Below the pieces are notes generated by a model. It saw nothing but the letters and a program-made list of their open reading frames with translations, was not told the origin of the DNA and ran no database searches. Below are positions 1-64,000 of a DNA stretch of 64,000 bases, in pieces. The DNA is taken from positions 248,001 to 312,000 of the forward strand of contig CANLTE010000001.1 of the NCBI GenBank assembly GCA_947493885.1. The letters are read 5' to 3'. Source of the stretch: an uncultured Maribacter sp. Lineage in GTDB: Bacteria > Bacteroidota > Bacteroidia > Flavobacteriales > Flavobacteriaceae. Numbering within the stretch: the stretch's first letter is position 1; each line of letters starts with the position of its first letter. The translations under genes were made by a program, and so were the position numbers.

Positions 1-1
1 T

Positions 2-67
2 ACATGTTATTTCAGCAATACTGGTGATGGTATTTATACCTCGAATACAAAGAGTGGTTTAATTTAA
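2..67 (+). CDS. possible 3' end of an upstream gene
   Basis: An open frame runs in from the left edge and ends at a TAA at 65-67, giving about 21 residues that end in TSNTKSGLI. The stop is only 9 bases before the next start, which would suit an operon. The piece is too short to assign a family, and it could be chance. Confidence 0.35.
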   Translation, partial: TCYFSNTGDGIYTSNTKSGLI

Positions 68-76
68 AAAAAACTT

Positions 77-784
77 ATGAAAAAATTTATAGCAACTTTC
101 TCTGCAATATTTGTACTTGCTATTCTAGTAAGTTCAAAACCAAAACAGCATAATGTGAGCGTTTCCAACGATACCATAACCAAACTACAACAAGATTTAG
201 ACACCCTTTTAGCATGGTTTCCGGGCGAATACGATAATCATAAACAAGTGTATAAAGAAGCTGTAGATAAATTACCCACACAAAAGCGACACCGACAAAC
301 GCATCACATTTTTCATGAAGTGGAATTAAATTTTATTCCTGGAAGAACATTATATGCTCAACAATCACAACATTATAATTTAAATGACCTATATAGGCAA
401 AGAATTTATGCCTTTGAAGTTGATACCATAGAACAAGCAATCCGATTAAGAATATACACTCCAAAAGAGCCAGAGAAATTAATAAGCGCACATTTAAAAC
501 CGGAACTATTCAACAGTTTAAAAAATGAAGATTTTTTTCTTAAACCAGGTTGCGATGTATTTTGGAAACACGATGGCAATATTTTTAAGGGATATCTCAA
601 AGAAAATGCTTGTAATTATTACTCAGATAGATTTGGCAAAAAAGTATATTTAAACGAAACATTAATTCTTAGAAAGGATGCATTGTTATTGGAAGACACT
701 GCAACGGACAGTGATGGTAATCCAGTCTTTGGTGTTCACGATAAAGGACCAACCATAAACCTTAAAGATTATCCATGTAAATAA
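77..784 (+). CDS. exported CpcT/CpeT-family protein (bilin lyase homologue)
   Basis: The protein has 235 residues. Residues 1-20 look like a signal peptide, so it should act outside the cytoplasm. The remainder follows the CpcT/CpeT pattern: LLAWFPGEYDN near residue 43 (family: xRWxxGxFxN), LNDLYRQR (family: LNDPYRxR), KPGCDVFW and GNIFKGYL, a later Cys, KKVYL, and a closing DGNPVFG. In cyanobacteria and red algae these calycin-fold proteins attach phycobilins to phycobiliprotein cysteines. A heterotroph has no phycobiliproteins of its own, so here the protein more likely binds a bilin or another hydrophobic ligand. It leads an operon with a LolA-like lipoprotein and two reductases. The family call is firm; the ligand is inference. 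Confidence 0.8.
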   Translation: MKKFIATFSAIFVLAILVSSKPKQHNVSVSNDTITKLQQDLDTLLAWFPGEYDNHKQVYKEAVDKLPTQKRHRQTHHIFHEVELNFIPGRTLYAQQSQHYNLNDLYRQRIYAFEVDTIEQAIRLRIYTPKEPEKLISAHLKPELFNSLKNEDFFLKPGCDVFWKHDGNIFKGYLKENACNYYSDRFGKKVYLNETLILRKDALLLEDTATDSDGNPVFGVHDKGPTINLKDYPCK

Positions 785-798
785 AAACTACAGCAAAA

Positions 799-1569
799 AT
801 GAAAAAGATTATTTTACTAGTTTTAGTATTAGCACAGCTTCAATTTGGGTGTGGAGATAAGAGAAAACAGCACCAAGAAACATTAACGGCAACCAATATC
901 ATGCAAAACGCACATGAAAAGGCGGGTGGTACATTCTGGCAAAAACCCAAAAGTTTAACTTTAAAAGGTTATGGTATTTTTTATCCAAACGGAGAACCTG
1001 TAAAACATGAAACCCACAATATGTGGCGCGAATTTGAACAAACCAAAGATGCTGCACATAAAGCAAATGGCAAAGTACGTATAGAATCCTTTAAAAATAA
1101 TATTCCCGTTTTTATTGTAACCTATGATGGGAAAAATACATATAATCTCAACGGAAAACAAGAAAAGTCTGCAGCTGACAATCGTTGGGCATCTAATTTT
1201 GGTTATGGTGCAATTAGACACGCACTTGACGATGGGTATACATTACATCTAATGCCAGATGATACAGTAAAAACCAAACCCGCTTATACGATTAAAGTCA
1301 TAGATCCAAATAAAGGAGAAACCTTTTTTGGCATTGACAAAACTGATTATAAAATAGTAAAAGTTGCTTTTAAAACACCTAGGGGTTGGCACCATAGAGA
1401 ATATTCCAGATTCTTTTCAAAAGCAGAATACTCATGGCTACAGGCTGGCAGGGTAGAGCTGTTTTATGATGAAAAACTAGCAAATGAAGTTTTCTGGACT
1501 GATTTTGACGTTAATCAAGAATTACCAGACAGTCTGTTTGTATTAAATAAACAAGAAATTACTCCATGA
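799..1569 (+). CDS. LolA-like outer-membrane lipoprotein
   Basis: The 256-residue protein starts with a hydrophobic stretch ending in a lipobox (LQFGC, Cys18), so it is probably lipidated. The body is rich in alternating beta strands (LTLKGYGIFYP, VFIVTYDGKNTYNL, PAYTIKVID), with a closing segment DFDVNQELPDSLF typical of LolA/LolB-like half-barrel proteins that hold a hydrophobic ligand. It begins 14 bases after the CpcT-like gene and overlaps the next gene by 4 bases (ATGA), so the three are co-transcribed. It may be a periplasm-facing carrier for the same hydrophobic ligand as the CpcT-like protein. Fold assignment is moderate; function is not known. Confidence 0.6.
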   Translation: MKKIILLVLVLAQLQFGCGDKRKQHQETLTATNIMQNAHEKAGGTFWQKPKSLTLKGYGIFYPNGEPVKHETHNMWREFEQTKDAAHKANGKVRIESFKNNIPVFIVTYDGKNTYNLNGKQEKSAADNRWASNFGYGAIRHALDDGYTLHLMPDDTVKTKPAYTIKVIDPNKGETFFGIDKTDYKIVKVAFKTPRGWHHREYSRFFSKAEYSWLQAGRVELFYDEKLANEVFWTDFDVNQELPDSLFVLNKQEITP

Positions 1570-2570
1570 AAAACAAACAACTTGTTGTCTCTCAATTCTC
1601 AGAGGATATTTCAAAAGCTACTAAACTTATTGAAACAACGGTTCCCAAAATTGGGAAAAACCAGGTTTTAATTAAGAATACCTTTATAGGAATTAATGCC
1701 ATATATGATCGTGAATTGTATCGCGGAAAAATCCCATACATCAATGTTAAGTTTCCATATGTTTTTGGTGTGGAAGCCGTTGGGAAAGTAATTGAAGTAG
1801 GAAGTAATATCACTCGTGTAAAAATTGGTGATGCAATATCTACCGTAAAAGTTGGTACTGCTTATCAAGAATATCAAATAATAACAGAACAAGAAGTAAT
1901 TAAAATCCCTGAAGCTACTCCAGAATATTTAACACTTAATCCAACTGGTGTATCCGCATATTTGGCGTTAAAAAATACAGCAGAGTTACAGAAAGGTGAG
2001 ACTATAGTAGTTTCTGCAGCATCAGGAGGATTAGGACACATTGTAACTCAACTTGCAAAACAAAAAAAGTGTCACGTTGTAGCCATTTGCGGTAATGATA
2101 AAAAAGTAAAATTGCTAGAAAGCCTTAATTCCTGTGACAGAATTATTCAATATAAAAAAGAATCTATTACAGAGGTCTTACAAAAAGAATACGCAAATAA
2201 AATTGATGTTGGTTTTGATTCTGTTGGTAGTCATATGTTCGATGCCTTTTTACAAAATTTAGCCCCTTTAGGTCGTTTAGTCGTTAGCGGTTTAGCTACC
2301 GAATTAACGGCTCCGCAATTTGAACAAATTCATGGTCCTAGAGTATATGAAAGTATCTATTGGAAAGGAGCATCGGTACGTTGTTTTATGAATCATCTTT
2401 TTAAAGAACAACATCATGAAGCTAGGGAATACTTATTTAATCTATACCAAAAAGGAAAACTACAAGTAAAAGTTGACCAGACTAAATTTGAAGGTATAGC
2501 TTCTATTACAAAGGCATCGGAATATTTATTGACAGGAAAAAGTTGTGGAAAAGTAGTCGTTGCTTTATAA
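1566..2570 (+). CDS. zinc-independent medium-chain reductase, quinone oxidoreductase type
   Basis: At 334 residues it has the full length of the quinone oxidoreductase (Qor) branch of medium-chain dehydrogenase/reductases. The N-terminal GroES-like domain carries GKNQVLIKNTFIGIN and FPYVFGVEAVGKV. The NADPH-binding Rossmann motif is AASGGLGHIVTQLAK (about residues 150-165). The structural and catalytic zinc cysteines of alcohol dehydrogenases are absent. Such enzymes reduce quinones or conjugated C=C bonds with NADPH in the cytoplasm. The start overlaps the preceding stop (ATGA), which suggests translational coupling. Its substrate cannot be read from sequence. Confidence 0.8.
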   Translation: MKNKQLVVSQFSEDISKATKLIETTVPKIGKNQVLIKNTFIGINAIYDRELYRGKIPYINVKFPYVFGVEAVGKVIEVGSNITRVKIGDAISTVKVGTAYQEYQIITEQEVIKIPEATPEYLTLNPTGVSAYLALKNTAELQKGETIVVSAASGGLGHIVTQLAKQKKCHVVAICGNDKKVKLLESLNSCDRIIQYKKESITEVLQKEYANKIDVGFDSVGSHMFDAFLQNLAPLGRLVVSGLATELTAPQFEQIHGPRVYESIYWKGASVRCFMNHLFKEQHHEAREYLFNLYQKGKLQVKVDQTKFEGIASITKASEYLLTGKSCGKVVVAL

Positions 2571-2588
2571 TCTATAAAAAAATAAATT

Positions 2589-3236
2589 ATGAAAGTTCTT
2601 ATTATACACGCGCATGAAAATTCAAACTCATTCTGTTCTTCTCTAGCTGAAACAGCTAAATCCACCTTTGAAAAAAAAGGGCACCAGGTAACCATTTCCG
2701 ATTTGTATAAAAAGAATTTTAATCCTATTGGTGGTAAACATGATTTTATACAGACATCAGATGCCTCTTATTACAAATACGCATCTGAACAACTGTACGC
2801 TCACCAAAACAATCTGTTTTCTGAGGAGCTTAAAAAAGAAATGAAACTGCTTGAAAATGCAGATATCTTAATTTTCAACTTTCCGTTATGGTGGTTTGGT
2901 ATGCCAGCCATTTTAAAAGGTTGGGTTGATCGTGTACTTGCGTATGGGTTTGCTTATGGCGGAGATTATGGTTTTTATGACAAAGGAAGGTTCTCTGGCA
3001 AAAAAGCTATGCTTTGTATAACAACAGGTAGTCCAGAAAACTTTTATACCAAAAATGGAGCTCATGGAAGAACCGTATCTGACATCTTACAAAACATTCA
3101 TCAAGGAATACTTAATTTAATTGGGTTTAAAGTTACTCCTGATTTTGCAGCTTACGGGGTGTCAAGAATTACAAATTCTGAGCGAGAAAAAATTTTAAAA
3201 GAATACAAAGCATTCATCCACCAATACCTTATCTAG
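2589..3236 (+). CDS. NAD(P)H dehydrogenase (quinone), flavodoxin-like fold
   Basis: The protein has 215 residues. The N-terminus VLIIHAHENSNSFCSSLAET is the flavin-phosphate loop of the NQO1/MdaB/KefF family, and the central NFPLWWFGMPAILKGWVDRV (about residues 96-115) is its hallmark. An FAD- or FMN-dependent two-electron reductase of quinone-like substrates in the cytoplasm is expected. It lies 18 bases after the Qor-type gene and ends the operon. Two reductases behind a ligand-binding pair suggest reduction of an unsaturated or quinoid compound. Confidence 0.82.
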   Translation: MKVLIIHAHENSNSFCSSLAETAKSTFEKKGHQVTISDLYKKNFNPIGGKHDFIQTSDASYYKYASEQLYAHQNNLFSEELKKEMKLLENADILIFNFPLWWFGMPAILKGWVDRVLAYGFAYGGDYGFYDKGRFSGKKAMLCITTGSPENFYTKNGAHGRTVSDILQNIHQGILNLIGFKVTPDFAAYGVSRITNSEREKILKEYKAFIHQYLI

Positions 3237-3528
3237 TTATTACTTTCTTTATCAGCAATAATTAGATAAGGCATCCTAAAATTAAATCTATTTTTATCTA
3301 GTTAAGCGATACTATTTTTTCTAAAAGAGAATTAAATTCTGCTGACTTTTCTATCATTAAAAAATGTCCAGTGTCATTTACCACATGTACATTAAAGCCA
3401 AAAACTCTCAATAATCATTTTTAAATTACAACTCTATTTATAATCAAATTGAACACTATAAAAGTTCTATCTAAGTCTCATCTAGAGACTAAACGGCATA
3501 TCTAAAATGTTCAAAGAACAACTAAAAG
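3237..3528. other. intergenic stretch with imperfect hairpin and gene remnant
   Basis: This gap lies between the convergent NAD(P)H dehydrogenase and aceF genes. An imperfect inverted repeat (3229-3241 with 3257-3269, one mismatch, 15-base loop) overlaps the stop of the upstream gene and may help end transcription, although no T-run follows. The middle holds a minus-strand alpha/beta-hydrolase remnant, listed separately. I see no other gene. Confidence 0.4.
3298..3411 (-). pseudogene. remnant of an alpha/beta hydrolase C-terminus
   Basis: Read on the minus strand, a stop-to-stop frame of about 38 codons ends at a TAG (3298-3300). It contains VVNDTGHFLMIEKSAEFNSL, the standard C-terminal end of alpha/beta hydrolases: catalytic His in GHF, then the E-K-x-x-E-F-N helix. 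An in-frame stop precedes it, and no N-terminal or nucleophile portion is nearby. It therefore looks like the relic of a deleted hydrolase gene just before aceF. Unlike the two intact-looking relatives in the island, this relic keeps the catalytic His. Confidence 0.6.
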
Positions 3529-5148
3529 TTATAAATTCAGTAAAAACCAATCTTCTAGTAAAGCTTTAACATGTTTTAGAAAGCGTGCCGCATCTGCCCC
3601 ATTAATTACTCTATGGTCAAAACCAACAGTAATAGGCATCATCAATCTAGGTTCAAAAGCATTATTCAACCATATGGCTTCTGTCTGACTAGCGGCTACA
3701 CCCAAAATAGCTACCTGAGGAAAGGTTACCAACGGAAAAATTGATGTTGTGCCAATACCTCCTAAGTTGGAAATTGTAAATGTTATTCCTTCTAATTCTT
3801 CCTTTGCTATTTTTTTCTGTTTTACTTTTTGTGAAATTTCACGAAGCTCTATAGCTATTTCACCTATACTTTTTTCATTAGAATTTTTTAAACCTGGTAC
3901 TAATAAGCCCCTATCGGTATCTACTGCTACCCCAACATTTATATAATTTTTGTAGATAATCTCATTAGCTTCTTCGTTAAAGCTTGCATTAAAAAGAGGA
4001 AACTCTTCCAAAGCTTTTGCCATTACTTTTACTAAAATACTGGTGATTGTAAGAGAACCTCCTTTTTCCTTAATAGAAATTTTGTGTTCCTGTCTTTTTT
4101 GCTCAAGCATTGTAATATCTACCTTTTCTTGTAACCAAGCATGTGGAATATTACTCCATGAAGTATTCATGTTTTTAGCTGTTGCCTGCGCTATTCCAGA
4201 AAGTGCTTGGGTTTTAATTTCTCCCCATTTGGCAAAATCAGGCAAGGGATCTTGTTTTTTTACAGATTGAGAGCCTCTATTTTCATTCAGTTGTTTCGCA
4301 TAATCCTTAACATCTTTTAGAGAAATTCTACTACTATTTTTAGTTGCAGTTATGTTGGTGATATCAATTCCGATTTCCTTTGCCATTTTTCGAGCCAAAG
4401 GCGACGCTCTAAACTTTCCGTTTTTTTGACTTTTAACTATTGGGTTAGTAACAGGAATACTAATTTTTTCATGCACCTTTTTTGCAGGCACAACGTTTAC
4501 TGAAATACTTTCTTCAACAACCTCAACTGTATTTTCTGTATCTGATGTTAGCACCTTAAAAATAGGTGCTCCTTCTCCTATTTCATCGCCAATATTTACT
4601 AAAATATTTTTGATTGTTCCATCAATATCAGATGGGACTTCAACTACCACTTTATCTGTTTCCACCTCAATTAAAGATTGCTCTGCAGATATTGCGTCTC
4701 CTTCATTTACTAAAATTGAAATCACGGTACCTTTTTCAATACCTTCTCCTAATTCTGGTAGTTTAATCTCTGCTAAAACGGGTGTGTTTTGCTTTAAAGT
4801 GTCGTTAGTTTGTAGCGCCGCCAAAACCGCAGTCTCTTGCATTTCATCCTTTTCATCTGCGGTTGGCTTTGCTTCAATGTTCTTGGTGATGATTTCTGAT
4901 ACAACATTTCGCTCTCCATTATCTAACCTCACAATAGTCACCCCTTCACTTACCTCATCACCAAGATTTACTAAAATATCGCTAACTGTACCAGCCTCTT
5001 CAGCTGGAACCTCTACAACAACTTTATCGGTTTCTACTTCTATTAAGGATTGTTCAGCTTCTACTTGATCGCCTACTTTAACCAAAACAGAAATAATTTT
5101 CCCTTTTTCTATGCCTTCGCCTAACGATGGTAATTTCAATTCAATCAT
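3529..5148 (-). CDS. aceF: pyruvate dehydrogenase E2, dihydrolipoamide acetyltransferase
   Basis: The 539-residue protein has two lipoyl domains (1-77 and 127-200), each with EVETDKVVVEVP and a lipoylated Lys (K42, K166). A Pro/Val-rich linker follows, then a peripheral-subunit-binding domain (about 247-285) and the catalytic core. The active-site segment is DHRVINGADAARF, with His512 and Asn516 at the position that is Asp in E. coli AceF; Asn also occurs in other genuine E2p enzymes. It moves acetyl groups from E1 to CoA in the PDH complex. It follows aceE by 36 bases as one operon. No E3 (lipoamide dehydrogenase) gene is adjacent, so E3 must come from elsewhere. Confidence 0.93.
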   Translation of the reverse strand: MIELKLPSLGEGIEKGKIISVLVKVGDQVEAEQSLIEVETDKVVVEVPAEEAGTVSDILVNLGDEVSEGVTIVRLDNGERNVVSEIITKNIEAKPTADEKDEMQETAVLAALQTNDTLKQNTPVLAEIKLPELGEGIEKGTVISILVNEGDAISAEQSLIEVETDKVVVEVPSDIDGTIKNILVNIGDEIGEGAPIFKVLTSDTENTVEVVEESISVNVVPAKKVHEKISIPVTNPIVKSQKNGKFRASPLARKMAKEIGIDITNITATKNSSRISLKDVKDYAKQLNENRGSQSVKKQDPLPDFAKWGEIKTQALSGIAQATAKNMNTSWSNIPHAWLQEKVDITMLEQKRQEHKISIKEKGGSLTITSILVKVMAKALEEFPLFNASFNEEANEIIYKNYINVGVAVDTDRGLLVPGLKNSNEKSIGEIAIELREISQKVKQKKIAKEELEGITFTISNLGGIGTTSIFPLVTFPQVAILGVAASQTEAIWLNNAFEPRLMMPITVGFDHRVINGADAARFLKHVKALLEDWFLLNL

Positions 5149-5184
5149 CTTATTGGAATTATGAATGTATAATTTGTTATGTTT

Positions 5185-7860
5185 TTATAAAGCTGGATTA
5201 ATTTTAGCACTATTTATGTTTTGTGCTTTTATAAAATCTTTCACTTCTTTTGCCTCTAAAATTCCTTCTTTACGAAGTAACTGTAATGCAGCCAAGGCAA
5301 TGTACTTAGGACTTATCTCAAAATAGTCTCTTAAATCTGTTCTAGATTCACTTAATCCATATCCATCTGTTCCCAACACATGATAGGCTTGCGGCATCCA
5401 TTTTGAAATACCCATTCCCCACGATTTCATATAGTCTGACACCGAAACAAAAACACCGGTTTCATTCTCTGTAAGTTGTTGAACGTATGGTTTGGTTTTT
5501 TTACCATCTTGAGAAAGCAATTCATCTCTCTCTGCATTTAAAGCATCACGTTGTAATTCTGTATAACTTGTTACACTCCAGATATCTGTTGAAATATCCA
5601 TTGCTTCCAACAATTCTTTTGCTTCTAAAACCTGAGTCATAATAGAACCACTCCCCATTAAGTGAGCTTTTCGTTTTGACTTTATTTTCTTTTTAGATTT
5701 TTCATATCGGTACATGCCCTTTACAATACCCTCTTCTACTCCTTTCGGCATTACTGGCATTGTGTAGTTTTCATTTGTAACAGTTACATAATAAAATATT
5801 TTTTCTTGTAACTCATACATTCTATAGATTCCATCCTTAATAATTACTGCTAATTCATAAGCAAATGATGGATCATAACTCTTCATATTGGGCACAACGC
5901 TTGATAACATATGTGAATGCCCATCTTGATGTTGAACCCCTTCTCCATTCAAAGTTGTTCTCCCCGAAGTTCCTCCAATTAAAAATCCTTTACATAGCAT
6001 ATCTCCACATGCCCAAATCATATCTCCAACACGTTGAAATCCAAAAATGGAATAAAAAACATAAAACGGAATCATTGGCAAACCATGCATTGCATAGGCC
6101 GAACCTGCTGCCATGAAAGATGCTATTGCTCCTGCTTCACATATTCCTTCCTGTAAAATTTGACCATCAGCACTTTCTCGATAATATGATACACTGCCAG
6201 CATCAACAGGCTTATATAATTGCCCTTTAGGTTGATAAATACCAGCATAACGAAAAAGTCCATCTAAACCAAATGTTCTGGCTTCATCTGGAATAATAGG
6301 TACTATATAATCTTTAATGCCATCATGGCGTATAAGTTTTGTAATAATTCTTACCAAAACCATAGTGGTGGATACTTCGCGTTCGCCAGTACCTTCATAA
6401 AACTCTCCAAACAAATCATCTCCAGGAGTTTTTATAGCAATACTTTCATCTGTTCTTTCAGGTAAATATCCGCCTAACGCTTCTCTTTTTTCTTTAAGAT
6501 ATTTTATTTCTGGACTATCCGTTGGAGGAATATAAAACTTTGCAGCAGCAGCATCTTCTTTGCTCATTGGTATTCCAAATCTGGCAGCAGCCTCAATGCG
6601 CTCATCCGCGGTCATACTCTTTTTTTGATGTGTAGTATTTTTACCTTCTCCACCACTACCCATTCCATACCCTTTTAGCGTTTTCATAAGAATAACACTA
6701 GGTTTTCCATTGGGTTTTGCCGCTTTGTCAAAAGCTGCATATATTTTTTTATAGTCGTGACCTCCTCGCCTGATGGTTCTAATTTCTTCATCAGACAAGG
6801 ATTGCATTAACTCCTCAAGCTCCGGGTTATCTTTTATCCAATGCTTACGAACTTCATCTCCTGGAAGTACAGAGTACATTTGATAATCTCCATCAAGAGC
6901 TTTATTCATACGGTCTACCAAGATTCCTTTATTATCTCTTTCTAATAAAGCATCCCATTCGCTACCCCAAATTACTTTGGTAACATTCCATCCGGCTCCT
7001 AAAAAGCTACGTTCTAATTCTTGTATTACTTTTCCGTTACCACGAACAGGACCGTCCAATCGTTGCAAATTACAATTTACAACTAGTACTAAATTGTCAA
7101 GTTGCTCTCTTACCGCAATATTTAAAGTTCCTAAGGTTTCTGGCTCATCCATTTCTCCATCTCCAACAAATGTCCAGATTTTACCTCCTTTTTTTTCTTT
7201 AAGTCCTCTATTTTCAAGATATTTTTGAAAACGTGCCTGATAAATTGCACTTACTCCAATTAACCCCATAGAAGCCGCTGGTATTTCCCAAAAAGATGGC
7301 ATTCGTCTCGGATGTGGATAAGAAGGTAAGCCTCCTTCAGGTTGAAGCTCTCTTCTAAAATTTTTAAGATTATCTTCGGTTAATCTACCTTCTAGTAAAG
7401 CTCTTGCATAAACACCTGGCGCGGCATGTGGTTGAAACGACACTAAATCGCCTCCATAATCTTCGGTTTTCTTTTTAAAAAAATGATTTAAGCCAACCTC
7501 ATACATACTTGCCGCAGATCCATACGTAGCAATATGCCCACCTACTCCTGCTCCGCTATCATAGCCTTGAAGCACCATGGCCATTGCATTCCAACGGTTA
7601 ATGTTTTCAATTTTCGTTTCTAAAACCGTATCTCCTGGATATGGCGGTTGATGCTTTACATTTATAGTGTTTATATATGGAGAGTTAAGGGCTTCTCCTG
7701 CCAATTTTACTCCTTTTTTAATGGCAAAAGCTCTTAAACGACGTATAAGCTTAGCTGCTTGCTCATCCCCTAAATCCTGAATAACTTCGTCTAGCGAAGC
7801 CACCCATTCATCTACCTCTTGTTGCCATTCCAAATCGTTTGCTGTAGTTATTTGATTCAT
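5185..7860 (-). CDS. aceE: pyruvate dehydrogenase E1, homodimeric type
   Basis: At 891 residues this is a full-length AceE-type E1 (family about 885-890). It aligns closely by eye to enterobacterial AceE: INTINVKHQPPYPGD near 63, GGDLVSFQPHAAPGVYARA near 136, and the thiamine-diphosphate motif GDGEMDEP (233-240) with NCNLQRLDGPV (262-272). It decarboxylates pyruvate and acetylates the E2 lipoyl groups. It heads the aceE-aceF unit, and an operator copy (7923-7941) lies between it and the divergent hydrolase-fold gene. On the minus strand TACCTTTA (7892-7899) is a fair -7 box. Many flavobacteria use an alpha/beta heterodimeric E1 for housekeeping, so an AceE here suggests a pathway-dedicated enzyme. 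Confidence 0.95.
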   Translation of the reverse strand: MNQITTANDLEWQQEVDEWVASLDEVIQDLGDEQAAKLIRRLRAFAIKKGVKLAGEALNSPYINTINVKHQPPYPGDTVLETKIENINRWNAMAMVLQGYDSGAGVGGHIATYGSAASMYEVGLNHFFKKKTEDYGGDLVSFQPHAAPGVYARALLEGRLTEDNLKNFRRELQPEGGLPSYPHPRRMPSFWEIPAASMGLIGVSAIYQARFQKYLENRGLKEKKGGKIWTFVGDGEMDEPETLGTLNIAVREQLDNLVLVVNCNLQRLDGPVRGNGKVIQELERSFLGAGWNVTKVIWGSEWDALLERDNKGILVDRMNKALDGDYQMYSVLPGDEVRKHWIKDNPELEELMQSLSDEEIRTIRRGGHDYKKIYAAFDKAAKPNGKPSVILMKTLKGYGMGSGGEGKNTTHQKKSMTADERIEAAARFGIPMSKEDAAAAKFYIPPTDSPEIKYLKEKREALGGYLPERTDESIAIKTPGDDLFGEFYEGTGEREVSTTMVLVRIITKLIRHDGIKDYIVPIIPDEARTFGLDGLFRYAGIYQPKGQLYKPVDAGSVSYYRESADGQILQEGICEAGAIASFMAAGSAYAMHGLPMIPFYVFYSIFGFQRVGDMIWACGDMLCKGFLIGGTSGRTTLNGEGVQHQDGHSHMLSSVVPNMKSYDPSFAYELAVIIKDGIYRMYELQEKIFYYVTVTNENYTMPVMPKGVEEGIVKGMYRYEKSKKKIKSKRKAHLMGSGSIMTQVLEAKELLEAMDISTDIWSVTSYTELQRDALNAERDELLSQDGKKTKPYVQQLTENETGVFVSVSDYMKSWGMGISKWMPQAYHVLGTDGYGLSESRTDLRDYFEISPKYIALAALQLLRKEGILEAKEVKDFIKAQNINSAKINPAL

Positions 7861-7922
7861 AGTTTAACCATTGAGTACATTAAATACTGTATAAAGGTAA
7901 TAAAAATAATTAATAAAGTTAA

Positions 7923-7941
7923 TCATTAATTAAATTAACTA
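7923..7941. promoter_or_regulatory. predicted MarR operator, aceE / hydrolase-fold divergent promoter
   Basis: TCATTAA-TTAAA-TTAACTA matches the island consensus TAGTTAA-N5-TTAACTA, with two mismatches in the left arm. It lies in the divergent region between aceE and the alpha/beta-hydrolase-fold gene. On the plus strand a near-consensus -7 box TATATTTA (7955-7962) follows, which places the operator over the -33 position. Further AGTTAA-like half-sites lie just to the left. Confidence 0.65.
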
Positions 7942-8003
7942 AATTAAAAGATGTTATATTTATAAAATATTTTTACCTGTAACACACTTAAAACCTATGA
8001 GAT

Positions 8004-8842
8004 ATGTCTTCAAAAAGAAAAAAAATACTGTTCAAAACCACACAACAAAATCTAAGTAGAGGCTATATACAAACCAAACTTGGACAAATACATTATGCTA
8101 CTTCCGGAACAGGATTTCCATTACTTTGTATACATCAATCTTCTTCATCTATTGAAGAATATGCTGATTTGTGTTATTATTTAAAAAACCAATATCAAAT
8201 TGTTCTTTTTGATTTGCCGGGGCATGGCATGTCAGATGACCCCGAACATGAACCTGGCGTAGAAGAGTTTACAGAAGCTGCGCTTTCGGTAATAAATCAT
8301 TTAGGTATTGAAAATACAATGTGTTGGGACACCATGGGGGAGCATTAGTTGCAATGAATGTTGGTTACAAAGATTCCGACCGTGTTCGCAAAACCATTTT
8401 ATCAGGAACCAGTGGAATTAAAAAGCAAGAAGAGAGAGCTGATTTTTCTAAAAAATTAGATTTAGAAAAAAAACAAGAAATAGATTTAAGCGGACAGTCG
8501 TTAATGGATGCTTGGCAGCGGTACGTAAAATACATTCCAAAAACAGACCCTAACACTATTATTAGGGCTTATTTAAATAACGTAATGACGCGAATTAGAA
8601 GTTACGATGCGCATCATGCTGTTTTAAAGTGGGATAGAAAACAAGCTTTGGAGAATTTAAAAATGCCAGTACTCCTAATTCAAGGAGACGAGGATGAGTT
8701 TGTCTCTAACCAAGAAAATCTTTTGAAATTACTACCAAATGCACAAAGAAAGGTAATACCGTCAGCAGGAGCTTTTATGTTTTTCAATAAAGCTAAGGAA
8801 TGCTCAAGCGTGATCCGTACTTTTCTTTCGCAAGAAATGTAA
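8004..8842 (+). pseudogene. alpha/beta-hydrolase-fold protein, split by a frameshift, no catalytic triad
   Basis: Two overlapping frames, 8004-8348 and 8321-8842, together give one alpha/beta-hydrolase-fold protein of about 280 residues. Frame 1 covers LLCIHQSSSSIEEY and LFDLPGHGMSDDP and is in step until about 8321. Frame 2 resumes there with VLGHHGGALVAM and runs to the normal C-terminus. One missing base near 8321 explains the break, either as a true mutation or a sequencing error. The nucleophile elbow reads GHHGG in place of GxSxG, and the C-terminal His site reads SAGAFMFF in place of GHF; only the acid region GDEDEFV looks normal. It should therefore not act as an ordinary serine hydrolase. 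It has its own operator and promoter. Confidence 0.75.
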
Positions 8843-8903
8843 AAAGAAATATTTCATATAACAAACGAAATGCCCCTCTCTACATCAAAACAATGCTATA
8901 ATG

Positions 8904-9932
8904 TTACTTTAAATTACCAACAAGATTCCAAGACAACCCATCTGGAGATTTAAACGAAATACTGGGTTCTTTAAATTCATTTTCATAAATTTCAGTAACC
9001 TCTGTAGCTCCTCCTTCAATTACTTTTTTACGGTAAGCTTCAATATCTCTCACTTGATAAGTTAAAAGAGACATCCCAAGTGAACCCGGTCTAGAAAGGT
9101 CATGAACATCTTTCATCTCGGAAGAAGTACTCATTCGAACAATTTTTAACCGCCCAGATAAATGCCCTTTAACGTCTAATGACGATCTTGGATCATCAAA
9201 ATCATGAATACTATAAACCTCAGAACTACTAAGATTAAAAGTCTGTTGATTTCCTGAAGAACAAGTAGGTTTTCCTCCTAAATTTTGTTCTTTTTGTCTT
9301 AAAAGTCCAAGGCAATCATCATAAAAACTCAATGAACTAGTATCATCCATACGAAGTAATATACCATGATGCGTGAATTGACTTGATTTTAGAAAAGAAT
9401 GTTCATCTATATTACCGTAAGTAGGCTTTTCATAATTGTACCTTTCAAAAATCGCCAATCTACAATATGGGTTCAAAGCAATTCCTTCTCGAACTCCAAG
9501 TGGCCTGTCAAAGAATGGTTTTCCCTTATCCATTTGATAGACTTGCAACCAATGTGGCATAATAAAAGACCATAAATCCCCTTTTGCAATAGCATCTTCC
9601 ACATGATTTAATATGTTGAGTACACTTTTTGTTAATATTACGCACCACCTTCCTCCATTCTGGCGCAAATTTGTTGTATAACCAATACCTTTATTTACTG
9701 GCTTATCCCATTCCATTAATCGAATAAAACTGTGATCACTATCTAAATGTTGTAGTTGAACTGACTTAACATTTGAATCTACATTATAAAGTTTTTTAGC
9801 CTCACTTGCGGATAGCTCTCCTTGATCCACAATTCGATAACCAAATTGATTCCAAAATGCAATTGCCGATATAAGGTCAGGCACCCCAATACATGATTCA
9901 TAAACTCCTCTAATCTCCTGCTGTTCTACCAT
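8904..9932 (-). CDS. VOC-family protein, cytoplasmic (glyoxalase/dioxygenase fold)
   Basis: The 342-residue protein is built of repeated VOC (glyoxalase/bleomycin-resistance/extradiol dioxygenase) modules: GVYESCIGVPDLISAIAFW at 9-27, QFTHHGILLRMDD at 185-197, and a last module near 285-340 ending SPDGLSWNLVG. It has no signal peptide. It is paralogous to the exported VOC protein at 28528-29643; both share FF[DN]RPxxVRE and the FTHH motif at the second half. The His residues could bind a metal. It lies 90 bases after the DUF1838 gene on the same strand, so the two are probably co-transcribed. The reaction is unknown: dioxygenation, isomerisation or lyase chemistry are all possible in this fold. 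Confidence 0.75.
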   Translation of the reverse strand: MVEQQEIRGVYESCIGVPDLISAIAFWNQFGYRIVDQGELSASEAKKLYNVDSNVKSVQLQHLDSDHSFIRLMEWDKPVNKGIGYTTNLRQNGGRWCVILTKSVLNILNHVEDAIAKGDLWSFIMPHWLQVYQMDKGKPFFDRPLGVREGIALNPYCRLAIFERYNYEKPTYGNIDEHSFLKSSQFTHHGILLRMDDTSSLSFYDDCLGLLRQKEQNLGGKPTCSSGNQQTFNLSSSEVYSIHDFDDPRSSLDVKGHLSGRLKIVRMSTSSEMKDVHDLSRPGSLGMSLLTYQVRDIEAYRKKVIEGGATEVTEIYENEFKEPSISFKSPDGLSWNLVGNLK

Positions 9933-10022
9933 GATTTTTCTTTAATTTTCACTTTTTTAACCTAAAATTGTTTTTAGAATATTCTAATTTGAATTTTTAA
10001 GTCCATGAGACATCTTTAAAAG

Positions 10023-10907
10023 TTATCTACCCCATCCATCGCCAGCTTCTCCTTTTTGAAGTTTTCTTACTTCTTCAACATTTGCTGGAGGATTTAACCA
10101 TTGTGGTTTATCTTTTTTTGCCCAATCTAAAAGTTGAGATGGAAATTGATCAAGACTTTCAACACGCCAAGAATAAAGCTGTATTATGGCTGGACCTCCA
10201 CCTGCCCAGCTAGGTAATTGGCCATAACGTTGCCAACTCATTTGATATGGCTCTTCTACACTTCCTTCTGGATGTATAAAAAAATCATAGTTTTCCCATG
10301 CCTGGTATTGCTTCCCAGAGGGTAATGGAAAATCTAAAAACACAGAAGCATTATAAACATAAGTATTTCCCATTTTTCTGTATGGTATTCCCTCCTTAGA
10401 TTCTATAATTTGAACCCTATCTCCAACTCCCTGTTCCACATCCCCATAAATTCTATTATCATCTTTTAATTTATAGGTAATCATTTGATACGGGTATGCT
10501 ATAGGTTTTATTTCGTTTCCATTGTATTCCGTAATTACCTCTCCAGAAACTGGGTCAGTATATGCAAATGTTTTTCTGGTAAGGTGGGTAATTTTTTCGT
10601 CAGGGTTATCCGGCCAAATAATCGTTGAGCTATCAAAACCAATCATTCCAAAAAGTTTTTTCCCTGAAGGATATTCGTAAACACTCCCATCTGCAATCCA
10701 ATGAACTGGAGATCCAGTTCCCGCTCGAGCATTAATCCATGTTCTCAATGCTTCTGGAGCTTTCTGGTATGAGGCCTTATTTGCAGACGGATGAGTTTCC
10801 TCTGAAACTTCCTCGATTTTCTCTTCTACTAAATTCGAATTGTTTTGCTTACACGCAACAAAAACAAAAAGCGACATTATAATAAGTATGGGTTTCAAGT
10901 TTCTCAT
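10023..10907 (-). CDS. exported DUF1838-family lipoprotein
   Basis: The 294-residue protein starts with a lipoprotein signal (IIMSLFVFVACKQ, lipid Cys19). The body resembles DUF1838: a repeated strand pattern with DGSVYEYPSGKKLFGMIGFD, LTRKTFAYTDPVSGEVITEY, YPYQMITYKL, and a W-rich C-terminal half (SWQRYGQLPSWAGGG). DUF1838 proteins have no settled function. It is the first gene of a two-gene unit with the VOC protein, and an operator lies 58 bases upstream of its start. Its periplasmic position next to a TonB-receptor gene suggests an early step, ligand capture or first transformation. The family call rests on pattern memory, so moderate. Confidence 0.6.
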   Translation of the reverse strand: MRNLKPILIIMSLFVFVACKQNNSNLVEEKIEEVSEETHPSANKASYQKAPEALRTWINARAGTGSPVHWIADGSVYEYPSGKKLFGMIGFDSSTIIWPDNPDEKITHLTRKTFAYTDPVSGEVITEYNGNEIKPIAYPYQMITYKLKDDNRIYGDVEQGVGDRVQIIESKEGIPYRKMGNTYVYNASVFLDFPLPSGKQYQAWENYDFFIHPEGSVEEPYQMSWQRYGQLPSWAGGGPAIIQLYSWRVESLDQFPSQLLDWAKKDKPQWLNPPANVEEVRKLQKGEAGDGWGR

Positions 10908-10964
10908 AGTGATTTAAATTTTTTCTTAGAACTACTAATTTTCGTTTAGATTAGAATATAAATA

Positions 10965-10983
10965 TAATTAATTTAATTAACTA
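10965..10983. promoter_or_regulatory. predicted MarR operator, DUF1838-VOC unit
   Basis: TAATTAA-TTTAA-TTAACTA matches the consensus with one mismatch. On the minus strand a -7-like TATATTTA (10959-10966) abuts it, so a bound repressor would cover the promoter. An extra half-site TTAGTTAAC lies at about 10989-10997. Confidence 0.7.
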
Positions 10984-11196
10984 TTAATTTAGTTAACCAC
11001 TTGATGGGGTTTATAATTTCTTAAAGAACAATTAATTCATATTACAAATTACCATAAACTCTCCTATCATACTGGTTTAGCATAGAGTTAAAACGCAGCT
11101 ACAAGCAAAGTGTACGTTTCTGATTTATAAACAGATACAAAAACGACACAAAAAAAGCGTCAAAAAACATAAAAATTAAATTTTTTTTAAAAAAAA

Positions 11197-11215
11197 TAGT
11201 TAATTTAATTAACCA
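11197..11215. promoter_or_regulatory. predicted MarR operator, TonB receptor
   Basis: TAGTTAA-TTTAA-TTAACCA has one mismatch from the consensus. The -7-like TATATTGG at 11233-11240 puts this site on the -33 region. The start codon of the receptor is about 105 bases beyond the -7 box, leaving a long leader that holds a 12-codon open frame. Confidence 0.75.
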
Positions 11216-11346
11216 TTAACATAATTAATTATTATATTGGTAGAGAATTTAAACCCATTTTTATGAAAACTGAACGAACAAAAGCGCTTGAAAGAAGCTA
11301 AAACATGGGTGGAATCAACTAATTTAAACTACAAATAATACTTCTT

Positions 11347-13977
11347 ATGAAAACGAACAAAGTCTTAAATTTAATCTGTATGCTGAGCTTTTTGCTAAGT
11401 TCAGCAGTGGTTTTTGCCCAAAGTACAATAACGGGTAAAGTAACTGATGAAAATAGTACACCTGTTCTAGGAGCAACTGTACAAGTTAGAAACTCATCAA
11501 ACGGAACAGTAACAGATATTGATGGTATGTATACCATTAGCGCCTCTGAAGGTCAAATTCTTCTTTTCTCATACATTGGCTACGAAGATGTACTTAGAAA
11601 AGTAGGAGCTAACAAAATTGTGAATATCCAAATGAATCCTACCTTCAGCGAGCTAAATGAAGTAGTTGTTTCGTCAACAAGAAAACCAGTAAGAAAACTA
11701 CAATCCACTTCGGCAATTAACAGTATAGGATTAGCTGAATTGGAAATTAAACAACCAGAATCTTTTACTGAAGCTATTGAAAACACTCCTGGTGTAACAG
11801 TTGATAATTCTTCTGGTAGAAAAGGTACTTTTAGAATTAGAGGGTTCCCTGGAGGAAATGTTTACACAACAACTTTAATAGATGGTCTACCAGTTTCTGG
11901 TATTTCTAACCTTTCAGCGGGTACTCAAGAGTTTTATGGAATTGATCCTAATGTGGAAAGAATTGAAGTTGTTAGAGGCGCTGCAGCGACCCTATTTGGT
12001 AGAGCTGCTGGTGCTGGTGCAATAAATATTATATCAAGAACTGGTGGAAAGGAACATGCTGGAGCTTTCACTTTTACAAAATACAATAATGTATCTGGTG
12101 ATGGGCATCAATTTGATGGCGATGTAGATTACAGAGCAGACTGGAACTTAAATGGCCCAGTTTCTGAAAAACTCCGTTACAACATTGGAGGATATGTAAT
12201 TAATGACTCTGGAAACAAAGAACAAGCTAATAAAGACCTTGGTGCCCAGTTTCGTTTTAATTTTGACTGGTTAATTTCAGAAAACTCGTCAATTAGATTC
12301 TACGGTGGATACTTGCACAATCAATTTCAGAATGTAACCGACGCTGCATATGATTTAAGCACCAATGAAATTGCAGATGGTTTTAGTACATACAACACTA
12401 TTTACAGCGATGCTAGTCAACTAGAGAATCCTAATGCCTATGCAGCTGCTGGTGGAGAACCTGTTTTAGATGTTAACGGACGACGCATAACAAACAACCC
12501 TGCAGACAATAGGGAAGAAGTAAAAGGTGGTAATCTTGGAATTGATGCGTTATTTGATTTAGGAAGTGGATGGTCTATAAATGAAAAAATTAAATATCAA
12601 GACATGGACTTTGATGATATTAATGAAATTGGATTAACTGGTTTCTTTACAGCAGAAAGTTCAATTTTAAGATTTCAATCAGGTGCTAAAAACCAAAACA
12701 AATCTATTATTTCTGAAACCAGAATTTCTAAACTAATAGACGGAGAAAAGGCTGATCATAATATAAGTTTTGGACTTTATTATTCAAAAGCTGAACGTGA
12801 TCGTTTAGGGTTAAACTATTTATATCGTTCTACTGTTAGCCCAAGACCAAGTTTCTTTGGAGGCTTTTTTGGACCTCCTTCCCCTCTTGGAGAAACCTTT
12901 TCAATTTCTGGAACTACGTCACATAGAGAAGAAAAAAGTACGGCCTTGTTTATAGGAGATGAAATGATATTTAATGAAAAACTAATTATTAATGTTGCCT
13001 TAAGATATGATTGGTTAACGGGTTCTTTCTCCAATAACCCAGAAGAGATTCGCAGTATAAATGTAGATTACGACCCAGCTGAAACTATTGTTAATGAGTT
13101 AAAGTTTAATGACTTTTCTGGATCTGTTGGAGTAAACTACTTAATTGGTGAAAATTCAGCAATCTATGGAAACTTCCTAAGAGCATTCTCGCTTCCTTCT
13201 GTAACAAATGTTAATCAAGAAGCGCCTGAAGAAAATGAGGTTATAAATAATTTGGAAATAGGATACAGAGCTGGTTTGGGAGATTTAACTTTAGATGCTA
13301 CCTTTTTCAGTACAAGAATTAACAATAGAGTTTCTAGTGTTTTTGATGCCGATTTAAGTGAGTTTGTTTTGAGACCAGCTGGTTCAAACAAAATACTTGG
13401 TGGAGAAATAGCACTAACTTATGCTCCAAAGGGAATTAAAGGTTTTTTATTCAGAGGTAGTTATACACGTCAAAACTCTGAGTATGTAGATTTTGTTGTT
13501 CCGTTAAGCACAAACCGCGCTGGTGAGATTAATGCAGATTTAAATAATCTTTTTGGACTAAGTGCTGTTAATAATAATACTGCCATAGACGTTGGTGGTC
13601 TGCAAGTGCAAGAAACACCTAAAAATATTTTCAACTTCAATATTAGTTACAATAGAAGTAGATGGGGTGCAGATTTTGGAGGGTTTTCATATACTGATAT
13701 GTACGGTGATATTTTTAACCTATATGATAAACCAAACATCTCTATATACAACCTAGGTGGTTACATTACTTTCCCACTAGGTATTAACGAACTAAAAGTT
13801 AGCATGCGAGTTAAAAATATTTTTGACGGAGCAAGTCCACAAGATTTATTTGTATCAAGTGGTGATGATAGTGTTCTACTTGAAAAGCAAAACAATCCGG
13901 ATCCGACAGGAAGGTTAGCTTGGTCTACTTTCCAGAACCCAAAAAGAGTTTTATTTACATTGGGTTACAAATTTTAA
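11347..13977 (+). CDS. TonB-dependent outer-membrane receptor
   Basis: The 876-residue protein has a signal peptide (1-25), a carboxypeptidase-regulatory-like domain (about 27-95; ITGKVTDENSTPVLGATV), a TonB-box-like EVVVSS (about 105), a plug domain (about 118-230; TFRIRGFPGG, VERIEVVRGAAATLFG, GAGAINIISRTG) and a 22-strand-type barrel ending LFTLGYKF. It drives energy-dependent import across the outer membrane. There is no SusD gene beside it, which favours a small molecule such as a siderophore-, heme- or bilin-like ligand over a glycan. It is a single-gene unit with its own operator and a strong terminator. The substrate is presumably the compound degraded by the island. Confidence 0.92.
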   Translation: MKTNKVLNLICMLSFLLSSAVVFAQSTITGKVTDENSTPVLGATVQVRNSSNGTVTDIDGMYTISASEGQILLFSYIGYEDVLRKVGANKIVNIQMNPTFSELNEVVVSSTRKPVRKLQSTSAINSIGLAELEIKQPESFTEAIENTPGVTVDNSSGRKGTFRIRGFPGGNVYTTTLIDGLPVSGISNLSAGTQEFYGIDPNVERIEVVRGAAATLFGRAAGAGAINIISRTGGKEHAGAFTFTKYNNVSGDGHQFDGDVDYRADWNLNGPVSEKLRYNIGGYVINDSGNKEQANKDLGAQFRFNFDWLISENSSIRFYGGYLHNQFQNVTDAAYDLSTNEIADGFSTYNTIYSDASQLENPNAYAAAGGEPVLDVNGRRITNNPADNREEVKGGNLGIDALFDLGSGWSINEKIKYQDMDFDDINEIGLTGFFTAESSILRFQSGAKNQNKSIISETRISKLIDGEKADHNISFGLYYSKAERDRLGLNYLYRSTVSPRPSFFGGFFGPPSPLGETFSISGTTSHREEKSTALFIGDEMIFNEKLIINVALRYDWLTGSFSNNPEEIRSINVDYDPAETIVNELKFNDFSGSVGVNYLIGENSAIYGNFLRAFSLPSVTNVNQEAPEENEVINNLEIGYRAGLGDLTLDATFFSTRINNRVSSVFDADLSEFVLRPAGSNKILGGEIALTYAPKGIKGFLFRGSYTRQNSEYVDFVVPLSTNRAGEINADLNNLFGLSAVNNNTAIDVGGLQVQETPKNIFNFNISYNRSRWGADFGGFSYTDMYGDIFNLYDKPNISIYNLGGYITFPLGINELKVSMRVKNIFDGASPQDLFVSSGDDSVLLEKQNNPDPTGRLAWSTFQNPKRVLFTLGYKF

Positions 13978-14012
13978 TCAATGTTTAAGTAAATTTTGAG
14001 TTAGTTTAAGTG

Positions 14013-14046
14013 AAAAAGTGGGTAACAAAATTGTTACCCACTTTTT
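14013..14046 (+). terminator. intrinsic terminator of the TonB-receptor gene
   Basis: A perfect 15-bp stem (14013-14027 with 14032-14046) with a 4-base loop begins 36 bases after the receptor stop. Its 3' arm ends in a T-run, and the core is GTGGGTAACA. Confidence 0.85.
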
Positions 14047-14072
14047 GTTTATTTAAAACTGTTCATACACAA

Positions 14073-14114
14073 AATAAAAAAGGATTTATACCATGGTATA
14101 AATTCTTTTTTATT
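14073..14114 (-). terminator. long palindrome between convergent genes, probable terminator
   Basis: An almost perfect palindrome is centred on CCATGG, with 21 paired positions per side and a single G-T mismatch. It is flanked by A-runs on the left and T-runs on the right, so it can act on both strands. It lies 24 bases past the stop of the minus-strand aldehyde dehydrogenase and also backs up the receptor terminator. Confidence 0.65.
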
Positions 14115-14137
14115 ATTAATAACTAGTGTTAGTTAAC

Positions 14138-15556
14138 CTACTCTATATTCTTTTCCTCAAAATCCATCATTGTATCGGGGTGTGCAGATTGTATTAACAA
14201 AGCCTTCTTTCTAAAAAAACGTAAAAATCCAGCATCACCCATTCTCGAACCATTAATTCCAGACTCCTTAAAAGAATTTTTCTCAGCGTCATATACTTTA
14301 TTTGTTAGGCTTCCATCATTAATACTAACTGCGCCAACTTCTATTTTTGCAGCAATTTGTATTGCTCTATCTCTATTAGTAGAAAAAACAGAGGCCGATA
14401 AGCCGTAGATGCTATCATTAGCCAACTTTAAAGCCTCTTCTTCGGTCGTAAATGCCATAATAGGAATAATGGGTCCAAAAGTTTCTTCGGTCATTACTTT
14501 CATTTTATGATTAACGTTTACTAACACCGTTGGCTCACACCAAAGTCCGCCTTCAATTTCTTGAACCTTTCCTCCAGTAAGTATTTTCGCCCCCTTTGAA
14601 ACAGCATCATCAATCTGTTCCTGAATTTTCTGCGCTTGTCCTTCAAAAATTAACGGCCCCATTTGCCCTTTTTTAGGATTCACGGTCATAGTTACTTTAC
14701 TTGCTTTTGCGGTTATCTCCTGTACAAAATCATCGTAAATAACCTTATCTACGTAAATTCGTTCTAGAGATTGACAAGCCTGCCCAGTAGCTCCAACACA
14801 ACTTCGTAAAATAGCATCAGTTGAAACTTCTAAATCAGCATCTTTTAAAACTATTGCAGGATCTTTTCCTCCAAGTTCTAAAAAGGCCGGAATAAAACGT
14901 TCTGCACATGCAGCTCCAATTTTTTTACCCGTAGGAACACTTCCTGTAAAACAAATAGCATCAGTATTTTGAACAACCGCCTTACCAGCTTCAGCACCAC
15001 CACGAACCAATTTTAAGACTTTTACTAGTTCTGGAACGGCTTGAATACTTTTTTCCAATCCATCCATAAAGCGAGGGGTTACTTCACTAGGTTTTAGGAG
15101 TACTCCACAGCCTGCCATCAATGCAGGAACTGTATCAATTAAAGCCAATAATAAAGGGAAATTCCATGGGCTTATTACACCAACCACAGCGTAAGGTATC
15201 CACTGTTGCTGCACCGTCACTGTATTTGCAGACATCGACGGACGTTCAACTGGGGGTACTAATAATTGTGGGGCACGATAGCACCATGATTGCACCAGAC
15301 CCAACGCTCCACCAACTTCAACATCAGATATTTTTTTTCTAGCTGTATCAATATTTAATTGTTCTGCAATTTCTGATTGATACTCCTTTAAACTTTCTAA
15401 CCAAAGTTGTATAACCTCAGCACGTTTTATTACACCTTGCTCATTCCACGCTTTCTGGGCATCACGAATTTCCAATGTTTTATTTGCGACACTCTCTAAG
15501 GTATCCTCATGTAATTCATAATCGTATTTTCCTGTCCTAGGGTTTCTTATTTTCAT
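14138..15556 (-). CDS. NAD(P)-dependent aldehyde dehydrogenase
   Basis: At 472 residues it has the usual family length. The catalytic Glu227 lies in LELGGKDPA and the nucleophile Cys261 in GATGQACQSLERIYV; the cofactor region has PWNFPLLLA and FTGSVPTGKKIG. It oxidises an aldehyde to an acid in the cytoplasm. It forms a one-gene unit whose promoter carries a perfect operator only 15 bases before the start codon, so it belongs to the island regulon. The likely substrate is an aldehyde released early in the pathway, but nothing in the sequence identifies it. Confidence 0.9.
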   Translation of the reverse strand: MKIRNPRTGKYDYELHEDTLESVANKTLEIRDAQKAWNEQGVIKRAEVIQLWLESLKEYQSEIAEQLNIDTARKKISDVEVGGALGLVQSWCYRAPQLLVPPVERPSMSANTVTVQQQWIPYAVVGVISPWNFPLLLALIDTVPALMAGCGVLLKPSEVTPRFMDGLEKSIQAVPELVKVLKLVRGGAEAGKAVVQNTDAICFTGSVPTGKKIGAACAERFIPAFLELGGKDPAIVLKDADLEVSTDAILRSCVGATGQACQSLERIYVDKVIYDDFVQEITAKASKVTMTVNPKKGQMGPLIFEGQAQKIQEQIDDAVSKGAKILTGGKVQEIEGGLWCEPTVLVNVNHKMKVMTEETFGPIIPIMAFTTEEEALKLANDSIYGLSASVFSTNRDRAIQIAAKIEVGAVSINDGSLTNKVYDAEKNSFKESGINGSRMGDAGFLRFFRKKALLIQSAHPDTMMDFEEKNIE

Positions 15557-15566
15557 AACACACTTT

Positions 15567-15593
15567 AAAATAGTTAATAAAGTTAACTATTTT
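15567..15593. promoter_or_regulatory. predicted MarR operator, aldehyde dehydrogenase
   Basis: The core is TAGTTAA-TAAAG-TTAACTA (15571-15589), an exact consensus match, and the palindrome extends to 11-bp arms (15567-15577 and 15583-15593). Only 11 bases separate it from the start codon, so bound protein would block the promoter directly. Confidence 0.85.
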
Positions 15594-15691
15594 TGACAAC
15601 TTTTCTACTATTTTACTTAAAACATGATGATTATACCTTTATAAACAAGTCTTTAAAACTGCTCTTTTTTATTTAAAAATAGGGTATCTCA

Positions 15692-15724
15692 ATAAAATTA
15701 GTTAACTTAGTTAACTAATTTTAT
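15692..15724. promoter_or_regulatory. predicted MarR operator, 11-gene catabolic operon
   Basis: The core is TAGTTAA-CTTAG-TTAACTA (15699-15717). The arms are perfect over 14 bp (15692-15705 and 15711-15724). It overlaps the -33 position of the promoter whose -7 box is at 15727-15734. Confidence 0.88.
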
Positions 15725-15726
15725 CG

Positions 15727-15734
15727 TACCTTTG
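15727..15734 (+). promoter_or_regulatory. -7 box TACCTTTG, possible leaderless start
   Basis: TACCTTTG is an exact match to the Bacteroidota -7 consensus TAnnTTTG and ends 4 bases before the ATG at 15739. With the usual spacing, transcription would begin at or within a few bases of the start codon, giving a leaderless or nearly leaderless mRNA. Confidence 0.65.
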
Positions 15735-15738
15735 AATT

Positions 15739-16650
15739 ATGAGTACAAAACACATTGTTTTAGAAGAACAGGGCTTAAGAGATGGGTTTCAAACCTTACC
15801 AATTACCATTTCAACTCAAAAAAAGCTCAATTATATTAAACTCTTGGAAGCAGCTGGTATAAAGCGTATTCAAGTGGCTTCGTTTGTACATCCAAAATTA
15901 GTTCCACAAATGGCAGATGCCGAAGAACTTTGCAGCAAGTTGGAAAAAAAAACAGATGTAATATACAGTGGCTTAGTACTAAACCTAAAAGGTGTTGAAC
16001 GTGGCATTAAAGCAGGCTTAAATCATTTAGCATGTTCTATATCTGCTAGTAATACACATAGTCAAAAAAATGCAAGGTTAACCCTTGTTGAAGCCAAAAA
16101 CGCTTTTCAGGAAATGGTTAAACATTCCAAAGAACATGGTATTATCGTTCGCGGAGGTATTCAATGTGCTTTTGGATGCCGATATGAGGGAAAAATAGAT
16201 GAAAATCACGTTTTAGATATGGTAGACCATCATCTAGATACTGGAGTGGATGAATTAGCCTTAGCTGACTCTACAGGGATGGGAAACCCAAAACAGTTAG
16301 GAGCATTAATGTATAAAGTCGTAGAAAAAGCAAAAAATATCCCCGTAGTGCTCCATCTACATAATACAGAAAACAAAGGTTACGCAAATTTGTATGCTGC
16401 TATTGAGGCTGGTGTTACCATTTTTGATACCGCTTTTGGTGGCTTGGGGGGGTGCCCTTTTATAAAAAGTGCAACTGGAAACATTGCAACCGAAGATAGT
16501 GCTCATATGATTCATCAAATGGGTTATGAAACAGGATTAAACATTAGCAAAATTGCAGAAATAAGTAGAGAATTGGAAGCCACCTTAGGTTATAAATTAC
16601 CAGGGCAATTGTACCAATTAATTGACAATAATGAAATTAAAATGATTTGA
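15739..16650 (+). CDS. HMG-CoA-lyase-family acyl-CoA lyase (predicted alkylmalyl-CoA lyase)
   Basis: The 303-residue TIM-barrel protein has the HMG-CoA lyase signature set: LRDGFQ (Arg14, Asp15), ALADSTGMGNP (174-184), metal ligands HLHN (His206, His208), GGLGGCPF with Cys239, and Asn248 in ATGNIATED. Family members cleave 3-hydroxy-3-alkyl acyl-CoAs by a retro-Claisen reaction. It is the first gene of an operon with a LeuCD-like hydratase and a CoA-transferase, and no leucine-catabolism genes are present, so the substrate is more likely a citramalyl- or dimethylmalyl-type CoA. Cleavage would give a 2-oxoacid plus an acyl-CoA. Family call firm, substrate inferred. Confidence 0.88.
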   Translation: MSTKHIVLEEQGLRDGFQTLPITISTQKKLNYIKLLEAAGIKRIQVASFVHPKLVPQMADAEELCSKLEKKTDVIYSGLVLNLKGVERGIKAGLNHLACSISASNTHSQKNARLTLVEAKNAFQEMVKHSKEHGIIVRGGIQCAFGCRYEGKIDENHVLDMVDHHLDTGVDELALADSTGMGNPKQLGALMYKVVEKAKNIPVVLHLHNTENKGYANLYAAIEAGVTIFDTAFGGLGGCPFIKSATGNIATEDSAHMIHQMGYETGLNISKIAEISRELEATLGYKLPGQLYQLIDNNEIKMI

Positions 16651-17885
16651 TGGGACAGACAATTTCAGAAAAAATAATATCCAACCATGTTGGACATAAA
16701 GTATATGCGGGAGAACTTGTAATAAGTGACGTTGATGGCGCAATGGCTAGTGATACCACAGGGCCATTAACCATAAAAGCCTTCAAAGAAATGGGAGGAA
16801 AAAAAGTTTTTAATCCTGATAAATGTGCTTTAATTATTGATCACGCAGCTCCTTCACCAAACGAACGCATTGCCAACTTACATAAAATGATGCGAGATTT
16901 TGCCAAAGAACAAGGCATGCGCCTCTTTGAAATAGGTGAAGGAATTTGTCATCAAGTAATGGTTGAAAATCAATATGTAAAGCCGGGAGATATCTTTATT
17001 GGAGCAGATTCGCACACACCAACATATGGAGCCTTAAATGCTTTTGCTTGCGGTGTAGGTTCTACTGATTTGGCTGCGGTAATGATGACTGGTAAAATAT
17101 GGTTAAAAGTACCTCAAACTATAAAAATTCATTGCTCAGGTAAGCTACAAGACGGTGTTACTGCTAAAGATTTAATCTTATTTCTGGTGGGTAAAGTAAC
17201 AGTTTCTGGTGCAACATATCAAGCCATTGAATTTTGTGGAGAAGCATTTGAGGGCTTAAGTTTAGCTAGTAGAATGACCATTGCCAATATGTCCTCTGAA
17301 ATGGGAGCAAAAACAGGAATTGTTCATCCCGCAGGTTTAGCATTGGATTATGACTTTGAAGCCATAACTCCTGATGCAGATGCCAAATACATTAAAACTT
17401 TTGACTTTGATGTATCAAACTTAGAGCCGCAGGTGAGTGCTCCAGAGTCACCTGATAATGTACACAACATTTCCAACTATGAAGACACTAAAATTAACTA
17501 TGCCTTTATTGGAACTTGCTGTAATGGAAGGCTTGAAGATTTAGATGTTGCTGCTAAAATTTTAAAAGGAAAAAAAATACACCCAGATGTTAGAATGGTG
17601 ATTGCTCCAGCATCACAAAGCGTTCTATTAGATGCTATGAGCAATGGTTCTATGCAAACGCTAATTAAAGCTGGCGCTTCATTAATAACATCAGGCTGCG
17701 GGCCATGTGTAGGTACGCATCAAGGTGTGCCTGCTGACGGCGAAGTTGTCATCTCAGCTGCAAACCGAAATTTTAGAGGTAGAATGGGTAATCCCAACTC
17801 CAACATTTATTTAGGAGCCCCTTCAACAGTGGCTGCATCTGCCTTAGAAGGGAAAATTACAAATCCAAAAAAATACTTAATATGA
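16647..17885 (+). CDS. LeuC-like hydratase large subunit (aconitase superfamily)
   Basis: At 412 residues this is the short, archaeal-type LeuC/HacA/DmdA form. The [4Fe-4S] ligands are in GTCCNGR (Cys291 or Cys292) and SGCGPCVG (Cys351, Cys354). IGADSHTPTYGALNAFACG (118-136) and the closing GNPNSNIYLGAPSTVAASAL are typical. The usual CTNGR reads CCNGR here. It overlaps the HMG-CoA-lyase-like gene by 4 bases and the small-subunit gene by 4 bases. No leuA or leuB is nearby, so leucine synthesis is unlikely. Dimethylmaleate hydratase (DmdAB) of nicotinate fermenters is a known catabolic relative, and hydration of an alkylated maleate would suit this operon. Confidence 0.85.
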   Translation: MMGQTISEKIISNHVGHKVYAGELVISDVDGAMASDTTGPLTIKAFKEMGGKKVFNPDKCALIIDHAAPSPNERIANLHKMMRDFAKEQGMRLFEIGEGICHQVMVENQYVKPGDIFIGADSHTPTYGALNAFACGVGSTDLAAVMMTGKIWLKVPQTIKIHCSGKLQDGVTAKDLILFLVGKVTVSGATYQAIEFCGEAFEGLSLASRMTIANMSSEMGAKTGIVHPAGLALDYDFEAITPDADAKYIKTFDFDVSNLEPQVSAPESPDNVHNISNYEDTKINYAFIGTCCNGRLEDLDVAAKILKGKKIHPDVRMVIAPASQSVLLDAMSNGSMQTLIKAGASLITSGCGPCVGTHQGVPADGEVVISAANRNFRGRMGNPNSNIYLGAPSTVAASALEGKITNPKKYLI

Positions 17886-18391
17886 GCACTATAAAAACAA
17901 CTATAGAGGCAAAGGCACATGTATATGGTAATCATATTGATACTGACCGTATTATACCAGGGAAATATACTAAAACATTAGATTTATCTACATTGGCAAA
18001 TCATGTTTTGGAGGATTTGGACCCCAATTTCCATAAAATAGTACAATCCGGAGATATCCTTGTCGCAGGTATAAATTTTGGTTGTGGTTCCTCACGTGAA
18101 CAAGCTCCATTAGCCTTAAAACAATCTGGAATATCTGTAGTAATTGCAGAAGATTTTGCACGTATTTTTTTTAGAAACGCCATTAATATTGGGTTACCTG
18201 TTTTAGAAATTGGTAAGCATAATATTCAAAAAGGGGCTAAACTTTCTATCGACTTAAAACAAGGCATTGTTAACGATATAACAGCTAACACATCATACAA
18301 GGCAACGAAACTACCGGATATTATGATTGATATTTTAAAGGAAGGCGGGTTAGTTAATTACTTGAATAAAAACGGAAATTATACTTTATAA
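17882..18391 (+). CDS. LeuD-like hydratase small subunit
   Basis: The 169-residue swivelling domain partners the preceding LeuC-like protein. It has GNHIDTDRIIPGKYTKT (16-32), the FGCGSSREQAP loop (about 66-76) and FFRNAINIGLP. In archaeal-type isopropylmalate and homoaconitate enzymes the residues after IIPxx read YLRT or YLV-type and set substrate choice; here they are Y29-T30-K31-T32, which fits neither and suggests another substrate. It is translationally coupled to the large subunit (4-base overlap). The function follows that of the large subunit: reversible hydration of a maleate-type diacid. Confidence 0.85.
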   Translation: MSTIKTTIEAKAHVYGNHIDTDRIIPGKYTKTLDLSTLANHVLEDLDPNFHKIVQSGDILVAGINFGCGSSREQAPLALKQSGISVVIAEDFARIFFRNAINIGLPVLEIGKHNIQKGAKLSIDLKQGIVNDITANTSYKATKLPDIMIDILKEGGLVNYLNKNGNYTL

Positions 18392-18399
18392 AATGTATT

Positions 18400-18960
18400 A
18401 TGAGCAGAGTAAATCCCATACAGAATCCAAAAGAAAGTCAACTAGGCACCCTATTCTCTAATGCAGAAAAGTGGATGGGTTTTTTACCCAATGACGGACT
18501 TATTATGGCTCATAAGCCAGAAGTTCTAAAAGCATTTTTTCAATTAGCAAAAACGATATACGCCGAGGGTAAAATAAATGCAGGACTTAAAAGAATGTTG
18601 GGCCATCTTTCCAGTAAGGTAAGCGGGTGTCAATACTGTAGTGCACATACCGCATACGGTGCAAATGAACAAGGCGTTGAAAAAGATAAATTGGAACAAC
18701 TTTGGGAATATAAAACTTCATCTCTTTTTTCCGACGCTGAAAAAGCAGCATTAGAAATTGCATTAAAAGGCAGCATGGTTCCTAACCAAGTTGCAGATGA
18801 AGATTTTATCGAATTAAAAAAGTACTATGATGATGAAGCTATTGTAGAAATTATTGGAGTTATTTCCATGTTTGGTTTTTTAAACAGATGGAATGCCACA
18901 TTAAATACACAAATAGAAAATGCACCAGAAACTTTTTATAAATCTCTAAATTCAAAATAA
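18400..18960 (+). CDS. AhpD/carboxymuconolactone-decarboxylase-fold protein
   Basis: The 186-residue all-helical protein has the AhpD-type active-site motif CQYCSAHTAYGA (Cys77, Cys80, His83). It fits the peroxidase-like branch, where a redox-active CxxC and His relay protons. Such proteins either reduce hydroperoxides or protect enzymes from them. Its place between the LeuD-like and CoA-transferase genes (8-base and 1-base gaps) suggests it either guards the Fe-S hydratase from oxidation or handles a peroxide formed by an oxygenase step. I cannot tell which. Confidence 0.8.
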   Translation: MSRVNPIQNPKESQLGTLFSNAEKWMGFLPNDGLIMAHKPEVLKAFFQLAKTIYAEGKINAGLKRMLGHLSSKVSGCQYCSAHTAYGANEQGVEKDKLEQLWEYKTSSLFSDAEKAALEIALKGSMVPNQVADEDFIELKKYYDDEAIVEIIGVISMFGFLNRWNATLNTQIENAPETFYKSLNSK

Positions 18961-18961
18961 A

Positions 18962-20140
18962 ATGAGTGCTCCTTTAAAAGGTATTAAAGTATTAGAATTT
19001 ACACATGCAGTAATGGGGCCATGTGCCGGACTTATGTTGGCCGATATGGGTGCAGATGTAGTTCATGTGGAGCCAGTTCATGGTGATAGTACACGTAAAT
19101 TACAAGGCTTTGGAACGGGTTACTTTTGGTTTTATAACCGAAACAAAAGAAGCCTTGCCATTAATATAAAATCTGAGGAAGGTCGCAATCTAATTTATGA
19201 GTTGGTTAAAGATTATGACGTGGTTGTAGAAAATTTTGGCCCAGGAACTATGGATCGACTAGGATTAGGGTACGATACCTTAAAATCACTGAACAAAGGC
19301 CTCATCTATTGTTCTCTCAAAGGTTTTTTAAGTGGACCTTATGAGAAACGACATGCAATGGATGAGGTTGTTCAGATGATGGGCGGATTAGCTTATATGA
19401 CTGGTCGAGAAGGTGATCCGTTACGTGCAGGAACGTCAGTGATTGATATTACTGGAGGAATGTTTGGGTATATTGGTATTTTACAAGCATTGTATGAGCG
19501 TGAAAAAACTGGAGAAGGTGGTTTCGTAAAATCAGCTTTATTTGAAACATGCGCATTTTTAATGGGACAACATATGGCGTATTCCTCGCAAATAGATTAC
19601 AAAATTCCACCCATGCCATCACGAGTAAGCGCATGGTCTATATATAAAGTTTTTGATACCAAGGATAACGATAAAACATTTATTGGTATCATAAGCGAAA
19701 AGCATTGGGAACGCTTTTGCGAAGTTTTTGGTTGGCAAGATTGGTTAACAAATGAGCGATTAAAAACAAACAATCTTCGTATTGATGAGCGTAAATGGTT
19801 TTTACCTGCTCTTGAGGAACGCATTAAACAATACACAAAACAGGAAATTATAGAACGATGCGAAAAAGGTCATATTCCCTTTGCCCCAATCAGTAGACCT
19901 GAAGACCTTTTTGAAGATGAACAACTTAACAAAGGAAATAGTTTAATGGAAGTTAATATGGGAGGTGGTAAAACAACAAAACTACCAAAATTTCCCATTG
20001 AATATAAGGGCACGAGAGTTGAAAAACGATTAGATCCCCCAAGGATTGGTGAACACACTTTAGAGGTTTTAAAAGAACTAAATATTGATGCGGATACAAT
20101 TGCCAAAATGAAAGCTGCTGGAATCATTAAAACAGAATAA
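18962..20140 (+). CDS. family III (CaiB/BaiF) CoA-transferase
   Basis: The 392-residue protein starts GIKVLEFTHAVMGPCAGLMLADMGADVVHVE, the standard N-terminus of family III CoA-transferases. The catalytic Asp162 lies in GTSVIDITGG. Such enzymes move CoA from a donor such as succinyl-CoA to a carboxylic acid, with an aspartyl-CoA anhydride intermediate. In this operon the acceptor would be the alkylmalate made by the hydratase, giving the CoA ester cleaved by the lyase. Succinyl-CoA made by the PCC/MCM route under the same operator could act as donor. This is a separate paralogue from the one at 62823-63980. Confidence 0.88.
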   Translation: MSAPLKGIKVLEFTHAVMGPCAGLMLADMGADVVHVEPVHGDSTRKLQGFGTGYFWFYNRNKRSLAINIKSEEGRNLIYELVKDYDVVVENFGPGTMDRLGLGYDTLKSLNKGLIYCSLKGFLSGPYEKRHAMDEVVQMMGGLAYMTGREGDPLRAGTSVIDITGGMFGYIGILQALYEREKTGEGGFVKSALFETCAFLMGQHMAYSSQIDYKIPPMPSRVSAWSIYKVFDTKDNDKTFIGIISEKHWERFCEVFGWQDWLTNERLKTNNLRIDERKWFLPALEERIKQYTKQEIIERCEKGHIPFAPISRPEDLFEDEQLNKGNSLMEVNMGGGKTTKLPKFPIEYKGTRVEKRLDPPRIGEHTLEVLKELNIDADTIAKMKAAGIIKTE

Positions 20141-20144
20141 ATCT

Positions 20145-20579
20145 ATGAAACTGGTAGTTTTTGTATGTACTTTATTTATCGCTATAACTGGTGTCTCTCA
20201 AGATATAAGCACTTCTGAGAGAGAACAAATACTACATCAGATTACAAACCTCAAAACCGCGCACCTTAATAGCGATACTGTTTTGGCGAATAAAATATAC
20301 CATGACAATCTTATTCTTACTTCTCAAAGTGGAAAAAGATATCATAAGAAAGAAGCTATTGCTAACATAAAAAATACGTTTGAAAGTTACGAAAGCACAG
20401 ATATTCATTTTTTAAAGATTGATACTAATGTGATTCTAACAAATTACATGAACAAACGAAAATTTAAAGGGTTTGATGAAGGGGAATATAGACTTACGGT
20501 AGTATGGAAAAAACAGGAAGACAATTGGATTATCATTTCTATGCAATCTTCTAAAATCAAAAAAAGAACAAAAAAATAA
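20145..20579 (+). CDS. exported NTF2/SnoaL-like protein
   Basis: The 144-residue protein has a signal peptide (1-19, cleavage near GVSQD). The rest fits the NTF2-like/DUF4440 cone fold: an N-terminal helix (REQILHQITNLKTAHLNSD), then HDNLILTSQSGKRYHKKEAI and a final VVWKKQEDNWIIISMQ strand pair. These are usually ligand-binding or small isomerase/dehydratase folds. It sits mid-operon, 4 bases after the CoA-transferase. A periplasmic role with the pathway substrate is plausible; the activity is unknown. Confidence 0.65.
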   Translation: MKLVVFVCTLFIAITGVSQDISTSEREQILHQITNLKTAHLNSDTVLANKIYHDNLILTSQSGKRYHKKEAIANIKNTFESYESTDIHFLKIDTNVILTNYMNKRKFKGFDEGEYRLTVVWKKQEDNWIIISMQSSKIKKRTKK

Positions 20580-20614
20580 AAATTGCTTTTACATAAATAT
20601 TTAAAAAAACTACT

Positions 20615-21277
20615 ATGCAGACCACAGATAAAACAGCTAAAGAACTTTATTTTGAAGTAAAAGCTAACCCAGCACGTAAACGCTTTGGGTTTGGTAAAAA
20701 AGCTGCTTTAATCAATATAGATATTCAAAAAGCATATACCAGAACTGATCTTTTTAAAACAGCTTACCAAAACGACCCCAAACAGTTAGATTATGTAAAC
20801 GAATTAGCTGCAAAATTCAGGAAGTTAGGCTGGCCAGTTGTTTGGACTAATGTGGCATATATGGACACAGCAGCTGATGCTGGCGTTTGGGGCACTCGTA
20901 CAGATACGCCGGATAGTTTACAAAATATTAAATTTGGTTCGGAACGTGCTGAATTAGATGACCGGCTTATACTTGACCGTTCCTCTGACGTTTTTTACGA
21001 AAAAAAGATGCCTTCGCCTTTTTTTGAAACCCCTTTGCAATCCCTTTTAGTATGGCATCAAATAGACACTGTAATACTAACTGGAGGGTCTACATCTGGC
21101 TGCATCAGAGCTGCAGGAGTTGATTCTCTTTCTCGTGGTTATAGAACTATAATACCTGAAGAATGTGTTGCTGACAAACATGAAAGTTACCACTATGCAA
21201 ATCTTACCGATTTATCTTTAAAATATTGCGACGTACTAGAAGTACAAGAAATTTTTACATGGTTAAATAATTTATAA
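20615..21277 (+). CDS. isochorismatase-family amidohydrolase (N-carbamoylsarcosine amidase / maleamate amidase type)
   Basis: The 220-residue protein has the cysteine-hydrolase triad: Asp36 (NIDIQKAY), Lys130 or Lys131 (YEKKMPSPFF) and Cys163 in TGGSTSGCIRAAGVDSLSRG, a motif very close to N-carbamoylsarcosine amidase and maleamate amidase NicF. It would hydrolyse a carboxamide to a carboxylate and ammonia. It precedes two PuuE-type ring-opening hydrolases by 2 bases. The pairing matches imide to half-amide to diacid chemistry, so a substituted maleamate is the favoured substrate. Creatinine or hydantoin routes use the same family, but their other genes are absent. Confidence 0.85.
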   Translation: MQTTDKTAKELYFEVKANPARKRFGFGKKAALINIDIQKAYTRTDLFKTAYQNDPKQLDYVNELAAKFRKLGWPVVWTNVAYMDTAADAGVWGTRTDTPDSLQNIKFGSERAELDDRLILDRSSDVFYEKKMPSPFFETPLQSLLVWHQIDTVILTGGSTSGCIRAAGVDSLSRGYRTIIPEECVADKHESYHYANLTDLSLKYCDVLEVQEIFTWLNNL

Positions 21278-21279
21278 CA

Positions 21280-22230
21280 ATGAAAGAAGATCCAGGATAT
21301 TACGATTATTGGCCTTACGAAAATCGACCAAAAATTAAATGGCCTAATGGGGCTAAAGTTGCCTTTTGGGTGGCTCCAAATATTGAATTTTACGAGCTAA
21401 ATCCCCCTAATAATCCTTTTAGAAAACCATGGCCTCAACCAAACCCAGCATTACCTGGTTATACAAGTAGAGACTGGGGTAATAGAGTAGGTCATAAAAG
21501 GCAAATGGATCTTTTAGAAAAATATGGTATTCGTGGATCAATATCATTATCCACAGCACTATGTGACCATCATCCTGAAATTATAGCACTATGTAAAGAA
21601 CGTAATTGGGAGTTTTTTAGTCACGGTATTTACAATACAAGATATACTTACGGAATGTCTGAATCTCAAGAGCGAGACATGATTAAAGACTCCATCGAAA
21701 CTATTTATAAACATACGGGGCAAAAATGTGCGGGTTACCTAGCCCCTGCGCTATCTCACTCCGAAAACACTTTAGATTTATTTGCTGAAGTTGGTACTGA
21801 GTTATTTGGAGAAGAAGCAGGTTTTTATTCCTGTGATTTATTTCATGATGATCAACCTACTCCAATTCATTTAAGAAGCGGAAAACGTTTTGCATCTATA
21901 CCCTACTCCTTAGAAATGAATGATACCATTGCCTATCTGGTGCAAAAAATAACGCCACGTAGATATGGTCAAGAGCTCAAAGACAATTTTGACCGCTTAT
22001 ATGCAGAAGGCGCTGAAAGTGGAACCATCATGTGCATACCAACTCATAATTATCAAGTAGCAAATTCGCACAGAATAAAAGCTTACGAAGAAGCTTTAGA
22101 ATACATTACTGGGCACTCCGATGTATGGGTTGCAACAGGCAAAGAAATAGCTACTTATTATTTAGATAATTATTACGATGCTTCAATAACAGATATTAAC
22201 AACAAAAAGAATCGTTATGGGATTAGATAA
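21280..22230 (+). CDS. PuuE-type polysaccharide-deacetylase-fold hydrolase, copy 1
   Basis: The 316-residue NodB-fold protein is of the PuuE group, marked by SRDWGNRVGHKR (near 63) where chitin deacetylases differ, followed by the metal-site region SHGIYNTRYTYG and THNYQVANSHRIKAYEEAL near the C-terminus. It has no signal peptide, so it works in the cytoplasm and not on cell-wall glycans. PuuE allantoinase and cyclic-imide hydrolases belong to this group and open C-N bonds of five-membered rings. It overlaps the next gene, a paralogue, by 14 bases. No urate or allantoin genes are present. A cyclic imide substrate is inferred. Confidence 0.82.
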   Translation: MKEDPGYYDYWPYENRPKIKWPNGAKVAFWVAPNIEFYELNPPNNPFRKPWPQPNPALPGYTSRDWGNRVGHKRQMDLLEKYGIRGSISLSTALCDHHPEIIALCKERNWEFFSHGIYNTRYTYGMSESQERDMIKDSIETIYKHTGQKCAGYLAPALSHSENTLDLFAEVGTELFGEEAGFYSCDLFHDDQPTPIHLRSGKRFASIPYSLEMNDTIAYLVQKITPRRYGQELKDNFDRLYAEGAESGTIMCIPTHNYQVANSHRIKAYEEALEYITGHSDVWVATGKEIATYYLDNYYDASITDINNKKNRYGIR

Positions 22231-23137
22231 ATCATATTTAGACTATCCAGAGCGTTCATATGGCATGGATCATCAACGCTACGATTGGAACATGTTGCAC
22301 GAAAGAAAAAAAATACAATGGCCCAACAATAAAAAAATAGCTTTATGGGTGAATGTTGGTGTTCAATTTTTTCCACTAAATCAACAGGGAATTCCGTTTA
22401 AAGTTCCTGGCGGAATGACTAAGCCTTACCCAGATTTACGACATTACAGTCTACGAGATTACGGTAATAGAGTAGGTATTTATCGTTTTTTTAAAGCTCT
22501 TGACAAATACAAGGTAACACCTACCTTTGCGATGAATACTAGGTTAGCAGAACGCATACCTTATCTCACCGAAACCATTAAAGAAAGAGGAAACGAGATT
22601 CTTTGTCATGGTTACCATATGGATAAATTACATTATGGAGGGCAAAATATTGATGAAGAAAAAGAGCTAGTAAAACAGGCAGTTGATGGTTTGCGTGAAC
22701 TTACGGGACAAGCCATTACTGGCTGGATAAGCCCTGCAAAAAACGAATCTGAAAACACTCCAGATATACTAGCCCAAAATGGTATCAATTATTTTTGCGA
22801 CTGGGTTAATGATGAAATGCCTTATAATTTTAAAACAAAAAATGGTATCTTGACGGCAATGCCTTTAACTACAGAATTAGACGATCAGTTTATAATATTA
22901 AACAATTTGCATTCGGCTGAAGCTTGGGCAAATCAGGTAGAAGATGCATTTCAATACTTGTTAAAAGAAGCAACTTCGCAAGGAGGAAGAATATTAAGTT
23001 TAAATATTCATCCATGGGTATTGGGGCAACCGCATAGAATTAAGTATTTGGAATATATTCTGGACATATTAGGTAGCCATGAAGCTGTATGGTCCGCTTC
23101 TGCAACAGAAATTTTAAAAGCTTGGAAAAACAGTTAA
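22217..23137 (+). CDS. PuuE-type polysaccharide-deacetylase-fold hydrolase, copy 2
   Basis: The 306-residue paralogue of the preceding protein keeps SLRDYGNRVGIYRFF (75-89), EILCHGYHMDKLHYGG and the PuuE-like C-terminal LNIHPWVLGQPHRIKYLEY. It is clearly diverged from copy 1, which reads THNYQVANSHRI at that place, so the two probably handle different ring substituents or form a heteromeric enzyme. It is cytoplasmic, as there is no signal peptide. It is coupled to copy 1 by a 14-base overlap and followed by the transporter gene after 10 bases. Confidence 0.82.
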   Translation: MGLDKSYLDYPERSYGMDHQRYDWNMLHERKKIQWPNNKKIALWVNVGVQFFPLNQQGIPFKVPGGMTKPYPDLRHYSLRDYGNRVGIYRFFKALDKYKVTPTFAMNTRLAERIPYLTETIKERGNEILCHGYHMDKLHYGGQNIDEEKELVKQAVDGLRELTGQAITGWISPAKNESENTPDILAQNGINYFCDWVNDEMPYNFKTKNGILTAMPLTTELDDQFIILNNLHSAEAWANQVEDAFQYLLKEATSQGGRILSLNIHPWVLGQPHRIKYLEYILDILGSHEAVWSASATEILKAWKNS

Positions 23138-23147
23138 ACTTTTGTAG

Positions 23148-24032
23148 ATGACGGCACAATTTTTAGCATACATTCCTGTCATATTACAAATTATTCTGTT
23201 TCTAGTAATGCTGGGCATGGGATTAACACTCACCGTAACCGATTTTAAACGTGTTGGTGTTGCTCCTAAAGCAATTTTTATTGGATTATTTAATCAAATA
23301 GTTCTGGTTCCTATAATAGCTTTTACCATTGTTGCAGTAGTACCTATGAAGCCAATGGTAGCTATGGGGTTAATGATTGTAGCTTGTTGCCCTGGGGGAG
23401 CGGTTTCTAATCTTTTTTCTCATTTAGCAAAAGGAGACACCGCCTTATCTATAAGCCTAACAGCCATATCTAGTTTAGTGACCATTTTTACGATTCCATT
23501 TATATTAAACTTTTCGCTAGACGCTATTTTGGGAGCTGCATCAAAAAACATACAACTTCCTATTGGAGCTACAGTTCTTAATATCTTTAAATTAACTGCA
23601 TTGCCCGTTCTTATTGGTATGTTTATAAAACATAAATATCCTAATTTTTCTGAAAAAAGTAAGCCCGCAATTTCATGGGGTTCTGGTATTGTTATTGTCT
23701 TAGCATTAGTACTTATGATTATGAAACTTGAAGAAATTGGTAGCAGCTGGTTTTTTATTAAAGCTTCATTTTTAGGAGTACTTTTACTTAATATTACAAC
23801 GCTTTCCGTAGGTTATTTTAGCGCAAAAGCGCTAAAGACATCTACAAAACAGGCAGCAACAATTGCTATAGAAAGTGGAATGCAAAACAACGTATTGGGA
23901 ATGACTATTGCGCTTTCGGCTGGATTATTGAATGAACCAAAAATGGCAGCTACTGCCGGTGTTTATGGGGTTGTAATGTGTATTATTGCTATCGGCGTGA
24001 TTTTTCTGTTCAAAAAATTAATTAATAAGTAA
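23148..24032 (+). CDS. bile acid:sodium symporter (BASS) family transporter
   Basis: The 294-residue inner-membrane protein has about nine or ten hydrophobic segments from the N-terminus on. Family marks are LGMGLTLTVTDFKRV (about 20-35), VACCPGGAVSNLFSHLAKGD (the Na+-site crossover) and ESGMQNNVLGMTIALS. BASS carriers bring organic anions in with sodium (bile acids, pyruvate, pantoate and other carboxylates). Within this operon it is the likely inner-membrane importer of the pathway substrate or an acidic intermediate, complementing the TonB receptor. It is co-transcribed with its neighbours (10-base and 1-base gaps). Confidence 0.87.
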   Translation: MTAQFLAYIPVILQIILFLVMLGMGLTLTVTDFKRVGVAPKAIFIGLFNQIVLVPIIAFTIVAVVPMKPMVAMGLMIVACCPGGAVSNLFSHLAKGDTALSISLTAISSLVTIFTIPFILNFSLDAILGAASKNIQLPIGATVLNIFKLTALPVLIGMFIKHKYPNFSEKSKPAISWGSGIVIVLALVLMIMKLEEIGSSWFFIKASFLGVLLLNITTLSVGYFSAKALKTSTKQAATIAIESGMQNNVLGMTIALSAGLLNEPKMAATAGVYGVVMCIIAIGVIFLFKKLINK

Positions 24033-24033
24033 A

Positions 24034-24807
24034 ATGAACTTACATCTAGATAATAAGCTCTTTTTGGTTGGTGGAGCAACAAGTGGATTAGGAAGAGCAA
24101 TTACAGAGCAGTTAATAGCGGAAAATGCAAGAGTTATTGCCGTAGCCCGTACACAAGAAAAACTAAAAGAATTGCAGCAAATAAGTGATAAAATAGAAAT
24201 TTTTGCTGGGGATTTATCAGATGAGAATACGTTATCTAGTTTAATTAAAATCATTGGTGACAATGTATTAACTGGTGCTGTAGTTAATTCTGGAGGGCCT
24301 CCAGCAATGGCTGCTATGAATACAAAACTGTCTGATTGGGATACTGCTTATAAAACCGTAGTTAGATGGAAAATTGCATTAACTCAGGCATTATTACCCA
24401 AAATGATTGACCAACAATATGGTCGTTTGTTATATATAGAAAGTGTTTCCGTAAAACAGCCCGTAGAAAATTTAGTACTTAGTAATGCCATGCGATTAGC
24501 AGTTGTTGGTTATGTAAAAACGCTTTCGCAAGAAATTGGATCATCGGGAGTTACCTTAAATATCTTAGGTCCAGGATTTCATGCTACACAGCGCATGGAA
24601 AATTTGTTTAAAAAGAATAGCGAACTAAAAGGAGTTCCTGAATCGGAGATTAGAGCCACATTTGCAGAACAAACCGTGATGAATAAAATTGGAAAACCCG
24701 AAGGTTTTGCTTCGTTAGCACTATGGCTACTATCTTCACACAGTAGTTATATTTCTGGGCAAACAATTTCGGTAGATGGTGGTTTGGTGAAAGGCACAAT
24801 GGGTTAA
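24034..24807 (+). CDS. short-chain dehydrogenase/reductase with non-canonical active site
   Basis: The 257-residue Rossmann protein has GGATSGLG (13-20) and a C-terminal SGQTISVDGGLVKG as in FabG-like SDRs. The catalytic YxxxK is replaced: the segment reads LSNAMRLAVVGYVKTLS (149-165), with Ser150/Arg154 at the Tyr/Lys positions. This SNxxR form occurs in a recognised subgroup of SDRs, so it is unlikely to be a sequencing error; its chemistry is unclear. It is the last gene of the operon, ending 8 bases from the convergent SDR gene. Confidence 0.8.
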   Translation: MNLHLDNKLFLVGGATSGLGRAITEQLIAENARVIAVARTQEKLKELQQISDKIEIFAGDLSDENTLSSLIKIIGDNVLTGAVVNSGGPPAMAAMNTKLSDWDTAYKTVVRWKIALTQALLPKMIDQQYGRLLYIESVSVKQPVENLVLSNAMRLAVVGYVKTLSQEIGSSGVTLNILGPGFHATQRMENLFKKNSELKGVPESEIRATFAEQTVMNKIGKPEGFASLALWLLSSHSSYISGQTISVDGGLVKGTMG

Positions 24808-24815
24808 AGTATAAA

Positions 24816-25562
24816 TTAGTGCATTCCGGCACCACCATTAACATGCAAGCATTGTCCAGTCATATGAGCGGCTCCATTACTTAACAAAAACAGAATTACC
24901 GAACTTATCTCCTCTGGCTTAGCTATGGCTCCTAAAGGAACTATGCGTTGATATTGCTCTTTATTAAAACGCATTGTACCATCTTCTTTATAAATAAAAT
25001 TAGTATCAACTGCTCCAGGAGCAACTGTATTTACTCTTATTTTAGGTGAAACTTCCGCTGCTAATGTTTTACTAAAAGCTATTACCGAGGCTTTTCCAGC
25101 TGTATACGGTCCGTAATTTTTTTGACCTATAAACGCAAGCCCCGAAGACATATTTACAATTGAAGCCTTAGATGTGTTTTTTAAAAGAGGTAAAAACACT
25201 TTACAGGAATTAAAACAGCTTTTAAAACTAATATCATAGGTATGATTCCATTGTTCAATACTAACTTCTTCTATGGATTTAAAATGTGTTATAGCTCCAG
25301 ATAAATTTACAAGTCCATCAATTTTGAAAACCTTTTCTTTAATATTACCACAAGCGACCTCCAATTCGTCTGCGTTCAAAGTATTTACAGCCATATAGTC
25401 GTATTTGTCTGATTCTTTATAAAGTGAAGTTTTCTGAATATCAAGTCCAAATACAACTGTATTACAATCCACTAATTGTTGAATCAAGGTCTGCCCAATA
25501 CCACTATTGGCCCCTACAATTACCACAACACTATCCTGAGCTGAATATTTTGCCTGTATCAT
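24816..25562 (-). CDS. short-chain dehydrogenase/reductase, canonical
   Basis: The 248-residue SDR has the NAD(P) motif GANSGIG (17-23), a catalytic Ser in NMSSG and YTAGK (Tyr153, Lys157), and ends MTGQCLHVNGGAGMH. It should oxidise an alcohol or reduce a ketone in the cytoplasm. It is the third gene of a minus-strand unit with the hydrolase-fold protein and a secreted protein, 1 base after the latter. The ending MTGQxxxVNGG resembles 3-oxoacyl reductase and cyclohexanol-type SDRs. The substrate is not predictable. Confidence 0.87.
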   Translation of the reverse strand: MIQAKYSAQDSVVVIVGANSGIGQTLIQQLVDCNTVVFGLDIQKTSLYKESDKYDYMAVNTLNADELEVACGNIKEKVFKIDGLVNLSGAITHFKSIEEVSIEQWNHTYDISFKSCFNSCKVFLPLLKNTSKASIVNMSSGLAFIGQKNYGPYTAGKASVIAFSKTLAAEVSPKIRVNTVAPGAVDTNFIYKEDGTMRFNKEQYQRIVPLGAIAKPEEISSVILFLLSNGAAHMTGQCLHVNGGAGMH

Positions 25563-25563
25563 A

Positions 25564-26307
25564 CTATTTTTTATTTTCTTTTCGCCATGTATTTTGATTT
25601 ACAAAACCAGGTTCAATAAATGTCCAACCAGATATTACCTTTCTTAAATTAATTCCTATTCGTTTCGCTTCTGGATTTACCCAAGTATAGCTTATAGAAC
25701 GGCTATTAATATCAACACTATCTAAAGGCATATCATAAATGGCTAGTTTCATTATAGCTAGTTTTCTTCCGAAAACCAATTGCGTAAGTTCAACTGTATA
25801 GTCAGCACCTTCAACATCTAACTCCACCATTCCACCTTGATCACTAATTTCTAAATTACCTTGATGGTATTTCCCTCCAGGCTCAGTCTTCATAGGATAC
25901 TCAATCCATCCAGAAAACTTACGCGCTCTAATAAATTTATAGGGGTCTTTATTTTTAAAATGGTGTTCTCCCGTTATAAAAAGCGTATCTCCACTTAAAA
26001 CTATATTTTCATTCATCCTCCGATTTTCGGAGAGATTTAACTTTTCGATAATGTTCTTGCCATTTCGCCCCTCACGAATTTCCATTGATAAATTACCTTC
26101 CTCTGTTTTTTCTATTTTTAGTGATAAATGTCTGTGTTTATCATTAGTCTTAATACCATGAATTTCTTCAGCTGTATTCTCTTGCCAATATTGTTGAAAA
26201 TTATCCCACTCGCCAATTAGTGCTTCTTCAGCATTACTGTTAGTAAATGATGTAAAGCTTAGGACAACTAAACATAATACTCCAAAATATGTACATATAA
26301 ACTTCAT
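25564..26307 (-). CDS. exported lipocalin/CpeT-like beta-barrel protein, unassigned
   Basis: An open frame begins at 26340, but I place the start at 26307, because the signal peptide MKFICTYFGVLCLVVLSF begins there and this removes the overlap with the upstream gene. The mature part (about 225 residues) is strand-rich and opens EEALIGEWDNFQQYWQ, which recalls the GxFxNxxQ start of CpcT/CpeT calycins; later KFSGWIEYPM and ISYTWVNPEAKRIG also fit a barrel. The resemblance to CpeT is weak and could be generic to lipocalins. It probably binds a small hydrophobic ligand in the periplasm. It is co-transcribed with an alpha/beta-hydrolase-fold gene and an SDR. Confidence 0.5.
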   Translation of the reverse strand: MKFICTYFGVLCLVVLSFTSFTNSNAEEALIGEWDNFQQYWQENTAEEIHGIKTNDKHRHLSLKIEKTEEGNLSMEIREGRNGKNIIEKLNLSENRRMNENIVLSGDTLFITGEHHFKNKDPYKFIRARKFSGWIEYPMKTEPGGKYHQGNLEISDQGGMVELDVEGADYTVELTQLVFGRKLAIMKLAIYDMPLDSVDINSRSISYTWVNPEAKRIGINLRKVISGWTFIEPGFVNQNTWRKENKK

Positions 26308-26318
26308 ACTATATTTAT

Positions 26319-27353
26319 TTAATTTTTTGTTGTAAACCATTTAATCATTAACTCTTGTAATTCCTTTGCATTAAAACCAACATTGTTGCGTTTAAGTAAT
26401 GCCCAAGCATCTAACAAATAGGTTCCATCTGTAGTAATAGCTGGCAATTTATCAAGAGGAATACCTCCTTTAATTTCGTCAGATATATCTGGCTCTATAT
26501 CAAAATCATTTGGAAGAATATAACTAGGCAAGTCTACCGATTTGCTCCTTATTTGCTTAATCATTTCATTAATGCGTTCCACATTATCCGCTGGAACGGA
26601 AACCGCTTTTATATGCTCCGGAAAGTCATGATAAAGTAAATCATCAATATATTTTTTAATAATACTTCCTTTCCATCTAAAAATTGTTGTTGGTACTTTA
26701 AGTTGTTGAACATGTTCTGCCTTTTCATGTAAAAAAGCCATCTTGTAGGCCAGGTGGTAATTTTCTCCCGCTTTTAAAAAATCCATGGCTATAAAATGTA
26801 ATGCTTCTTTAGGTAACTGTGGTTTGTTAAGTGCATATTTTTCTTCAGTAAAACACCAAGGAAAGTATTGAAACATACGGTTTACCATTTTCCATATTAT
26901 CGGAAGGTGACTCCCATCCTGTTTTGGGCTTAAATTGGGGAAATAGTGCATTAGTATCTTATCCCGAAAACCTTCTTCAAAATGCGCAGCATTATCAAGA
27001 AAAATGTGTGAAACATTATCTGGATGATTTAAGGCATACCGTATGGCCAATTGCGCTCCAGTGGCTGAACCGTACAACACTGGTTTATCTATTCCTACCT
27101 TATTAAAAAATTCGTGTATAACTTTAGTATAATCATCCAAACTTTCAGGAGGAGAAGCCAAAAAATCAGATTTACCATAACCAGGCGTATCAATACATAT
27201 GACCGTATAGTCTAGTGCAAATTCTTTTGCTAATGGCACTAGTAAATTTGACGTATGCGGTGATGGATGAAACATAACCATGGCTGGACCCGCTCCAACT
27301 ATATGAAAATGAATATTTTTACCATTTACTGAAACCAATCTTCGTTGTACCAA
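26319..27353 (-). CDS. alpha/beta-hydrolase-fold protein lacking the Ser nucleophile
   Basis: The 344-residue protein has PAMVMFHPSPHTSNLL (23-38), VICIDTPGYGKSDFL (51-65) and a nucleophile elbow LYGSATGAQLA in which the Ser of GxSxG is Ala97. The C-terminal region reads KAVSVPADNVER with no GH motif, so the general base is also missing. It belongs with the frameshifted protein at 8004-8842 (GHHGGA elbow). The fold is sure, but ester hydrolysis by the normal mechanism is not expected; lyase, dioxygenase or binding roles are open. The start codon is TTG (27351-27353); no upstream ATG is in frame. It is first in a three-gene unit with an operator 24 bases upstream. Confidence 0.8.
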   Translation of the reverse strand: MVQRRLVSVNGKNIHFHIVGAGPAMVMFHPSPHTSNLLVPLAKEFALDYTVICIDTPGYGKSDFLASPPESLDDYTKVIHEFFNKVGIDKPVLYGSATGAQLAIRYALNHPDNVSHIFLDNAAHFEEGFRDKILMHYFPNLSPKQDGSHLPIIWKMVNRMFQYFPWCFTEEKYALNKPQLPKEALHFIAMDFLKAGENYHLAYKMAFLHEKAEHVQQLKVPTTIFRWKGSIIKKYIDDLLYHDFPEHIKAVSVPADNVERINEMIKQIRSKSVDLPSYILPNDFDIEPDISDEIKGGIPLDKLPAITTDGTYLLDAWALLKRNNVGFNAKELQELMIKWFTTKN

Positions 27354-27376
27354 AACAAGAATATTTTTTAAATTAT

Positions 27377-27411
27377 TAGTTAATATAGTTAATTATTTAT
27401 AATATTAACTA
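27377..27411. promoter_or_regulatory. predicted MarR operator cluster, divergent promoter
   Basis: TAGTTAA-TATAG-TTAATTA (27377-27395) has one mismatch. A second TAGTTAA (27386-27392) overlaps it, and another TTAACTA half-site follows at 27405-27411. The cluster lies between the divergent hydrolase-fold gene (start 27353) and the reductase gene (start 27516), so it can control both. Confidence 0.75.
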
Positions 27412-27515
27412 ATTTTTATTAATTTTAGGATAAATTAAGGCATCATTTAATATGATGAAGTTATAATTCATGGAGATTTAATAACATACACTCCAAATAT
27501 AAACACCTTCAGATA

Positions 27516-28517
27516 ATGAAAAACACTAAGGTAATTTTAGTAAATAGGCCAACAGGGGAAATAGAAGATAGCAATTTTGATATTAAAACAGAGGAAGTCC
27601 CAGCCCTTAAAGATGGCGAAGTTCTTATTCAAATACACGATATCTCCCTAGATCCCGCCATACGTGGTTGGATGAATGAGGGAACAACCTATATTAAAGG
27701 CATAGAAATTGGCGCCGTAATCAGAACCTTTTCCGCAGGAAAAATCATTAAATCTAAAAACGAAAAATTTAAAGAAGGCTCATTTGTATCCGGATTATTG
27801 GGTGCTCAAACCTATTGTATCTCCAATGGAGAAGGTTTATCAGTGCTAGATGTCTCTTCAAGTAAGTTATCACACCATTTAGGAATATTGGGTATGCCTG
27901 GGATGACGGCTTATTTTGGTCTTCTAAAAAGCGGAGAGCCTGTTTCTGGAGATGTAGTATATATTTCGGGAGCTGCTGGGATTGTAGGTTCCACAGTTGG
28001 TCAAATAGCTAAAATTAAAGGTTGTACCGTAATTGGTTCCGCTGGAAGCGATGCTAAATGTAAATTTTTGCTTGAAGAATGTGGTTTTGATTATGCTATT
28101 AATTATAAAACGGAAGATATTGATCAACAATTAAAAAAATATGCCCCTAAGGGTGTTCATATTTATTTTGATAATGTTGGTGGTCCTACCTTGGATATTG
28201 CCTTATTAAATCTGGCTCGCGGTGCAAGAGTTGTTATCTGTGGTGCAATTTCTCAATATAACGACATGGGCAACATATATGGTCCTAAAAACTATATGAA
28301 AATAGTAACTGCAAGAGGTAAAATGAACGGCATTATTGTTTTTGATTATGTAGAGCAATGGCCAGTCGCAGTTAAAGAAATTGCTGAGTGGATTGGTAGT
28401 CGTAAAATAAGTGTAAAAGAGCATACTATAAACGGTCTTGATAATTTTTCTTCTGCACTAAAAATGCTATATACGGGGAAAAACTTTGGCAAACTCATCC
28501 TAAACATTAATTCTTAA
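27516..28517 (+). CDS. NADPH-dependent double-bond reductase (CurA/PTGR-type MDR)
   Basis: The 333-residue medium-chain reductase is of the zinc-free leukotriene B4 dehydrogenase/curcumin reductase group. Family marks are SLDPAIRGWMNEG (about 46-58), GMPGMTAYFGLLKSGEPVSGD and the NADPH site SGAAGIVGSTVGQIAK. These enzymes saturate the C=C next to a carbonyl. It is first of a unit with the exported VOC protein, 10 bases apart, under the shared operator. It may reduce a conjugated intermediate such as an enone, linear tetrapyrrole or alkylidene-imide; the choice is inference. Confidence 0.88.
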   Translation: MKNTKVILVNRPTGEIEDSNFDIKTEEVPALKDGEVLIQIHDISLDPAIRGWMNEGTTYIKGIEIGAVIRTFSAGKIIKSKNEKFKEGSFVSGLLGAQTYCISNGEGLSVLDVSSSKLSHHLGILGMPGMTAYFGLLKSGEPVSGDVVYISGAAGIVGSTVGQIAKIKGCTVIGSAGSDAKCKFLLEECGFDYAINYKTEDIDQQLKKYAPKGVHIYFDNVGGPTLDIALLNLARGARVVICGAISQYNDMGNIYGPKNYMKIVTARGKMNGIIVFDYVEQWPVAVKEIAEWIGSRKISVKEHTINGLDNFSSALKMLYTGKNFGKLILNINS

Positions 28518-28527
28518 ACATGTTTAT

Positions 28528-29643
28528 ATGCAATACAAAAAAAACATTGTTTTAATCGTGATTAGCACTATGCTAACCTTTAGCTTACAATCACAAACAC
28601 TGCCAGATACTGGTATAAGTGGTCTGTACGAGGTTATGCTAGGAGTCGAAGACCCCGCCTATGCAAAAAAATACTTTGCGGATTTTGGTTTTAGTGTAGT
28701 TGATAGTGCCACTATCACCGGCGTAGATGCCAAAAAAATATACGGAGTAAATTCTAAACTTACTTCGTATAGATTGCAAAATGGAGATATTGATAGTCAT
28801 GGCTTACTACGTATTTTAGCTTGGGAAAAACCTTTGGGTGAGGGTATTGGTTATGCTCCTGTGGAAACTATTGGAACCAGAATTGCAGTAATGCGAACCA
28901 ACAATATCTACAGGTTATTTGATATTTATCAAAAAGCTAGGTTGCTTGGTAAAAAACCTTGGTTACCAACAGAGCCAATTTCTGATGATATTTTTGGTTT
29001 GAACAAAGGAGAAAGAGACTTTTTTAATCGGCCCGTTCTTGTTCGCGAGAATGCCATTTACGGAAAATTTTTTAACCATATTTTCTTTCAACGTTACGGA
29101 TATCATATACCTGGATATGGCACTATAAAAAATGACACCCCTTTAAAAACAAGTGAATTTACGCACCATGATTTTATAATTAACGCATCCTCAATGGAGG
29201 CTATGAGTTACCTGTCTAGCGCGCTAGGACTAAAAGCCGAAAGCAAACCAGTTGTTGACGGAGATTGGCTTAAAGGACCCAAACGTGTTTTTCAAATGGA
29301 GCCGGGTTATAGCCACTGGTACCAAGGCTTTGTTTCTCCAAACAACATTTGCGGAAAATTGAAATTTTTTATCCCAAGAGGAGATAAAACAAATAAATCT
29401 GAACACCAACGAATAGGAGAAAAAGGAATCACCCTTCATTCATTTTATACGCCAAAACTTAAAATGGTACACAAACTAGTAACAGAACATAAATTAAACC
29501 CCACTGCTATTCAAAAAAACGAGTTTAATGAAAACTCATTTGTATTTACTGATACCGCAGGTGTTAGTTGGCAAATAATAGGAAAAAATACGCCCTCAAC
29601 TAATACTCCAATAACAAAATTAGAATTTAAACTAGTGGATTAA
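28528..29643 (+). CDS. exported VOC-family protein (paralogue of 8904-9932)
   Basis: The 371-residue protein has a signal peptide (1-23, LTFSLQSQ) followed by repeated VOC modules. It shares with the cytoplasmic VOC protein LYEVMLGVEDPAYAKKYF at the N-terminus, FFNRPVLVRE (165-174) and FTHHDFI (211-217). Two copies in different compartments within one regulon suggest the same chemical group is handled in the periplasm and the cytoplasm, or two steps on related compounds. It could be a metal-dependent dioxygenase, isomerase or binding protein. It is second gene after the double-bond reductase. Confidence 0.75.
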   Translation: MQYKKNIVLIVISTMLTFSLQSQTLPDTGISGLYEVMLGVEDPAYAKKYFADFGFSVVDSATITGVDAKKIYGVNSKLTSYRLQNGDIDSHGLLRILAWEKPLGEGIGYAPVETIGTRIAVMRTNNIYRLFDIYQKARLLGKKPWLPTEPISDDIFGLNKGERDFFNRPVLVRENAIYGKFFNHIFFQRYGYHIPGYGTIKNDTPLKTSEFTHHDFIINASSMEAMSYLSSALGLKAESKPVVDGDWLKGPKRVFQMEPGYSHWYQGFVSPNNICGKLKFFIPRGDKTNKSEHQRIGEKGITLHSFYTPKLKMVHKLVTEHKLNPTAIQKNEFNENSFVFTDTAGVSWQIIGKNTPSTNTPITKLEFKLVD

Positions 29644-29679
29644 TATTTTTCAATATCAACTCTAACAATAATACATTTC

Positions 29680-29718
29680 TTACACAAAATAGTTAATAAT
29701 GTTAACTATTTTGTGTAA
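29680..29718. promoter_or_regulatory. predicted MarR operator, 17-bp perfect arms
   Basis: This is the longest operator of the set. Its arms 29680-29696 and 29702-29718 are perfectly complementary over 17 bp around TAATG, with the core TAGTTAA-N5-TTAACTA at 29690-29708. A -7-like TAACTTTA (29716-29723) overlaps its right end. It lies ahead of the amidase and marR genes, so it may include autoregulation. Confidence 0.88.
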
Positions 29719-29745
29719 CTTTAAGAAAACCAAATTATAAATACA

Positions 29746-30759
29746 TTGATAAAAAGATATAAAGCTTTAGCATTACAAATAGAATGCCCAGCAGTTAATA
29801 CATGCGAAAATAAAGCGGCAGCTCATAGCTTGATGCAAAAAACACTTAAAACTGTTTTAGCGCAGGCCAGTGGCTCTAAAAAGTTTATTGGTCCAGATTT
29901 AAAACTTATTGTTTTACCAGAGTATTTTTTAACAAGTTTTCCGTTTGGAGAAACCATTGAAGAATGGCATGAAAAAGCATGCATTACTACTAATGATGTT
30001 CTTTTTGACGAAATGAAAGATTTTTGCAAAAAGGAATCCATTTTTCTCTCTGGTAATTTTTACGAATTGGATGAAAATTTTCCTGAACTATATTTCCAAA
30101 GTAGCTTTATAATCGACGATGAAGGTGAACTCATTTTAAAGTATCGAAGATTAAACTCTATGTTTGCCCCTACACCACATGATGTTTTAGATGATTACTT
30201 AAAAATATATGGTGAAGATTCATTGTTTCCAGTTGCCGACACTAAACTGGGTAAGCTTGCATGTATTGCATCTGAAGAAATATTGTATCCAGAAATTGCC
30301 CGTTGTTTAATGATGCGAGGAGCTGAAATATTTTTACATTCTTCCTCAGAAGCTGGAAGTCCAAATCTAACTCATAAAGACGTTGCCAAACGAGCCAGAT
30401 CTATAGAAAATATGTGCTATACTATTTCGGCAAACTCAGCAGGTATATCTGGAATAGACTTTCCGTTTGCTAGTACAGACGGACTTTCTAAAATTGTTCA
30501 TTTTGAAGGAAATGTGCTATCCGAGGCAGGTACTGGTGATAGTATGGTAGCCAATAGTTATATAGATATTGAGGCTTTACGTGATTACCGCTCAAAAATA
30601 TCTATGCAAAACTATATTGCACGTCAACGTTTTGAGCTATACGCGCCTTCGTATTCAACGTTTTCGCATTATCCCTCAAATTCCTTTAAAGAACAAAAAC
30701 CTAACAAGGCATTATTTTTACAAACACAAATAAAAGTAGTTAATAAGCTATATAGTTAA
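29746..30759 (+). CDS. carbon-nitrogen hydrolase (nitrilase superfamily amidase)
   Basis: The 337-residue protein has the Glu-Lys-Cys triad of the superfamily: Glu59 (LIVLPEYFL), Lys132 (LKYRRLN) and Cys173 (KLACIASEEILYPEIAR), followed by MMRGAEIFLHSSSE. It hydrolyses an amide or nitrile in the cytoplasm. The start codon is TTG at 29746; the next ATG would delete the first strand. It sits directly under the strongest operator and 54 bases before marR. Within the proposed scheme it could open a half-amide or release ammonia from a different imide ring than the isochorismatase-type enzyme. Confidence 0.85.
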   Translation: MIKRYKALALQIECPAVNTCENKAAAHSLMQKTLKTVLAQASGSKKFIGPDLKLIVLPEYFLTSFPFGETIEEWHEKACITTNDVLFDEMKDFCKKESIFLSGNFYELDENFPELYFQSSFIIDDEGELILKYRRLNSMFAPTPHDVLDDYLKIYGEDSLFPVADTKLGKLACIASEEILYPEIARCLMMRGAEIFLHSSSEAGSPNLTHKDVAKRARSIENMCYTISANSAGISGIDFPFASTDGLSKIVHFEGNVLSEAGTGDSMVANSYIDIEALRDYRSKISMQNYIARQRFELYAPSYSTFSHYPSNSFKEQKPNKALFLQTQIKVVNKLYS

Positions 30760-30771
30760 ATCGATAAATTA

Positions 30772-30779
30772 TATATTTG
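30772..30779 (+). promoter_or_regulatory. -7 box TATATTTG of marR
   Basis: TATATTTG is an exact TAnnTTTG match 34 bases before the marR start. About 29 bases upstream of it is a lone TAGTTAA half-site (30737-30743) with no proper partner, so strong self-repression at this promoter is doubtful. Confidence 0.6.
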
Positions 30780-30813
30780 TCAGCTTATTTTATTTGTAAA
30801 ATAGAAAAAAACC

Positions 30814-31332
30814 ATGATTGATAAAAGTATAGAGGAATCTATTGTATTAAGCATTTTTGATTTATCAAATCAGCTTAAGAAAATAGGAGATGATGTGTAT
30901 CTAAAGGTAGGCTTAACCACGCAACAATGGCTTATTTTATTGCACTTATCTGGAAACCCAAATCTACCTTTCTTTAAAAGAGAAAAACACGTTAAAGATT
31001 TAATGGCCAGCGAATTAGCAGAATCATTAAATGTTTCAAGAGCAAACATAACAAATCTTATTAACGTTCTTTTAGACAAAAAATTAATAAAGCAATTTGA
31101 GGACGGACAGGACCGAAGAAAAAAACGTCTACGCTTAACTAAAAAGGGAATGGCTTTAATTGATAAAACACAACCATCTCGTCTTGGAGTAATTCATTTT
31201 TTAACCGAAGGATTTTCTAAAGAAGAGAAGGAAACTTTCCTTCAGTTTTTAGAACAATGCATGAATAAGCTAATCAATGAGGATGAAAAGATTAAATCAT
31301 TCCATAAGTTATTTGATGAAAGTAAGGTTTAG
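30814..31332 (+). CDS. MarR-family regulator, predicted master regulator of the island
   Basis: The 172-residue protein has MarR architecture: an N-terminal dimerisation helix (1-30), a winged helix-turn-helix (about 65-125; LAESLNVSRANITNLINVLLDK is the recognition region, wing DGQDRRKKRLRLT) and C-terminal dimer helices. MarR dimers bind palindromes of about 20 bp and are released by phenolic or acyl-CoA ligands. It is the only local regulator in the 35-kb island in which eight similar palindromes occur. Its stop is 10 bases from the convergent mutase operon. Ligand unknown; a pathway intermediate is the natural guess. Confidence 0.9.
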   Translation: MIDKSIEESIVLSIFDLSNQLKKIGDDVYLKVGLTTQQWLILLHLSGNPNLPFFKREKHVKDLMASELAESLNVSRANITNLINVLLDKKLIKQFEDGQDRRKKRLRLTKKGMALIDKTQPSRLGVIHFLTEGFSKEEKETFLQFLEQCMNKLINEDEKIKSFHKLFDESKV

Positions 31333-31342
31333 TCTCACTTAT

Positions 31343-33493
31343 TTATTGCTGTTCTAAAAGTATTTCTAATATTTGAATTGCTGCCAAGCTAATTTTTGTT
31401 CCAGGACCAAAAACTGCTACAGCTCCAGCATCTATTAAAAATTGATAATCTTGTTTAGGAATAACACCTCCAACAATAACAAGTATATCTTGTCGTCCAT
31501 ATTTTTCGAGTTCTTTAACCACTTTTGGAACCAGCGTTTTATGACCCGCTGCTAAGGAAGATACCCCTAAAATGTGGACATCATTTTCAACTGCTTGTTT
31601 TGCAACTTCTTCTGGCGTTTGAAAAAGTGGTCCAATATCTACATCAAAACCAATATCTGCGTAACCTGTTGCAATAACCTTGGCACCACGGTCATGACCA
31701 TCTTGTCCCATTTTTGCAATCATAATTCGAGGTCTTCTACCCTCATATTCCGCAAATGCATCAGTCATTTCCTGAGCTTTTTTAAAGCTATCGTCTTCTT
31801 TTATTTCATTAGAATACACTCCAGATATAGATTTAATTAATGCTTTATGACGCCCAAATACTTCTTCTAAAGCATCACTTATTTCGCCTAAAGTAGCTCT
31901 TTCTCGCGCCGCTTTTACTGCTAAATCTAATAAATTATATGATTCGCCTTTAGCGTTCATTTTTAAATTGGCCGCTTTTGTTAACTCGGCTAAAGCTGCT
32001 TCCACCTTTTTAGTATCTCTCTCCTTCTTTATTGTATTTAAACGTTCTACCTGTTGTCTACGAACCTCAGCGTTATCAACTTCTAAAATATGCAACTCGT
32101 CTTCTTCCTCAAGAGCATATTTATTAACACCAACAATAACATCTTTACCACTATCTATTCGTGCTTGTTTTCGAGCTGCCGCCTCCTCAATTCGCATTTT
32201 AGGAATACCAGATTCTATTGCTTTGGTCATTCCTCCCAGAGATTCTACCTCCTCAATTAACTCCCAAGCTTTTTCAGCTAATTGCGCTGTTAAACTTTCA
32301 ACATAATAGCTTCCTGCCCAAGGATCCACCGTTTTGGTAATTTTAGTTTCTTCTTGAAGAAAAATTTGAGTCTCTCTAGCAATTCTAGCCGAAAAATCTG
32401 TTGGCAATGCTATGGCTTCATCCAAAGCATTGGTATGCAAACTTTGAGTTCCTCCAAAAACTGCTGCGGCTGCTTCAATAGTAGTTCTAGCAACGTTATT
32501 AAAAGGGTCTTGTTCAGTTAAACTCCAACCGCTTGTTTGACAATGCGTTCTGAGTGCCAATGATTTTTGGTTTTGCGGATTAAATTGATTTACCAATTTA
32601 GCCCATAACATTCTACCTGCACGTAACTTAGCAATTTCCATAAAATGATTCATTCCAATACCCCAAAAAAAGGATAATCGTGGTGCAAAATCATCTATTT
32701 TCATACCAGATGCTAATCCAGTTCTAATATATTCTAGACCATCGGCTAGTGTATATGCCAATTCAATATCTGCTGTAGCGCCAGCTTCATGCATATGATA
32801 TCCAGAAATACTAATACTGTTAAACTTGGGCATGTTTTTACTAGTATACTCAAAAATGTCTGATATTATCTGCATTGAAGGTTTTGGAGGGTATATGTAG
32901 GTATTACGTACCATAAACTCCTTTAAAATATCGTTTTGAATTGTACCCGATAACAATTCTGCATTTACACCTTGTTCTTCTGCTGCTACAATATAAAATG
33001 CCATAATAGGTAATACAGCGCCATTCATGGTCATTGAAACCGACATTTTATCTAGAGGAATACTATCAAACAAAATTTTCATGTCCTCCACGGAATCAAT
33101 AGCTACACCTGCTTTTCCAACATCACCCACAACACGTTCATGATCACTATCATACCCTCTATGCGTAGGTAAATCAAAAGCTACCGAAAGTCCTTTTTGA
33201 CCCGCCTCAAGGTTTCTTTTGTAAAATGCATTACTCTCCTCTGCAGTAGAAAAACCAGCATATTGTCGTATGGTCCATGGACGACGAACATACATCGTAG
33301 AGTATGGTCCACGTAAATACGGAGCAATTCCTGCAACAAAATTTAGATGTTCAACATCTTTTATATCTTCTTTAGAATATTGTTTTTTTACATGTATCCC
33401 TTCTGCAGTAGCATGACCTTCGGAATCAGGAATATATGTAGTATTCTCTGAAGATGTTTTTAATGTGATATGTTGGAAATTTTTTCTACTCAT
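31343..33493 (-). CDS. mutB: methylmalonyl-CoA mutase, large (B12-binding) subunit
   Basis: The 716-residue protein has the complete catalytic TIM barrel ([18 protein letters not shown] near 70; [13 protein letters not shown]) and the C-terminal cobalamin domain with DxHxxG ([11 protein letters not shown], axial His600), SSLAAGH and VGGVIP. It converts (R)-methylmalonyl-CoA to succinyl-CoA. It overlaps the small-subunit gene by 8 bases and is the last of a five-gene operon with propionyl-CoA carboxylase. No methylmalonyl-CoA epimerase (a small VOC protein) or MeaB chaperone is in the window. The two VOC proteins of the island are too long to be that epimerase. Confidence 0.96.
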
Positions 33494-34865
33494 TACGTAA
33501 TAATTCTAGTTCAACTTCCTCTGCCAACCTACTTTCACTAATTGGTACTGCGCAGGTATCCCCTGACACATCGGTCTGAAAAGAATGAATTTCTAAATCA
33601 TTTTTCATTTTATCCGCGGTGTTTTGATATTTGTTGGTTCCTACCAGAACTTCTTGTTTTGTATTGAATCTTTCGCGCTCTTTCTGAGCACTATTTTTAA
33701 TCTGGTTTTGGATTTCTCCCTGCTTTAATGCAGAAATAAAACCTCCTTTTTCTTCTATTTCTTTAAACAAAAGAAAAGCCTTGTTGGCAATATTTTGCGT
33801 TATAGCTTCTATATAATATGAACCTTCTGCTGCATTGCTTACTTTATCAAAATAACTTTCATTTTTTAAAAGTAATAACTGATTCAAAGCTATTCGTTCT
33901 CCAAAATCGTTACTCTTATGAAAAATAGCGTCATATGGTTGATTGCAAATCATATCCGCACCACCTAACACTGAAGACATGGTCTCGCTAGTTGTTCTTA
34001 ACATGTTTACATTATAGTCATATAATGTTTTATTACGTTTTGTTGGTATAGCGACAATATGCATTTTAATTGGCATATTATATGCAGCTACCAATGTTTT
34101 CCATAACAAACGAAACGCCCTTAATTTTGCAATTTCAAAAAAGTAATTACTCCCTATAGCAACTTTAAAAGTTATGGACTCTACTTTATCTAATATGTTA
34201 TTTTCATTAAAATAGTTCAGATATTCATTAGCATGATTAAGCGAATACGCCAATTGTTGAACTATATTTCCTCCGGCGTTTTGATATTGTGATGTATCTA
34301 CTTGTATTGAGTTAGTACTATTTAATGATATCACTTTGTTCAGAAAATTAAAATCTTCTTCTTCATTAATATTCCAATTACCTGTTTTAACAAAATCACC
34401 TAATACATCTATATTAAAAAAGACATTTGGTTGGCCGCCTTTCCCTGCAAAATCTAAAATGGTTTTTATATAAATTATAGATGAAAATTGAAGATTAAAA
34501 TAAACTGTAATTTCTTTTAAGTTGATTTCAGAAAGTAATTGTGTTCCACTTTGAGTCTCCTTCGAAACGCAAAAAACAATGCTCTCGGCTCCACATTTAA
34601 TAGCATTAATTGCATTTTCATTGGCGCTTTTAACATCCTCTACCAAAATGTAGTGTCCAATTTTCCATCCGCAAATTGGGATGGGTACTTTTAACGACTC
34701 ATCAACATCGCTCTTATCATAAAAGGGCTTAACGTTTACTCCTTCTGGTGATTTCCAAACAAGCGTTTCATCATAATCCGCGCCTTTTAAATCTTGCGTA
34801 ATTTTTGAAATCCACTCTGTCGTGGTCATTTCAGAAAATTCATCAAACAAAGCCTTCTCACCCAT
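33486..34865 (-). CDS. mutA: methylmalonyl-CoA mutase, small subunit
   Basis: The 459-residue protein resembles the mutase barrel ([42 protein letters not shown]) but has no B12 domain, as expected for the non-catalytic subunit of the heterodimeric bacterial enzyme. Its end overlaps the start of the large subunit by 8 bases and it starts 15 bases after the carboxylase gene. It is shorter than the roughly 620-residue small subunits of actinobacteria, which is usual in Bacteroidota. Confidence 0.92.
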
Positions 34866-34880
34866 AACGTTCCTCTTTAG

Positions 34881-36422
34881 TTATAATGGAATATTCCCAT
34901 GTTTTTTCTTAGGTAGTGCTACATTTTTATTTTCCAGCATTGCAAATGCTTTTATGAGTTTTTTACGTGAATCTTTTGGTAAAATAACCTCGTCAATAAA
35001 TCCTCTTTCGGCAGCACTATATGGATTTGCAAACTTATCTGCATACTCCTTTTCCTTCTCAATTAACTTTGCTTCGGGATCTTGAGCCGCAGCAATTTCT
35101 TTTCTAAAAATGATTTCACTTGCACCTTTTGCTCCCATTACAGCTATCTCAGCCGTAGGCCATGCATAATTCATATCTGCTCCAATATGTTTGGAATTCA
35201 TAACATCATAAGCTCCACCGTACGCCTTTCTAGTAATTAAAGTTACTTTGGGAACTGTTGCCTCACTCAATGCATATAAGAGTTTGGCACCATTGGTAAT
35301 TATACCATTCCATTCTTGGTCTGTTCCTGGTAAAAACCCTGGCACATCAACTAAAACTAATAGTGGAATATTAAAACAATCACAAAAACGAGTAAACCTT
35401 GCCGCTTTTTTAGAACACTCTACATCTAAAACACCTGCCAAACTTATTGGCTGGTTTGCTACAATTCCTATGCTTCTGCCTGCAATTCTTGCAAAACCAA
35501 CAACAATGTTATCTGCGTAGTCTTTATGAATTTCAAAAAAAGAATCTTCATCAATAATACCATTTATTACGTTACGCATATCATATGGCTGATTAGCGTT
35601 TTCTGGTACAATTTCTTCCAAAATATCTCTAATTTCATCGGCTAAATCATATGGCAGTTGCTCGGGTGAATCCTCGCAATTTTGCGGCATATAACTTATT
35701 AACTGCTTTATTTGTTCTATACATTCAATATCGTTGGCAGCGGTTAAGTGAGTTACTCCTGATTTTGTTGCATGAGTAGTTGCTCCACCAAGTTCCTCGG
35801 ATGTAACCTCTTCATTTGTAACAGTTTTTACCACATTTGGTCCCGTTACAAACATATAGCTAGAATTTTCCACCATTAGTGTAAAATCCGTCATCGCAGG
35901 TGAATATACTGCTCCTCCAGCACAAGGTCCCATAATAGCCGATATTTGTGGAATTACCCCAGACGCCATTACATTTTTATGAAAAATATCTGCATATCCA
36001 CCTAAGGATCTAACACCTTCTTGAATACGGGCTCCACCACTGTCATTCAAACCAATTAATGGCACACCTATTCGCATGGCAATATCCATTACTTTACAAA
36101 TTTTTTCGGCATGAGTTTCGGATAGCGCTCCACCAAAAACAGTAAAATCTTGAGCGAAAACATAAACTTGCCTTCCATTAATGGTTCCGTAGCCAGTTAC
36201 CACACCATCACCATAAAAAATCTGTTTATCCATACCAAAATCTTTGGTACGGTGAGTTACCAGTGCACCAAGTTCTTCAAACGAACCATCGTCTAACAGA
36301 AAGTGTATACGCTCGCGAGCCGTTAATTTTCCTTTGGCATGTTGCTTGTCAATGCGCTCTTGACCTCCTCCTAATCTGGAGGCTTCCAATTTATCTTTTA
36401 GTATTTTCTGATTGTCTTTCAT
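34881..36422 (-). CDS. pccB: propionyl-CoA carboxylase, carboxyltransferase (beta) subunit
   Basis: At 513 residues it has the typical length for PccB. It has the crotonase-like halves of acyl-CoA carboxyltransferases: [20 protein letters not shown] at the N-terminus, [16 protein letters not shown] (about 165-180), [14 protein letters not shown] and [18 protein letters not shown]. It transfers CO2 from carboxybiotin to propionyl-CoA. It is co-transcribed with the biotin carboxylase and the separate biotin carrier protein upstream and with the mutase genes downstream, giving the full propionyl-CoA to succinyl-CoA route except for the epimerase. Confidence 0.95.
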
Positions 36423-36452
36423 TGTATACTTTTTGACTGTTATTACAACAAC

Positions 36453-37925
36453 CTAGATTCTATTTTTTTTCCAGTTAGAAGGAATTTTTTTTGGTGTTTT
36501 TATATTTTTTTGACTCTCCAGATATAGCCGTAAACCTATCTGAGCAGCAATTTCTTTTTCCTCAGAAAACTGATTCTTAAGATGTTCTGGGTTATAATAA
36601 TTTTTCACAAAGTGTGTGTCAAAATTACCCGACTGAAAAGCCTCATGTTCACAAACAAACTGACCAAATGGTAATGTGGTTGAGACTCCCTCTACTTTGT
36701 AATCTCCGATTGCTTTTATCATTAATTGAATAGCCTCATCTCTATTTTTACCATACGTAATTAATTTAGATAACATTGGATCATAGTAAATTGGTATTTG
36801 CATCCCTTGCTCATAACCATCATCAACCCTGATACCTTCTCCACTTGGTCTTACGTATGTAGAAAGGGTTCCAATACTTGGCATAAAATTATCTAAAGGA
36901 TCTTCTGCATACACCCTAATTTCTAAAGCATGACCGTTAATAGATAAATCTTCTTGTGTAAACTCTAGCTTTTGATTTCTTGCAACCTTAATTTGTTGTT
37001 CCACCAAATCTAAACCAGATATTAATTCGGTTACTGGATGCTCCACTTGCAGACGTGTATTCATTTCTAAGAAATAAAAATTCTTATCTCCGTCAAGTAA
37101 AAACTCAACGGTTCCTGCACCAACGTAATCGCACGCTTTAGCTACTTTAATTGCAGCTTCACCCATTGCATCTCTAATTTCTGGAGTTAACACTATGGAA
37201 GGTGCTTCTTCTACCACTTTTTGGTGTCTACGTTGTACACTACATTCTCTTTCAAAAAGATGAACAACATTTCCATGGTTATCCGCTAATACTTGTATTT
37301 CAATATGTCGCGGTGAAGTCACATATTTTTCAATAAAAACCGCTCCATCGCCAAAAGCTGCTATAGCTTCACTAATTGCCCTATCCATTTGTTCTGGTAA
37401 GTCTTCCAAAGAATTAACAACACGCATTCCTTTTCCTCCTCCACCTGCAGAGGCTTTAATTAAAATTGGAAAACCTATTTCTTTGGCAATTTTTTTAGCC
37501 AAATCAATATCGGTTATGGCTTCTTCAATACCCGGAACCATTGGAATATCATAATCTTTAACAGCTTCCTTCGCCGCCAGTTTATTACCCATAACCTTTA
37601 TTGCATGCGGTTTAGGACCAATAAAGGTTATACCGTTGTCTTTTACCATTTGCGCAAAAGTGGCATTTTCACTTAAAAATCCGTATCCTGGATGTATACC
37701 TTCAGCACCTGTTTGTTTGGCTGCATCTATAATTTTATCCATTACCAAATACGAATCAACCGAGGGTGCGTCACCTAAAAGTATGGCTTCATCTGCGAAT
37801 CTCACATGTGGTGCGTCGCGATCTACATTAGAGTATACGGCAACAGTTTTAATGCCCATTTTTTGAGCGGTCTTCATAATACGAAGCGCTATTTCTCCAC
37901 GATTGGCTATTACTATTTTTTTCAT
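36453..37925 (-). CDS. biotin carboxylase subunit of the acyl-CoA carboxylase
   Basis: The 490-residue ATP-grasp biotin carboxylase has IANRGEIALRIMKTA at the N-terminus, KASAGGGGKGMRVV (ATP lid loop, about 160), ERECSVQRRHQKVVEEAP, FLEMNTRLQVEHPVTE and a biotin carboxylase C-terminal domain. It carboxylates the biotin of the carrier encoded 7 bases upstream. The short C-terminal extension (to 490) has no biotinyl domain, so carrier and carboxylase are separate polypeptides, unlike the fused PccA of many bacteria. Confidence 0.95.
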   Translation of the reverse strand: MKKIVIANRGEIALRIMKTAQKMGIKTVAVYSNVDRDAPHVRFADEAILLGDAPSVDSYLVMDKIIDAAKQTGAEGIHPGYGFLSENATFAQMVKDNGITFIGPKPHAIKVMGNKLAAKEAVKDYDIPMVPGIEEAITDIDLAKKIAKEIGFPILIKASAGGGGKGMRVVNSLEDLPEQMDRAISEAIAAFGDGAVFIEKYVTSPRHIEIQVLADNHGNVVHLFERECSVQRRHQKVVEEAPSIVLTPEIRDAMGEAAIKVAKACDYVGAGTVEFLLDGDKNFYFLEMNTRLQVEHPVTELISGLDLVEQQIKVARNQKLEFTQEDLSINGHALEIRVYAEDPLDNFMPSIGTLSTYVRPSGEGIRVDDGYEQGMQIPIYYDPMLSKLITYGKNRDEAIQLMIKAIGDYKVEGVSTTLPFGQFVCEHEAFQSGNFDTHFVKNYYNPEHLKNQFSEEKEIAAQIGLRLYLESQKNIKTPKKIPSNWKKNRI

Positions 37926-37932
37926 TTTGTTG

Positions 37933-38412
37933 CTAGTCTATCTCAATAATTATTTGACCTTTATCTACTGCATCATCTTTCTTAACCGCCACAGATTTTA
38001 TTACTCCTTCTCCTTGTGACAATATAATATTCTCCATTTTCATTGCCGACAATACTATTAAGGGGGTGCCTTCCTCTATGGTTTGCCCTTCCTTTACCAT
38101 AACATCTACAATAAGACCTGGCATTGGTGCTTTAATATTGTTAAGTTTCTGAGAAGCATTAGAAAACAAGCCCATTTGTTTTACCATTTGGTCATACTCA
38201 TCTTCTATTTTAATGTGATGATTGTTTCCGTTTACCGAAATTGTAAGCTCTTTGTTTAAAAAATCAGTACTTATTATTTCAATATTATATGCCCTATAAT
38301 TTTTAAGAACATGAAAATGGTTATCGTTAACTTTACTAACATCCAAAGCATCTGAGGTACTTTTTTGAACCATTAACTCTTCTTGGTCAACGGTAACTTT
38401 ATAATTCGCCAT
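37933..38412 (-). CDS. biotin carboxyl carrier protein
   Basis: The 159-residue protein ends in a biotinyl domain (about 90-159) with the biotinylation motif SAMKMENI (Lys125) and PMPGLIVDVMVKEGQ before it. The N-terminal 85 residues form a small beta domain of the kind that links carrier to carboxylase in propionyl-CoA carboxylases. It is the first gene of the five-gene operon. An operator and a consensus -7 box lie 75-113 bases upstream. Confidence 0.9.
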   Translation of the reverse strand: MANYKVTVDQEELMVQKSTSDALDVSKVNDNHFHVLKNYRAYNIEIISTDFLNKELTISVNGNNHHIKIEDEYDQMVKQMGLFSNASQKLNNIKAPMPGLIVDVMVKEGQTIEEGTPLIVLSAMKMENIILSQGEGVIKSVAVKKDDAVDKGQIIIEID

Positions 38413-38486
38413 ATTTACAGCATTTGTTTGATAATTTTAACTAAAACTAAGGTATTTTAACCTTCAAATAAACTTATCTGTTTTCT

Positions 38487-38525
38487 CAAAAGTACAAAAA
38501 TTAGTTAACATAGTTAACTAATTTT
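38487..38525 (-). promoter_or_regulatory. predicted MarR operator and -7 box, PCC/mutase operon
   Basis: The operator core is TAGTTAA-CATAG-TTAACTA (38502-38520), an exact match with 12-bp perfect arms (38497-38508 and 38514-38525). On the minus strand the -7 box TACTTTTG (38487-38494) matches TAnnTTTG exactly, placing the operator over -33. The arrangement matches that of the 15.7-kb operon and the 29.7-kb amidase gene. Confidence 0.88.
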
Positions 38526-38586
38526 AATTCTTATAACAATTTATTATAATTAGGTTTAGTCTTAATAAGGTAAAAATGGCACTAAA

Positions 38587-39639
38587 CTACTTGCTCTCAT
38601 AATCCAAAATAGCACCTTCGCTAATCCATTTAGCAAGTGCTTGCCGATTATCATATTCTAAAATTCGGCGTTGATCCTTTTTATTTTTGATATTCCCAAT
38701 TTCGATATATACCGTAGCAGGTGACGTATTACGAACCATGTATAACCCTGTTCTGTCTGAGAAGGTACCATCATATATTCTATTGGGTTGATACTTTTTA
38801 TACTTTTTTTGAAAGGTCGCATGAATATTTTCCGCTAACTTTTTTCCGCTTTTACTATTTTCATGATGATAGAAAAAAGCATCAATATTTTGTCCTTTAC
38901 TTCTGCTATCAACATGAGTTACTATTAAACGTTGATGCTTACCTCTATGCTTTTTATATAGTTTATTTACAATATTTGCTCGCTGTTTTAATCTTTTAAC
39001 CTGATTTAAGGGAATAATTTCATCTGGATAGGCAACTTCATCATGGTCAATTTTTAAAACTCGTTCATCTCTAATTCCATCGTTTTCATCTCTAATTATT
39101 ATGTAGACCATTGCTCCATGAGATAATAATTCCCTTGCTAATCGTAACGAAATGTCGTAAGCATATTCATCTTCACATATGGGTTTAGATTTGTAATTAG
39201 TCATTGCGCCAGGGTCTGGACCTCCATGACCCGAAACCACATAGAAAATCGTTCCTTTTAATCGTTCGCTTTTAGGAGTTACAGTTTGGTACTTTTCTCC
39301 AAAAATTGGAAATTTTTTGCCCTTTGTTTTTGGTTTAACAGTACTTGCTGTGTTATCTGCTAAAACCTCAACTTTTGGATCATTTTTTTTAGGAGGAATT
39401 TTATATAGGCGTCCTTCATAAATATGAATGCTATCTCTAATATTAGCTATATTAAGTTTTACAAAATCATCAAAATGGGCGTACGGGTTTAAGCCTTGTT
39501 TTCTTAGCAAAGAATAGATTCCATCACCCTGTTCAGCTTTAACACTAACCAAAGAATCTTGACACAAACCAAATTGAACAATACTTATAAAAACGAAAAA
39601 AAAAGTGTAAAAAACCTTACTCACCTTAAAAATTATCAA
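38587..39639 (-). CDS. exported N-acetylmuramoyl-L-alanine amidase (Amidase_3)
   Basis: The 350-residue protein has a signal peptide (1-26), a LysM-like segment (33-82; QGDGIYSLLRKQGLNPY, ending YKIPP) and a zinc amidase domain (about 130-350). Visible metal and catalytic residues are His138 (VSGHGGPDPGA), Glu156 or Glu158, His242 (VTHVDSR) and Glu313 (YIEIGN). It cuts the bond between N-acetylmuramic acid and L-alanine in peptidoglycan. It is followed in space by a degenerate paralogue and a BamA-like gene, all on the same strand, so this belongs to cell-envelope upkeep and not to the catabolic island. Confidence 0.88.
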   Translation of the reverse strand: MIIFKVSKVFYTFFFVFISIVQFGLCQDSLVSVKAEQGDGIYSLLRKQGLNPYAHFDDFVKLNIANIRDSIHIYEGRLYKIPPKKNDPKVEVLADNTASTVKPKTKGKKFPIFGEKYQTVTPKSERLKGTIFYVVSGHGGPDPGAMTNYKSKPICEDEYAYDISLRLARELLSHGAMVYIIIRDENDGIRDERVLKIDHDEVAYPDEIIPLNQVKRLKQRANIVNKLYKKHRGKHQRLIVTHVDSRSKGQNIDAFFYHHENSKSGKKLAENIHATFQKKYKKYQPNRIYDGTFSDRTGLYMVRNTSPATVYIEIGNIKNKKDQRRILEYDNRQALAKWISEGAILDYESK

Positions 39640-39668
39640 CTGTTATTAAATAGTATAAACTAAACCTT

Positions 39669-40616
39669 TTAATCGTTATCCTCGAAACTTGCGTTAGAAT
39701 AATCTGTTAAAATAGCATTTGTAATTAATGAGGTGAAATTTTTTCTATTAACCCTTGACTTAATTGTTTTCTGAGGATTATCAGGTTGTTTTCCTATTTC
39801 TACAAAAGTAACTGTTGGCAAAATATTTTTGGCAAAATATTGCTTATCTCCATCCGCCAAAACCTTACTGTTTTTTAATTGCCTTTGTGTAACACTTTTT
39901 GCTTTTATTGATTTTTGAATACTTGCAGCAAGCTTCTCACCATCTTCACTACCCTCATGATGATAAATTGTTACTTGAGGATTAGATTTAGAAAGATTTT
40001 CATTCCCATTAATTACTAATACACGTTGGTACCGCCCTCTATGCATTAAGTATTTTTTATTAATTACTGCAACATACGTGCCTAAATCTTCATTTCCTAA
40101 GTTTTGAGAAATGGAGTTTGTATTTTGATATAAAGCATACACCTTTGCCCCTCGTAGTATAAGACCTTTTGTTAAGGTTTTTATATAAGGACTTAAGGTA
40201 TTATTTGAAATTAAATAGTACACCGTATTTTTAAGCGTACTATCTTTAGCTACAAAGTTAGTAACTTCATCAAAAATCGGAGTTTCCACTTCTTCTGGAA
40301 ATTGAATTTGTCTTCCTAAACTTTTAAAAGAGTCTTCTGCTGGTGGAATAATATAGGTTGCGCCTTCTTTTAAGTTACTTCCAGATTCTAAATTTTCTTT
40401 ATTTAGTGCAATAAAATCAACATAATACTTAACAGGGTTAATACCCTCCCTTCTTAATAAAGAATATATTCCATCTCCTTTTTTTGCAGTAACTTTCTTT
40501 TGAGATTGAACATTTATAACAAACAATAAACTAACTATTACGAAGAAGATATTATTTTTTAAAGTCACATTTTTGAATTTGTATTCAATAATATCAAAAA
40601 TACTGTCCAATTCCAA
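39669..40616 (-). CDS. amidase paralogue without zinc ligands (probable pseudoenzyme)
   Basis: The 315-residue protein shares with its neighbour the LysM-like part (KKGDGIYSLLRREGINPVKY) and the overall Amidase_3 layout. The first zinc His is lost (ISNNTLSP where the neighbour has VSGHGGPDP) and the second as well (VINGNENL in place of VTHVDSR); only the final FVEIG Glu273 remains. It probably binds peptidoglycan or the active paralogue without cutting. The frame overlaps the BamA-like gene by 23 bases if started at 40616; a GTG at 40568, just before the hydrophobic signal segment, is a likelier start. Confidence 0.75.
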   Translation of the reverse strand: MELDSIFDIIEYKFKNVTLKNNIFFVIVSLLFVINVQSQKKVTAKKGDGIYSLLRREGINPVKYYVDFIALNKENLESGSNLKEGATYIIPPAEDSFKSLGRQIQFPEEVETPIFDEVTNFVAKDSTLKNTVYYLISNNTLSPYIKTLTKGLILRGAKVYALYQNTNSISQNLGNEDLGTYVAVINKKYLMHRGRYQRVLVINGNENLSKSNPQVTIYHHEGSEDGEKLAASIQKSIKAKSVTQRQLKNSKVLADGDKQYFAKNILPTVTFVEIGKQPDNPQKTIKSRVNRKNFTSLITNAILTDYSNASFEDND

Positions 40617-41856
40617 AAACTAATCCTCTTGACTTATCATTTGTTACTCCGTGACCATAGTCTATTCTGAATATAGCATTGAAAATTCGTTTATGTATAA
40701 AGCGTAGTCCTACTCCTGGAAAAATTCTAAGGTTATCTCCATTCGTAAAATCGCTAAAATCCCCCCCAGGGTTACGCCACGTTCCTCCATCTACAAATAC
40801 GTTCCCTTGCAAAACAAACCAATCTTTATCAACTATCGTATGCCTATACTCTGTATTAAAAACAATGGCACCAGAACCTCTATCTATGGTATTACCTACT
40901 CCACGAATGTTTAAATTATTGTCCACTGTAAACGGAGCAAAAGGCGTTACTTGATTACTTGCCAAACCTAAACGAACACGATTTGCCCAATTCCCTTTTT
41001 TACCAATCCTATGGAAGTATAAAAAATCATTAAAACCTATTACAAAATTGGATAAATCTTTATTAGCGCTCCCAACATATTGAAAATTTAAAGTACTCCT
41101 AAATCCTTCTAAGTATTGATAAAAGTATTCTACATTATCGTAATTGTATATGAGTTTTAATAAATGCTTTTGTACATTTAATTGCTGAGGCACATCTGGA
41201 CTTGTTATACCAGATAGATATTTATAGTCTTCTTCAAAAAAACTAAATCCGAGTTCTATCCGATTTTTAAAATTAAACTCATACAACCCTAAAACCTCAA
41301 GCCCCTTGTTATTATACCTATAATCTGCTTCAGAATTCGCGAAAAAAACGGGTTCTTGAGTTGTTAAGTCCTTATATTCAATTGCTAAACCTAATTTTTT
41401 AGAGAATAAATTAGGAGCTCTAAAATTTATACCAAAAGAATTAAATACATCATATTGATAAAACCCTCCAAGTATCATATTTCTTCCCAAAAAATTGAAC
41501 TCTTGCAAACCAACTCTAAAAGCAAAGGCATCATTTGACGAAGTATACAAACTGGCAAAGGGTATTATTGTGAAATTTTCTTCTATAATGTAAACAACAT
41601 TTACTTTATCCTCTTCTAAAGAATTTATGTTGTAAGATGCATGAGCAACAGAAGGCAATCGTTTTAAGCGATTAATATCCTCATTTAACACCAATGAATC
41701 TAGTACAGTTCCTTTTTTGACATTAATAAGTCTAAAAACAAAAGATTCTTTTAATTTTTTCGCACCTTTTATTTGAACTTCTGAAATAATTTGCTGCTGC
41801 GTAAAACCCAAAGCAGCGACTAAAAAAAAGAAAAAAGACAGGTAAATCCTTACCAT
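40594..41856 (-). CDS. BamA/TamA-like outer-membrane protein (Omp85 superfamily)
   Basis: The 420-residue protein has a signal peptide (1-19), one POTRA-like domain (about 20-95; ISEVQIKGAKKLKESFVFRL) and a D15-type beta barrel, with GNVFVDGGTWRNP and the C-terminal FRIDYGHGV...FGIGQYF. With only one POTRA it is much shorter than BamA (about 800 residues), so it is an accessory Omp85 protein, perhaps for export of an envelope factor. It is co-directional with the two amidase-like genes. Confidence 0.82.
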   Translation of the reverse strand: MVRIYLSFFFFLVAALGFTQQQIISEVQIKGAKKLKESFVFRLINVKKGTVLDSLVLNEDINRLKRLPSVAHASYNINSLEEDKVNVVYIIEENFTIIPFASLYTSSNDAFAFRVGLQEFNFLGRNMILGGFYQYDVFNSFGINFRAPNLFSKKLGLAIEYKDLTTQEPVFFANSEADYRYNNKGLEVLGLYEFNFKNRIELGFSFFEEDYKYLSGITSPDVPQQLNVQKHLLKLIYNYDNVEYFYQYLEGFRSTLNFQYVGSANKDLSNFVIGFNDFLYFHRIGKKGNWANRVRLGLASNQVTPFAPFTVDNNLNIRGVGNTIDRGSGAIVFNTEYRHTIVDKDWFVLQGNVFVDGGTWRNPGGDFSDFTNGDNLRIFPGVGLRFIHKRIFNAIFRIDYGHGVTNDKSRGLVFGIGQYF

Positions 41857-41927
41857 AATTTATATATCTGTATATCCTTAAACACGAAAGTAAAACATAT
41901 TTCTAACAAAAAAATCACAAACGTATT

Positions 41928-42632
41928 TTACTCCACAACAAATGGTTTCGATGAGATCATGTTTACCCAATTATCTTCACTTACAGCCATTAGCGTATAA
42001 TTGTAAGTATCCCCATTTACCATACTTGTTGGTTTTTTTTGTGTAATATTTAAGACTACATTATCTAATTCATAAAATGTAAAGAATTTATCGTAAGTAT
42101 AGGTTCCGGAAAGTAGATTATTTTGCTCATCAGAAATTACTTGAAAGTAAATTGCGGTGTCCGAGTAACTACCATCTTGCCATGAAAACATTGGGGCATT
42201 AATTGTACTATTGTCCGCTAAATATTCTGTTGATTTACTAAAATATTTTAATCTTATTGGATTTGATAAATGTATCTTTCCTGCTTCTTCAAAGGTTACG
42301 ATTACCCATTTTTCTTCATCAAAAAAAGTTTCAAACTTCATTAAATACCCGTTAAATACATCAAAAATAGGCGCATCTATTTTAGAATAATTTTTAAAAT
42401 TATTTTTATCATCATCAGAACTTTCAAAACATTGCGGATTTTTTGCCCCAGGTCTTGGGTAGAAAAAGACACTTACTAATTCAGAATTTTCATTACTGGC
42501 TGCGCACGCGATAACATTATCCACCACAAATTGATTATCTGCCAAAGTACCTGCTAATGAGGCCTCACTTTCAATTTTATCGGTGGAACACCCAACAATA
42601 AACCACACCATTAATATAAGTATCTTCTTCAT
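41928..42632 (-). CDS. lipoprotein of unknown function
   Basis: The 234-residue protein has a lipoprotein signal with lipobox FIVGC (Cys15). The mature part is acidic, with beta-rich segments and an Ig-like feel (WVIVTFEEAGKIHLSNPIRL; YNYTLMAVSEDNW). I do not recognise a family. It follows the GH113-like gene by 1 base, so the two are co-transcribed and may meet at the outer membrane. Confidence 0.7.
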   Translation of the reverse strand: MKKILILMVWFIVGCSTDKIESEASLAGTLADNQFVVDNVIACAASNENSELVSVFFYPRPGAKNPQCFESSDDDKNNFKNYSKIDAPIFDVFNGYLMKFETFFDEEKWVIVTFEEAGKIHLSNPIRLKYFSKSTEYLADNSTINAPMFSWQDGSYSDTAIYFQVISDEQNNLLSGTYTYDKFFTFYELDNVVLNITQKKPTSMVNGDTYNYTLMAVSEDNWVNMISSKPFVVE

Positions 42633-42633
42633 T

Positions 42634-43632
42634 TTAATTTAGACTATAAAAATCTTTTATTATCTGCTCTGTAGGTTTATTCTGAGGTGTAAATCTATTA
42701 TCATTTACGCCTCCTCGTTTCTCATAATTAATAAACCACTTCCATACATATCCTCCTTTAAACCATTCTTCTTTCCAAAATGCGTTAAAAATGGCTTGTG
42801 TAGCATTAGACTGTGCTGTCAAATTAACCTTTTCATCATTTCGATCTACCAACCATGGTTTTTTCGCAGTATAATCCATACTTCTATACCCAAACTCAGT
42901 GAACAATACAGGTTTATCATTTGCTTGGGAAAACTGTTTTAACTTAGGCTTCCACTTCACCCAGGCATTTTCCAACTCCATAACCGTAGGAGTTTTAGCT
43001 TCTGATAAAGGAAAATACGCATCTACACCTATGTAATCCAATTGTTTCCAAAAGGGAGTTCTGGTATACTCATCCCAATTAGCTGCATATGTAAGCTTTC
43101 CTTTATATATAGAACGTATTTTTTTAATTAAATTTTGCCAATAACTAGGTCTATTTTTAACAAACAATTCCAACTCTGTTCCAATACAGAATATATTTAC
43201 TTTGGTTTCCTCTGCTAATTTTGCATAACTAAGAATGAAACTTTCATAAGAACCTTCTAGCCTTTTCCAATCCTTTTCAGAATTCATTTTTATAGTTCCT
43301 GTAAACTCTCCCCTCCAAACCCATATTTGAGGTTTTAGCATTACCTGAATCTTATTTTTATGCAACATTTGAATATATTGCTTTGCTCCTTCAAAGGTTT
43401 CTCCAAACCACTGTCGTTCTGCATTATATATAACTTCTGGAGAGTTCACATTTTTAACAAAACCAAAGGGCATTACCGCAGCATGATTAGCATTAATATT
43501 TAACACATGATTTACATGCTTTTGCAAAACCTTTTCTGGTGCTGCAACAAAACTCACTCCATTAATTTTTTCCGGAGCCTGACTCGTACAAGACAACTGA
43601 CATAAAAGCAAAAGAAGCCCTAATTTTTTCAT
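42634..43632 (-). CDS. GH113-like glycoside hydrolase lipoprotein
   Basis: The 332-residue protein has a lipobox (LLCQLSC, Cys15) and a TIM barrel. CIGTELELF (about 148) supplies the acid/base Glu and VLFTEFGYRS (about 247) the nucleophile Glu, as in GH113 beta-mannanases; YIGVDAYFPLS and GGYVWKWF also fit. The protein would sit on the membrane and cut a mannan-like glycan, or an own-envelope polysaccharide. No SusCD pair is adjacent, so it is not an obvious polysaccharide-utilisation locus. Confidence 0.72.
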   Translation of the reverse strand: MKKLGLLLLLCQLSCTSQAPEKINGVSFVAAPEKVLQKHVNHVLNINANHAAVMPFGFVKNVNSPEVIYNAERQWFGETFEGAKQYIQMLHKNKIQVMLKPQIWVWRGEFTGTIKMNSEKDWKRLEGSYESFILSYAKLAEETKVNIFCIGTELELFVKNRPSYWQNLIKKIRSIYKGKLTYAANWDEYTRTPFWKQLDYIGVDAYFPLSEAKTPTVMELENAWVKWKPKLKQFSQANDKPVLFTEFGYRSMDYTAKKPWLVDRNDEKVNLTAQSNATQAIFNAFWKEEWFKGGYVWKWFINYEKRGGVNDNRFTPQNKPTEQIIKDFYSLN

Positions 43633-43675
43633 TTAAAATGATTAAGACTTCTAAAATACGGTATTTAAATGTTTT

Positions 43676-44551
43676 TTATAAAATAGCTCTAAGGCCTAAA
43701 TTAAATGTTTGACCTAGTCCAGTATTACTACCTCTTAAAAAGTTTGTGTAAAGTACTTCAACGTTAAGCGCTTTAGTAAGTTGATATTTAGCACCACCTC
43801 CTGCAGCAGTAAAGTCCTGTGCGAAATCGTTACCAAGATCTATTCGTTGAGAATGTTGTATTAAGCCTAAAATTGTAAACTTAGACGTCGGGAAAAAGCT
43901 CAAAAACACCCCTGGAGTAAGACTTAAACTGTTGTTTGCAAAACTGTCTTGCTTGTCTCCAAAATGAAGTTCTCCATTAAGTTCTGTAAAAATCTGCCAC
44001 TTATCACCTGGAAAAGTATAATCGTAAAACAATCTGTTTTGCCAAGTAAATCCTTTCTGATCTAAGAAAACACCATTTTCACTTTCATTATCTACTAATG
44101 GAATAAAAAATGAACTTTGAATACTAAAATTACTTACCGATTTAAATGGCACAAATTTAACCGAGGGTGCAATAGATGTAAATCCTGAACGCGCAGTGTT
44201 ACCTTCTCCATCAAACTTAAAAACATCTAAAGCATCTCTACCTCCAATAACATTTGATCTGAATTCTAATATTGCACCAATATTCCATCTTTTGTTTTCT
44301 CCAACTCCAGTATAAATTTCTACTGTTGAAGTAAAAAAGGTTTCCCTTGGTTCTTTACCATCAGTAAATGTACTTTCCGTTTGTGTATAAAGGTTGTTAA
44401 ACCATTTTAAGTCCACCTGACCTTTACCTATTAATTTAGATGGTGTGTACTGCTGAATATTACTTTTTTCTTGTTCATCGTCTTGCGCAAATGTCGTTAC
44501 AGAAATGAGTAAGGCCGCAAGAATGGCTGGTATTATTTTTATTGATTTCAT
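43676..44551 (-). CDS. outer-membrane beta-barrel protein
   Basis: The 291-residue protein has a signal peptide (1-22, TTFAQ), then continuous amphipathic strands with many Phe/Tyr and Gly turns (WQIFTELNGELHFGD, LNVEVLYTNFLRG) and a C-terminal barrel end NLGLRAIL. It resembles the porin-like transporter family linked to phenol meta-pathway genes, but that label is loose. It is in one direction with the DUF547 gene, 22 bases downstream of it. Confidence 0.65.
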   Translation of the reverse strand: MKSIKIIPAILAALLISVTTFAQDDEQEKSNIQQYTPSKLIGKGQVDLKWFNNLYTQTESTFTDGKEPRETFFTSTVEIYTGVGENKRWNIGAILEFRSNVIGGRDALDVFKFDGEGNTARSGFTSIAPSVKFVPFKSVSNFSIQSSFFIPLVDNESENGVFLDQKGFTWQNRLFYDYTFPGDKWQIFTELNGELHFGDKQDSFANNSLSLTPGVFLSFFPTSKFTILGLIQHSQRIDLGNDFAQDFTAAGGGAKYQLTKALNVEVLYTNFLRGSNTGLGQTFNLGLRAIL

Positions 44552-44573
44552 ATTTTTTCTATAAAATTTATAA

Positions 44574-45287
44574 TTATTTTTTTTCGTTTAATGTCCAATC
44601 ATATGGGTAATAAGACACTTTAGCTTTCGCAGGAAGTTTTTCGGTTTTATACTTGTTAATGTAGTCCACTAAACTCATTCCATTTTGGGTAAAATCACCT
44701 TTATACCACTCAAAAATTTGAGAAATTTGAACTTTATTTTTATTCACCCTTATAAACTTTTTATCGTTCAAGGCTTTTACTGTTTGTTCTTGTAACTGTG
44801 CCTCCAAAGCACTTGGCTTATATGCTTTATTAATAATAGGTGGACAACCCAATCCTGCACATACTAACACAAAATGAAAGCGAGATTCTTCTCCAAAATT
44901 TCCACGCAACAGCTTGTTTTCAATATCATTTAGTGTAATACTTTTTCCGCCAATGTCATGCTTAATTTTATCAAAAAAGCCTGCTTTATCCAGAGGTGAT
45001 TTAATCGGATAATTATCTATAATACTTTTTATAACCGTTAAGTTATATCCGTTTATCCAAAAGGCTTGATACGTTTTTGCATCGCTCTTTGCTATGGAAA
45101 TGTTTTTAGCTAAACTTAAAAGTTCATCTAATTCTTTGGTGTCTTTTTTAATATCGGTATACGAAACCCTACCATTTTCAACATGCTTACCTAAAAAAGC
45201 ATCAGTTTTTGTAAAAAAGGTTTCCGTGTCTTGAGAAATCCCATTTAATCCAATTAATGTAAAAATTATAACTACTATTTTTTTCAT
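44574..45287 (-). CDS. exported DUF547 protein
   Basis: The 237-residue protein has a signal peptide (1-18) and a DUF547 domain: YQAFWINGYNLTVIKSIIDNYP near 70, FHFVLVCAGLGCPPI with the conserved Cys near 138, and IFEWYKGDF. DUF547 is related to papain-like folds and is common in flavobacteria, where its role is not established. It heads the minus-strand unit with the barrel protein. Confidence 0.8.
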   Translation of the reverse strand: MKKIVVIIFTLIGLNGISQDTETFFTKTDAFLGKHVENGRVSYTDIKKDTKELDELLSLAKNISIAKSDAKTYQAFWINGYNLTVIKSIIDNYPIKSPLDKAGFFDKIKHDIGGKSITLNDIENKLLRGNFGEESRFHFVLVCAGLGCPPIINKAYKPSALEAQLQEQTVKALNDKKFIRVNKNKVQISQIFEWYKGDFTQNGMSLVDYINKYKTEKLPAKAKVSYYPYDWTLNEKK

Positions 45288-45480
45288 GATTTTTAATTTT
45301 TAAAGCAAAACACTTTTACCTCTGTCGTTCTATTTTTGAAAACTTAACAAACCTATTGTTTTACTTTCTTGGGTCAAAGGAAGAATAAAAGTATCACACA
45401 ATTATCACGAAAATAAATTTGAAAACTTGGTTAAGTTTTTATGATTAACTTCGACCTAAACCCAATAATCAATATTCTAC

Positions 45481-46839
45481 ATGGAACATATAGTCATTAT
45501 CGGAAACGGTGTTTCGGGGGTTACAGCCGCCCGTCATATCAGAAAATTATCAGATAAAAAAATTACGATTATTTCGGCAGAAACCGATTATTTTTTCTCT
45601 AGAACCGCATTAATGTATGTGTATATGGGTCATATGAAATTTGAGCATACACAACCCTATGAAAATTGGTTTTGGAAAAAAAACAGAATCAACTTAGTTA
45701 AGGGTTTTGTAGAAAAAATTAAACACAATACAAAAACATTAATTTTAAGTAATTCAGAGGAAATACAATATGACAAGCTAATAATTGCTACTGGATCTAA
45801 ACCTAATAAATTTGGGTGGCCTGGTCAAGATTTAAATCATGTACAAGGACTATACTCTAAACAAGATTTAGATGCATTAGAAGCTAACGCTCCAAATAAC
45901 AAAGTATGTAAGCGTGCAGTTATTGTGGGTGGAGGTCTTATAGGTATTGAAATGGCAGAAATGCTACGAAGTAGAAATATTCCGGTAACTTTTTTAGTAC
46001 GTGAAAGTAGTTTTTGGAATGGTGTTTTACCTGATGGCGAGTCGCAACTCATTAATGAACATATTATTGAACATCATATAGATTTACGTTTAGAAACTAA
46101 TCTCGTTGAAATTATAGCTGATGAAAATGGTAAGGCAAGAGCGGTAACTACAGATAAAGGTGATACTATTGACTGCGACGTTGTAGGACTTACTGCCGGA
46201 GTATCTCCAAATATTAATTTCTTGAAAGAATCTGGTATTGAAATTGGTCGAGGAGTAAAAGTAAATAGACTGTTAGAAACCAACATAAAAGATATTTACG
46301 CTATTGGGGACTGCGCTGAGCAGCATGAAGCCATAGGAAATAGGCGTCCAATTGAAGCAGTTTGGTATACAGGAAGAATGATGGGTGAAACTATTGCTCA
46401 AACTATATGTGGCAATCCCACTGAATATAAACCAGGGCATTGGTTTAATTCCGCCAAATTTTTAGATCTGGAGTACCAAACTTATGGATGGGTATTTAGC
46501 GATAAAGGAAAAAAAGAGTACGAACAACATTTTCATTGGAGACACTCCTCAGAAAAAATATGTGTAACCATCGCGTTTCACAAAGAAACTAAGAAATTTT
46601 TAGGCATAAATACTTTTGGAATTCGAATGCGTCATGAAATTTTTGACCGTTGGTTAACAGAAAACAGAACAATTGAATATGTTATGGAACATTTAAAAGA
46701 TGCCAATTTTGACCCTGAGTTTTACACTCAATATGAAAAAGAAATTGTGTCAAAATTTAATCAAGAATTCAACACAAATATAGTTCCGAAGAAAAAAAAT
46801 TGGAAACGAATTTTTACGAAAACTAAGGCAAACGCATAA
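45481..46839 (+). CDS. FAD-dependent NAD(P)-linked oxidoreductase
   Basis: The 452-residue protein is of the pyridine-nucleotide-disulfide/nitrite-reductase-like class. It has FAD site GNGVSGVTAARH (8-19), NAD site VGGGLIGIEMAEM (about 155-168) and IYAIGDCAE for the FAD ribityl region. It ends 1 base before the 4Fe-4S membrane protein gene, and the two should form an electron-transfer pair from NAD(P)H to a membrane acceptor. Confidence 0.85.
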   Translation: MEHIVIIGNGVSGVTAARHIRKLSDKKITIISAETDYFFSRTALMYVYMGHMKFEHTQPYENWFWKKNRINLVKGFVEKIKHNTKTLILSNSEEIQYDKLIIATGSKPNKFGWPGQDLNHVQGLYSKQDLDALEANAPNNKVCKRAVIVGGGLIGIEMAEMLRSRNIPVTFLVRESSFWNGVLPDGESQLINEHIIEHHIDLRLETNLVEIIADENGKARAVTTDKGDTIDCDVVGLTAGVSPNINFLKESGIEIGRGVKVNRLLETNIKDIYAIGDCAEQHEAIGNRRPIEAVWYTGRMMGETIAQTICGNPTEYKPGHWFNSAKFLDLEYQTYGWVFSDKGKKEYEQHFHWRHSSEKICVTIAFHKETKKFLGINTFGIRMRHEIFDRWLTENRTIEYVMEHLKDANFDPEFYTQYEKEIVSKFNQEFNTNIVPKKKNWKRIFTKTKANA

Positions 46840-48431
46840 TGATGAAAGCAATACAAAATATAGGAATAACCATCTTTTTAGTAGGATTCGGAATTTTTGC
46901 CGCCCTCCCATTTTTAGGCAATTTTAAACTTGATCAAAAAAACTATGATGAATTAATAACAAGTCAAGGTATAAAGAGTGAACTTTTTATACAGGACCTT
47001 AAAAATAAAATTGTCGACAAAGATTTTTCAGGAATAACCTCGTTAGCTCCAATAGTAGAAACTGCCATTGATAATGCTAATATTGTACATTCCAAAAACA
47101 AAGAATGGGGTAAAAAAGTTTATGCAGGAAGTGACGATTTAGCAACCGCTATTCGCAAAAAATCTGGTTACGGTTTTATCCCAGAAAACAAAGGCCTAAT
47201 GTGGCTATTAACATTTGGACTTAGCATTCTTGGCGCACTTATGTTTATTGTTCCACAGGTAATCACCCTAGGTAAAAAAGGTATTAAAAACGATCATATT
47301 TATCACCAAAGTTCCACTAATAAAGGTTGGATAGCTTGGTTGGTTTTTATATTTCTTGTAAGCTTTTACTTGGTTTTATATTTTAAATCGGAGTATGCCG
47401 TAAACTGGACTTATTTGGTAGATCCAATTAGTGAATCTTTAAGTGGAAATCCTGCCGGACATTGGTTTGTCTACGGTTTTATGTATTGCGTTGTAATGGT
47501 GATTATGGCTATTCGTATGTACATAAAATATCGTCATAATATGTATCAAATGGTAAGAACAACATCGGTTTTGTTCTTTCAAATTGTATTTGCTTTTCTA
47601 ATTCCAGAAATCATGGTAAGATTGCAACTATCCTACTCAAAAGGGTACGATTTTAAAAATGCATTCCCATTAGATTATGATTTCTTCTTCAATTGGAATC
47701 TAAAAGAACTTATTTCAAGCGGTGGTCTAGGTCTATTTATTCTGGTATGGGGAATTTTATTAACTGTAGTTATTGTTCCTGTAATGGTGTACTTTTTTGG
47801 GAAAAGGTGGTACTGTTCATGGGTATGTGGCTGTGGTGGATTAGCAGAAACTCTTGGCGACCCATACCGTCAGCACTCAAGTAAATCTTTATTTTCATGG
47901 AAAGTTGAGCGCTGGCTTATTCATGGTGTACTACTTTTTGCTTTAGTTATGACTGGATTTACGTTGTATGGTTTTTTTGCAGAAACTGGCACAGTACTCG
48001 GCATAAAAGTTCAGAGTATTATGAACACCTATAGTTTTCTAATTGGTGCAATATTCGCAGGAGTTATTGGTACTGGTTTTTATCCAATTTTCGGAAATAG
48101 AGTTTGGTGTAGGTTTGGATGTCCATTAGCTGCATACTTAGGTTTTGTACAGCGTTTTAAATCTCGATTCAGAATTACCACAAACGGTGGACAGTGTATT
48201 TCTTGTGGTAACTGTTCTACCTATTGCGAACAAGGTATTGATGTTAGAGCATACGCACAAAAAGGGGAAAACATTGTTCGTTCCAGTTGTGTAGGTTGCG
48301 GAGTATGCTCAGCTGTTTGTCCCCGTGGAGTACTAAAATTAGAAAATGGTCCACTAGAAGGCAGAATAAATCCTACAGATGTTCTTTTAGGTAATGATGT
48401 AGATTTAATGGAATTGGTAAACAAAAAATAG
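46839..48431 (+). CDS. membrane 4Fe-4S protein (NosR/NapH/CcoG-like)
   Basis: The 530-residue protein has about six or seven transmembrane segments, cysteine motifs CSWVCGCGG and WCRFGCP on the cytoplasmic side, and two classical ferredoxin clusters near the C-terminus (CISCGNCSTYC and CVGCGVCSAVC). It probably passes electrons between the FAD protein encoded just upstream (1-base overlap) and a periplasmic or quinone partner. The large periplasmic loop near residues 30-120 is unlike NapH. Confidence 0.85.
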   Translation: MMKAIQNIGITIFLVGFGIFAALPFLGNFKLDQKNYDELITSQGIKSELFIQDLKNKIVDKDFSGITSLAPIVETAIDNANIVHSKNKEWGKKVYAGSDDLATAIRKKSGYGFIPENKGLMWLLTFGLSILGALMFIVPQVITLGKKGIKNDHIYHQSSTNKGWIAWLVFIFLVSFYLVLYFKSEYAVNWTYLVDPISESLSGNPAGHWFVYGFMYCVVMVIMAIRMYIKYRHNMYQMVRTTSVLFFQIVFAFLIPEIMVRLQLSYSKGYDFKNAFPLDYDFFFNWNLKELISSGGLGLFILVWGILLTVVIVPVMVYFFGKRWYCSWVCGCGGLAETLGDPYRQHSSKSLFSWKVERWLIHGVLLFALVMTGFTLYGFFAETGTVLGIKVQSIMNTYSFLIGAIFAGVIGTGFYPIFGNRVWCRFGCPLAAYLGFVQRFKSRFRITTNGGQCISCGNCSTYCEQGIDVRAYAQKGENIVRSSCVGCGVCSAVCPRGVLKLENGPLEGRINPTDVLLGNDVDLMELVNKK

Positions 48432-48432
48432 C

Positions 48433-48918
48433 ATGATTTACAAATTGTCGATTCTGCTGTTTTTTGTCTCATTTTTTCATTCAGAAATCAAAACAACAGC
48501 AAAATATCATAAAGAGTTTTATAAAACTGGAGTCTTAAAAGCAGAAGGCTGGTTAGAAAACAACGTGAAAAATGGTTACTGGAAATATTATTATGAAAAT
48601 GGTGTAATATCAGAACAAGGGCATTACAAAAACGGAAAAAGGGAAAACTATTGGTACTTTTACACTGCGAATAATATTCCCACTCGAGAAGGGAATTTTA
48701 AAAACAATAAAATGATTAGTTGGTGGCATTTTTATGATGAAAATGGAGTTTTAAATCACAAATGTCAACTAGAAAATAATATAAAAAATGGATATTGTTT
48801 AAAGTATAAAAACGAAAAACTAACTGCTGCCGTTAAATATTCCAACGGAAAAAGAATAAAAGAGTGGACAAGTTTTTCAAGTTTTAGAAAAGAAAACAAA
48901 CTATCTGACCTACAATAA
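48433..48918 (+). CDS. MORN-repeat (YwqK-like) protein, exported
   Basis: The 161-residue protein has a signal peptide (1-20) and about five MORN-type repeats of the form YYxNGxxxxxGxYKNGKRxxYW (for example YENGVISEQGHYKNGKRENY). Such repeats form a beta meander and often work in envelope association. It lies 1 base after the 4Fe-4S gene and its stop overlaps the next start by 1 base, so it is co-transcribed with the glycosyltransferases. Confidence 0.82.
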   Translation: MIYKLSILLFFVSFFHSEIKTTAKYHKEFYKTGVLKAEGWLENNVKNGYWKYYYENGVISEQGHYKNGKRENYWYFYTANNIPTREGNFKNNKMISWWHFYDENGVLNHKCQLENNIKNGYCLKYKNEKLTAAVKYSNGKRIKEWTSFSSFRKENKLSDLQ

Positions 48919-49607
48919 TGAACACTATTAAAGTAATCATCCCCGCCTATAACGAAGGTGACTCTATTGCACATGTAATAAATAAGATTCCAAAAATAGT
49001 TTCAGAAATTATTGTGGTTAATAACAACTCATCTGACAATACCCAACAAAAAGCAGAAACTGCTGGTGCCACGGTATTGTTAGAATCTAAAATGGGATAT
49101 GGCTATGCCTGTTTAAAAGGTATGGATTATGTTGCAAAACAATCTAAAAAGCCCGATATTATCGTATTTATTGATGGAGATTATTCTGATTATCCAGAAG
49201 AACTCCCAAAAATTATTCAGCCAATTCTTGATGACAAGGTTGATTTTGTGATTGGCTCAAGAGATAAAAGTTTAAGAGAGGACGGATCCATGACACCGCA
49301 ACAAATTTTTGGCAACTGGTTGGCTACCTTTTTAATGAAACTTTTTTTTAGGGCAACATATACTGACTTAGGACCGTTTAGAGCAATAAAGTACGATAAG
49401 TTGCTAGCACTAAACATGGTTGACAAAACTTATGGTTGGACTGTGGAAATGCAGCTTAAAGCGCTTAAACAAAAACTAAGGTATACCGAAATACCAGTAC
49501 ATTACAAAAAAAGAATTGGAGTATCAAAAGTTTCTGGAACGGTAAAAGGTAGTATATTTGCAGGCATAAAAATACTTGGTTGGATTTTTAAATATAGTTT
49601 TAAATAA
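48918..49607 (+). CDS. GT2 glycosyltransferase, DPM/DPG-synthase-like
   Basis: The 229-residue cytoplasmic GT-A protein has VIIPAYNEGDSIAHVI (5-20), the metal motif FIDGDYSD (about 74-81) and YGWTVEMQLKAL. It resembles polyprenyl-phosphate hexose synthases. It lacks a C-terminal membrane anchor. It is followed 5 bases later by a membrane GT2, and both probably build a lipid-linked or envelope glycan. Confidence 0.85.
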   Translation: MNTIKVIIPAYNEGDSIAHVINKIPKIVSEIIVVNNNSSDNTQQKAETAGATVLLESKMGYGYACLKGMDYVAKQSKKPDIIVFIDGDYSDYPEELPKIIQPILDDKVDFVIGSRDKSLREDGSMTPQQIFGNWLATFLMKLFFRATYTDLGPFRAIKYDKLLALNMVDKTYGWTVEMQLKALKQKLRYTEIPVHYKKRIGVSKVSGTVKGSIFAGIKILGWIFKYSFK

Positions 49608-49612
49608 ACAAA

Positions 49613-51097
49613 ATGGGACTAACAATAGCTTACATCATCATTGCCATATACAGTGTTGCCTTGATGCTGATTTTCTTTTATAGTTTAGCTCAACTAAACC
49701 TTCTCATTAACTATTTAGGCTATAAAAAGCGAAACCAAACCGCTCCTAAATTCAACTTACTAGATCCCAAAGAAATTCCATACGTAACCATACAACTTCC
49801 AGTTTATAATGAGGAATATGTAATGGAACGTTTACTTGAAAATATTGCAAAAATTGAGTATCCTTTAAGTAAACTTGAAATTCAAGTTTTGGACGACTCA
49901 ACTGATGATTCCGTAAAAGATACATCAACACAAATAAAAGCATTACAAGAAACTGGTTTAGACATCCAACATATTCGCCGTGAAAATCGTGAAGGATATA
50001 AGGCAGGGGCACTTAAAGAAGGATTAAAAATTGCCAAAGGTGATTTTATCGCCATTTTTGATGCCGATTTCTTACCAGACCCAGATTGGCTTAAAAAAAC
50101 GGTCATCTATTTTAAAGATGAAGAAATTGGTGTTGTACAAACACGATGGGGGCATATCAATAGAGATTACTCTACTTTAACCCGTATTCAAGCATTTGCT
50201 TTAGACGCGCATTTTACTTTAGAACAAGTTGGACGTAATGCAAAAGGCCATTTTATCAACTTTAACGGTACAGCAGGTATATGGCGTAAAAAATGTATTA
50301 TAGATGCAGGAAACTGGGAAGGTGATACATTAACCGAGGATTTAGATTTAAGTTATAGAGCGCAATTAAAAAATTGGAAGTTTAAATACTTAGAAGATGT
50401 TGAAACACCTGCAGAATTACCTGTTGTAATTAGTGCGGCTCGTTCTCAACAATTTCGCTGGAACAAAGGCGGTGCAGAAAATTTTAGAAAAACGGTATGG
50501 AGTGTCATTACTGCTAAAAATATTTCGTTAAAAACTAAATTTCATGGAGTAATGCATTTATTAAACAGCTCCATGTTTTTATGTGTGTTTTTAGTTGCTA
50601 TTTTGAGTATTCCAATGTTGTACATCAAAAATATGTATGGACATCTAGGTTGGATTTTTGAAATGACAAGCTTTTTTATAGTCAGTACTATAATTCTATT
50701 TGTTTGTTATTGGTTTACCTATAAAAGTATTCAGGGTAGTAGTTTTGATAACTTTGTGGATTACATAAAATTGTTTTTTACCTTCTTTTCAGTAGCTCTT
50801 GGGTTCTCATTACACAACTCCATGGCAGTTTTAGAAGGCCATATGGGAAAACGAAGTGAATTTGTTCGTACACCAAAATTCAATATTAATAATATTTCTG
50901 ATAGTTGGAAAGGCAATAAATATCTTGCTAAAAAACTATCTCCAAATATGATTATTGAAGCAGCGCTGATGATCTATTTTCTATTCGGAATGTATAGTGC
51001 AATTCCCTTAAATGATTTTGGATTGTTCCCCTTTCATTTTATGTTATTTCTAGGTTTTGGCTATGTATTCTTTAAGTCGTTAACCGCCAAGGCTTAA
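49613..51097 (+). CDS. membrane processive GT2 (cellulose-synthase/CslA-like)
   Basis: The 494-residue protein has one N-terminal and several C-terminal transmembrane segments flanking a GT2 domain with VTIQLPVYNEEYVMERLL, IFDADFLPDPDW, TEDLDLSYRA and QQFRWNKGG (the QxxRW motif). It is closest in layout to CslA mannan synthase or glucosylceramide-type enzymes. There is no PilZ domain or BcsB partner, so it is probably not a bulk cellulose synthase. It is last in the 45.5-51.1 kb run. Confidence 0.85.
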   Translation: MGLTIAYIIIAIYSVALMLIFFYSLAQLNLLINYLGYKKRNQTAPKFNLLDPKEIPYVTIQLPVYNEEYVMERLLENIAKIEYPLSKLEIQVLDDSTDDSVKDTSTQIKALQETGLDIQHIRRENREGYKAGALKEGLKIAKGDFIAIFDADFLPDPDWLKKTVIYFKDEEIGVVQTRWGHINRDYSTLTRIQAFALDAHFTLEQVGRNAKGHFINFNGTAGIWRKKCIIDAGNWEGDTLTEDLDLSYRAQLKNWKFKYLEDVETPAELPVVISAARSQQFRWNKGGAENFRKTVWSVITAKNISLKTKFHGVMHLLNSSMFLCVFLVAILSIPMLYIKNMYGHLGWIFEMTSFFIVSTIILFVCYWFTYKSIQGSSFDNFVDYIKLFFTFFSVALGFSLHNSMAVLEGHMGKRSEFVRTPKFNINNISDSWKGNKYLAKKLSPNMIIEAALMIYFLFGMYSAIPLNDFGLFPFHFMLFLGFGYVFFKSLTAKA

Positions 51098-51218
51098 CGC
51101 GATTCCTTTTTTTTATTCTAAATTCTGCATGATTACTGCTGTGCTTTAAGTTGTATTATAAAAGCATGGAGATTAGGTATAAAAACTTTATATTATACCA
51201 TGCGTTTATAATAAAATC

Positions 51219-52625
51219 ATGTCAAAAAAAACTGTTCCAATTGTAAAAAGCATTGTTCTTAGTTATTTCGTCTTCATTTTTACCTTGGCGACATCTACGC
51301 TTTTTGCTCAAAAATCTCCAAATATCATCTTAATACTTTCTGATGATGCTGGTTATGCTGATTTTGGTTTTCAAGGAAGTGACACCTTTAAAACTCCAAA
51401 TCTAGATAAATTGGCTTCCGAAGGAATTACCTTTAGCCAGTCCTATGTAACAGCAGCTGTTTGTGGTCCTTCACGAGCAGGTTTAATAACTGGCAAATAT
51501 CAACAGCGTTTTGGTTACGAAGAAAATAACGTTCCTGGTTATATGAGTAAATCCTGTTTAAGTGATAATGAAATGGGGCTCCCGCTTGGTCAAAATACTA
51601 TGGGAGATTATATGAAATCACTGGGATATAGCACAGCGTATTTTGGGAAATGGCATTTAGGTAATGCAGATAAGTTTCACCCTACAAAAAGAGGATTTGA
51701 TATTTTTTATGGTTTTAGAGGTGGAGCCAGAAGCTATTTTGAGTTTAATGAAGAAAATGTGAATACTAGGCCAGAGGATTTCCTGGAAGAAGGCTTTGCC
51801 AACTTTAAAGAGTCAGAGCTCTATTTAACAGATGCCTTGGCAAACAAAACCGTTTCTTTCTTGGAGGAGATTGGAGAAAAACCTTTTTTTATTGTTTTAG
51901 CCTTTAACGCAGTACACACACCAATGGAGGCCGAAGAAAAAGATTTGAAAGAGTTTCCTAACCTGTTAGGTAAACGTAAAAAACTTGCTGCAATGACACT
52001 TTCAATGGATCGTGCATGTGGTAAAGTACTCAATAAGTTAGAAGCACTTGGATTAAAAAACAATACAATGGTTGTCTACACAAATGACAACGGTGGGCCT
52101 TCTGACACAAATGCATCCATAAATAAACCGCTCAGCGGCACTAAAGCCAATCATCTTGAAGGAGGTATTAGAGTTCCAATGATAATGCGCTGGCCTAATG
52201 GAAACATCCCTTCAAATACAACCTTTAAATACCCCGTTAGCACTTTAGATTTACTACCTACTTTTTTACACATCGCTGGCGGAAAAACTATGGATAAATT
52301 TGATGGTGTAAACTTAACTCCTTACCTGTTAAACAATACTAAAAATATCCCCCATAATACACTTTATTGGAAAAAAGAAAATCGTGGTGCAATAAGGGAT
52401 GGAGACTGGAAACTTATAAGATTTCCTGACCGTCCTGCTGAATTATACCATATTATTAATGACATTTCCGAACAAAATAACCTTGCACCCCAACACCCCG
52501 AAAAAGTAAAAAAGCTTTACAAAAAACTCTTTGAATGGGAGTTAACATTAACCCGTCCATTATGGCAATTACAAAGAAAATACGAAGGAAAAGCCATGAA
52601 TAGAATGGATGAATATAGACAGTAA
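51219..52625 (+). CDS. exported type I sulfatase
   Basis: The 468-residue protein has a signal peptide (1-31, TLFAQ), the metal Asp pair in [15 protein letters not shown] and the formylglycine site [14 protein letters not shown] (CxPSR). [18 protein letters not shown] and [14 protein letters not shown] complete the active site. It removes sulfate esters in the periplasm, typical of marine bacteria that eat algal polysaccharides. Maturation needs an anaerobic or FGE-type enzyme, and none is in the window. The next gene, a lipoprotein RidA, follows after 20 bases. Confidence 0.92.
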
Positions 52626-52645
52626 AAAATATTAAAACTAATTAT

Positions 52646-53203
52646 ATGAAACCCGTTTTTTTTCTAATGCTAACCCTATGCTTATCGTGTAATACAGACG
52701 CTAAAAAGGAACTGAGTTCTTCTCTCTATGATTATGATGTTGAGCAACGCCTATCTCAATTAAACATCACCTTAAAACCTGTACCAAACTTACCACCAAC
52801 AATTAACATAGAACGTATTGCAAGAGTTGGTAATACACTTTATTTATCGGGTAACGGTCCATCAGGTCCAGATGGTAAAAGAATTACCGGTAAGGTTGGA
52901 GCCGATTTAACCGTAGAACAAGGTGCAGCCGCAGCCCGAAGCACGGCAATAAATCAACTAGCGGTTTTAAAAGCATATGTGGGTGACCTTAATAAGGTAG
53001 AAAAAATTGTAAAAGTTTTTGGCATGGTAAACGCAACACCTGAATTTACGCAGCATTCCCAGGTAATAAATGGGTATACTAATCTTTTAATTGAAGTTTT
53101 TGGAGAAAGAGGTAAACATGCAAGAGCAGCTGTTGGTATGGTTTCTTTACCAGGAAATATGGCATGCGAAGTAGAAATGATAGTACAAATTCAAGAGGAA
53201 TAA
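52646..53203 (+). CDS. RidA-family lipoprotein
   Basis: The 185-residue protein has a lipoprotein signal (MLTLCLSCN, Cys15), then a RidA/YjgF domain (about 45-185): NTLYLSGNGPSGPDGKRITGKVG, AARSTAINQLAVLKAYVG, and RGKHARAAVGMVSLPGNMACEVEM with the conserved Arg. Ordinary RidA proteins are cytoplasmic deaminases of enamines/imines; an exported form is unusual but recurs in marine bacteria near sulfatases. It is co-directional with the sulfatase. Confidence 0.85.
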   Translation: MKPVFFLMLTLCLSCNTDAKKELSSSLYDYDVEQRLSQLNITLKPVPNLPPTINIERIARVGNTLYLSGNGPSGPDGKRITGKVGADLTVEQGAAAARSTAINQLAVLKAYVGDLNKVEKIVKVFGMVNATPEFTQHSQVINGYTNLLIEVFGERGKHARAAVGMVSLPGNMACEVEMIVQIQEE

Positions 53204-53584
53204 TTAAGAACAATTATCACAAACACCAGAAACCAATCCATTTAAATGCTTAGCTGTATAACCTTTAGGTAGTTGAATATCCATTTCGTTTTCCAAACAT
53301 TCTACCTTTCCACATTCAACACACCTAAAATGAAAGTGATTATGGTTGTGTTCCTCTTCATTGGTTTCACAGTTTAAACAAAGGGCAAAATATTGTTTCC
53401 CATCATCTCCCACTATTTTATGGGCTTGCCCGTCCTCACAAAATCTATTTAAAACTCGATATATGGTGGCCCTATCAATACTTTCTCCCAGTTCCGACTG
53501 GAGCATTTCATGACTCAAAGCAGATTTTGCTGTCTTTAACGCATTTAAAATTTCAGTCTTAGATTGTGTATTTCTTCTCTTCAT
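53204..53584 (-). CDS. Fur-family metal regulator
   Basis: The 126-residue protein has an N-terminal winged helix (SHEMLQSELGESIDRATIYRVLNRF) and a C-terminal metal domain with HNHNHFHFRC, CVECGKVECL and VCDNC, giving two CxxC zinc pairs. It could be Fur, Zur or PerR; the His-rich HNHNHFH favours a Zn or Fe sensor. It is monocistronic and convergent with the RidA gene, the two stops being adjacent. Confidence 0.88.
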   Translation of the reverse strand: MKRRNTQSKTEILNALKTAKSALSHEMLQSELGESIDRATIYRVLNRFCEDGQAHKIVGDDGKQYFALCLNCETNEEEHNHNHFHFRCVECGKVECLENEMDIQLPKGYTAKHLNGLVSGVCDNCS

Positions 53585-53813
53585 ATTTAAAGCAACCTTA
53601 TTATAAATATAATTTTACCATTTCTACAAAATTAACAAGATAAAAGGTAACAAAACATTTAATGCTTGCGATTAACCAAAAAACAAAATATACTCTAAAA
53701 ACATTAAAATACTAATTACAAGATAGTTACAATGAGTGATTAAAAGAATAAGCCTGTGTTAAAATATGTAATATTGTAAGAAAAAACTCGTTAAATGTAA
53801 AAACAAACGAGAT

Positions 53814-55829
53814 ATGAACACCAACCCACCTATTCCCTCAAACGAAAAAACCCGTTTAGAAAAATTAAACCATTACAGCATTCTAGACACCGAATCGGAA
53901 GAAATGTTTGATAATTTAACAAAGCTTGCTTCTCAGCTTTTGGAGGTTCCGATTTCGTTAATTAGTTTAATAGATGAAGACCGTCAATGGTTTAAGTCAA
54001 AATTTGGAATCGACGATTCCGAAACCCCTCGAGATATTTCGTTTTGTCAATACGCTATAATGTCTGAAGATCTTTTTGAAGTTACGGATTCTCTTGAAGA
54101 CGAACGATTTAAAGACAGTCCATTGGTACTTGGAGGTCCAAAAATTAGGTTTTATGTTGGTGCACCGTTAGTAGATGATGATGGGAATGTTTTAGGCTCG
54201 TTCTGCGCAAAAGACACCAAGCCTAGAGATATTACTGATACACAAAGGGAACATTTAAAACTGCTTTCCAAAACAGCAATGCAACTTATAAAATTACGAA
54301 GAGAAAAAATTGAAGCCGAAAAACTCTCACTTGTTAAAGATGAGTTTTTATCCAATATGAGTCATGAAATTAGAACACCTTTAAACGCAATAATTGGTTT
54401 TAATGATTTATTAAAAAAAACAAGCTTAACCAAAGAGCAATCCGATTATTTAAATACCATACAAGTATCTTCTCAAAATTTAAAAGTAATTATAAATGAC
54501 ATTTTAGATGTCGCCAAATTAGAAAGCGGTAACATTTCTTTAGAGAAAAAAGCAATCTCACTTAGCGATTTAATTCAACATGTAATTTTATTGCAATCTC
54601 CTTCGGCTAAAGAAAAGGGTATAAAACTTCTTTCTAGTTTTGATCATGAGATACCATCACATGTTATTGGAGATGAAACACGTTTAACTCAAATTTTAAT
54701 AAATCTAGTTGGTAATGCTATCAAATTTACTAGTGAAGGTTTTGTAGAACTGCGCATACTTGCATCAAAACATATAAACGACCAAGTTACCGTCATGTTT
54801 TCGGTAAAAGATACCGGTATTGGTATTCCTAAGGAAAAACTAGAAACCATTTTTGAGCGCTTTTCTCAAGCGGAAACCAGCACTACCAGACTTTACGGAG
54901 GTACTGGGCTCGGATTAAGTATTGTAAATATGCTGGTTAATCTTCATGAAGGAAAAATTACAGTGGAAAGTGAACGAGAAAAAGGTTCTGAATTTAAATT
55001 CGAAATAACATTTACAGTTACCGAGAAAGAAGAAAACAATATTTTAATTCCTCAAAAAAATAATGCCAATCCAGAAGCATTTAAAAACGTAAAAGTTTTA
55101 CTTGTTGAGGATAATATTCATAATCAACTTTTAGCCAAAAACTATTTTAAACGCTGGGGAACAGAAGTTGTTATCGCTGAAAACGGTAAAGAAGGTGTTA
55201 GTGCCCTTGAAAAAGATACATATGACGTAATATTAATGGACTTGCAAATGCCTATCATGGATGGTTTTATGGCGACGGAGCATATTAGAAAAAAATTAAA
55301 ACTTGATATTCCAATAATAGGCTGTTCTGCGCATTCATTAGTTGGTGAAAAAGAAAAATGTTTGGCCGTTGGAATGAACGATTACATAGCAAAACCTTAT
55401 ACAGAGGAAGATTTAATACAAACCACTTTAAATTACACCAGCAATAGCAAAAAAGTTAAAAAAACTAAAAACAAGGTTGATGCAGTAGAATTAAGCGATA
55501 CCGTTTATGATGATTTTGAAACGCTAATGAATACTTTAAAAGCGCAACAAGGTTTAGAGTTGGCTGATGAGCTTAAAGTTCACTTTTTAAAAAGAACACC
55601 TAACGATATTTCAGAAATAGAAGCTGCCATTACTAATAACGACCTAGATTTATTAATGAAAAAATCACACTTGCTTACCGGAACTCTTGGTGTTTTTGGT
55701 TTTAACAAGGGGCGTGAACTTTCACTTTCCACAGAAAAATATGCCAAAAAAGGTGATGACAAAAAAACCAAAGAATTTGCCCAGCAGCTAATTTCGTATT
55801 TAAATAAAGCGTTACAAGAGCTTCATTAA
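53814..55829 (+). CDS. hybrid sensor kinase GAF-HisKA-HATPase-REC-HPt
   Basis: The 671-residue protein has an N-terminal GAF domain (about 20-160), HisKA with His184 in NMSHEIRTPLNAIIG, HATPase (NLVGNAIKFTSEG, DTGIGIP, GTGLGLSI), a receiver (LLVEDNIHNQLLAKNYF, phospho-Asp in VILMDLQMP) and a C-terminal HPt with KKSHLLTGTLGVFG. There is no transmembrane segment, so it senses an intracellular signal through GAF. All phosphorelay modules are in one chain, and no partner regulator is adjacent. The target pathway is unknown. Confidence 0.92.
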   Translation: MNTNPPIPSNEKTRLEKLNHYSILDTESEEMFDNLTKLASQLLEVPISLISLIDEDRQWFKSKFGIDDSETPRDISFCQYAIMSEDLFEVTDSLEDERFKDSPLVLGGPKIRFYVGAPLVDDDGNVLGSFCAKDTKPRDITDTQREHLKLLSKTAMQLIKLRREKIEAEKLSLVKDEFLSNMSHEIRTPLNAIIGFNDLLKKTSLTKEQSDYLNTIQVSSQNLKVIINDILDVAKLESGNISLEKKAISLSDLIQHVILLQSPSAKEKGIKLLSSFDHEIPSHVIGDETRLTQILINLVGNAIKFTSEGFVELRILASKHINDQVTVMFSVKDTGIGIPKEKLETIFERFSQAETSTTRLYGGTGLGLSIVNMLVNLHEGKITVESEREKGSEFKFEITFTVTEKEENNILIPQKNNANPEAFKNVKVLLVEDNIHNQLLAKNYFKRWGTEVVIAENGKEGVSALEKDTYDVILMDLQMPIMDGFMATEHIRKKLKLDIPIIGCSAHSLVGEKEKCLAVGMNDYIAKPYTEEDLIQTTLNYTSNSKKVKKTKNKVDAVELSDTVYDDFETLMNTLKAQQGLELADELKVHFLKRTPNDISEIEAAITNNDLDLLMKKSHLLTGTLGVFGFNKGRELSLSTEKYAKKGDDKKTKEFAQQLISYLNKALQELH

Positions 55830-55830
55830 A

Positions 55831-56424
55831 TTAGATACTTAATATTTTTTGAATTAAAGCATACTGTAAAAGCATAATGGTTTTGGCATCCTTAATTTCT
55901 CCAGAAGCAATCATTTGCATTGCTTTGGAGAATTTCATTTCTAAAACTTCAATATTTTCGGTTTCATCATCTGCTCCTCCACCATCGGATGTTCTCATTT
56001 GGTCCGTATACTGACCAACAAAAAAATGTAGAATTTCGGTTACGGAACCTGGGGACATATAAGATTCAAAAACCTTTTTTACATCACTAATTACAAATCC
56101 CGTTTCTTCTTCACATTCTTTTTTAATACAAACTTCTGGTGAGTCCCCATCCAAAACACCTGCACAGACTTCAATCATCATACCATCTGTATTACCATTA
56201 ACATAAGTTGGCATTCTAAACTGTCGTGTCAGTATCACTGTATTTTTATCGGTGTTATACAGCAAAATTGCAGCTCCATTACCACGGTCATATGCTTCGC
56301 GTGACTGTTTTTCCCATTTGCCGTCTTCCCTATGATAATCAAAGGTTATTTTATTTAAAGTATACCAATCATTTGATAGTATTTTGGTTTCAATATTTTT
56401 TACTTCACCGTTTTTCATACACAA
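55831..56424 (-). CDS. nudK: Nudix hydrolase, NudK type
   Basis: The 197-residue protein has the Nudix box GVLDGDSPEVCIKKECEEETGF (GX5EX7REUXEEXGU with KEC for REU) and the N-terminal VKNIETKILSNDWYTLNKITFDY characteristic of GDP-mannose pyrophosphatase NudK. It hydrolyses GDP-mannose or a related sugar nucleotide. It is convergent with the kinase gene (1-base gap). Confidence 0.85.
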   Translation of the reverse strand: MCMKNGEVKNIETKILSNDWYTLNKITFDYHREDGKWEKQSREAYDRGNGAAILLYNTDKNTVILTRQFRMPTYVNGNTDGMMIEVCAGVLDGDSPEVCIKKECEEETGFVISDVKKVFESYMSPGSVTEILHFFVGQYTDQMRTSDGGGADDETENIEVLEMKFSKAMQMIASGEIKDAKTIMLLQYALIQKILSI

Positions 56425-56536
56425 TTAATTATAATTGCAATATAAATTAATATATAGCCAATCTGGTAACTCTATTTACTATATATGGTTAATTTTATGA
56501 CTACATAAATCTTGTCACAGAGTAAAATAAATTCTT

Positions 56537-56965
56537 TTGAAGAAACAACTAACATCTAAATCCTCCATAGAACTTAACACATCTCCTACAAAAATATGGG
56601 AAACCTTAATTAAACCAGAACTAGCTAAAGAATATTTTTTCGGAGCAGAAATCACAACGGACTGGAAGGAAGGAAGCCCCATCATATTTAAGGGTGAATT
56701 TAATGGAAATAAATATGAAGAAAAAGGAATACTTTTAAACTTTAAACCCAACAGTCAACTTCAATATACACATTGGAGCCATTTTGATGGACTACCCGAC
56801 CAACCGGAAAACTATCGCACTTGGACTTTTGATATAGCAGAAAAGAATGAAACAACTCTATTAACCATAAGTAAAAACAATATACCAACTGAAAAACAAA
56901 AAAAACGTTCAGATGAATTTTGGAAAGAAACTCTCTTAAAGATTAAGCGATTAACTGAAAAATAA
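56537..56965 (+). CDS. SRPBCC/AHSA1-family protein
   Basis: The 142-residue protein has the Bet v1-like helix-grip layout: SSIELNTSPTKIWETLIKPELAKEYFFGAEI at the start, then FKGEFNGNKYEEKGILLNF, LTISKNN and a long C-terminal helix FWKETLLKIKRL. The start is TTG at 56537. AHSA1 relatives bind lipids or act as co-chaperones; no specific role can be read. It is a single gene between the Nudix and CrtA-like genes. Confidence 0.78.
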   Translation: MKKQLTSKSSIELNTSPTKIWETLIKPELAKEYFFGAEITTDWKEGSPIIFKGEFNGNKYEEKGILLNFKPNSQLQYTHWSHFDGLPDQPENYRTWTFDIAEKNETTLLTISKNNIPTEKQKKRSDEFWKETLLKIKRLTEK

Positions 56966-57047
56966 ATATATAATAAAACTGTAGGCAATGTTGGCGATTT
57001 ATGAAATTTCAATACTGTCTACAATTGCTGTCAATTAATAATTAAAC

Positions 57048-57758
57048 ATGAGTATATTCACCTACCATTTGGTAAAAACATCTTATTCTTCTGCTCTTAA
57101 AGCAATGCTTTTTCCTCCAAAAGCAAAAAATGTATCAGGGTTGATTCATGCAGAATGCATGACCTCAATGACGCTAGGTTCAGCTATTTTTTCTCCTTCT
57201 CGCATGTTAATTAAACAGATGGCGGTGTTTGCGCAATGGGAAAACGAAATAGCAATTGATAACTTTTTACAGCATAATAATTTTGGTAAAATATTGGCAA
57301 AAGGATGGCATACGCGATTAACCTTCATGAGGCAATGGGGAAAAATAAACGATTTTGAAATTCCCAATGAAACCTTTGAGTTTAACGCTAATAATTCTCC
57401 AGTTGTAGCAGTTACAATAGCTCGTATGAAATTGCTTGAAGTTCCTCGGTTTATTCGTTGGGGAAGACCAGTAGAAAAATTAGTTCGGGATCATCCAGGT
57501 ACAACATTATCATTAGCTTCAATTAGACTTCCTAGAACAGTTTCTACTTTTTCAATTTGGAAATCTCTAAATGAAATGACAAATATGGTTCATGGGAGAA
57601 GCTCTGTTTCTCATCCGAAAAGACATTCTAATGCAATGAAAGAAAGGGAACGAAAAGATTTTCATTTTGAGTTCGCGACATTACGATTCAAACCAATTTC
57701 TGAATTTGGAGAATGGAACGGACGAGTGAACATAATACCCCCCCTGAACAAAAAATAA
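57048..57758 (+). CDS. spheroidene-monooxygenase (CrtA)-like protein
   Basis: The 236-residue protein has SPSRMLIKQMAVFAQWENEIAIDNF, TRLTFMRQWGKIND and SLASIRLPRTVSTFSIWKSLNEM, a dimeric alpha-beta-barrel-like pattern resembling CrtA-type heme monooxygenases of carotenoid pathways. It lacks a signal peptide. No other carotenoid genes are near, so a carotenoid substrate is not supported here. Its 3' end overlaps the next frame by 46 bases. The assignment is moderate and rests on general pattern. Confidence 0.5.
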   Translation: MSIFTYHLVKTSYSSALKAMLFPPKAKNVSGLIHAECMTSMTLGSAIFSPSRMLIKQMAVFAQWENEIAIDNFLQHNNFGKILAKGWHTRLTFMRQWGKINDFEIPNETFEFNANNSPVVAVTIARMKLLEVPRFIRWGRPVEKLVRDHPGTTLSLASIRLPRTVSTFSIWKSLNEMTNMVHGRSSVSHPKRHSNAMKERERKDFHFEFATLRFKPISEFGEWNGRVNIIPPLNKK

Positions 57759-58624
57759 TTAAAGTGTCATTAGCATATCCAATTCAAAAATTTCAAGATT
57801 GGCTTACTCAACAATGGGTAATTCTTTGGGGTAAAAAAATTAACCCTAAAGATGTACCATGGCTAATGGGACCATTTGGAAACTTAAACGGAATTGGTGA
57901 TGACTTTATAAATCAATTAGCCAAAAAAGAAAATTTAGTTATTGATAGAAACACAAAATCACATGGCTTAATTCCTTCAATTAACAAGTTAAACTTATCC
58001 GATTCTGAGTTATCTAATTTAAACAAAAACGTTATTGATTTCTATGAAAATACGGCTAGGTATGATTTAACATTTACGGTAAAATGGAATCCTTTATTTA
58101 AAGTATTTGGAATTTTAGTAAACAAGTTATTTAGCAGCAGAATAAATCAATTAAACATTCCAAGTAATAATGCGAAAGATTCTGAATCCATAAAAAGTGA
58201 AATAATTACACTTTCTCATCCTGAATCCAAAAAAGTTAAATATACAATCTGGTTTAGAACATTTAAATCTAGTGGTAAGGTTATTTATTCTGGGATTTAT
58301 GGCACGTGCAAATTACCTTCGGGTAAAACATGCATTAAAGCTGTATTCCCTTTACCCAAGGGTAATGCAACGGTCATAATGTCTCCAAGCGTTACCGCGA
58401 ATGGCGAATTAGTTTTAGACTCTTCAGGAGAAAAATTCGGAGACGCTGGTTTTTATTTTATGTTAAATGATTCTAAAGGAAACTATTGGTCACAATTTAT
58501 AAGTTCTTTTCGCGACCAATTAGCTGTAAATTCTGAAAATGAAAATATTTTAGCTAAACAAACATTAACCCTATGGCATCAAGTAATTCTTAGGTTTAAC
58601 TATAAAATAAAAGTTAAAAATTAA
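57713..58624 (+). CDS. unassigned protein, coupled to the CrtA-like gene
   Basis: I do not recognise the 303-residue product. It has no signal peptide or transmembrane segment that I can see. DLTFTVKWNPLFKVFGILVNKLFSSRINQLNIP (a positively charged, partly hydrophobic run) and a strand-rich C-terminal half (KVKYTIWFRTF, AGFYFMLND) are visible. The ATG at 57713 overlaps the previous gene by 46 bases; a GTG near 57764 would avoid that and cost 17 residues. Confidence 0.65.
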   Translation: MERTSEHNTPPEQKIIKVSLAYPIQKFQDWLTQQWVILWGKKINPKDVPWLMGPFGNLNGIGDDFINQLAKKENLVIDRNTKSHGLIPSINKLNLSDSELSNLNKNVIDFYENTARYDLTFTVKWNPLFKVFGILVNKLFSSRINQLNIPSNNAKDSESIKSEIITLSHPESKKVKYTIWFRTFKSSGKVIYSGIYGTCKLPSGKTCIKAVFPLPKGNATVIMSPSVTANGELVLDSSGEKFGDAGFYFMLNDSKGNYWSQFISSFRDQLAVNSENENILAKQTLTLWHQVILRFNYKIKVKN

Positions 58625-58763
58625 CTTCATAGAACAATATTTGCAGCTCTTGAGTATAGTTAAAAACAAGTAATCTCTCAAAAAGTTTATTCACAAAAAG
58701 AACCCTAAGATATTTCACATAGACCTTGTTAGCTTATACTAATAATACGTACTTTGTAATAGC

Positions 58764-58777
58764 ATACTAACTAGTAT
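58764..58777. promoter_or_regulatory. possible TetR operator
   Basis: ATACT-AACT-AGTAT is a small inverted repeat six bases before the tetR start codon. A related ATACT/AGTAT palindrome occurs at the end of the same gene, which supports a repeated recognition element. Confidence 0.4.
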
Positions 58778-58782
58778 TTATT

Positions 58783-59388
58783 ATGAAGAAAGCATCCAAA
58801 ACTCGACTTACAATTCTTGAAAAGGCGTTTGATATTATTTACAAAAAAGGCTATCAAACCACCAGTATTGATGAAATTATAGCTACAACTAAAGTAACAA
58901 AAGGCGCTTTTTATTATCACTTTAAAACTAAAGATGAAATGGGTTTAGCAATAATTAATGAAATTGTTAAGCCAACTATTCAGAAAGCATTTATTGCACC
59001 TATGCAAAATTCTAAAAACCCTGTCGAGGATATTTATACCATGACAAAAGGATTGCTTTTAGAAAACCCTTATTTGAAAATAGAATACGGATGTCCTACG
59101 GGCAATTTTGTGCAAGAAATGACACCTTGGAATACTGAATTTTCCAAAGCGCTTAACAAAATTGTTGTAGAGTGGCAACTGGCTCTTGAAAATAGTATCC
59201 AAAATGGTATTGATGAAAAAACTGTACGAGATAACGTAAATGTTAAACAAGCGGCTCATTTTATAATGTCCAGCTATTGGGGCATTAGGCATTTTGGTAA
59301 AGTATACAACAATCCAGACTGTTACCACACTTATTTAGAAGAGCTTAAATTGTATTTAAATAATTTAAAACTAAAACATACTATATAG
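58783..59388 (+). CDS. TetR-family regulator
   Basis: The 201-residue protein has an N-terminal TetR helix-turn-helix (KTRLTILEKAFDIIYKKGYQTTSIDEIIATTKVTKGAFYYHFKTKDEM, residues 6-53) and a C-terminal ligand domain with CPTGNFVQEM as in the AcrR/YxaF-like subgroup. It precedes two small membrane proteins and a rhodanese on the same strand and may regulate them. Ligand unknown. Confidence 0.9.
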   Translation: MKKASKTRLTILEKAFDIIYKKGYQTTSIDEIIATTKVTKGAFYYHFKTKDEMGLAIINEIVKPTIQKAFIAPMQNSKNPVEDIYTMTKGLLLENPYLKIEYGCPTGNFVQEMTPWNTEFSKALNKIVVEWQLALENSIQNGIDEKTVRDNVNVKQAAHFIMSSYWGIRHFGKVYNNPDCYHTYLEELKLYLNNLKLKHTI

Positions 59389-59396
59389 TATGTTTT
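59373..59396. repeat. 24-bp perfect palindrome at the tetR stop codon
   Basis: A perfect 24-bp palindrome with arms AAAACATACTAT and ATAGTATGTTTT spans the last codons and stop of tetR and ends in T-runs. It can serve as a terminator hairpin, as a second TetR-binding site upstream of the next gene, or both. Confidence 0.6.
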
Positions 59397-59423
59397 TATT
59401 ATTTTTACATCATTAATTTTTTT

Positions 59424-59885
59424 TTGATGTATCAATCGCTTACCCTTTGTCATTCGTTCTTTCGTTGGTTAGTTTTATTAAGTCTACTTTATGCCATTTT
59501 TAGAGCTTTAAAAGGATATTTTAACGATTCAGGTTTTTCTAGGGTTGATAACCTTGTTCGCCATTGGACCAGTACAATTGCTCACGTACAGTTGACAATT
59601 GGAATGATATTGTATACACAAAGTCCTGTTATTAAATACTACTGGAAAAACTCATACTTAGACACACCAAATGCGGATGGCTTTTTCTTTAGCATACTAC
59701 ATATGGCTTTAATGTTAATCGCTATAATTGTTATAACCATTGGCTCTGCAATGGCAAAAAGAAAACATAGTGATACTCAAAAATTTAAAACCATGTTAGT
59801 ATGGTTTTCCATAGCCTTACTGATAATTTTAATTGCAATTCCTTGGCCATTTTCACCATTAGCCAGTAGACCATATTTTAGATAG
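59424..59885 (+). CDS. small membrane protein (cytochrome-b-like), unassigned
   Basis: The 153-residue protein has four hydrophobic segments with His residues in them (LTLCHSFFRWLVLLSLLYAIF, WTSTIAHVQLTIGMILY, FFFSILHMALMLIAII). Such four-helix proteins are often labelled cytochrome b in flavobacteria because of the paired histidines, but heme binding is not shown. It is 1 base before the DUF3817 gene. Confidence 0.7.
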   Translation: MMYQSLTLCHSFFRWLVLLSLLYAIFRALKGYFNDSGFSRVDNLVRHWTSTIAHVQLTIGMILYTQSPVIKYYWKNSYLDTPNADGFFFSILHMALMLIAIIVITIGSAMAKRKHSDTQKFKTMLVWFSIALLIILIAIPWPFSPLASRPYFR

Positions 59886-59886
59886 T

Positions 59887-60189
59887 ATGACAAAATTTAT
59901 TAAAACAAAAATTGGACGTTTACGAGTAATAGGGTTTCTAGAAGGAGTGTCATTACTAGCTCTTATTTTTATTGCAATGCCCTTTAAATATTATTTTGAT
60001 AATCCTAGCGTAACCAAATTGTTAGGACCAATACATGGCGCATTATTTTTATTATTCATATTCAATACACTAAGTGTTGCAATTGAGTACCAGTGGAAAT
60101 TTAAAACTACAACTTGGAAGGTAATATTAGCCTGTTTTATTCCTTTAGGGACATTTTACATTGATAGAAAAATTTTAAGTAAACTATGA
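59887..60189 (+). CDS. DUF3817 membrane protein
   Basis: The 100-residue protein has three hydrophobic segments; RVIGFLEGVSLLALIFIAMPFKY and LGPIHGALFLLFIFN are the DUF3817 marks. The function is unknown. Its stop overlaps the rhodanese start by 4 bases. Confidence 0.82.
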   Translation: MTKFIKTKIGRLRVIGFLEGVSLLALIFIAMPFKYYFDNPSVTKLLGPIHGALFLLFIFNTLSVAIEYQWKFKTTTWKVILACFIPLGTFYIDRKILSKL

Positions 60190-60557
60190 AAAAATTTCTC
60201 GTAATAATTGGAATTTTATTACTGATTTACATCTCATACCGCATATTTAGACATATGACCCTAGATGAAGGGTTAGGTAAAAAAATAGCAAACGGAGCGG
60301 TAATTTTAGATGTTAGAACCAAAAAAGAATATCATACAGGCCATGTTAAAGGTTCTGTAAATATCTCTCTTGGAACTATTAGAGAACGTTATGTGGAACT
60401 TGATACCTGCCAAACCTATATTACCTATTGTTCTCATGGATTACGAAGTGTAAAAGCCGAATCCATTCTTAAAGAAAAAGGATTCAAAAAAGTCTTTAAC
60501 GGAGGCGCACTCTCAGATATAGAAGAAATTGTAAATACCCTTAAAGCTAAAAAATAA
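60186..60557 (+). CDS. membrane-anchored rhodanese
   Basis: The 123-residue protein has one N-terminal hydrophobic helix (KFLVIIGILLLIYISYRIF) and a single rhodanese domain with VILDVRTKKEYHTGHVKGSVNI and the active-site loop YCSHGLRS. It carries sulfur as a persulfide on that Cys, on the periplasmic or cytoplasmic face. It is the last gene of the TetR-led unit. Confidence 0.88.
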   Translation: MKKFLVIIGILLLIYISYRIFRHMTLDEGLGKKIANGAVILDVRTKKEYHTGHVKGSVNISLGTIRERYVELDTCQTYITYCSHGLRSVKAESILKEKGFKKVFNGGALSDIEEIVNTLKAKK

Positions 60558-60572
60558 CTACTTGTCGATTAA

Positions 60573-62030
60573 TTAGCTAGAATAGTCTAAATAAACAGTT
60601 CTTTTTTGTAGGTACTCTTCAATACCATAAACACCGTCTTCTCCACCTAAACCAGAAGTTTTATGACCTGAATGATACCCCTGAATATACCCAACAATTC
60701 CTCTATTGATAAAAATTGTACCTACCTGCAAAGTATCTATAGCTTTCTCATGAATTTTGTAATCATTTGTATAAAGATAAGCGGACAATCCTTCTTCACG
60801 AGCATTACTAAGCGCAAGCGCTTCATCAAAACCTGAAATTTTAACAATTGGTAAAACGGGTGCAAATAACTCAGATTTAGTAGTCGCTTGACCGTCTTTT
60901 ACATTTGTTAAAACAGTTGGTTCATACCAATTTCCTTTTTCAAATTGCGCACCATCTGGGCGTTTTCCTCCAAGGACCAATTCTGCCCCCTCATCAATAT
61001 TTTCTTTCACCAAATTATGCACCCTTTCTAACCCTAAAGTGCTCACATTTGGTCCCATTTGAATATTTGAATCTAGTGGATTGCCAACTTTTATTTCTTT
61101 TACTTTACGGACTAACTTTTCGGTAAATTCGTTTGCAATTCGTTCATCAACCATAACCATTTCATTACAAATGCATACCTGTCCACAGTTTGCATATCTA
61201 GAAATTACCGCAGCTTCTACCGCTTTATCAATATCAGCATCATGACAAACAATAAAGGGAGCTTTACCTCCTAATTCTAAAATCATACCAGTTATATTAT
61301 CCGCCGCCGCTCGATACATTGCTCTACCAGCATTTGTACTACCAGTAAGACTAATAAGTTTTGTAATAGGACTTTCCACTAGCATTGATGCGGCTTTAGT
61401 ATTTTTAGTAGAGACCATATTTACAACCCCTTTAGGTAAACCCACATCATGAACCAAACGACAAAATTCTGAGGCCGTTACTGGTGTTAATTCATGTGGC
61501 TTTACTATTATTGTATTTCCTGTAACTAAGGCCGGTCCCAATTTTCTTCCAATGAGCGCTAATGGATAATTGTAGGCACATAATGCTACCGTTACCCCAT
61601 AAGGAACTTTATAAATTGTTAAACGTTCGTTGGCGTTTTCAGAAGGAAAAACAGCTCCTTGAATTCTACGAGCCGCCTCAGCGGAATAACTCATATAACG
61701 TATAGTATCGTCTACCTCGCCTAAAGCCTCTACAATAGTTTTACCTTGTTCCATAACAAGAAGCTTTGCAAAATGCTCTCGCTCTGCTTTAAGTTTATCG
61801 CAAATTGCATAAATATAATTAGCACGTGTTTGAGCAGGTAATAATCCCCAATTTAACTGTGCTTTTTCTGAAGATTGTAATGCATATTTAACATCATCTG
61901 AATTACAGGCAGTTACCGAGGCAAAAACTTCATTGGATGCAGGATTTTCTACGTGAATTACTTCTCTAGTAGAAGCATCAAGCCATTCTCCATTAATATA
62001 ACAAGGATAATTTATAATATTTTCTTTCAT
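60573..62030 (-). CDS. aldehyde dehydrogenase, lactaldehyde/glycolaldehyde (AldA)-like
   Basis: The 485-residue protein has catalytic Glu252 (LELGGKAPF) and Cys286 ([10 protein letters not shown]), with [20 protein letters not shown] and [10 protein letters not shown] for the cofactor. The CxC after GQV and [12 protein letters not shown] resemble E. coli AldA. It is the third gene of a minus-strand unit with enoyl-CoA hydratase and a CoA-transferase (17-base gap). There is no island-type operator here. It differs clearly from the ALDH at 14138-15556. Confidence 0.88.
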
Positions 62031-62047
62031 AATATTATTATTAACAT

Positions 62048-62830
62048 CTAATCAAATTTTGGTTTACGCTTTTCTACAAATGCCAAAAAACCTTCTTTTG
62101 CGTCATTGGTATTATAAAGAGGATTTACCAACTCTGTTTCTAAATTTAATGATTCTTCTAAATTTCTCCCTTTGTGCAATTGAACATACTTTTTTATGGA
62201 AGCCATGGCTTTTCCAGCTCCTTGAGCCAAGTTTACCACATAATTATTTACTTCATTTTCAAATACGTCTGCAGTATATAATTGATTAAACAGACCAAAA
62301 TCATACGCTTTTTGTGAAGATATTGCGTCACCAGTAACTAATAACTCCATTGCTCTACTTGCTCCTATTAAATCTATTAACCTTGGCGTTCCTCCGTTTC
62401 CGGGCATTAATCCCAATTTTACCTCAGGTAAACCCACTAAATAATTTCCTTTGGCCGCTAAACGAATATCACAAGCCATAACAATTTCTAACCCTCCTCC
62501 TAATACATGTCCATTTATAGCTGCTATAACTATTTTACTGCTTTGTACTAGAGCTTCACAAACTTCTCTAGCCGCCTTAACCATTTCAGCATTTTGTTTA
62601 GTTGTATTATTACTAAAAACTTTTATATCTGCTCCAGCACAAAAAAACTTATCAGATGTGCTATTAAGTAGCAGCACCTTTACTTGATTATCGTTACTTG
62701 CTTCTTTAACTGATGTTGATATCAATTTTAAATAATCATAGTAGTAACTATTTGCAGGAGGTCTGTTTAAACTAATAGTAGCAACCCCATTAGACTTACT
62801 CACCAATAATTGAGATGAAATATCACTCAT
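62048..62830 (-). CDS. enoyl-CoA hydratase/isomerase
   Basis: The 260-residue crotonase-fold protein has [10 protein letters not shown] (oxyanion loop), [21 protein letters not shown] (Glu in GGGLE) and [20 protein letters not shown] (second Glu). It hydrates or isomerises an unsaturated acyl-CoA. It overlaps the CoA-transferase gene by 8 bases, so the product of one is probably the substrate of the other. Confidence 0.9.
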
Positions 62831-63980
62831 AACTAAATTTTAGAAACTCTTGGTTAATTTTCTTGGTGTGCTCTCCTAACATTGGAGCGCCTATGTTAGA
62901 TTCTAAAAAAGAATCGTTTATTTGAATGGGGCATCTTGTTGTTTTCACCATAAATCCATCACTCATTTGTACCTCTCTAATCATATCTAAAACTTTAAAG
63001 CCTTCTTCATCTAATAATTCATTCCAATTTAAAACAGCAGCACACCAAATATCTGCTGGTTCAAGAATAGACAACCAATATTTTGTTGGCTTTGTTTTTA
63101 AATGAATAGATAATGTTTCTTTTATTTCATCGCGTTTATCGTACCAACTAGATACCTCTGGGTAATTTAACAATGCCTCACATGAAAGTAACTCCCCTAA
63201 TACTGGAATTTGCCCCATGGCTAAAGCCATAAATCCATCCTTAGTTTCATAAACTCCATATGGAGCTCCTAAATATGCATGTGCATTATTGCTTTTTGTT
63301 CGTTGCGTAGGTTCACCTCCATCACTGTAATAGGTTGTTATAGATTCAAATTGAAATTCAATAATAGATTCTAGCATACTTACTTCTACCCGTCCACCTT
63401 TCTGGGCAATTGTTCTTCTGAATAAACAAGCCAATAAACCCTGCACCATATGTGCTCCTGCTAACATATCAACAATTGCCAACCCCATTGGAACAGGTCC
63501 TGAACCATAATTACCACTTAAACTTGTTAAACCTGAAATGGCCTGAAGCAACAAATCTTGACCTGGTTTATTCCTCCAAGGACCCGTTTTACCATACCCT
63601 GTAATGTCTCCATAAATTATTTGAGAATTTATTTTAGATATGGTCTCATAATCTATCCCTAATCGCTTAGGGACATCAGGACGAAAATTGTGTATTACAA
63701 TATCAGCTTCTTTTACTAATTGGTAAATATTTTCTCTTCCGCTTTTCTTTTTTAAATCTGCTTGATAGCTTTCTTTATTTCTATTGATGGCATGAAAAAT
63801 TGTGGACGCTCCGTTTAACACAACATTGGAAACATAAAGCGACCGACAAATATCCCCTGTTTCTGGTTGTTCTATCTTTATTACTCTAGCTCCTAAATCA
63901 GCCAACCTTAAACTTGCCGAAGGACCAGATAAAAACTGACTAAAGTCCAAAACCAATATCCCTTCAAGAGGTTTGTTCAT
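62823..63980 (-). CDS. family III CoA-transferase (CaiB-like), second copy
   Basis: The 385-residue protein starts [31 protein letters not shown] and has the catalytic Asp171 in [10 protein letters not shown]. It activates an acid for the hydratase encoded next. It is the first visible gene of this unit; only 20 bases remain before the window edge, so the promoter and possibly earlier genes lie outside. It is only distantly similar to the copy at 18962-20140. Confidence 0.88.
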
Positions 63981-64000
63981 TTTTATTTCAGATTAAATTC

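Follow-up and report, generated by a model that had tools for sequence, protein, structure and literature searches.

An operon of an uncultured marine Maribacter sp. most likely breaks small imide rings, such as those arising from chlorophyll or bilin pigment breakdown, into central metabolites, as far as can be judged from sequence. The window analyzed was the whole stretch of 64,000 nucleotides (assembly GCA_947493885.1, CANLTE010000001.1 positions 248,001 to 312,000, forward strand), and the operon comprises 11 ORFs of the plus strand at 15739-24807, with intergenic gaps no longer than 36 bases and three short overlaps. We regard it as reasonably probable that they encode a lower pathway for dialkylmaleimides from oxidized open-chain tetrapyrroles (phycobilins and chlorophyll or heme products), with hematinic acid as a main substrate and methyl-ethyl- and methyl-vinyl-maleimide as likely others; the reactions, substrates, and regulator named here are predictions drawn from the observed gene content, conservation, linkage, and shared operator. 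The operon and its enzyme classes had been recognized in a first-pass annotation, and profile searches matched the families; four operon families, carboxymuconolactone decarboxylase (CMD), DUF4440, SBF transporter, and SDR, were absent from that annotation.

Ring opening is ascribed to a triad of genes, which we compared in 66 loci, 21 from Flavobacteriaceae and 45 from outside this family. The first member, an isochorismatase-type cysteine hydrolase (20615-21277; PF00857, 2.3e-28), was found in 65 of the 66 loci, and its D36, K130, and C163, which form the Asp-Lys-Cys catalytic set of this enzyme class, were identical in at least 65 of the 66 aligned sequences. Among solved structures, N-carbamoylsarcosine amidohydrolase was the nearer relative (1.4e-27), ahead of 3ot4 (7.6e-19), which we take to be the maleamate amidase NicF. 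NicF was therefore rejected as its closest characterized relative, and of the earlier label, a maleamate-amidase-like cysteine hydrolase, the family stands but the nearest relative does not. We propose that it is a half-amide (maleamate-type) hydrolase. In the aerobic nicotinate pathway, NicF is followed by maleate isomerase; the enzyme described here shares the isochorismatase fold and the proposed release of ammonia from maleamate, whereas its nearest sequence relative is a different one and hydration would take the place of the isomerase. No nicotinate genes were recognized among the scanned island proteins.

The two other members, PuuE-fold hydrolase A (21280-22230; polysaccharide-deacetylase/PuuE-like; PDB 3cl6, PuuE, 5.4e-21) and PuuE-fold hydrolase B (22217-23137; PDB 3s6o, 6.5e-25; 66 of 66 loci), are proposed to be cyclic-imide hydrolases. 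Some bacterial imidases are said to have the PuuE fold; here, by contrast with the known imidases and PuuE, two different PuuE-like proteins are encoded by adjacent genes. Both scored far under the cut-off for PuuE allantoinase (TIGR03212, 424.6 bits), PuuE-A with 102.1 and PuuE-B with 119.0 bits, and were rejected as such. PuuE itself is described, in a passage of PMC9863593, as a metal-independent cyclic amide hydrolase originally annotated as a polysaccharide deacetylase.

The LeuC-type large subunit (16647-17885; aconitase/LeuC) and the LeuD-type small subunit (17882-18391; recognition loop PGKYTKT in the loop alignment) both passed the subfamily cut-offs of the LeuCD/HacAB/DmdAB hydratases (TIGR02086, 541.5 over 410.15 bits; TIGR02087, 198 over 108.95 bits), which bears out the LeuCD-type hydratase of the first-pass annotation. 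A true isopropylmalate isomerase or homoaconitase was rejected on the scores of TIGR02083 (467.3 of 610.65 bits), TIGR02084 (197 of 245.85), NF040615 (463.9 of 550), and NF040625 (195.6 of 230), and the LeuC-type subunit also fell under the LEU2, HacA, and leuC equivalog cut-offs; the pair is proposed to be a predicted alkylmaleate hydratase. The family III CoA-transferase (CaiB; 18962-20140; PF02515, 1.6e-107, 360.2 bits over a cut-off of 23.3), proposed to activate the alkylmalate, matched seven NCBIfam models, none of which reached its own cut-off, and its best PDB match was 9br6, a succinate-hydroxymethylglutarate CoA-transferase (1.5e-59). The HMG-CoA-lyase-type enzyme (HMGL; 15739-16650; PF00682, 8e-41; best PDB match 6nds, 1.2e-66) exceeded the cut-off of subfamily NF004283 (286.8 over 246 bits), and its RDG, H-x-H, and GGLGGCP stretches matched up with those of 6nds in the alignment; we propose it as an alkylmalyl-CoA lyase by predicted substrate.

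In the proposed pathway, the imide ring would be opened by PuuE-A, PuuE-B, or both, the half-amide would lose ammonia via the isochorismatase-type enzyme, the resulting maleate would be hydrated to an alkylmalate by LeuCD, CoA would be loaded by the family III CoA-transferase, and the alkylmalyl-CoA would be split by the HMGL-type lyase into a 2-oxoacid and an acyl-CoA. Hematinic acid would yield pyruvate and glutaryl-CoA or, with the other regiochemistry of hydration, 2-oxoglutarate and propionyl-CoA. The last steps resemble the 3-hydroxypropionate bicycle, in which (R)-citramalate CoA-transferase and (R)-citramalyl-CoA lyase give pyruvate and an acyl-CoA, in the predicted use of a family III CoA-transferase and an HMGL-type lyase on the CoA ester of a 2-hydroxy-2-methyl acid; they differ from it in the accompanying LeuCD and imide hydrolases and in the probably larger side chains. 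The SBF/BASS-type transporter (23148-24032; PF01758, 4.1e-38), found in all 21 Flavobacteriaceae loci versus none of the 45 others, may take up the organic acid or imide. The operon further encodes a CMD/AhpD-like protein (18400-18960; PF02627, 2.1e-8; 19 of 21 Flavobacteriaceae loci), a DUF4440 protein (20145-20579; PF14534, 3.5e-10) with a likely N-terminal signal as judged by eye, and an SDR oxidoreductase (24034-24807; PF13561, 1.6e-31; 14 of 21). An aldehyde dehydrogenase is transcribed divergently (14138-15556, minus strand; PF00171, 5.1e-106; 19 of 21).

The triad was complete in all 45 loci retrieved from outside Flavobacteriaceae, where PuuE-A was the search criterion and the presence of the hydrolase and PuuE-B a free outcome; the hydrolase was 61 to 83% identical and PuuE-B 50 to 72%. 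Near the triad in these loci we found LeuC/LeuD homologues (20/45), a PrpB/dimethylmalate-lyase (DML)-type lyase (9/45), and glutaryl-CoA dehydrogenase (GCDH; 11/45); 26 of the retrieved stretches had one or more of these and 19 had none, counts which are not independent events since the sampled genomes are related. The order of steps claimed earlier, from imide through maleamate, maleate, and alkylmalate to oxoacid plus acyl-CoA, gained support from Proteobacteria, in which the triad accompanies a LeuCD-type hydratase and a PrpB/DML-type enzyme in place of the CoA-transferase and HMGL; LeuCD was present in seven of the nine loci with such a lyase. A LeuC-LeuD-PrpB/DML run adjoins the triad in L089 and, with one enoyl-CoA-hydratase-type gene interposed, in L077. 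Three of the nine lyases were compared with methylisocitrate lyase PrpB (TIGR02317, 354.4 bits) and rejected as such (L089, 290.0; L077, 296.3; L062, 268.5 bits). In some Proteobacteria, the PrpB/DML-type enzyme would replace the CoA-dependent split and release free glutarate or propionate. In the nicotinate fermentation of Eubacterium barkeri, the hydratase DmdAB acts on a dialkylmaleate and 2,3-dimethylmalate lyase then yields pyruvate and a short acid; the predicted succession of a LeuCD-type hydratase and C-C cleavage is alike, with PrpB-superfamily lyases beside LeuCD in seven relatives, whereas here imide-ring hydrolases precede it and the cleavage proposed for Bacteroidota is CoA dependent (CaiB and HMGL).

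For two of the 11 GCDH candidates, solved GCDHs were the closest relatives over the full length (L097, 3.4e-188; L068, 1.3e-184), and the other nine were 51 to 98% identical to that of L097; the candidates missed the NCBIfam GlutCoADH_Des cut-off, with 193 to 208 of 470 bits. An unrecorded expectation of glutaryl-CoA from hematinic acid preceded the L097 structure match, but membership in the ACAD family was already known by then. The Maribacter GCDH lies outside the island described below (C2:49182, 52% identical).

A 16-base operator, AGTTAACNTAGTTAAC, occurs without mismatch at 15700, before the operon, and at 38503, before the carboxylase operon. The former copy, AGTTAACTTAGTTAAC (15700-15715, plus strand), lies in the promoter region from which the operon and the aldehyde dehydrogenase gene diverge; the latter spans 38503-38518 (plus strand). 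An identical operator precedes the operon in L039, which belongs to another genus. At up to three mismatches the window held 19 matches versus 4.17 expected, and none of 100 shuffles had as many, although several of the 19 sites were counted twice, on both strands, since the operator is nearly self-complementary. Throughout the 3.84-Mb genome, exact matches are confined to three places, each of them within the island, and the operator is common to the operon, the PCC/MCM genes, and the hydantoinase B/methyltransferase genes; one mismatch adds two places, C1:231490 in the island and C1:146031 outside it, and the pattern read backwards, as a control, gave two matches. A MarR-type regulator (30814-31332, plus strand; PF12802, 5.6e-10; 13 of 21 Flavobacteriaceae loci) is a candidate for reading the operator.

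The carboxylase operon (31343-38412, minus strand; Pfam) encodes two subunits of methylmalonyl-CoA mutase (MCM), a carboxyltransferase, a biotin carboxylase, and a biotin carrier, and is predicted to convert propionyl-CoA to succinyl-CoA. A second pyruvate dehydrogenase (PDH; 3529-7860, minus strand; Pfam) consists of E2 (3529-5148) and an AceE-type E1 (5185-7860), the sole PF17831 match in the genome, with E1_dh-type genes elsewhere. The first-pass annotation was right about the presence of both sets; that they share the operator holds for PCC/MCM, while the site near PDH (7925) is weak, with three mismatches. The pathway products would be consumed by this PDH, PCC/MCM, and the GCDH encoded elsewhere in the genome.

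Because the propionyl-CoA genes carry the same operator, dimethylmaleimide had been preferred as the substrate. It now appears less likely, since GCDH near the triad in 11 of the 45 loci and the CpeT genes of the island favor tetrapyrrole-derived maleimides, above all hematinic acid, whose cleavage after hydration should give glutaryl-CoA; propionyl-CoA and pyruvate are still expected among the products. All four island CpeT genes, putatively of a bilin role as members of the bilin-lyase family (C1:216827-248739), exceeded the PF06206 gathering score, among them the one at 77-784 (plus strand; 1.5e-27, 97.1 over 21 bits). CpeT occurred in 16 of 16 Flavobacteriaceae genomes with the triad versus 8 of 394 in an order sample without it, in 14 of the 25 triad genomes searched outside the family, and, in the Paraglaciecola family, in 14 of 22 genomes with versus 8 of 174 without the triad; 11 of the 41 triad genomes searched, including Betaproteobacterium UKL13-2, lacked it. 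A simple alkylmaleimide of non-tetrapyrrole origin, citraconimide or dimethylmaleimide, degraded by the same order of enzymes, is an unlikely natural substrate: the PrpB/DML-type lyases beside LeuCD are reminiscent of the final, dimethylmaleate part of nicotinate fermentation and PCC/MCM under the operator fit propionyl-CoA, but GCDH and CpeT would be left unexplained, and we are not aware of any abundant source of dimethylmaleimide in nature.

Four of the 11 GCDH loci (L069, L074, L075, L093) had no LeuCD in the retrieved stretch, as would be expected if the triad hydrolyzed another imide, glutarimide or a succinimide, directly to glutarate or succinate and LeuCD and the lyases belonged to unrelated neighboring pathways. 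We consider this quite improbable, given that 20 of 45 loci have LeuCD homologues of differing kinds close to the triad and that Flavobacteriaceae and L055, a Saprospiraceae locus, carry LeuCD and the triad in one operon. The gene order HMGL, LeuC, LeuD, CMD, CaiB ahead of the triad is conserved in 19 of the 21 Flavobacteriaceae loci and in L055, and in the two exceptions (L036 and L045) the locus sequence starts inside the operon; this conservation makes it less probable still that the imide hydrolases are accidental neighbors of genes for leucine, itaconate, or citramalate-type acyl-CoA metabolism, for all that HMGL passes the HMG-CoA lyase subfamily cut-off and the solved structure nearest to CaiB is a succinate-hydroxymethylglutarate CoA-transferase. 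Least probable is ureide or pyrimidine nitrogen salvage, in which PuuE-type allantoinases and a carbamoyl-amide hydrolase would share a transcript with an organic-acid pathway. The nearest named families (PuuE and N-carbamoylsarcosine amidohydrolase) and the amidohydrolase-superfamily (L099:3077-4555) and hydantoinase A/B genes of the island point that way, but against this reading stand the 102 and 119 of 425 bits of the PuuE-like proteins and the lack of recognized urate, allantoate, or ureidoglycolate genes among the scanned island proteins.

PMC7318184 places hematinic acid, methyl-ethyl-maleimide, and methyl-vinyl-maleimide in a scheme of the products of tetrapyrrole oxidation, and its passages report hematinic acid but not the maleimides in plant samples, put the chlorophyll made and degraded at 10^12 kg a year, and describe the formation of the substrates proposed here rather than their use by bacteria. 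In the excerpts consulted of the open-licence literature on hematinic acid, bilin or phycobilin catabolism, and bacterial chlorophyll degradation, we found no described pathway with a gene set for bacterial use of the ring fragments. If the tetrapyrrole-derived maleimides are indeed the substrates, the triad would be a marker gene set for the final steps of tetrapyrrole mineralization, and the fate of pigment ring fragments would become testable with named culturable strains. Hematinic acid was among the test compounds proposed in the first-pass annotation.

The island spans roughly C1:212000-286500, from beyond the left end of the window to about window position 38500, and holds, besides the four CpeT-type genes, eight VOC-type proteins and the additional PDH, PCC, and MCM. 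More tentatively, it is possible that the whole island provides for complete aerobic uptake and mineralization of phycobilins or chlorophyll-derived bilins in algae-associated Bacteroidota, with a variant form in Proteobacteria: the open-chain tetrapyrrole would be bound by CpeT-like and other beta-barrel proteins and cleaved to maleimides by VOC-type and flavin enzymes, and the maleimides would then yield pyruvate, propionyl-CoA, and glutaryl-CoA by way of the triad, LeuCD, and interchangeable lyases. Heme oxygenase families had no match in the Maribacter genome, which would fit a diet of already open-chain pigments, and no chlorophyll-opening enzyme was recognized among the scanned island proteins. 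The island also encodes a TonB-dependent receptor (11347-13977, plus strand; PF00593, 9.5e-32), a nitrilase-type carbon-nitrogen hydrolase (29746-30759, plus strand; PF00795, 3.2e-25), and a VOC/glyoxalase-superfamily protein (8904-9932, minus strand; PF00903, 3e-4). A paralogue of the latter with 29% identity (28528-29643, plus strand) had no Pfam match, and its low-confidence structure model matched two-module VOC folds (best 2.9e-9).

The eleven genes at 15739-24807 lie on the forward strand with gaps of at most 36 bases and encode, in order, an HMG-CoA-lyase-type enzyme (HMGL), LeuC, LeuD, a CMD protein, a family III CoA-transferase (CaiB), a DUF4440 protein, an isochorismatase-type hydrolase, two PuuE-fold proteins (PuuE-A and PuuE-B), an SBF transporter, and an SDR; the operon of the first-pass annotation was thereby confirmed, with matching families. 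The LeuCD pair scored over the broad IPMI_arch and LeuD/DmdB-family cut-offs and under every isopropylmalate or homoaconitate equivalog cut-off among the models matched. In the hydrolase, Asp36, Lys130, and Cys163 were kept in at least 65 of the 66 aligned sequences.

We determined the distribution of the triad (the isochorismatase-type hydrolase, PuuE-A, and PuuE-B) by scanning named genomes with a PuuE-A alignment, which gave 94 stretches fitting the pattern. Sixty-six were confirmed: 21 from Flavobacteriaceae, 4 from Saprospiraceae, and 41 titled as Proteobacteria (including Paraglaciecola, Thalassotalea, Alteromonas, Halomonas, Rheinheimera, SAR92, and Betaproteobacteria). PuuE-A is present in these loci by construction of the search, while the hydrolase and PuuE-B are not, and the complete set of three was found in every one of the 45 non-Flavobacteriaceae loci and in 20 of the 21 Flavobacteriaceae loci, the single exception being L045, whose contig begins at PuuE-A. 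This co-occurrence suggests that PuuE-A, PuuE-B, and the cysteine hydrolase work together, as they would if half-amide hydrolysis followed ring opening. Closer to the Maribacter genome (3.84 Mb), the island distribution is patchy: among 395 sampled genomes of the order, a close PuuE-A was found in this genome solely, and of 99 genomes searched for PuuE-B, this one included, 9 had a match of some kind, 6 of them in the close form. The left half of the window largely keeps its gene order in the stretches fetched from two genus-mates (G001 and G004); in G033, from another genus, the order is kept with additional gains and losses.

Outside Flavobacteriaceae, LeuC or LeuD homologues were found near the triad in 20 of the 45 loci, a PEP-mutase/ICL-family lyase in 9 (7 of which also had LeuCD), a CaiB homologue in 14, and an HMGL homologue in 5. 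At least one of LeuCD, the lyase, or a glutaryl-CoA dehydrogenase (GCDH) was present in 26 loci and none in 19, some of these on short contigs. In L077 and L089, LeuC, LeuD, and the lyase stand in a row next to the triad, and the lyase stands immediately ahead of the triad, with a TRAP transporter close by, in L079, L080, and L085. Against solved structures, the L089 lyase, the only one compared, was nearest to methylisocitrate lyase (1.1e-57; 2,3-dimethylmalate lyase, 8e-49), and the three lyases scored reached 268 to 296 bits, under the PrpB cut-off of 354. Nicotinate fermentation ends in the same chemistry, with LeuCD-type and PrpB/dimethylmalate-lyase-type enzymes acting from dimethylmaleate onwards; the triad loci differ at the front end. 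In Bacteroidota, CaiB and HMGL would replace this lyase. The predicted order of steps, from cyclic imide through maleamate, maleate, and alkylmalate to an oxoacid plus acyl-CoA, is well supported by comparative genomics, most strongly by the pairing of two unrelated cleavage solutions with one and the same combination of triad and hydratase type; all the reactions are predictions.

The small-subunit substrate-recognition region is described as setting specificity in the LeuD family (passage in PMC7308503). In the window, and likewise in the aligned copies from Flavobacteriaceae (19) and Saprospiraceae (2), this loop has the sequence PGKYTKT, and seven copies from Proteobacteria (L068, L071, L077, L088, L089, L091, and L097) have Y-M-K. 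Homoaconitase has at this position an Arg that holds an extra carboxylate. The Lys would suit a tricarboxylate, a weak hint, since ordinary LeuD is also basic there: nine other LeuD neighbours, longer and ordinary-looking, have M-K or M-R at about the same place.

The hydrated acid derived from hematinic acid, once split, would give pyruvate and the five-carbon diacid glutarate; the alternative regiochemistry would give 2-oxoglutarate and propionyl-CoA, which would suit the PCC/MCM genes. A dehydrogenase recurring near the triad, already known to be of the acyl-CoA dehydrogenase (ACAD) family when compared with solved structures, matched solved GCDHs (L097, 3.4e-188; L068, 1.3e-184), and nine others were assigned by 51 to 98% identity to that of L097. 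GCDH thus lies near the triad in 11 of the 45 loci, a count that leaves out the ACADs of L064 and L070 (28% identical to that of L097) and keeps L093 (51%). It adjoins the triad divergently in L068, L069, L074, L075, and L077 and precedes it in the same orientation in L088, L091, and L097. In four of the 11 loci (L069, L074, L075, and L093), LeuCD is absent from the stretch examined, which leaves room for glutarimide as a rival substrate. The GCDH homologue of the Maribacter genome lies away from the island (C2:49182, on a second contig; 52% identity), so that in Maribacter the link is an indirect one.

CpeT proteins of cyanobacteria act on open-chain tetrapyrroles. A CpeT/CpcT-family gene stands at the start of the window, and the four CpeT genes of this genome all lie within C1:216827-248739, on the same contig as the window (C1:248001-312000); of the 394 further genomes in the order sample, 8 carry CpeT, a single gene each. 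Among the genus members searched, five with the triad have three or four CpeT genes each and three without it have none. The CpeT search covered 44 genomes, 41 with the triad (from 36 of the 66 named loci, minus L074, plus nine further genomes), and was positive in 16 of 16 Flavobacteriaceae and 14 of 25 other triad genomes. In the family of Paraglaciecola chathamensis (196 genomes in each of the triad and CpeT samples, assumed to be the same set), CpeT occurred in 14 of 22 triad genomes versus 8 of 174 others (Fisher p 8e-11, relatedness ignored); G461, matched at 9.1e-6 in the triad-genome search, was absent among the matches of this sample. Of the 14 triad genomes with CpeT, 9 have it no more than 40 kb from the triad, one has it at 101 kb, and four have it on a different contig. 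Families of the Maribacter island that recur in seven Paraglaciecola-group regions, or in part of them, were VOC-type proteins, amine-oxidase-type flavoproteins, DUF1838, DUF3598, a methyltransferase, and an SDR (55 to 57% identity in six of the seven), and G462 has homologues of the island CaiB (64%), HMGL (37%), and CMD protein (50%). No heme oxygenase family match was found in the Maribacter genome (a control search was positive in 3 of 14 named genomes), and none of the island proteins scanned was recognisable as a known chlorophyll-opening oxygenase.

For this predicted set of reactions, tetrapyrrole-derived maleimides are a better candidate substrate than dimethylmaleimide, which the first-pass annotation had favoured; as sole substrate the latter is less likely, since it leaves GCDH and CpeT unexplained. 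We found no bacterial pathway of this kind in the open-licence literature, and nothing of use on cyclic imide hydrolase or dimethylmaleate. Allantoin or ureide salvage, raised since PuuE is the closest named family, is unlikely on gene context within the island and on score, PuuE-A and PuuE-B reaching 102 and 119 bits, under the PuuE allantoinase cut-off of 425.

The 16-base AGTTAACNTAGTTAAC occurs perfectly at three places in the genome, ahead of the hydantoinase B/methyltransferase genes (L023:9219, in an island stretch left of the window), of the operon, and of the carboxylase/MCM operon, and with one mismatch at two more, one inside the island (C1:231490) and one elsewhere (C1:146031). The copy ahead of the operon is identical in L039, from another genus, which alone informs on conservation of the site, the L032 and L034 stretches of the promoter alignment having fallen inside a gene. 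Imperfect copies precede the ALDH, TonB/DUF1838, ADH, and nitrilase genes. The operator in the window was revealed by a 16-mer direct-repeat form and by neither a palindrome scan nor the 12-mer TTAGTTAACTAA (13 matches versus 11.0 expected). The direct-repeat form had six matches in L023 versus 1.13 expected (0 of 200 shuffles as many) and four in L099, also island left of the window, where 12 of 200 shuffles had as many and the result is not clear. A MarR-type gene of the island is the candidate reader. The island also has an extra AceE-type PDH, despite E1_dh-type genes elsewhere in the genome, which fits pyruvate as a pathway product.

The compact module of L079, L080, and L085 (TRAP transporter, GntR regulator, PrpB/dimethylmalate-lyase-type enzyme, and triad, to which L080 and L085 add LeuCD) resembles a scavenging system for just the imide or diacid. 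Paraglaciecola relatives (L064, L070, L103, L106, L107, L110, L112, and L116) have a third PuuE-like protein, 26 to 31% identical, in the vicinity of an SDR, an ACAD-type or 391-residue protein, and CaiB homologues. A conserved 243-residue protein of Proteobacteria without a Pfam match (L071:3883-4614 and 13 more loci) often adjoins a methyltransferase near the triad; its structure model was poor (mean pLDDT 52.6), with a weak match to a DUF1849 beta-barrel (5.8e-6).

Left of the window, the island encodes hydantoinase A/B, a second LeuCD with an HpaI-type aldolase, an amidohydrolase, a cytochrome c, an FGE-like protein, and three more DUF1838 proteins. The second LeuCD, the aldolase, hydantoinase A and B, a FAD_binding_2 protein, and an SDR lie together at L023:7577-16666 (C1:235577-244666), perhaps a parallel branch for another ring. 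Formylglycine-generating-enzyme-like proteins occur in the island of both genera (L099:17608-18552 and L029:9996-10940), where their role is not obvious. Of eight VOC/glyoxalase-superfamily island proteins (window 8904-9932 and 28528-29643; L099:10129, 12315, 14861, and 15851; L023:562 and 2500), four are represented by homologues close to the triad in Paraglaciecola relatives. No VOC metal ligands were confidently readable from the alignment, and VOC2 (28528-29643) gave a poor model (mean pLDDT 50.0) with a weak match to two-module VOC folds (2.9e-9). The alpha/beta hydrolase at 8004-8842, two overlapping ORFs here and a single ORF in G001 and G033, is either a broken gene or an assembly error. 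A possible further acyl-CoA cluster occupies the right edge of the window (60573-63980), where an aldehyde dehydrogenase (60573-62030) is accompanied at 62823-63980 by a protein that shares 28% identity with the CaiB of the operon and has a paralogue in the stretch L024 (L024:1-1128).
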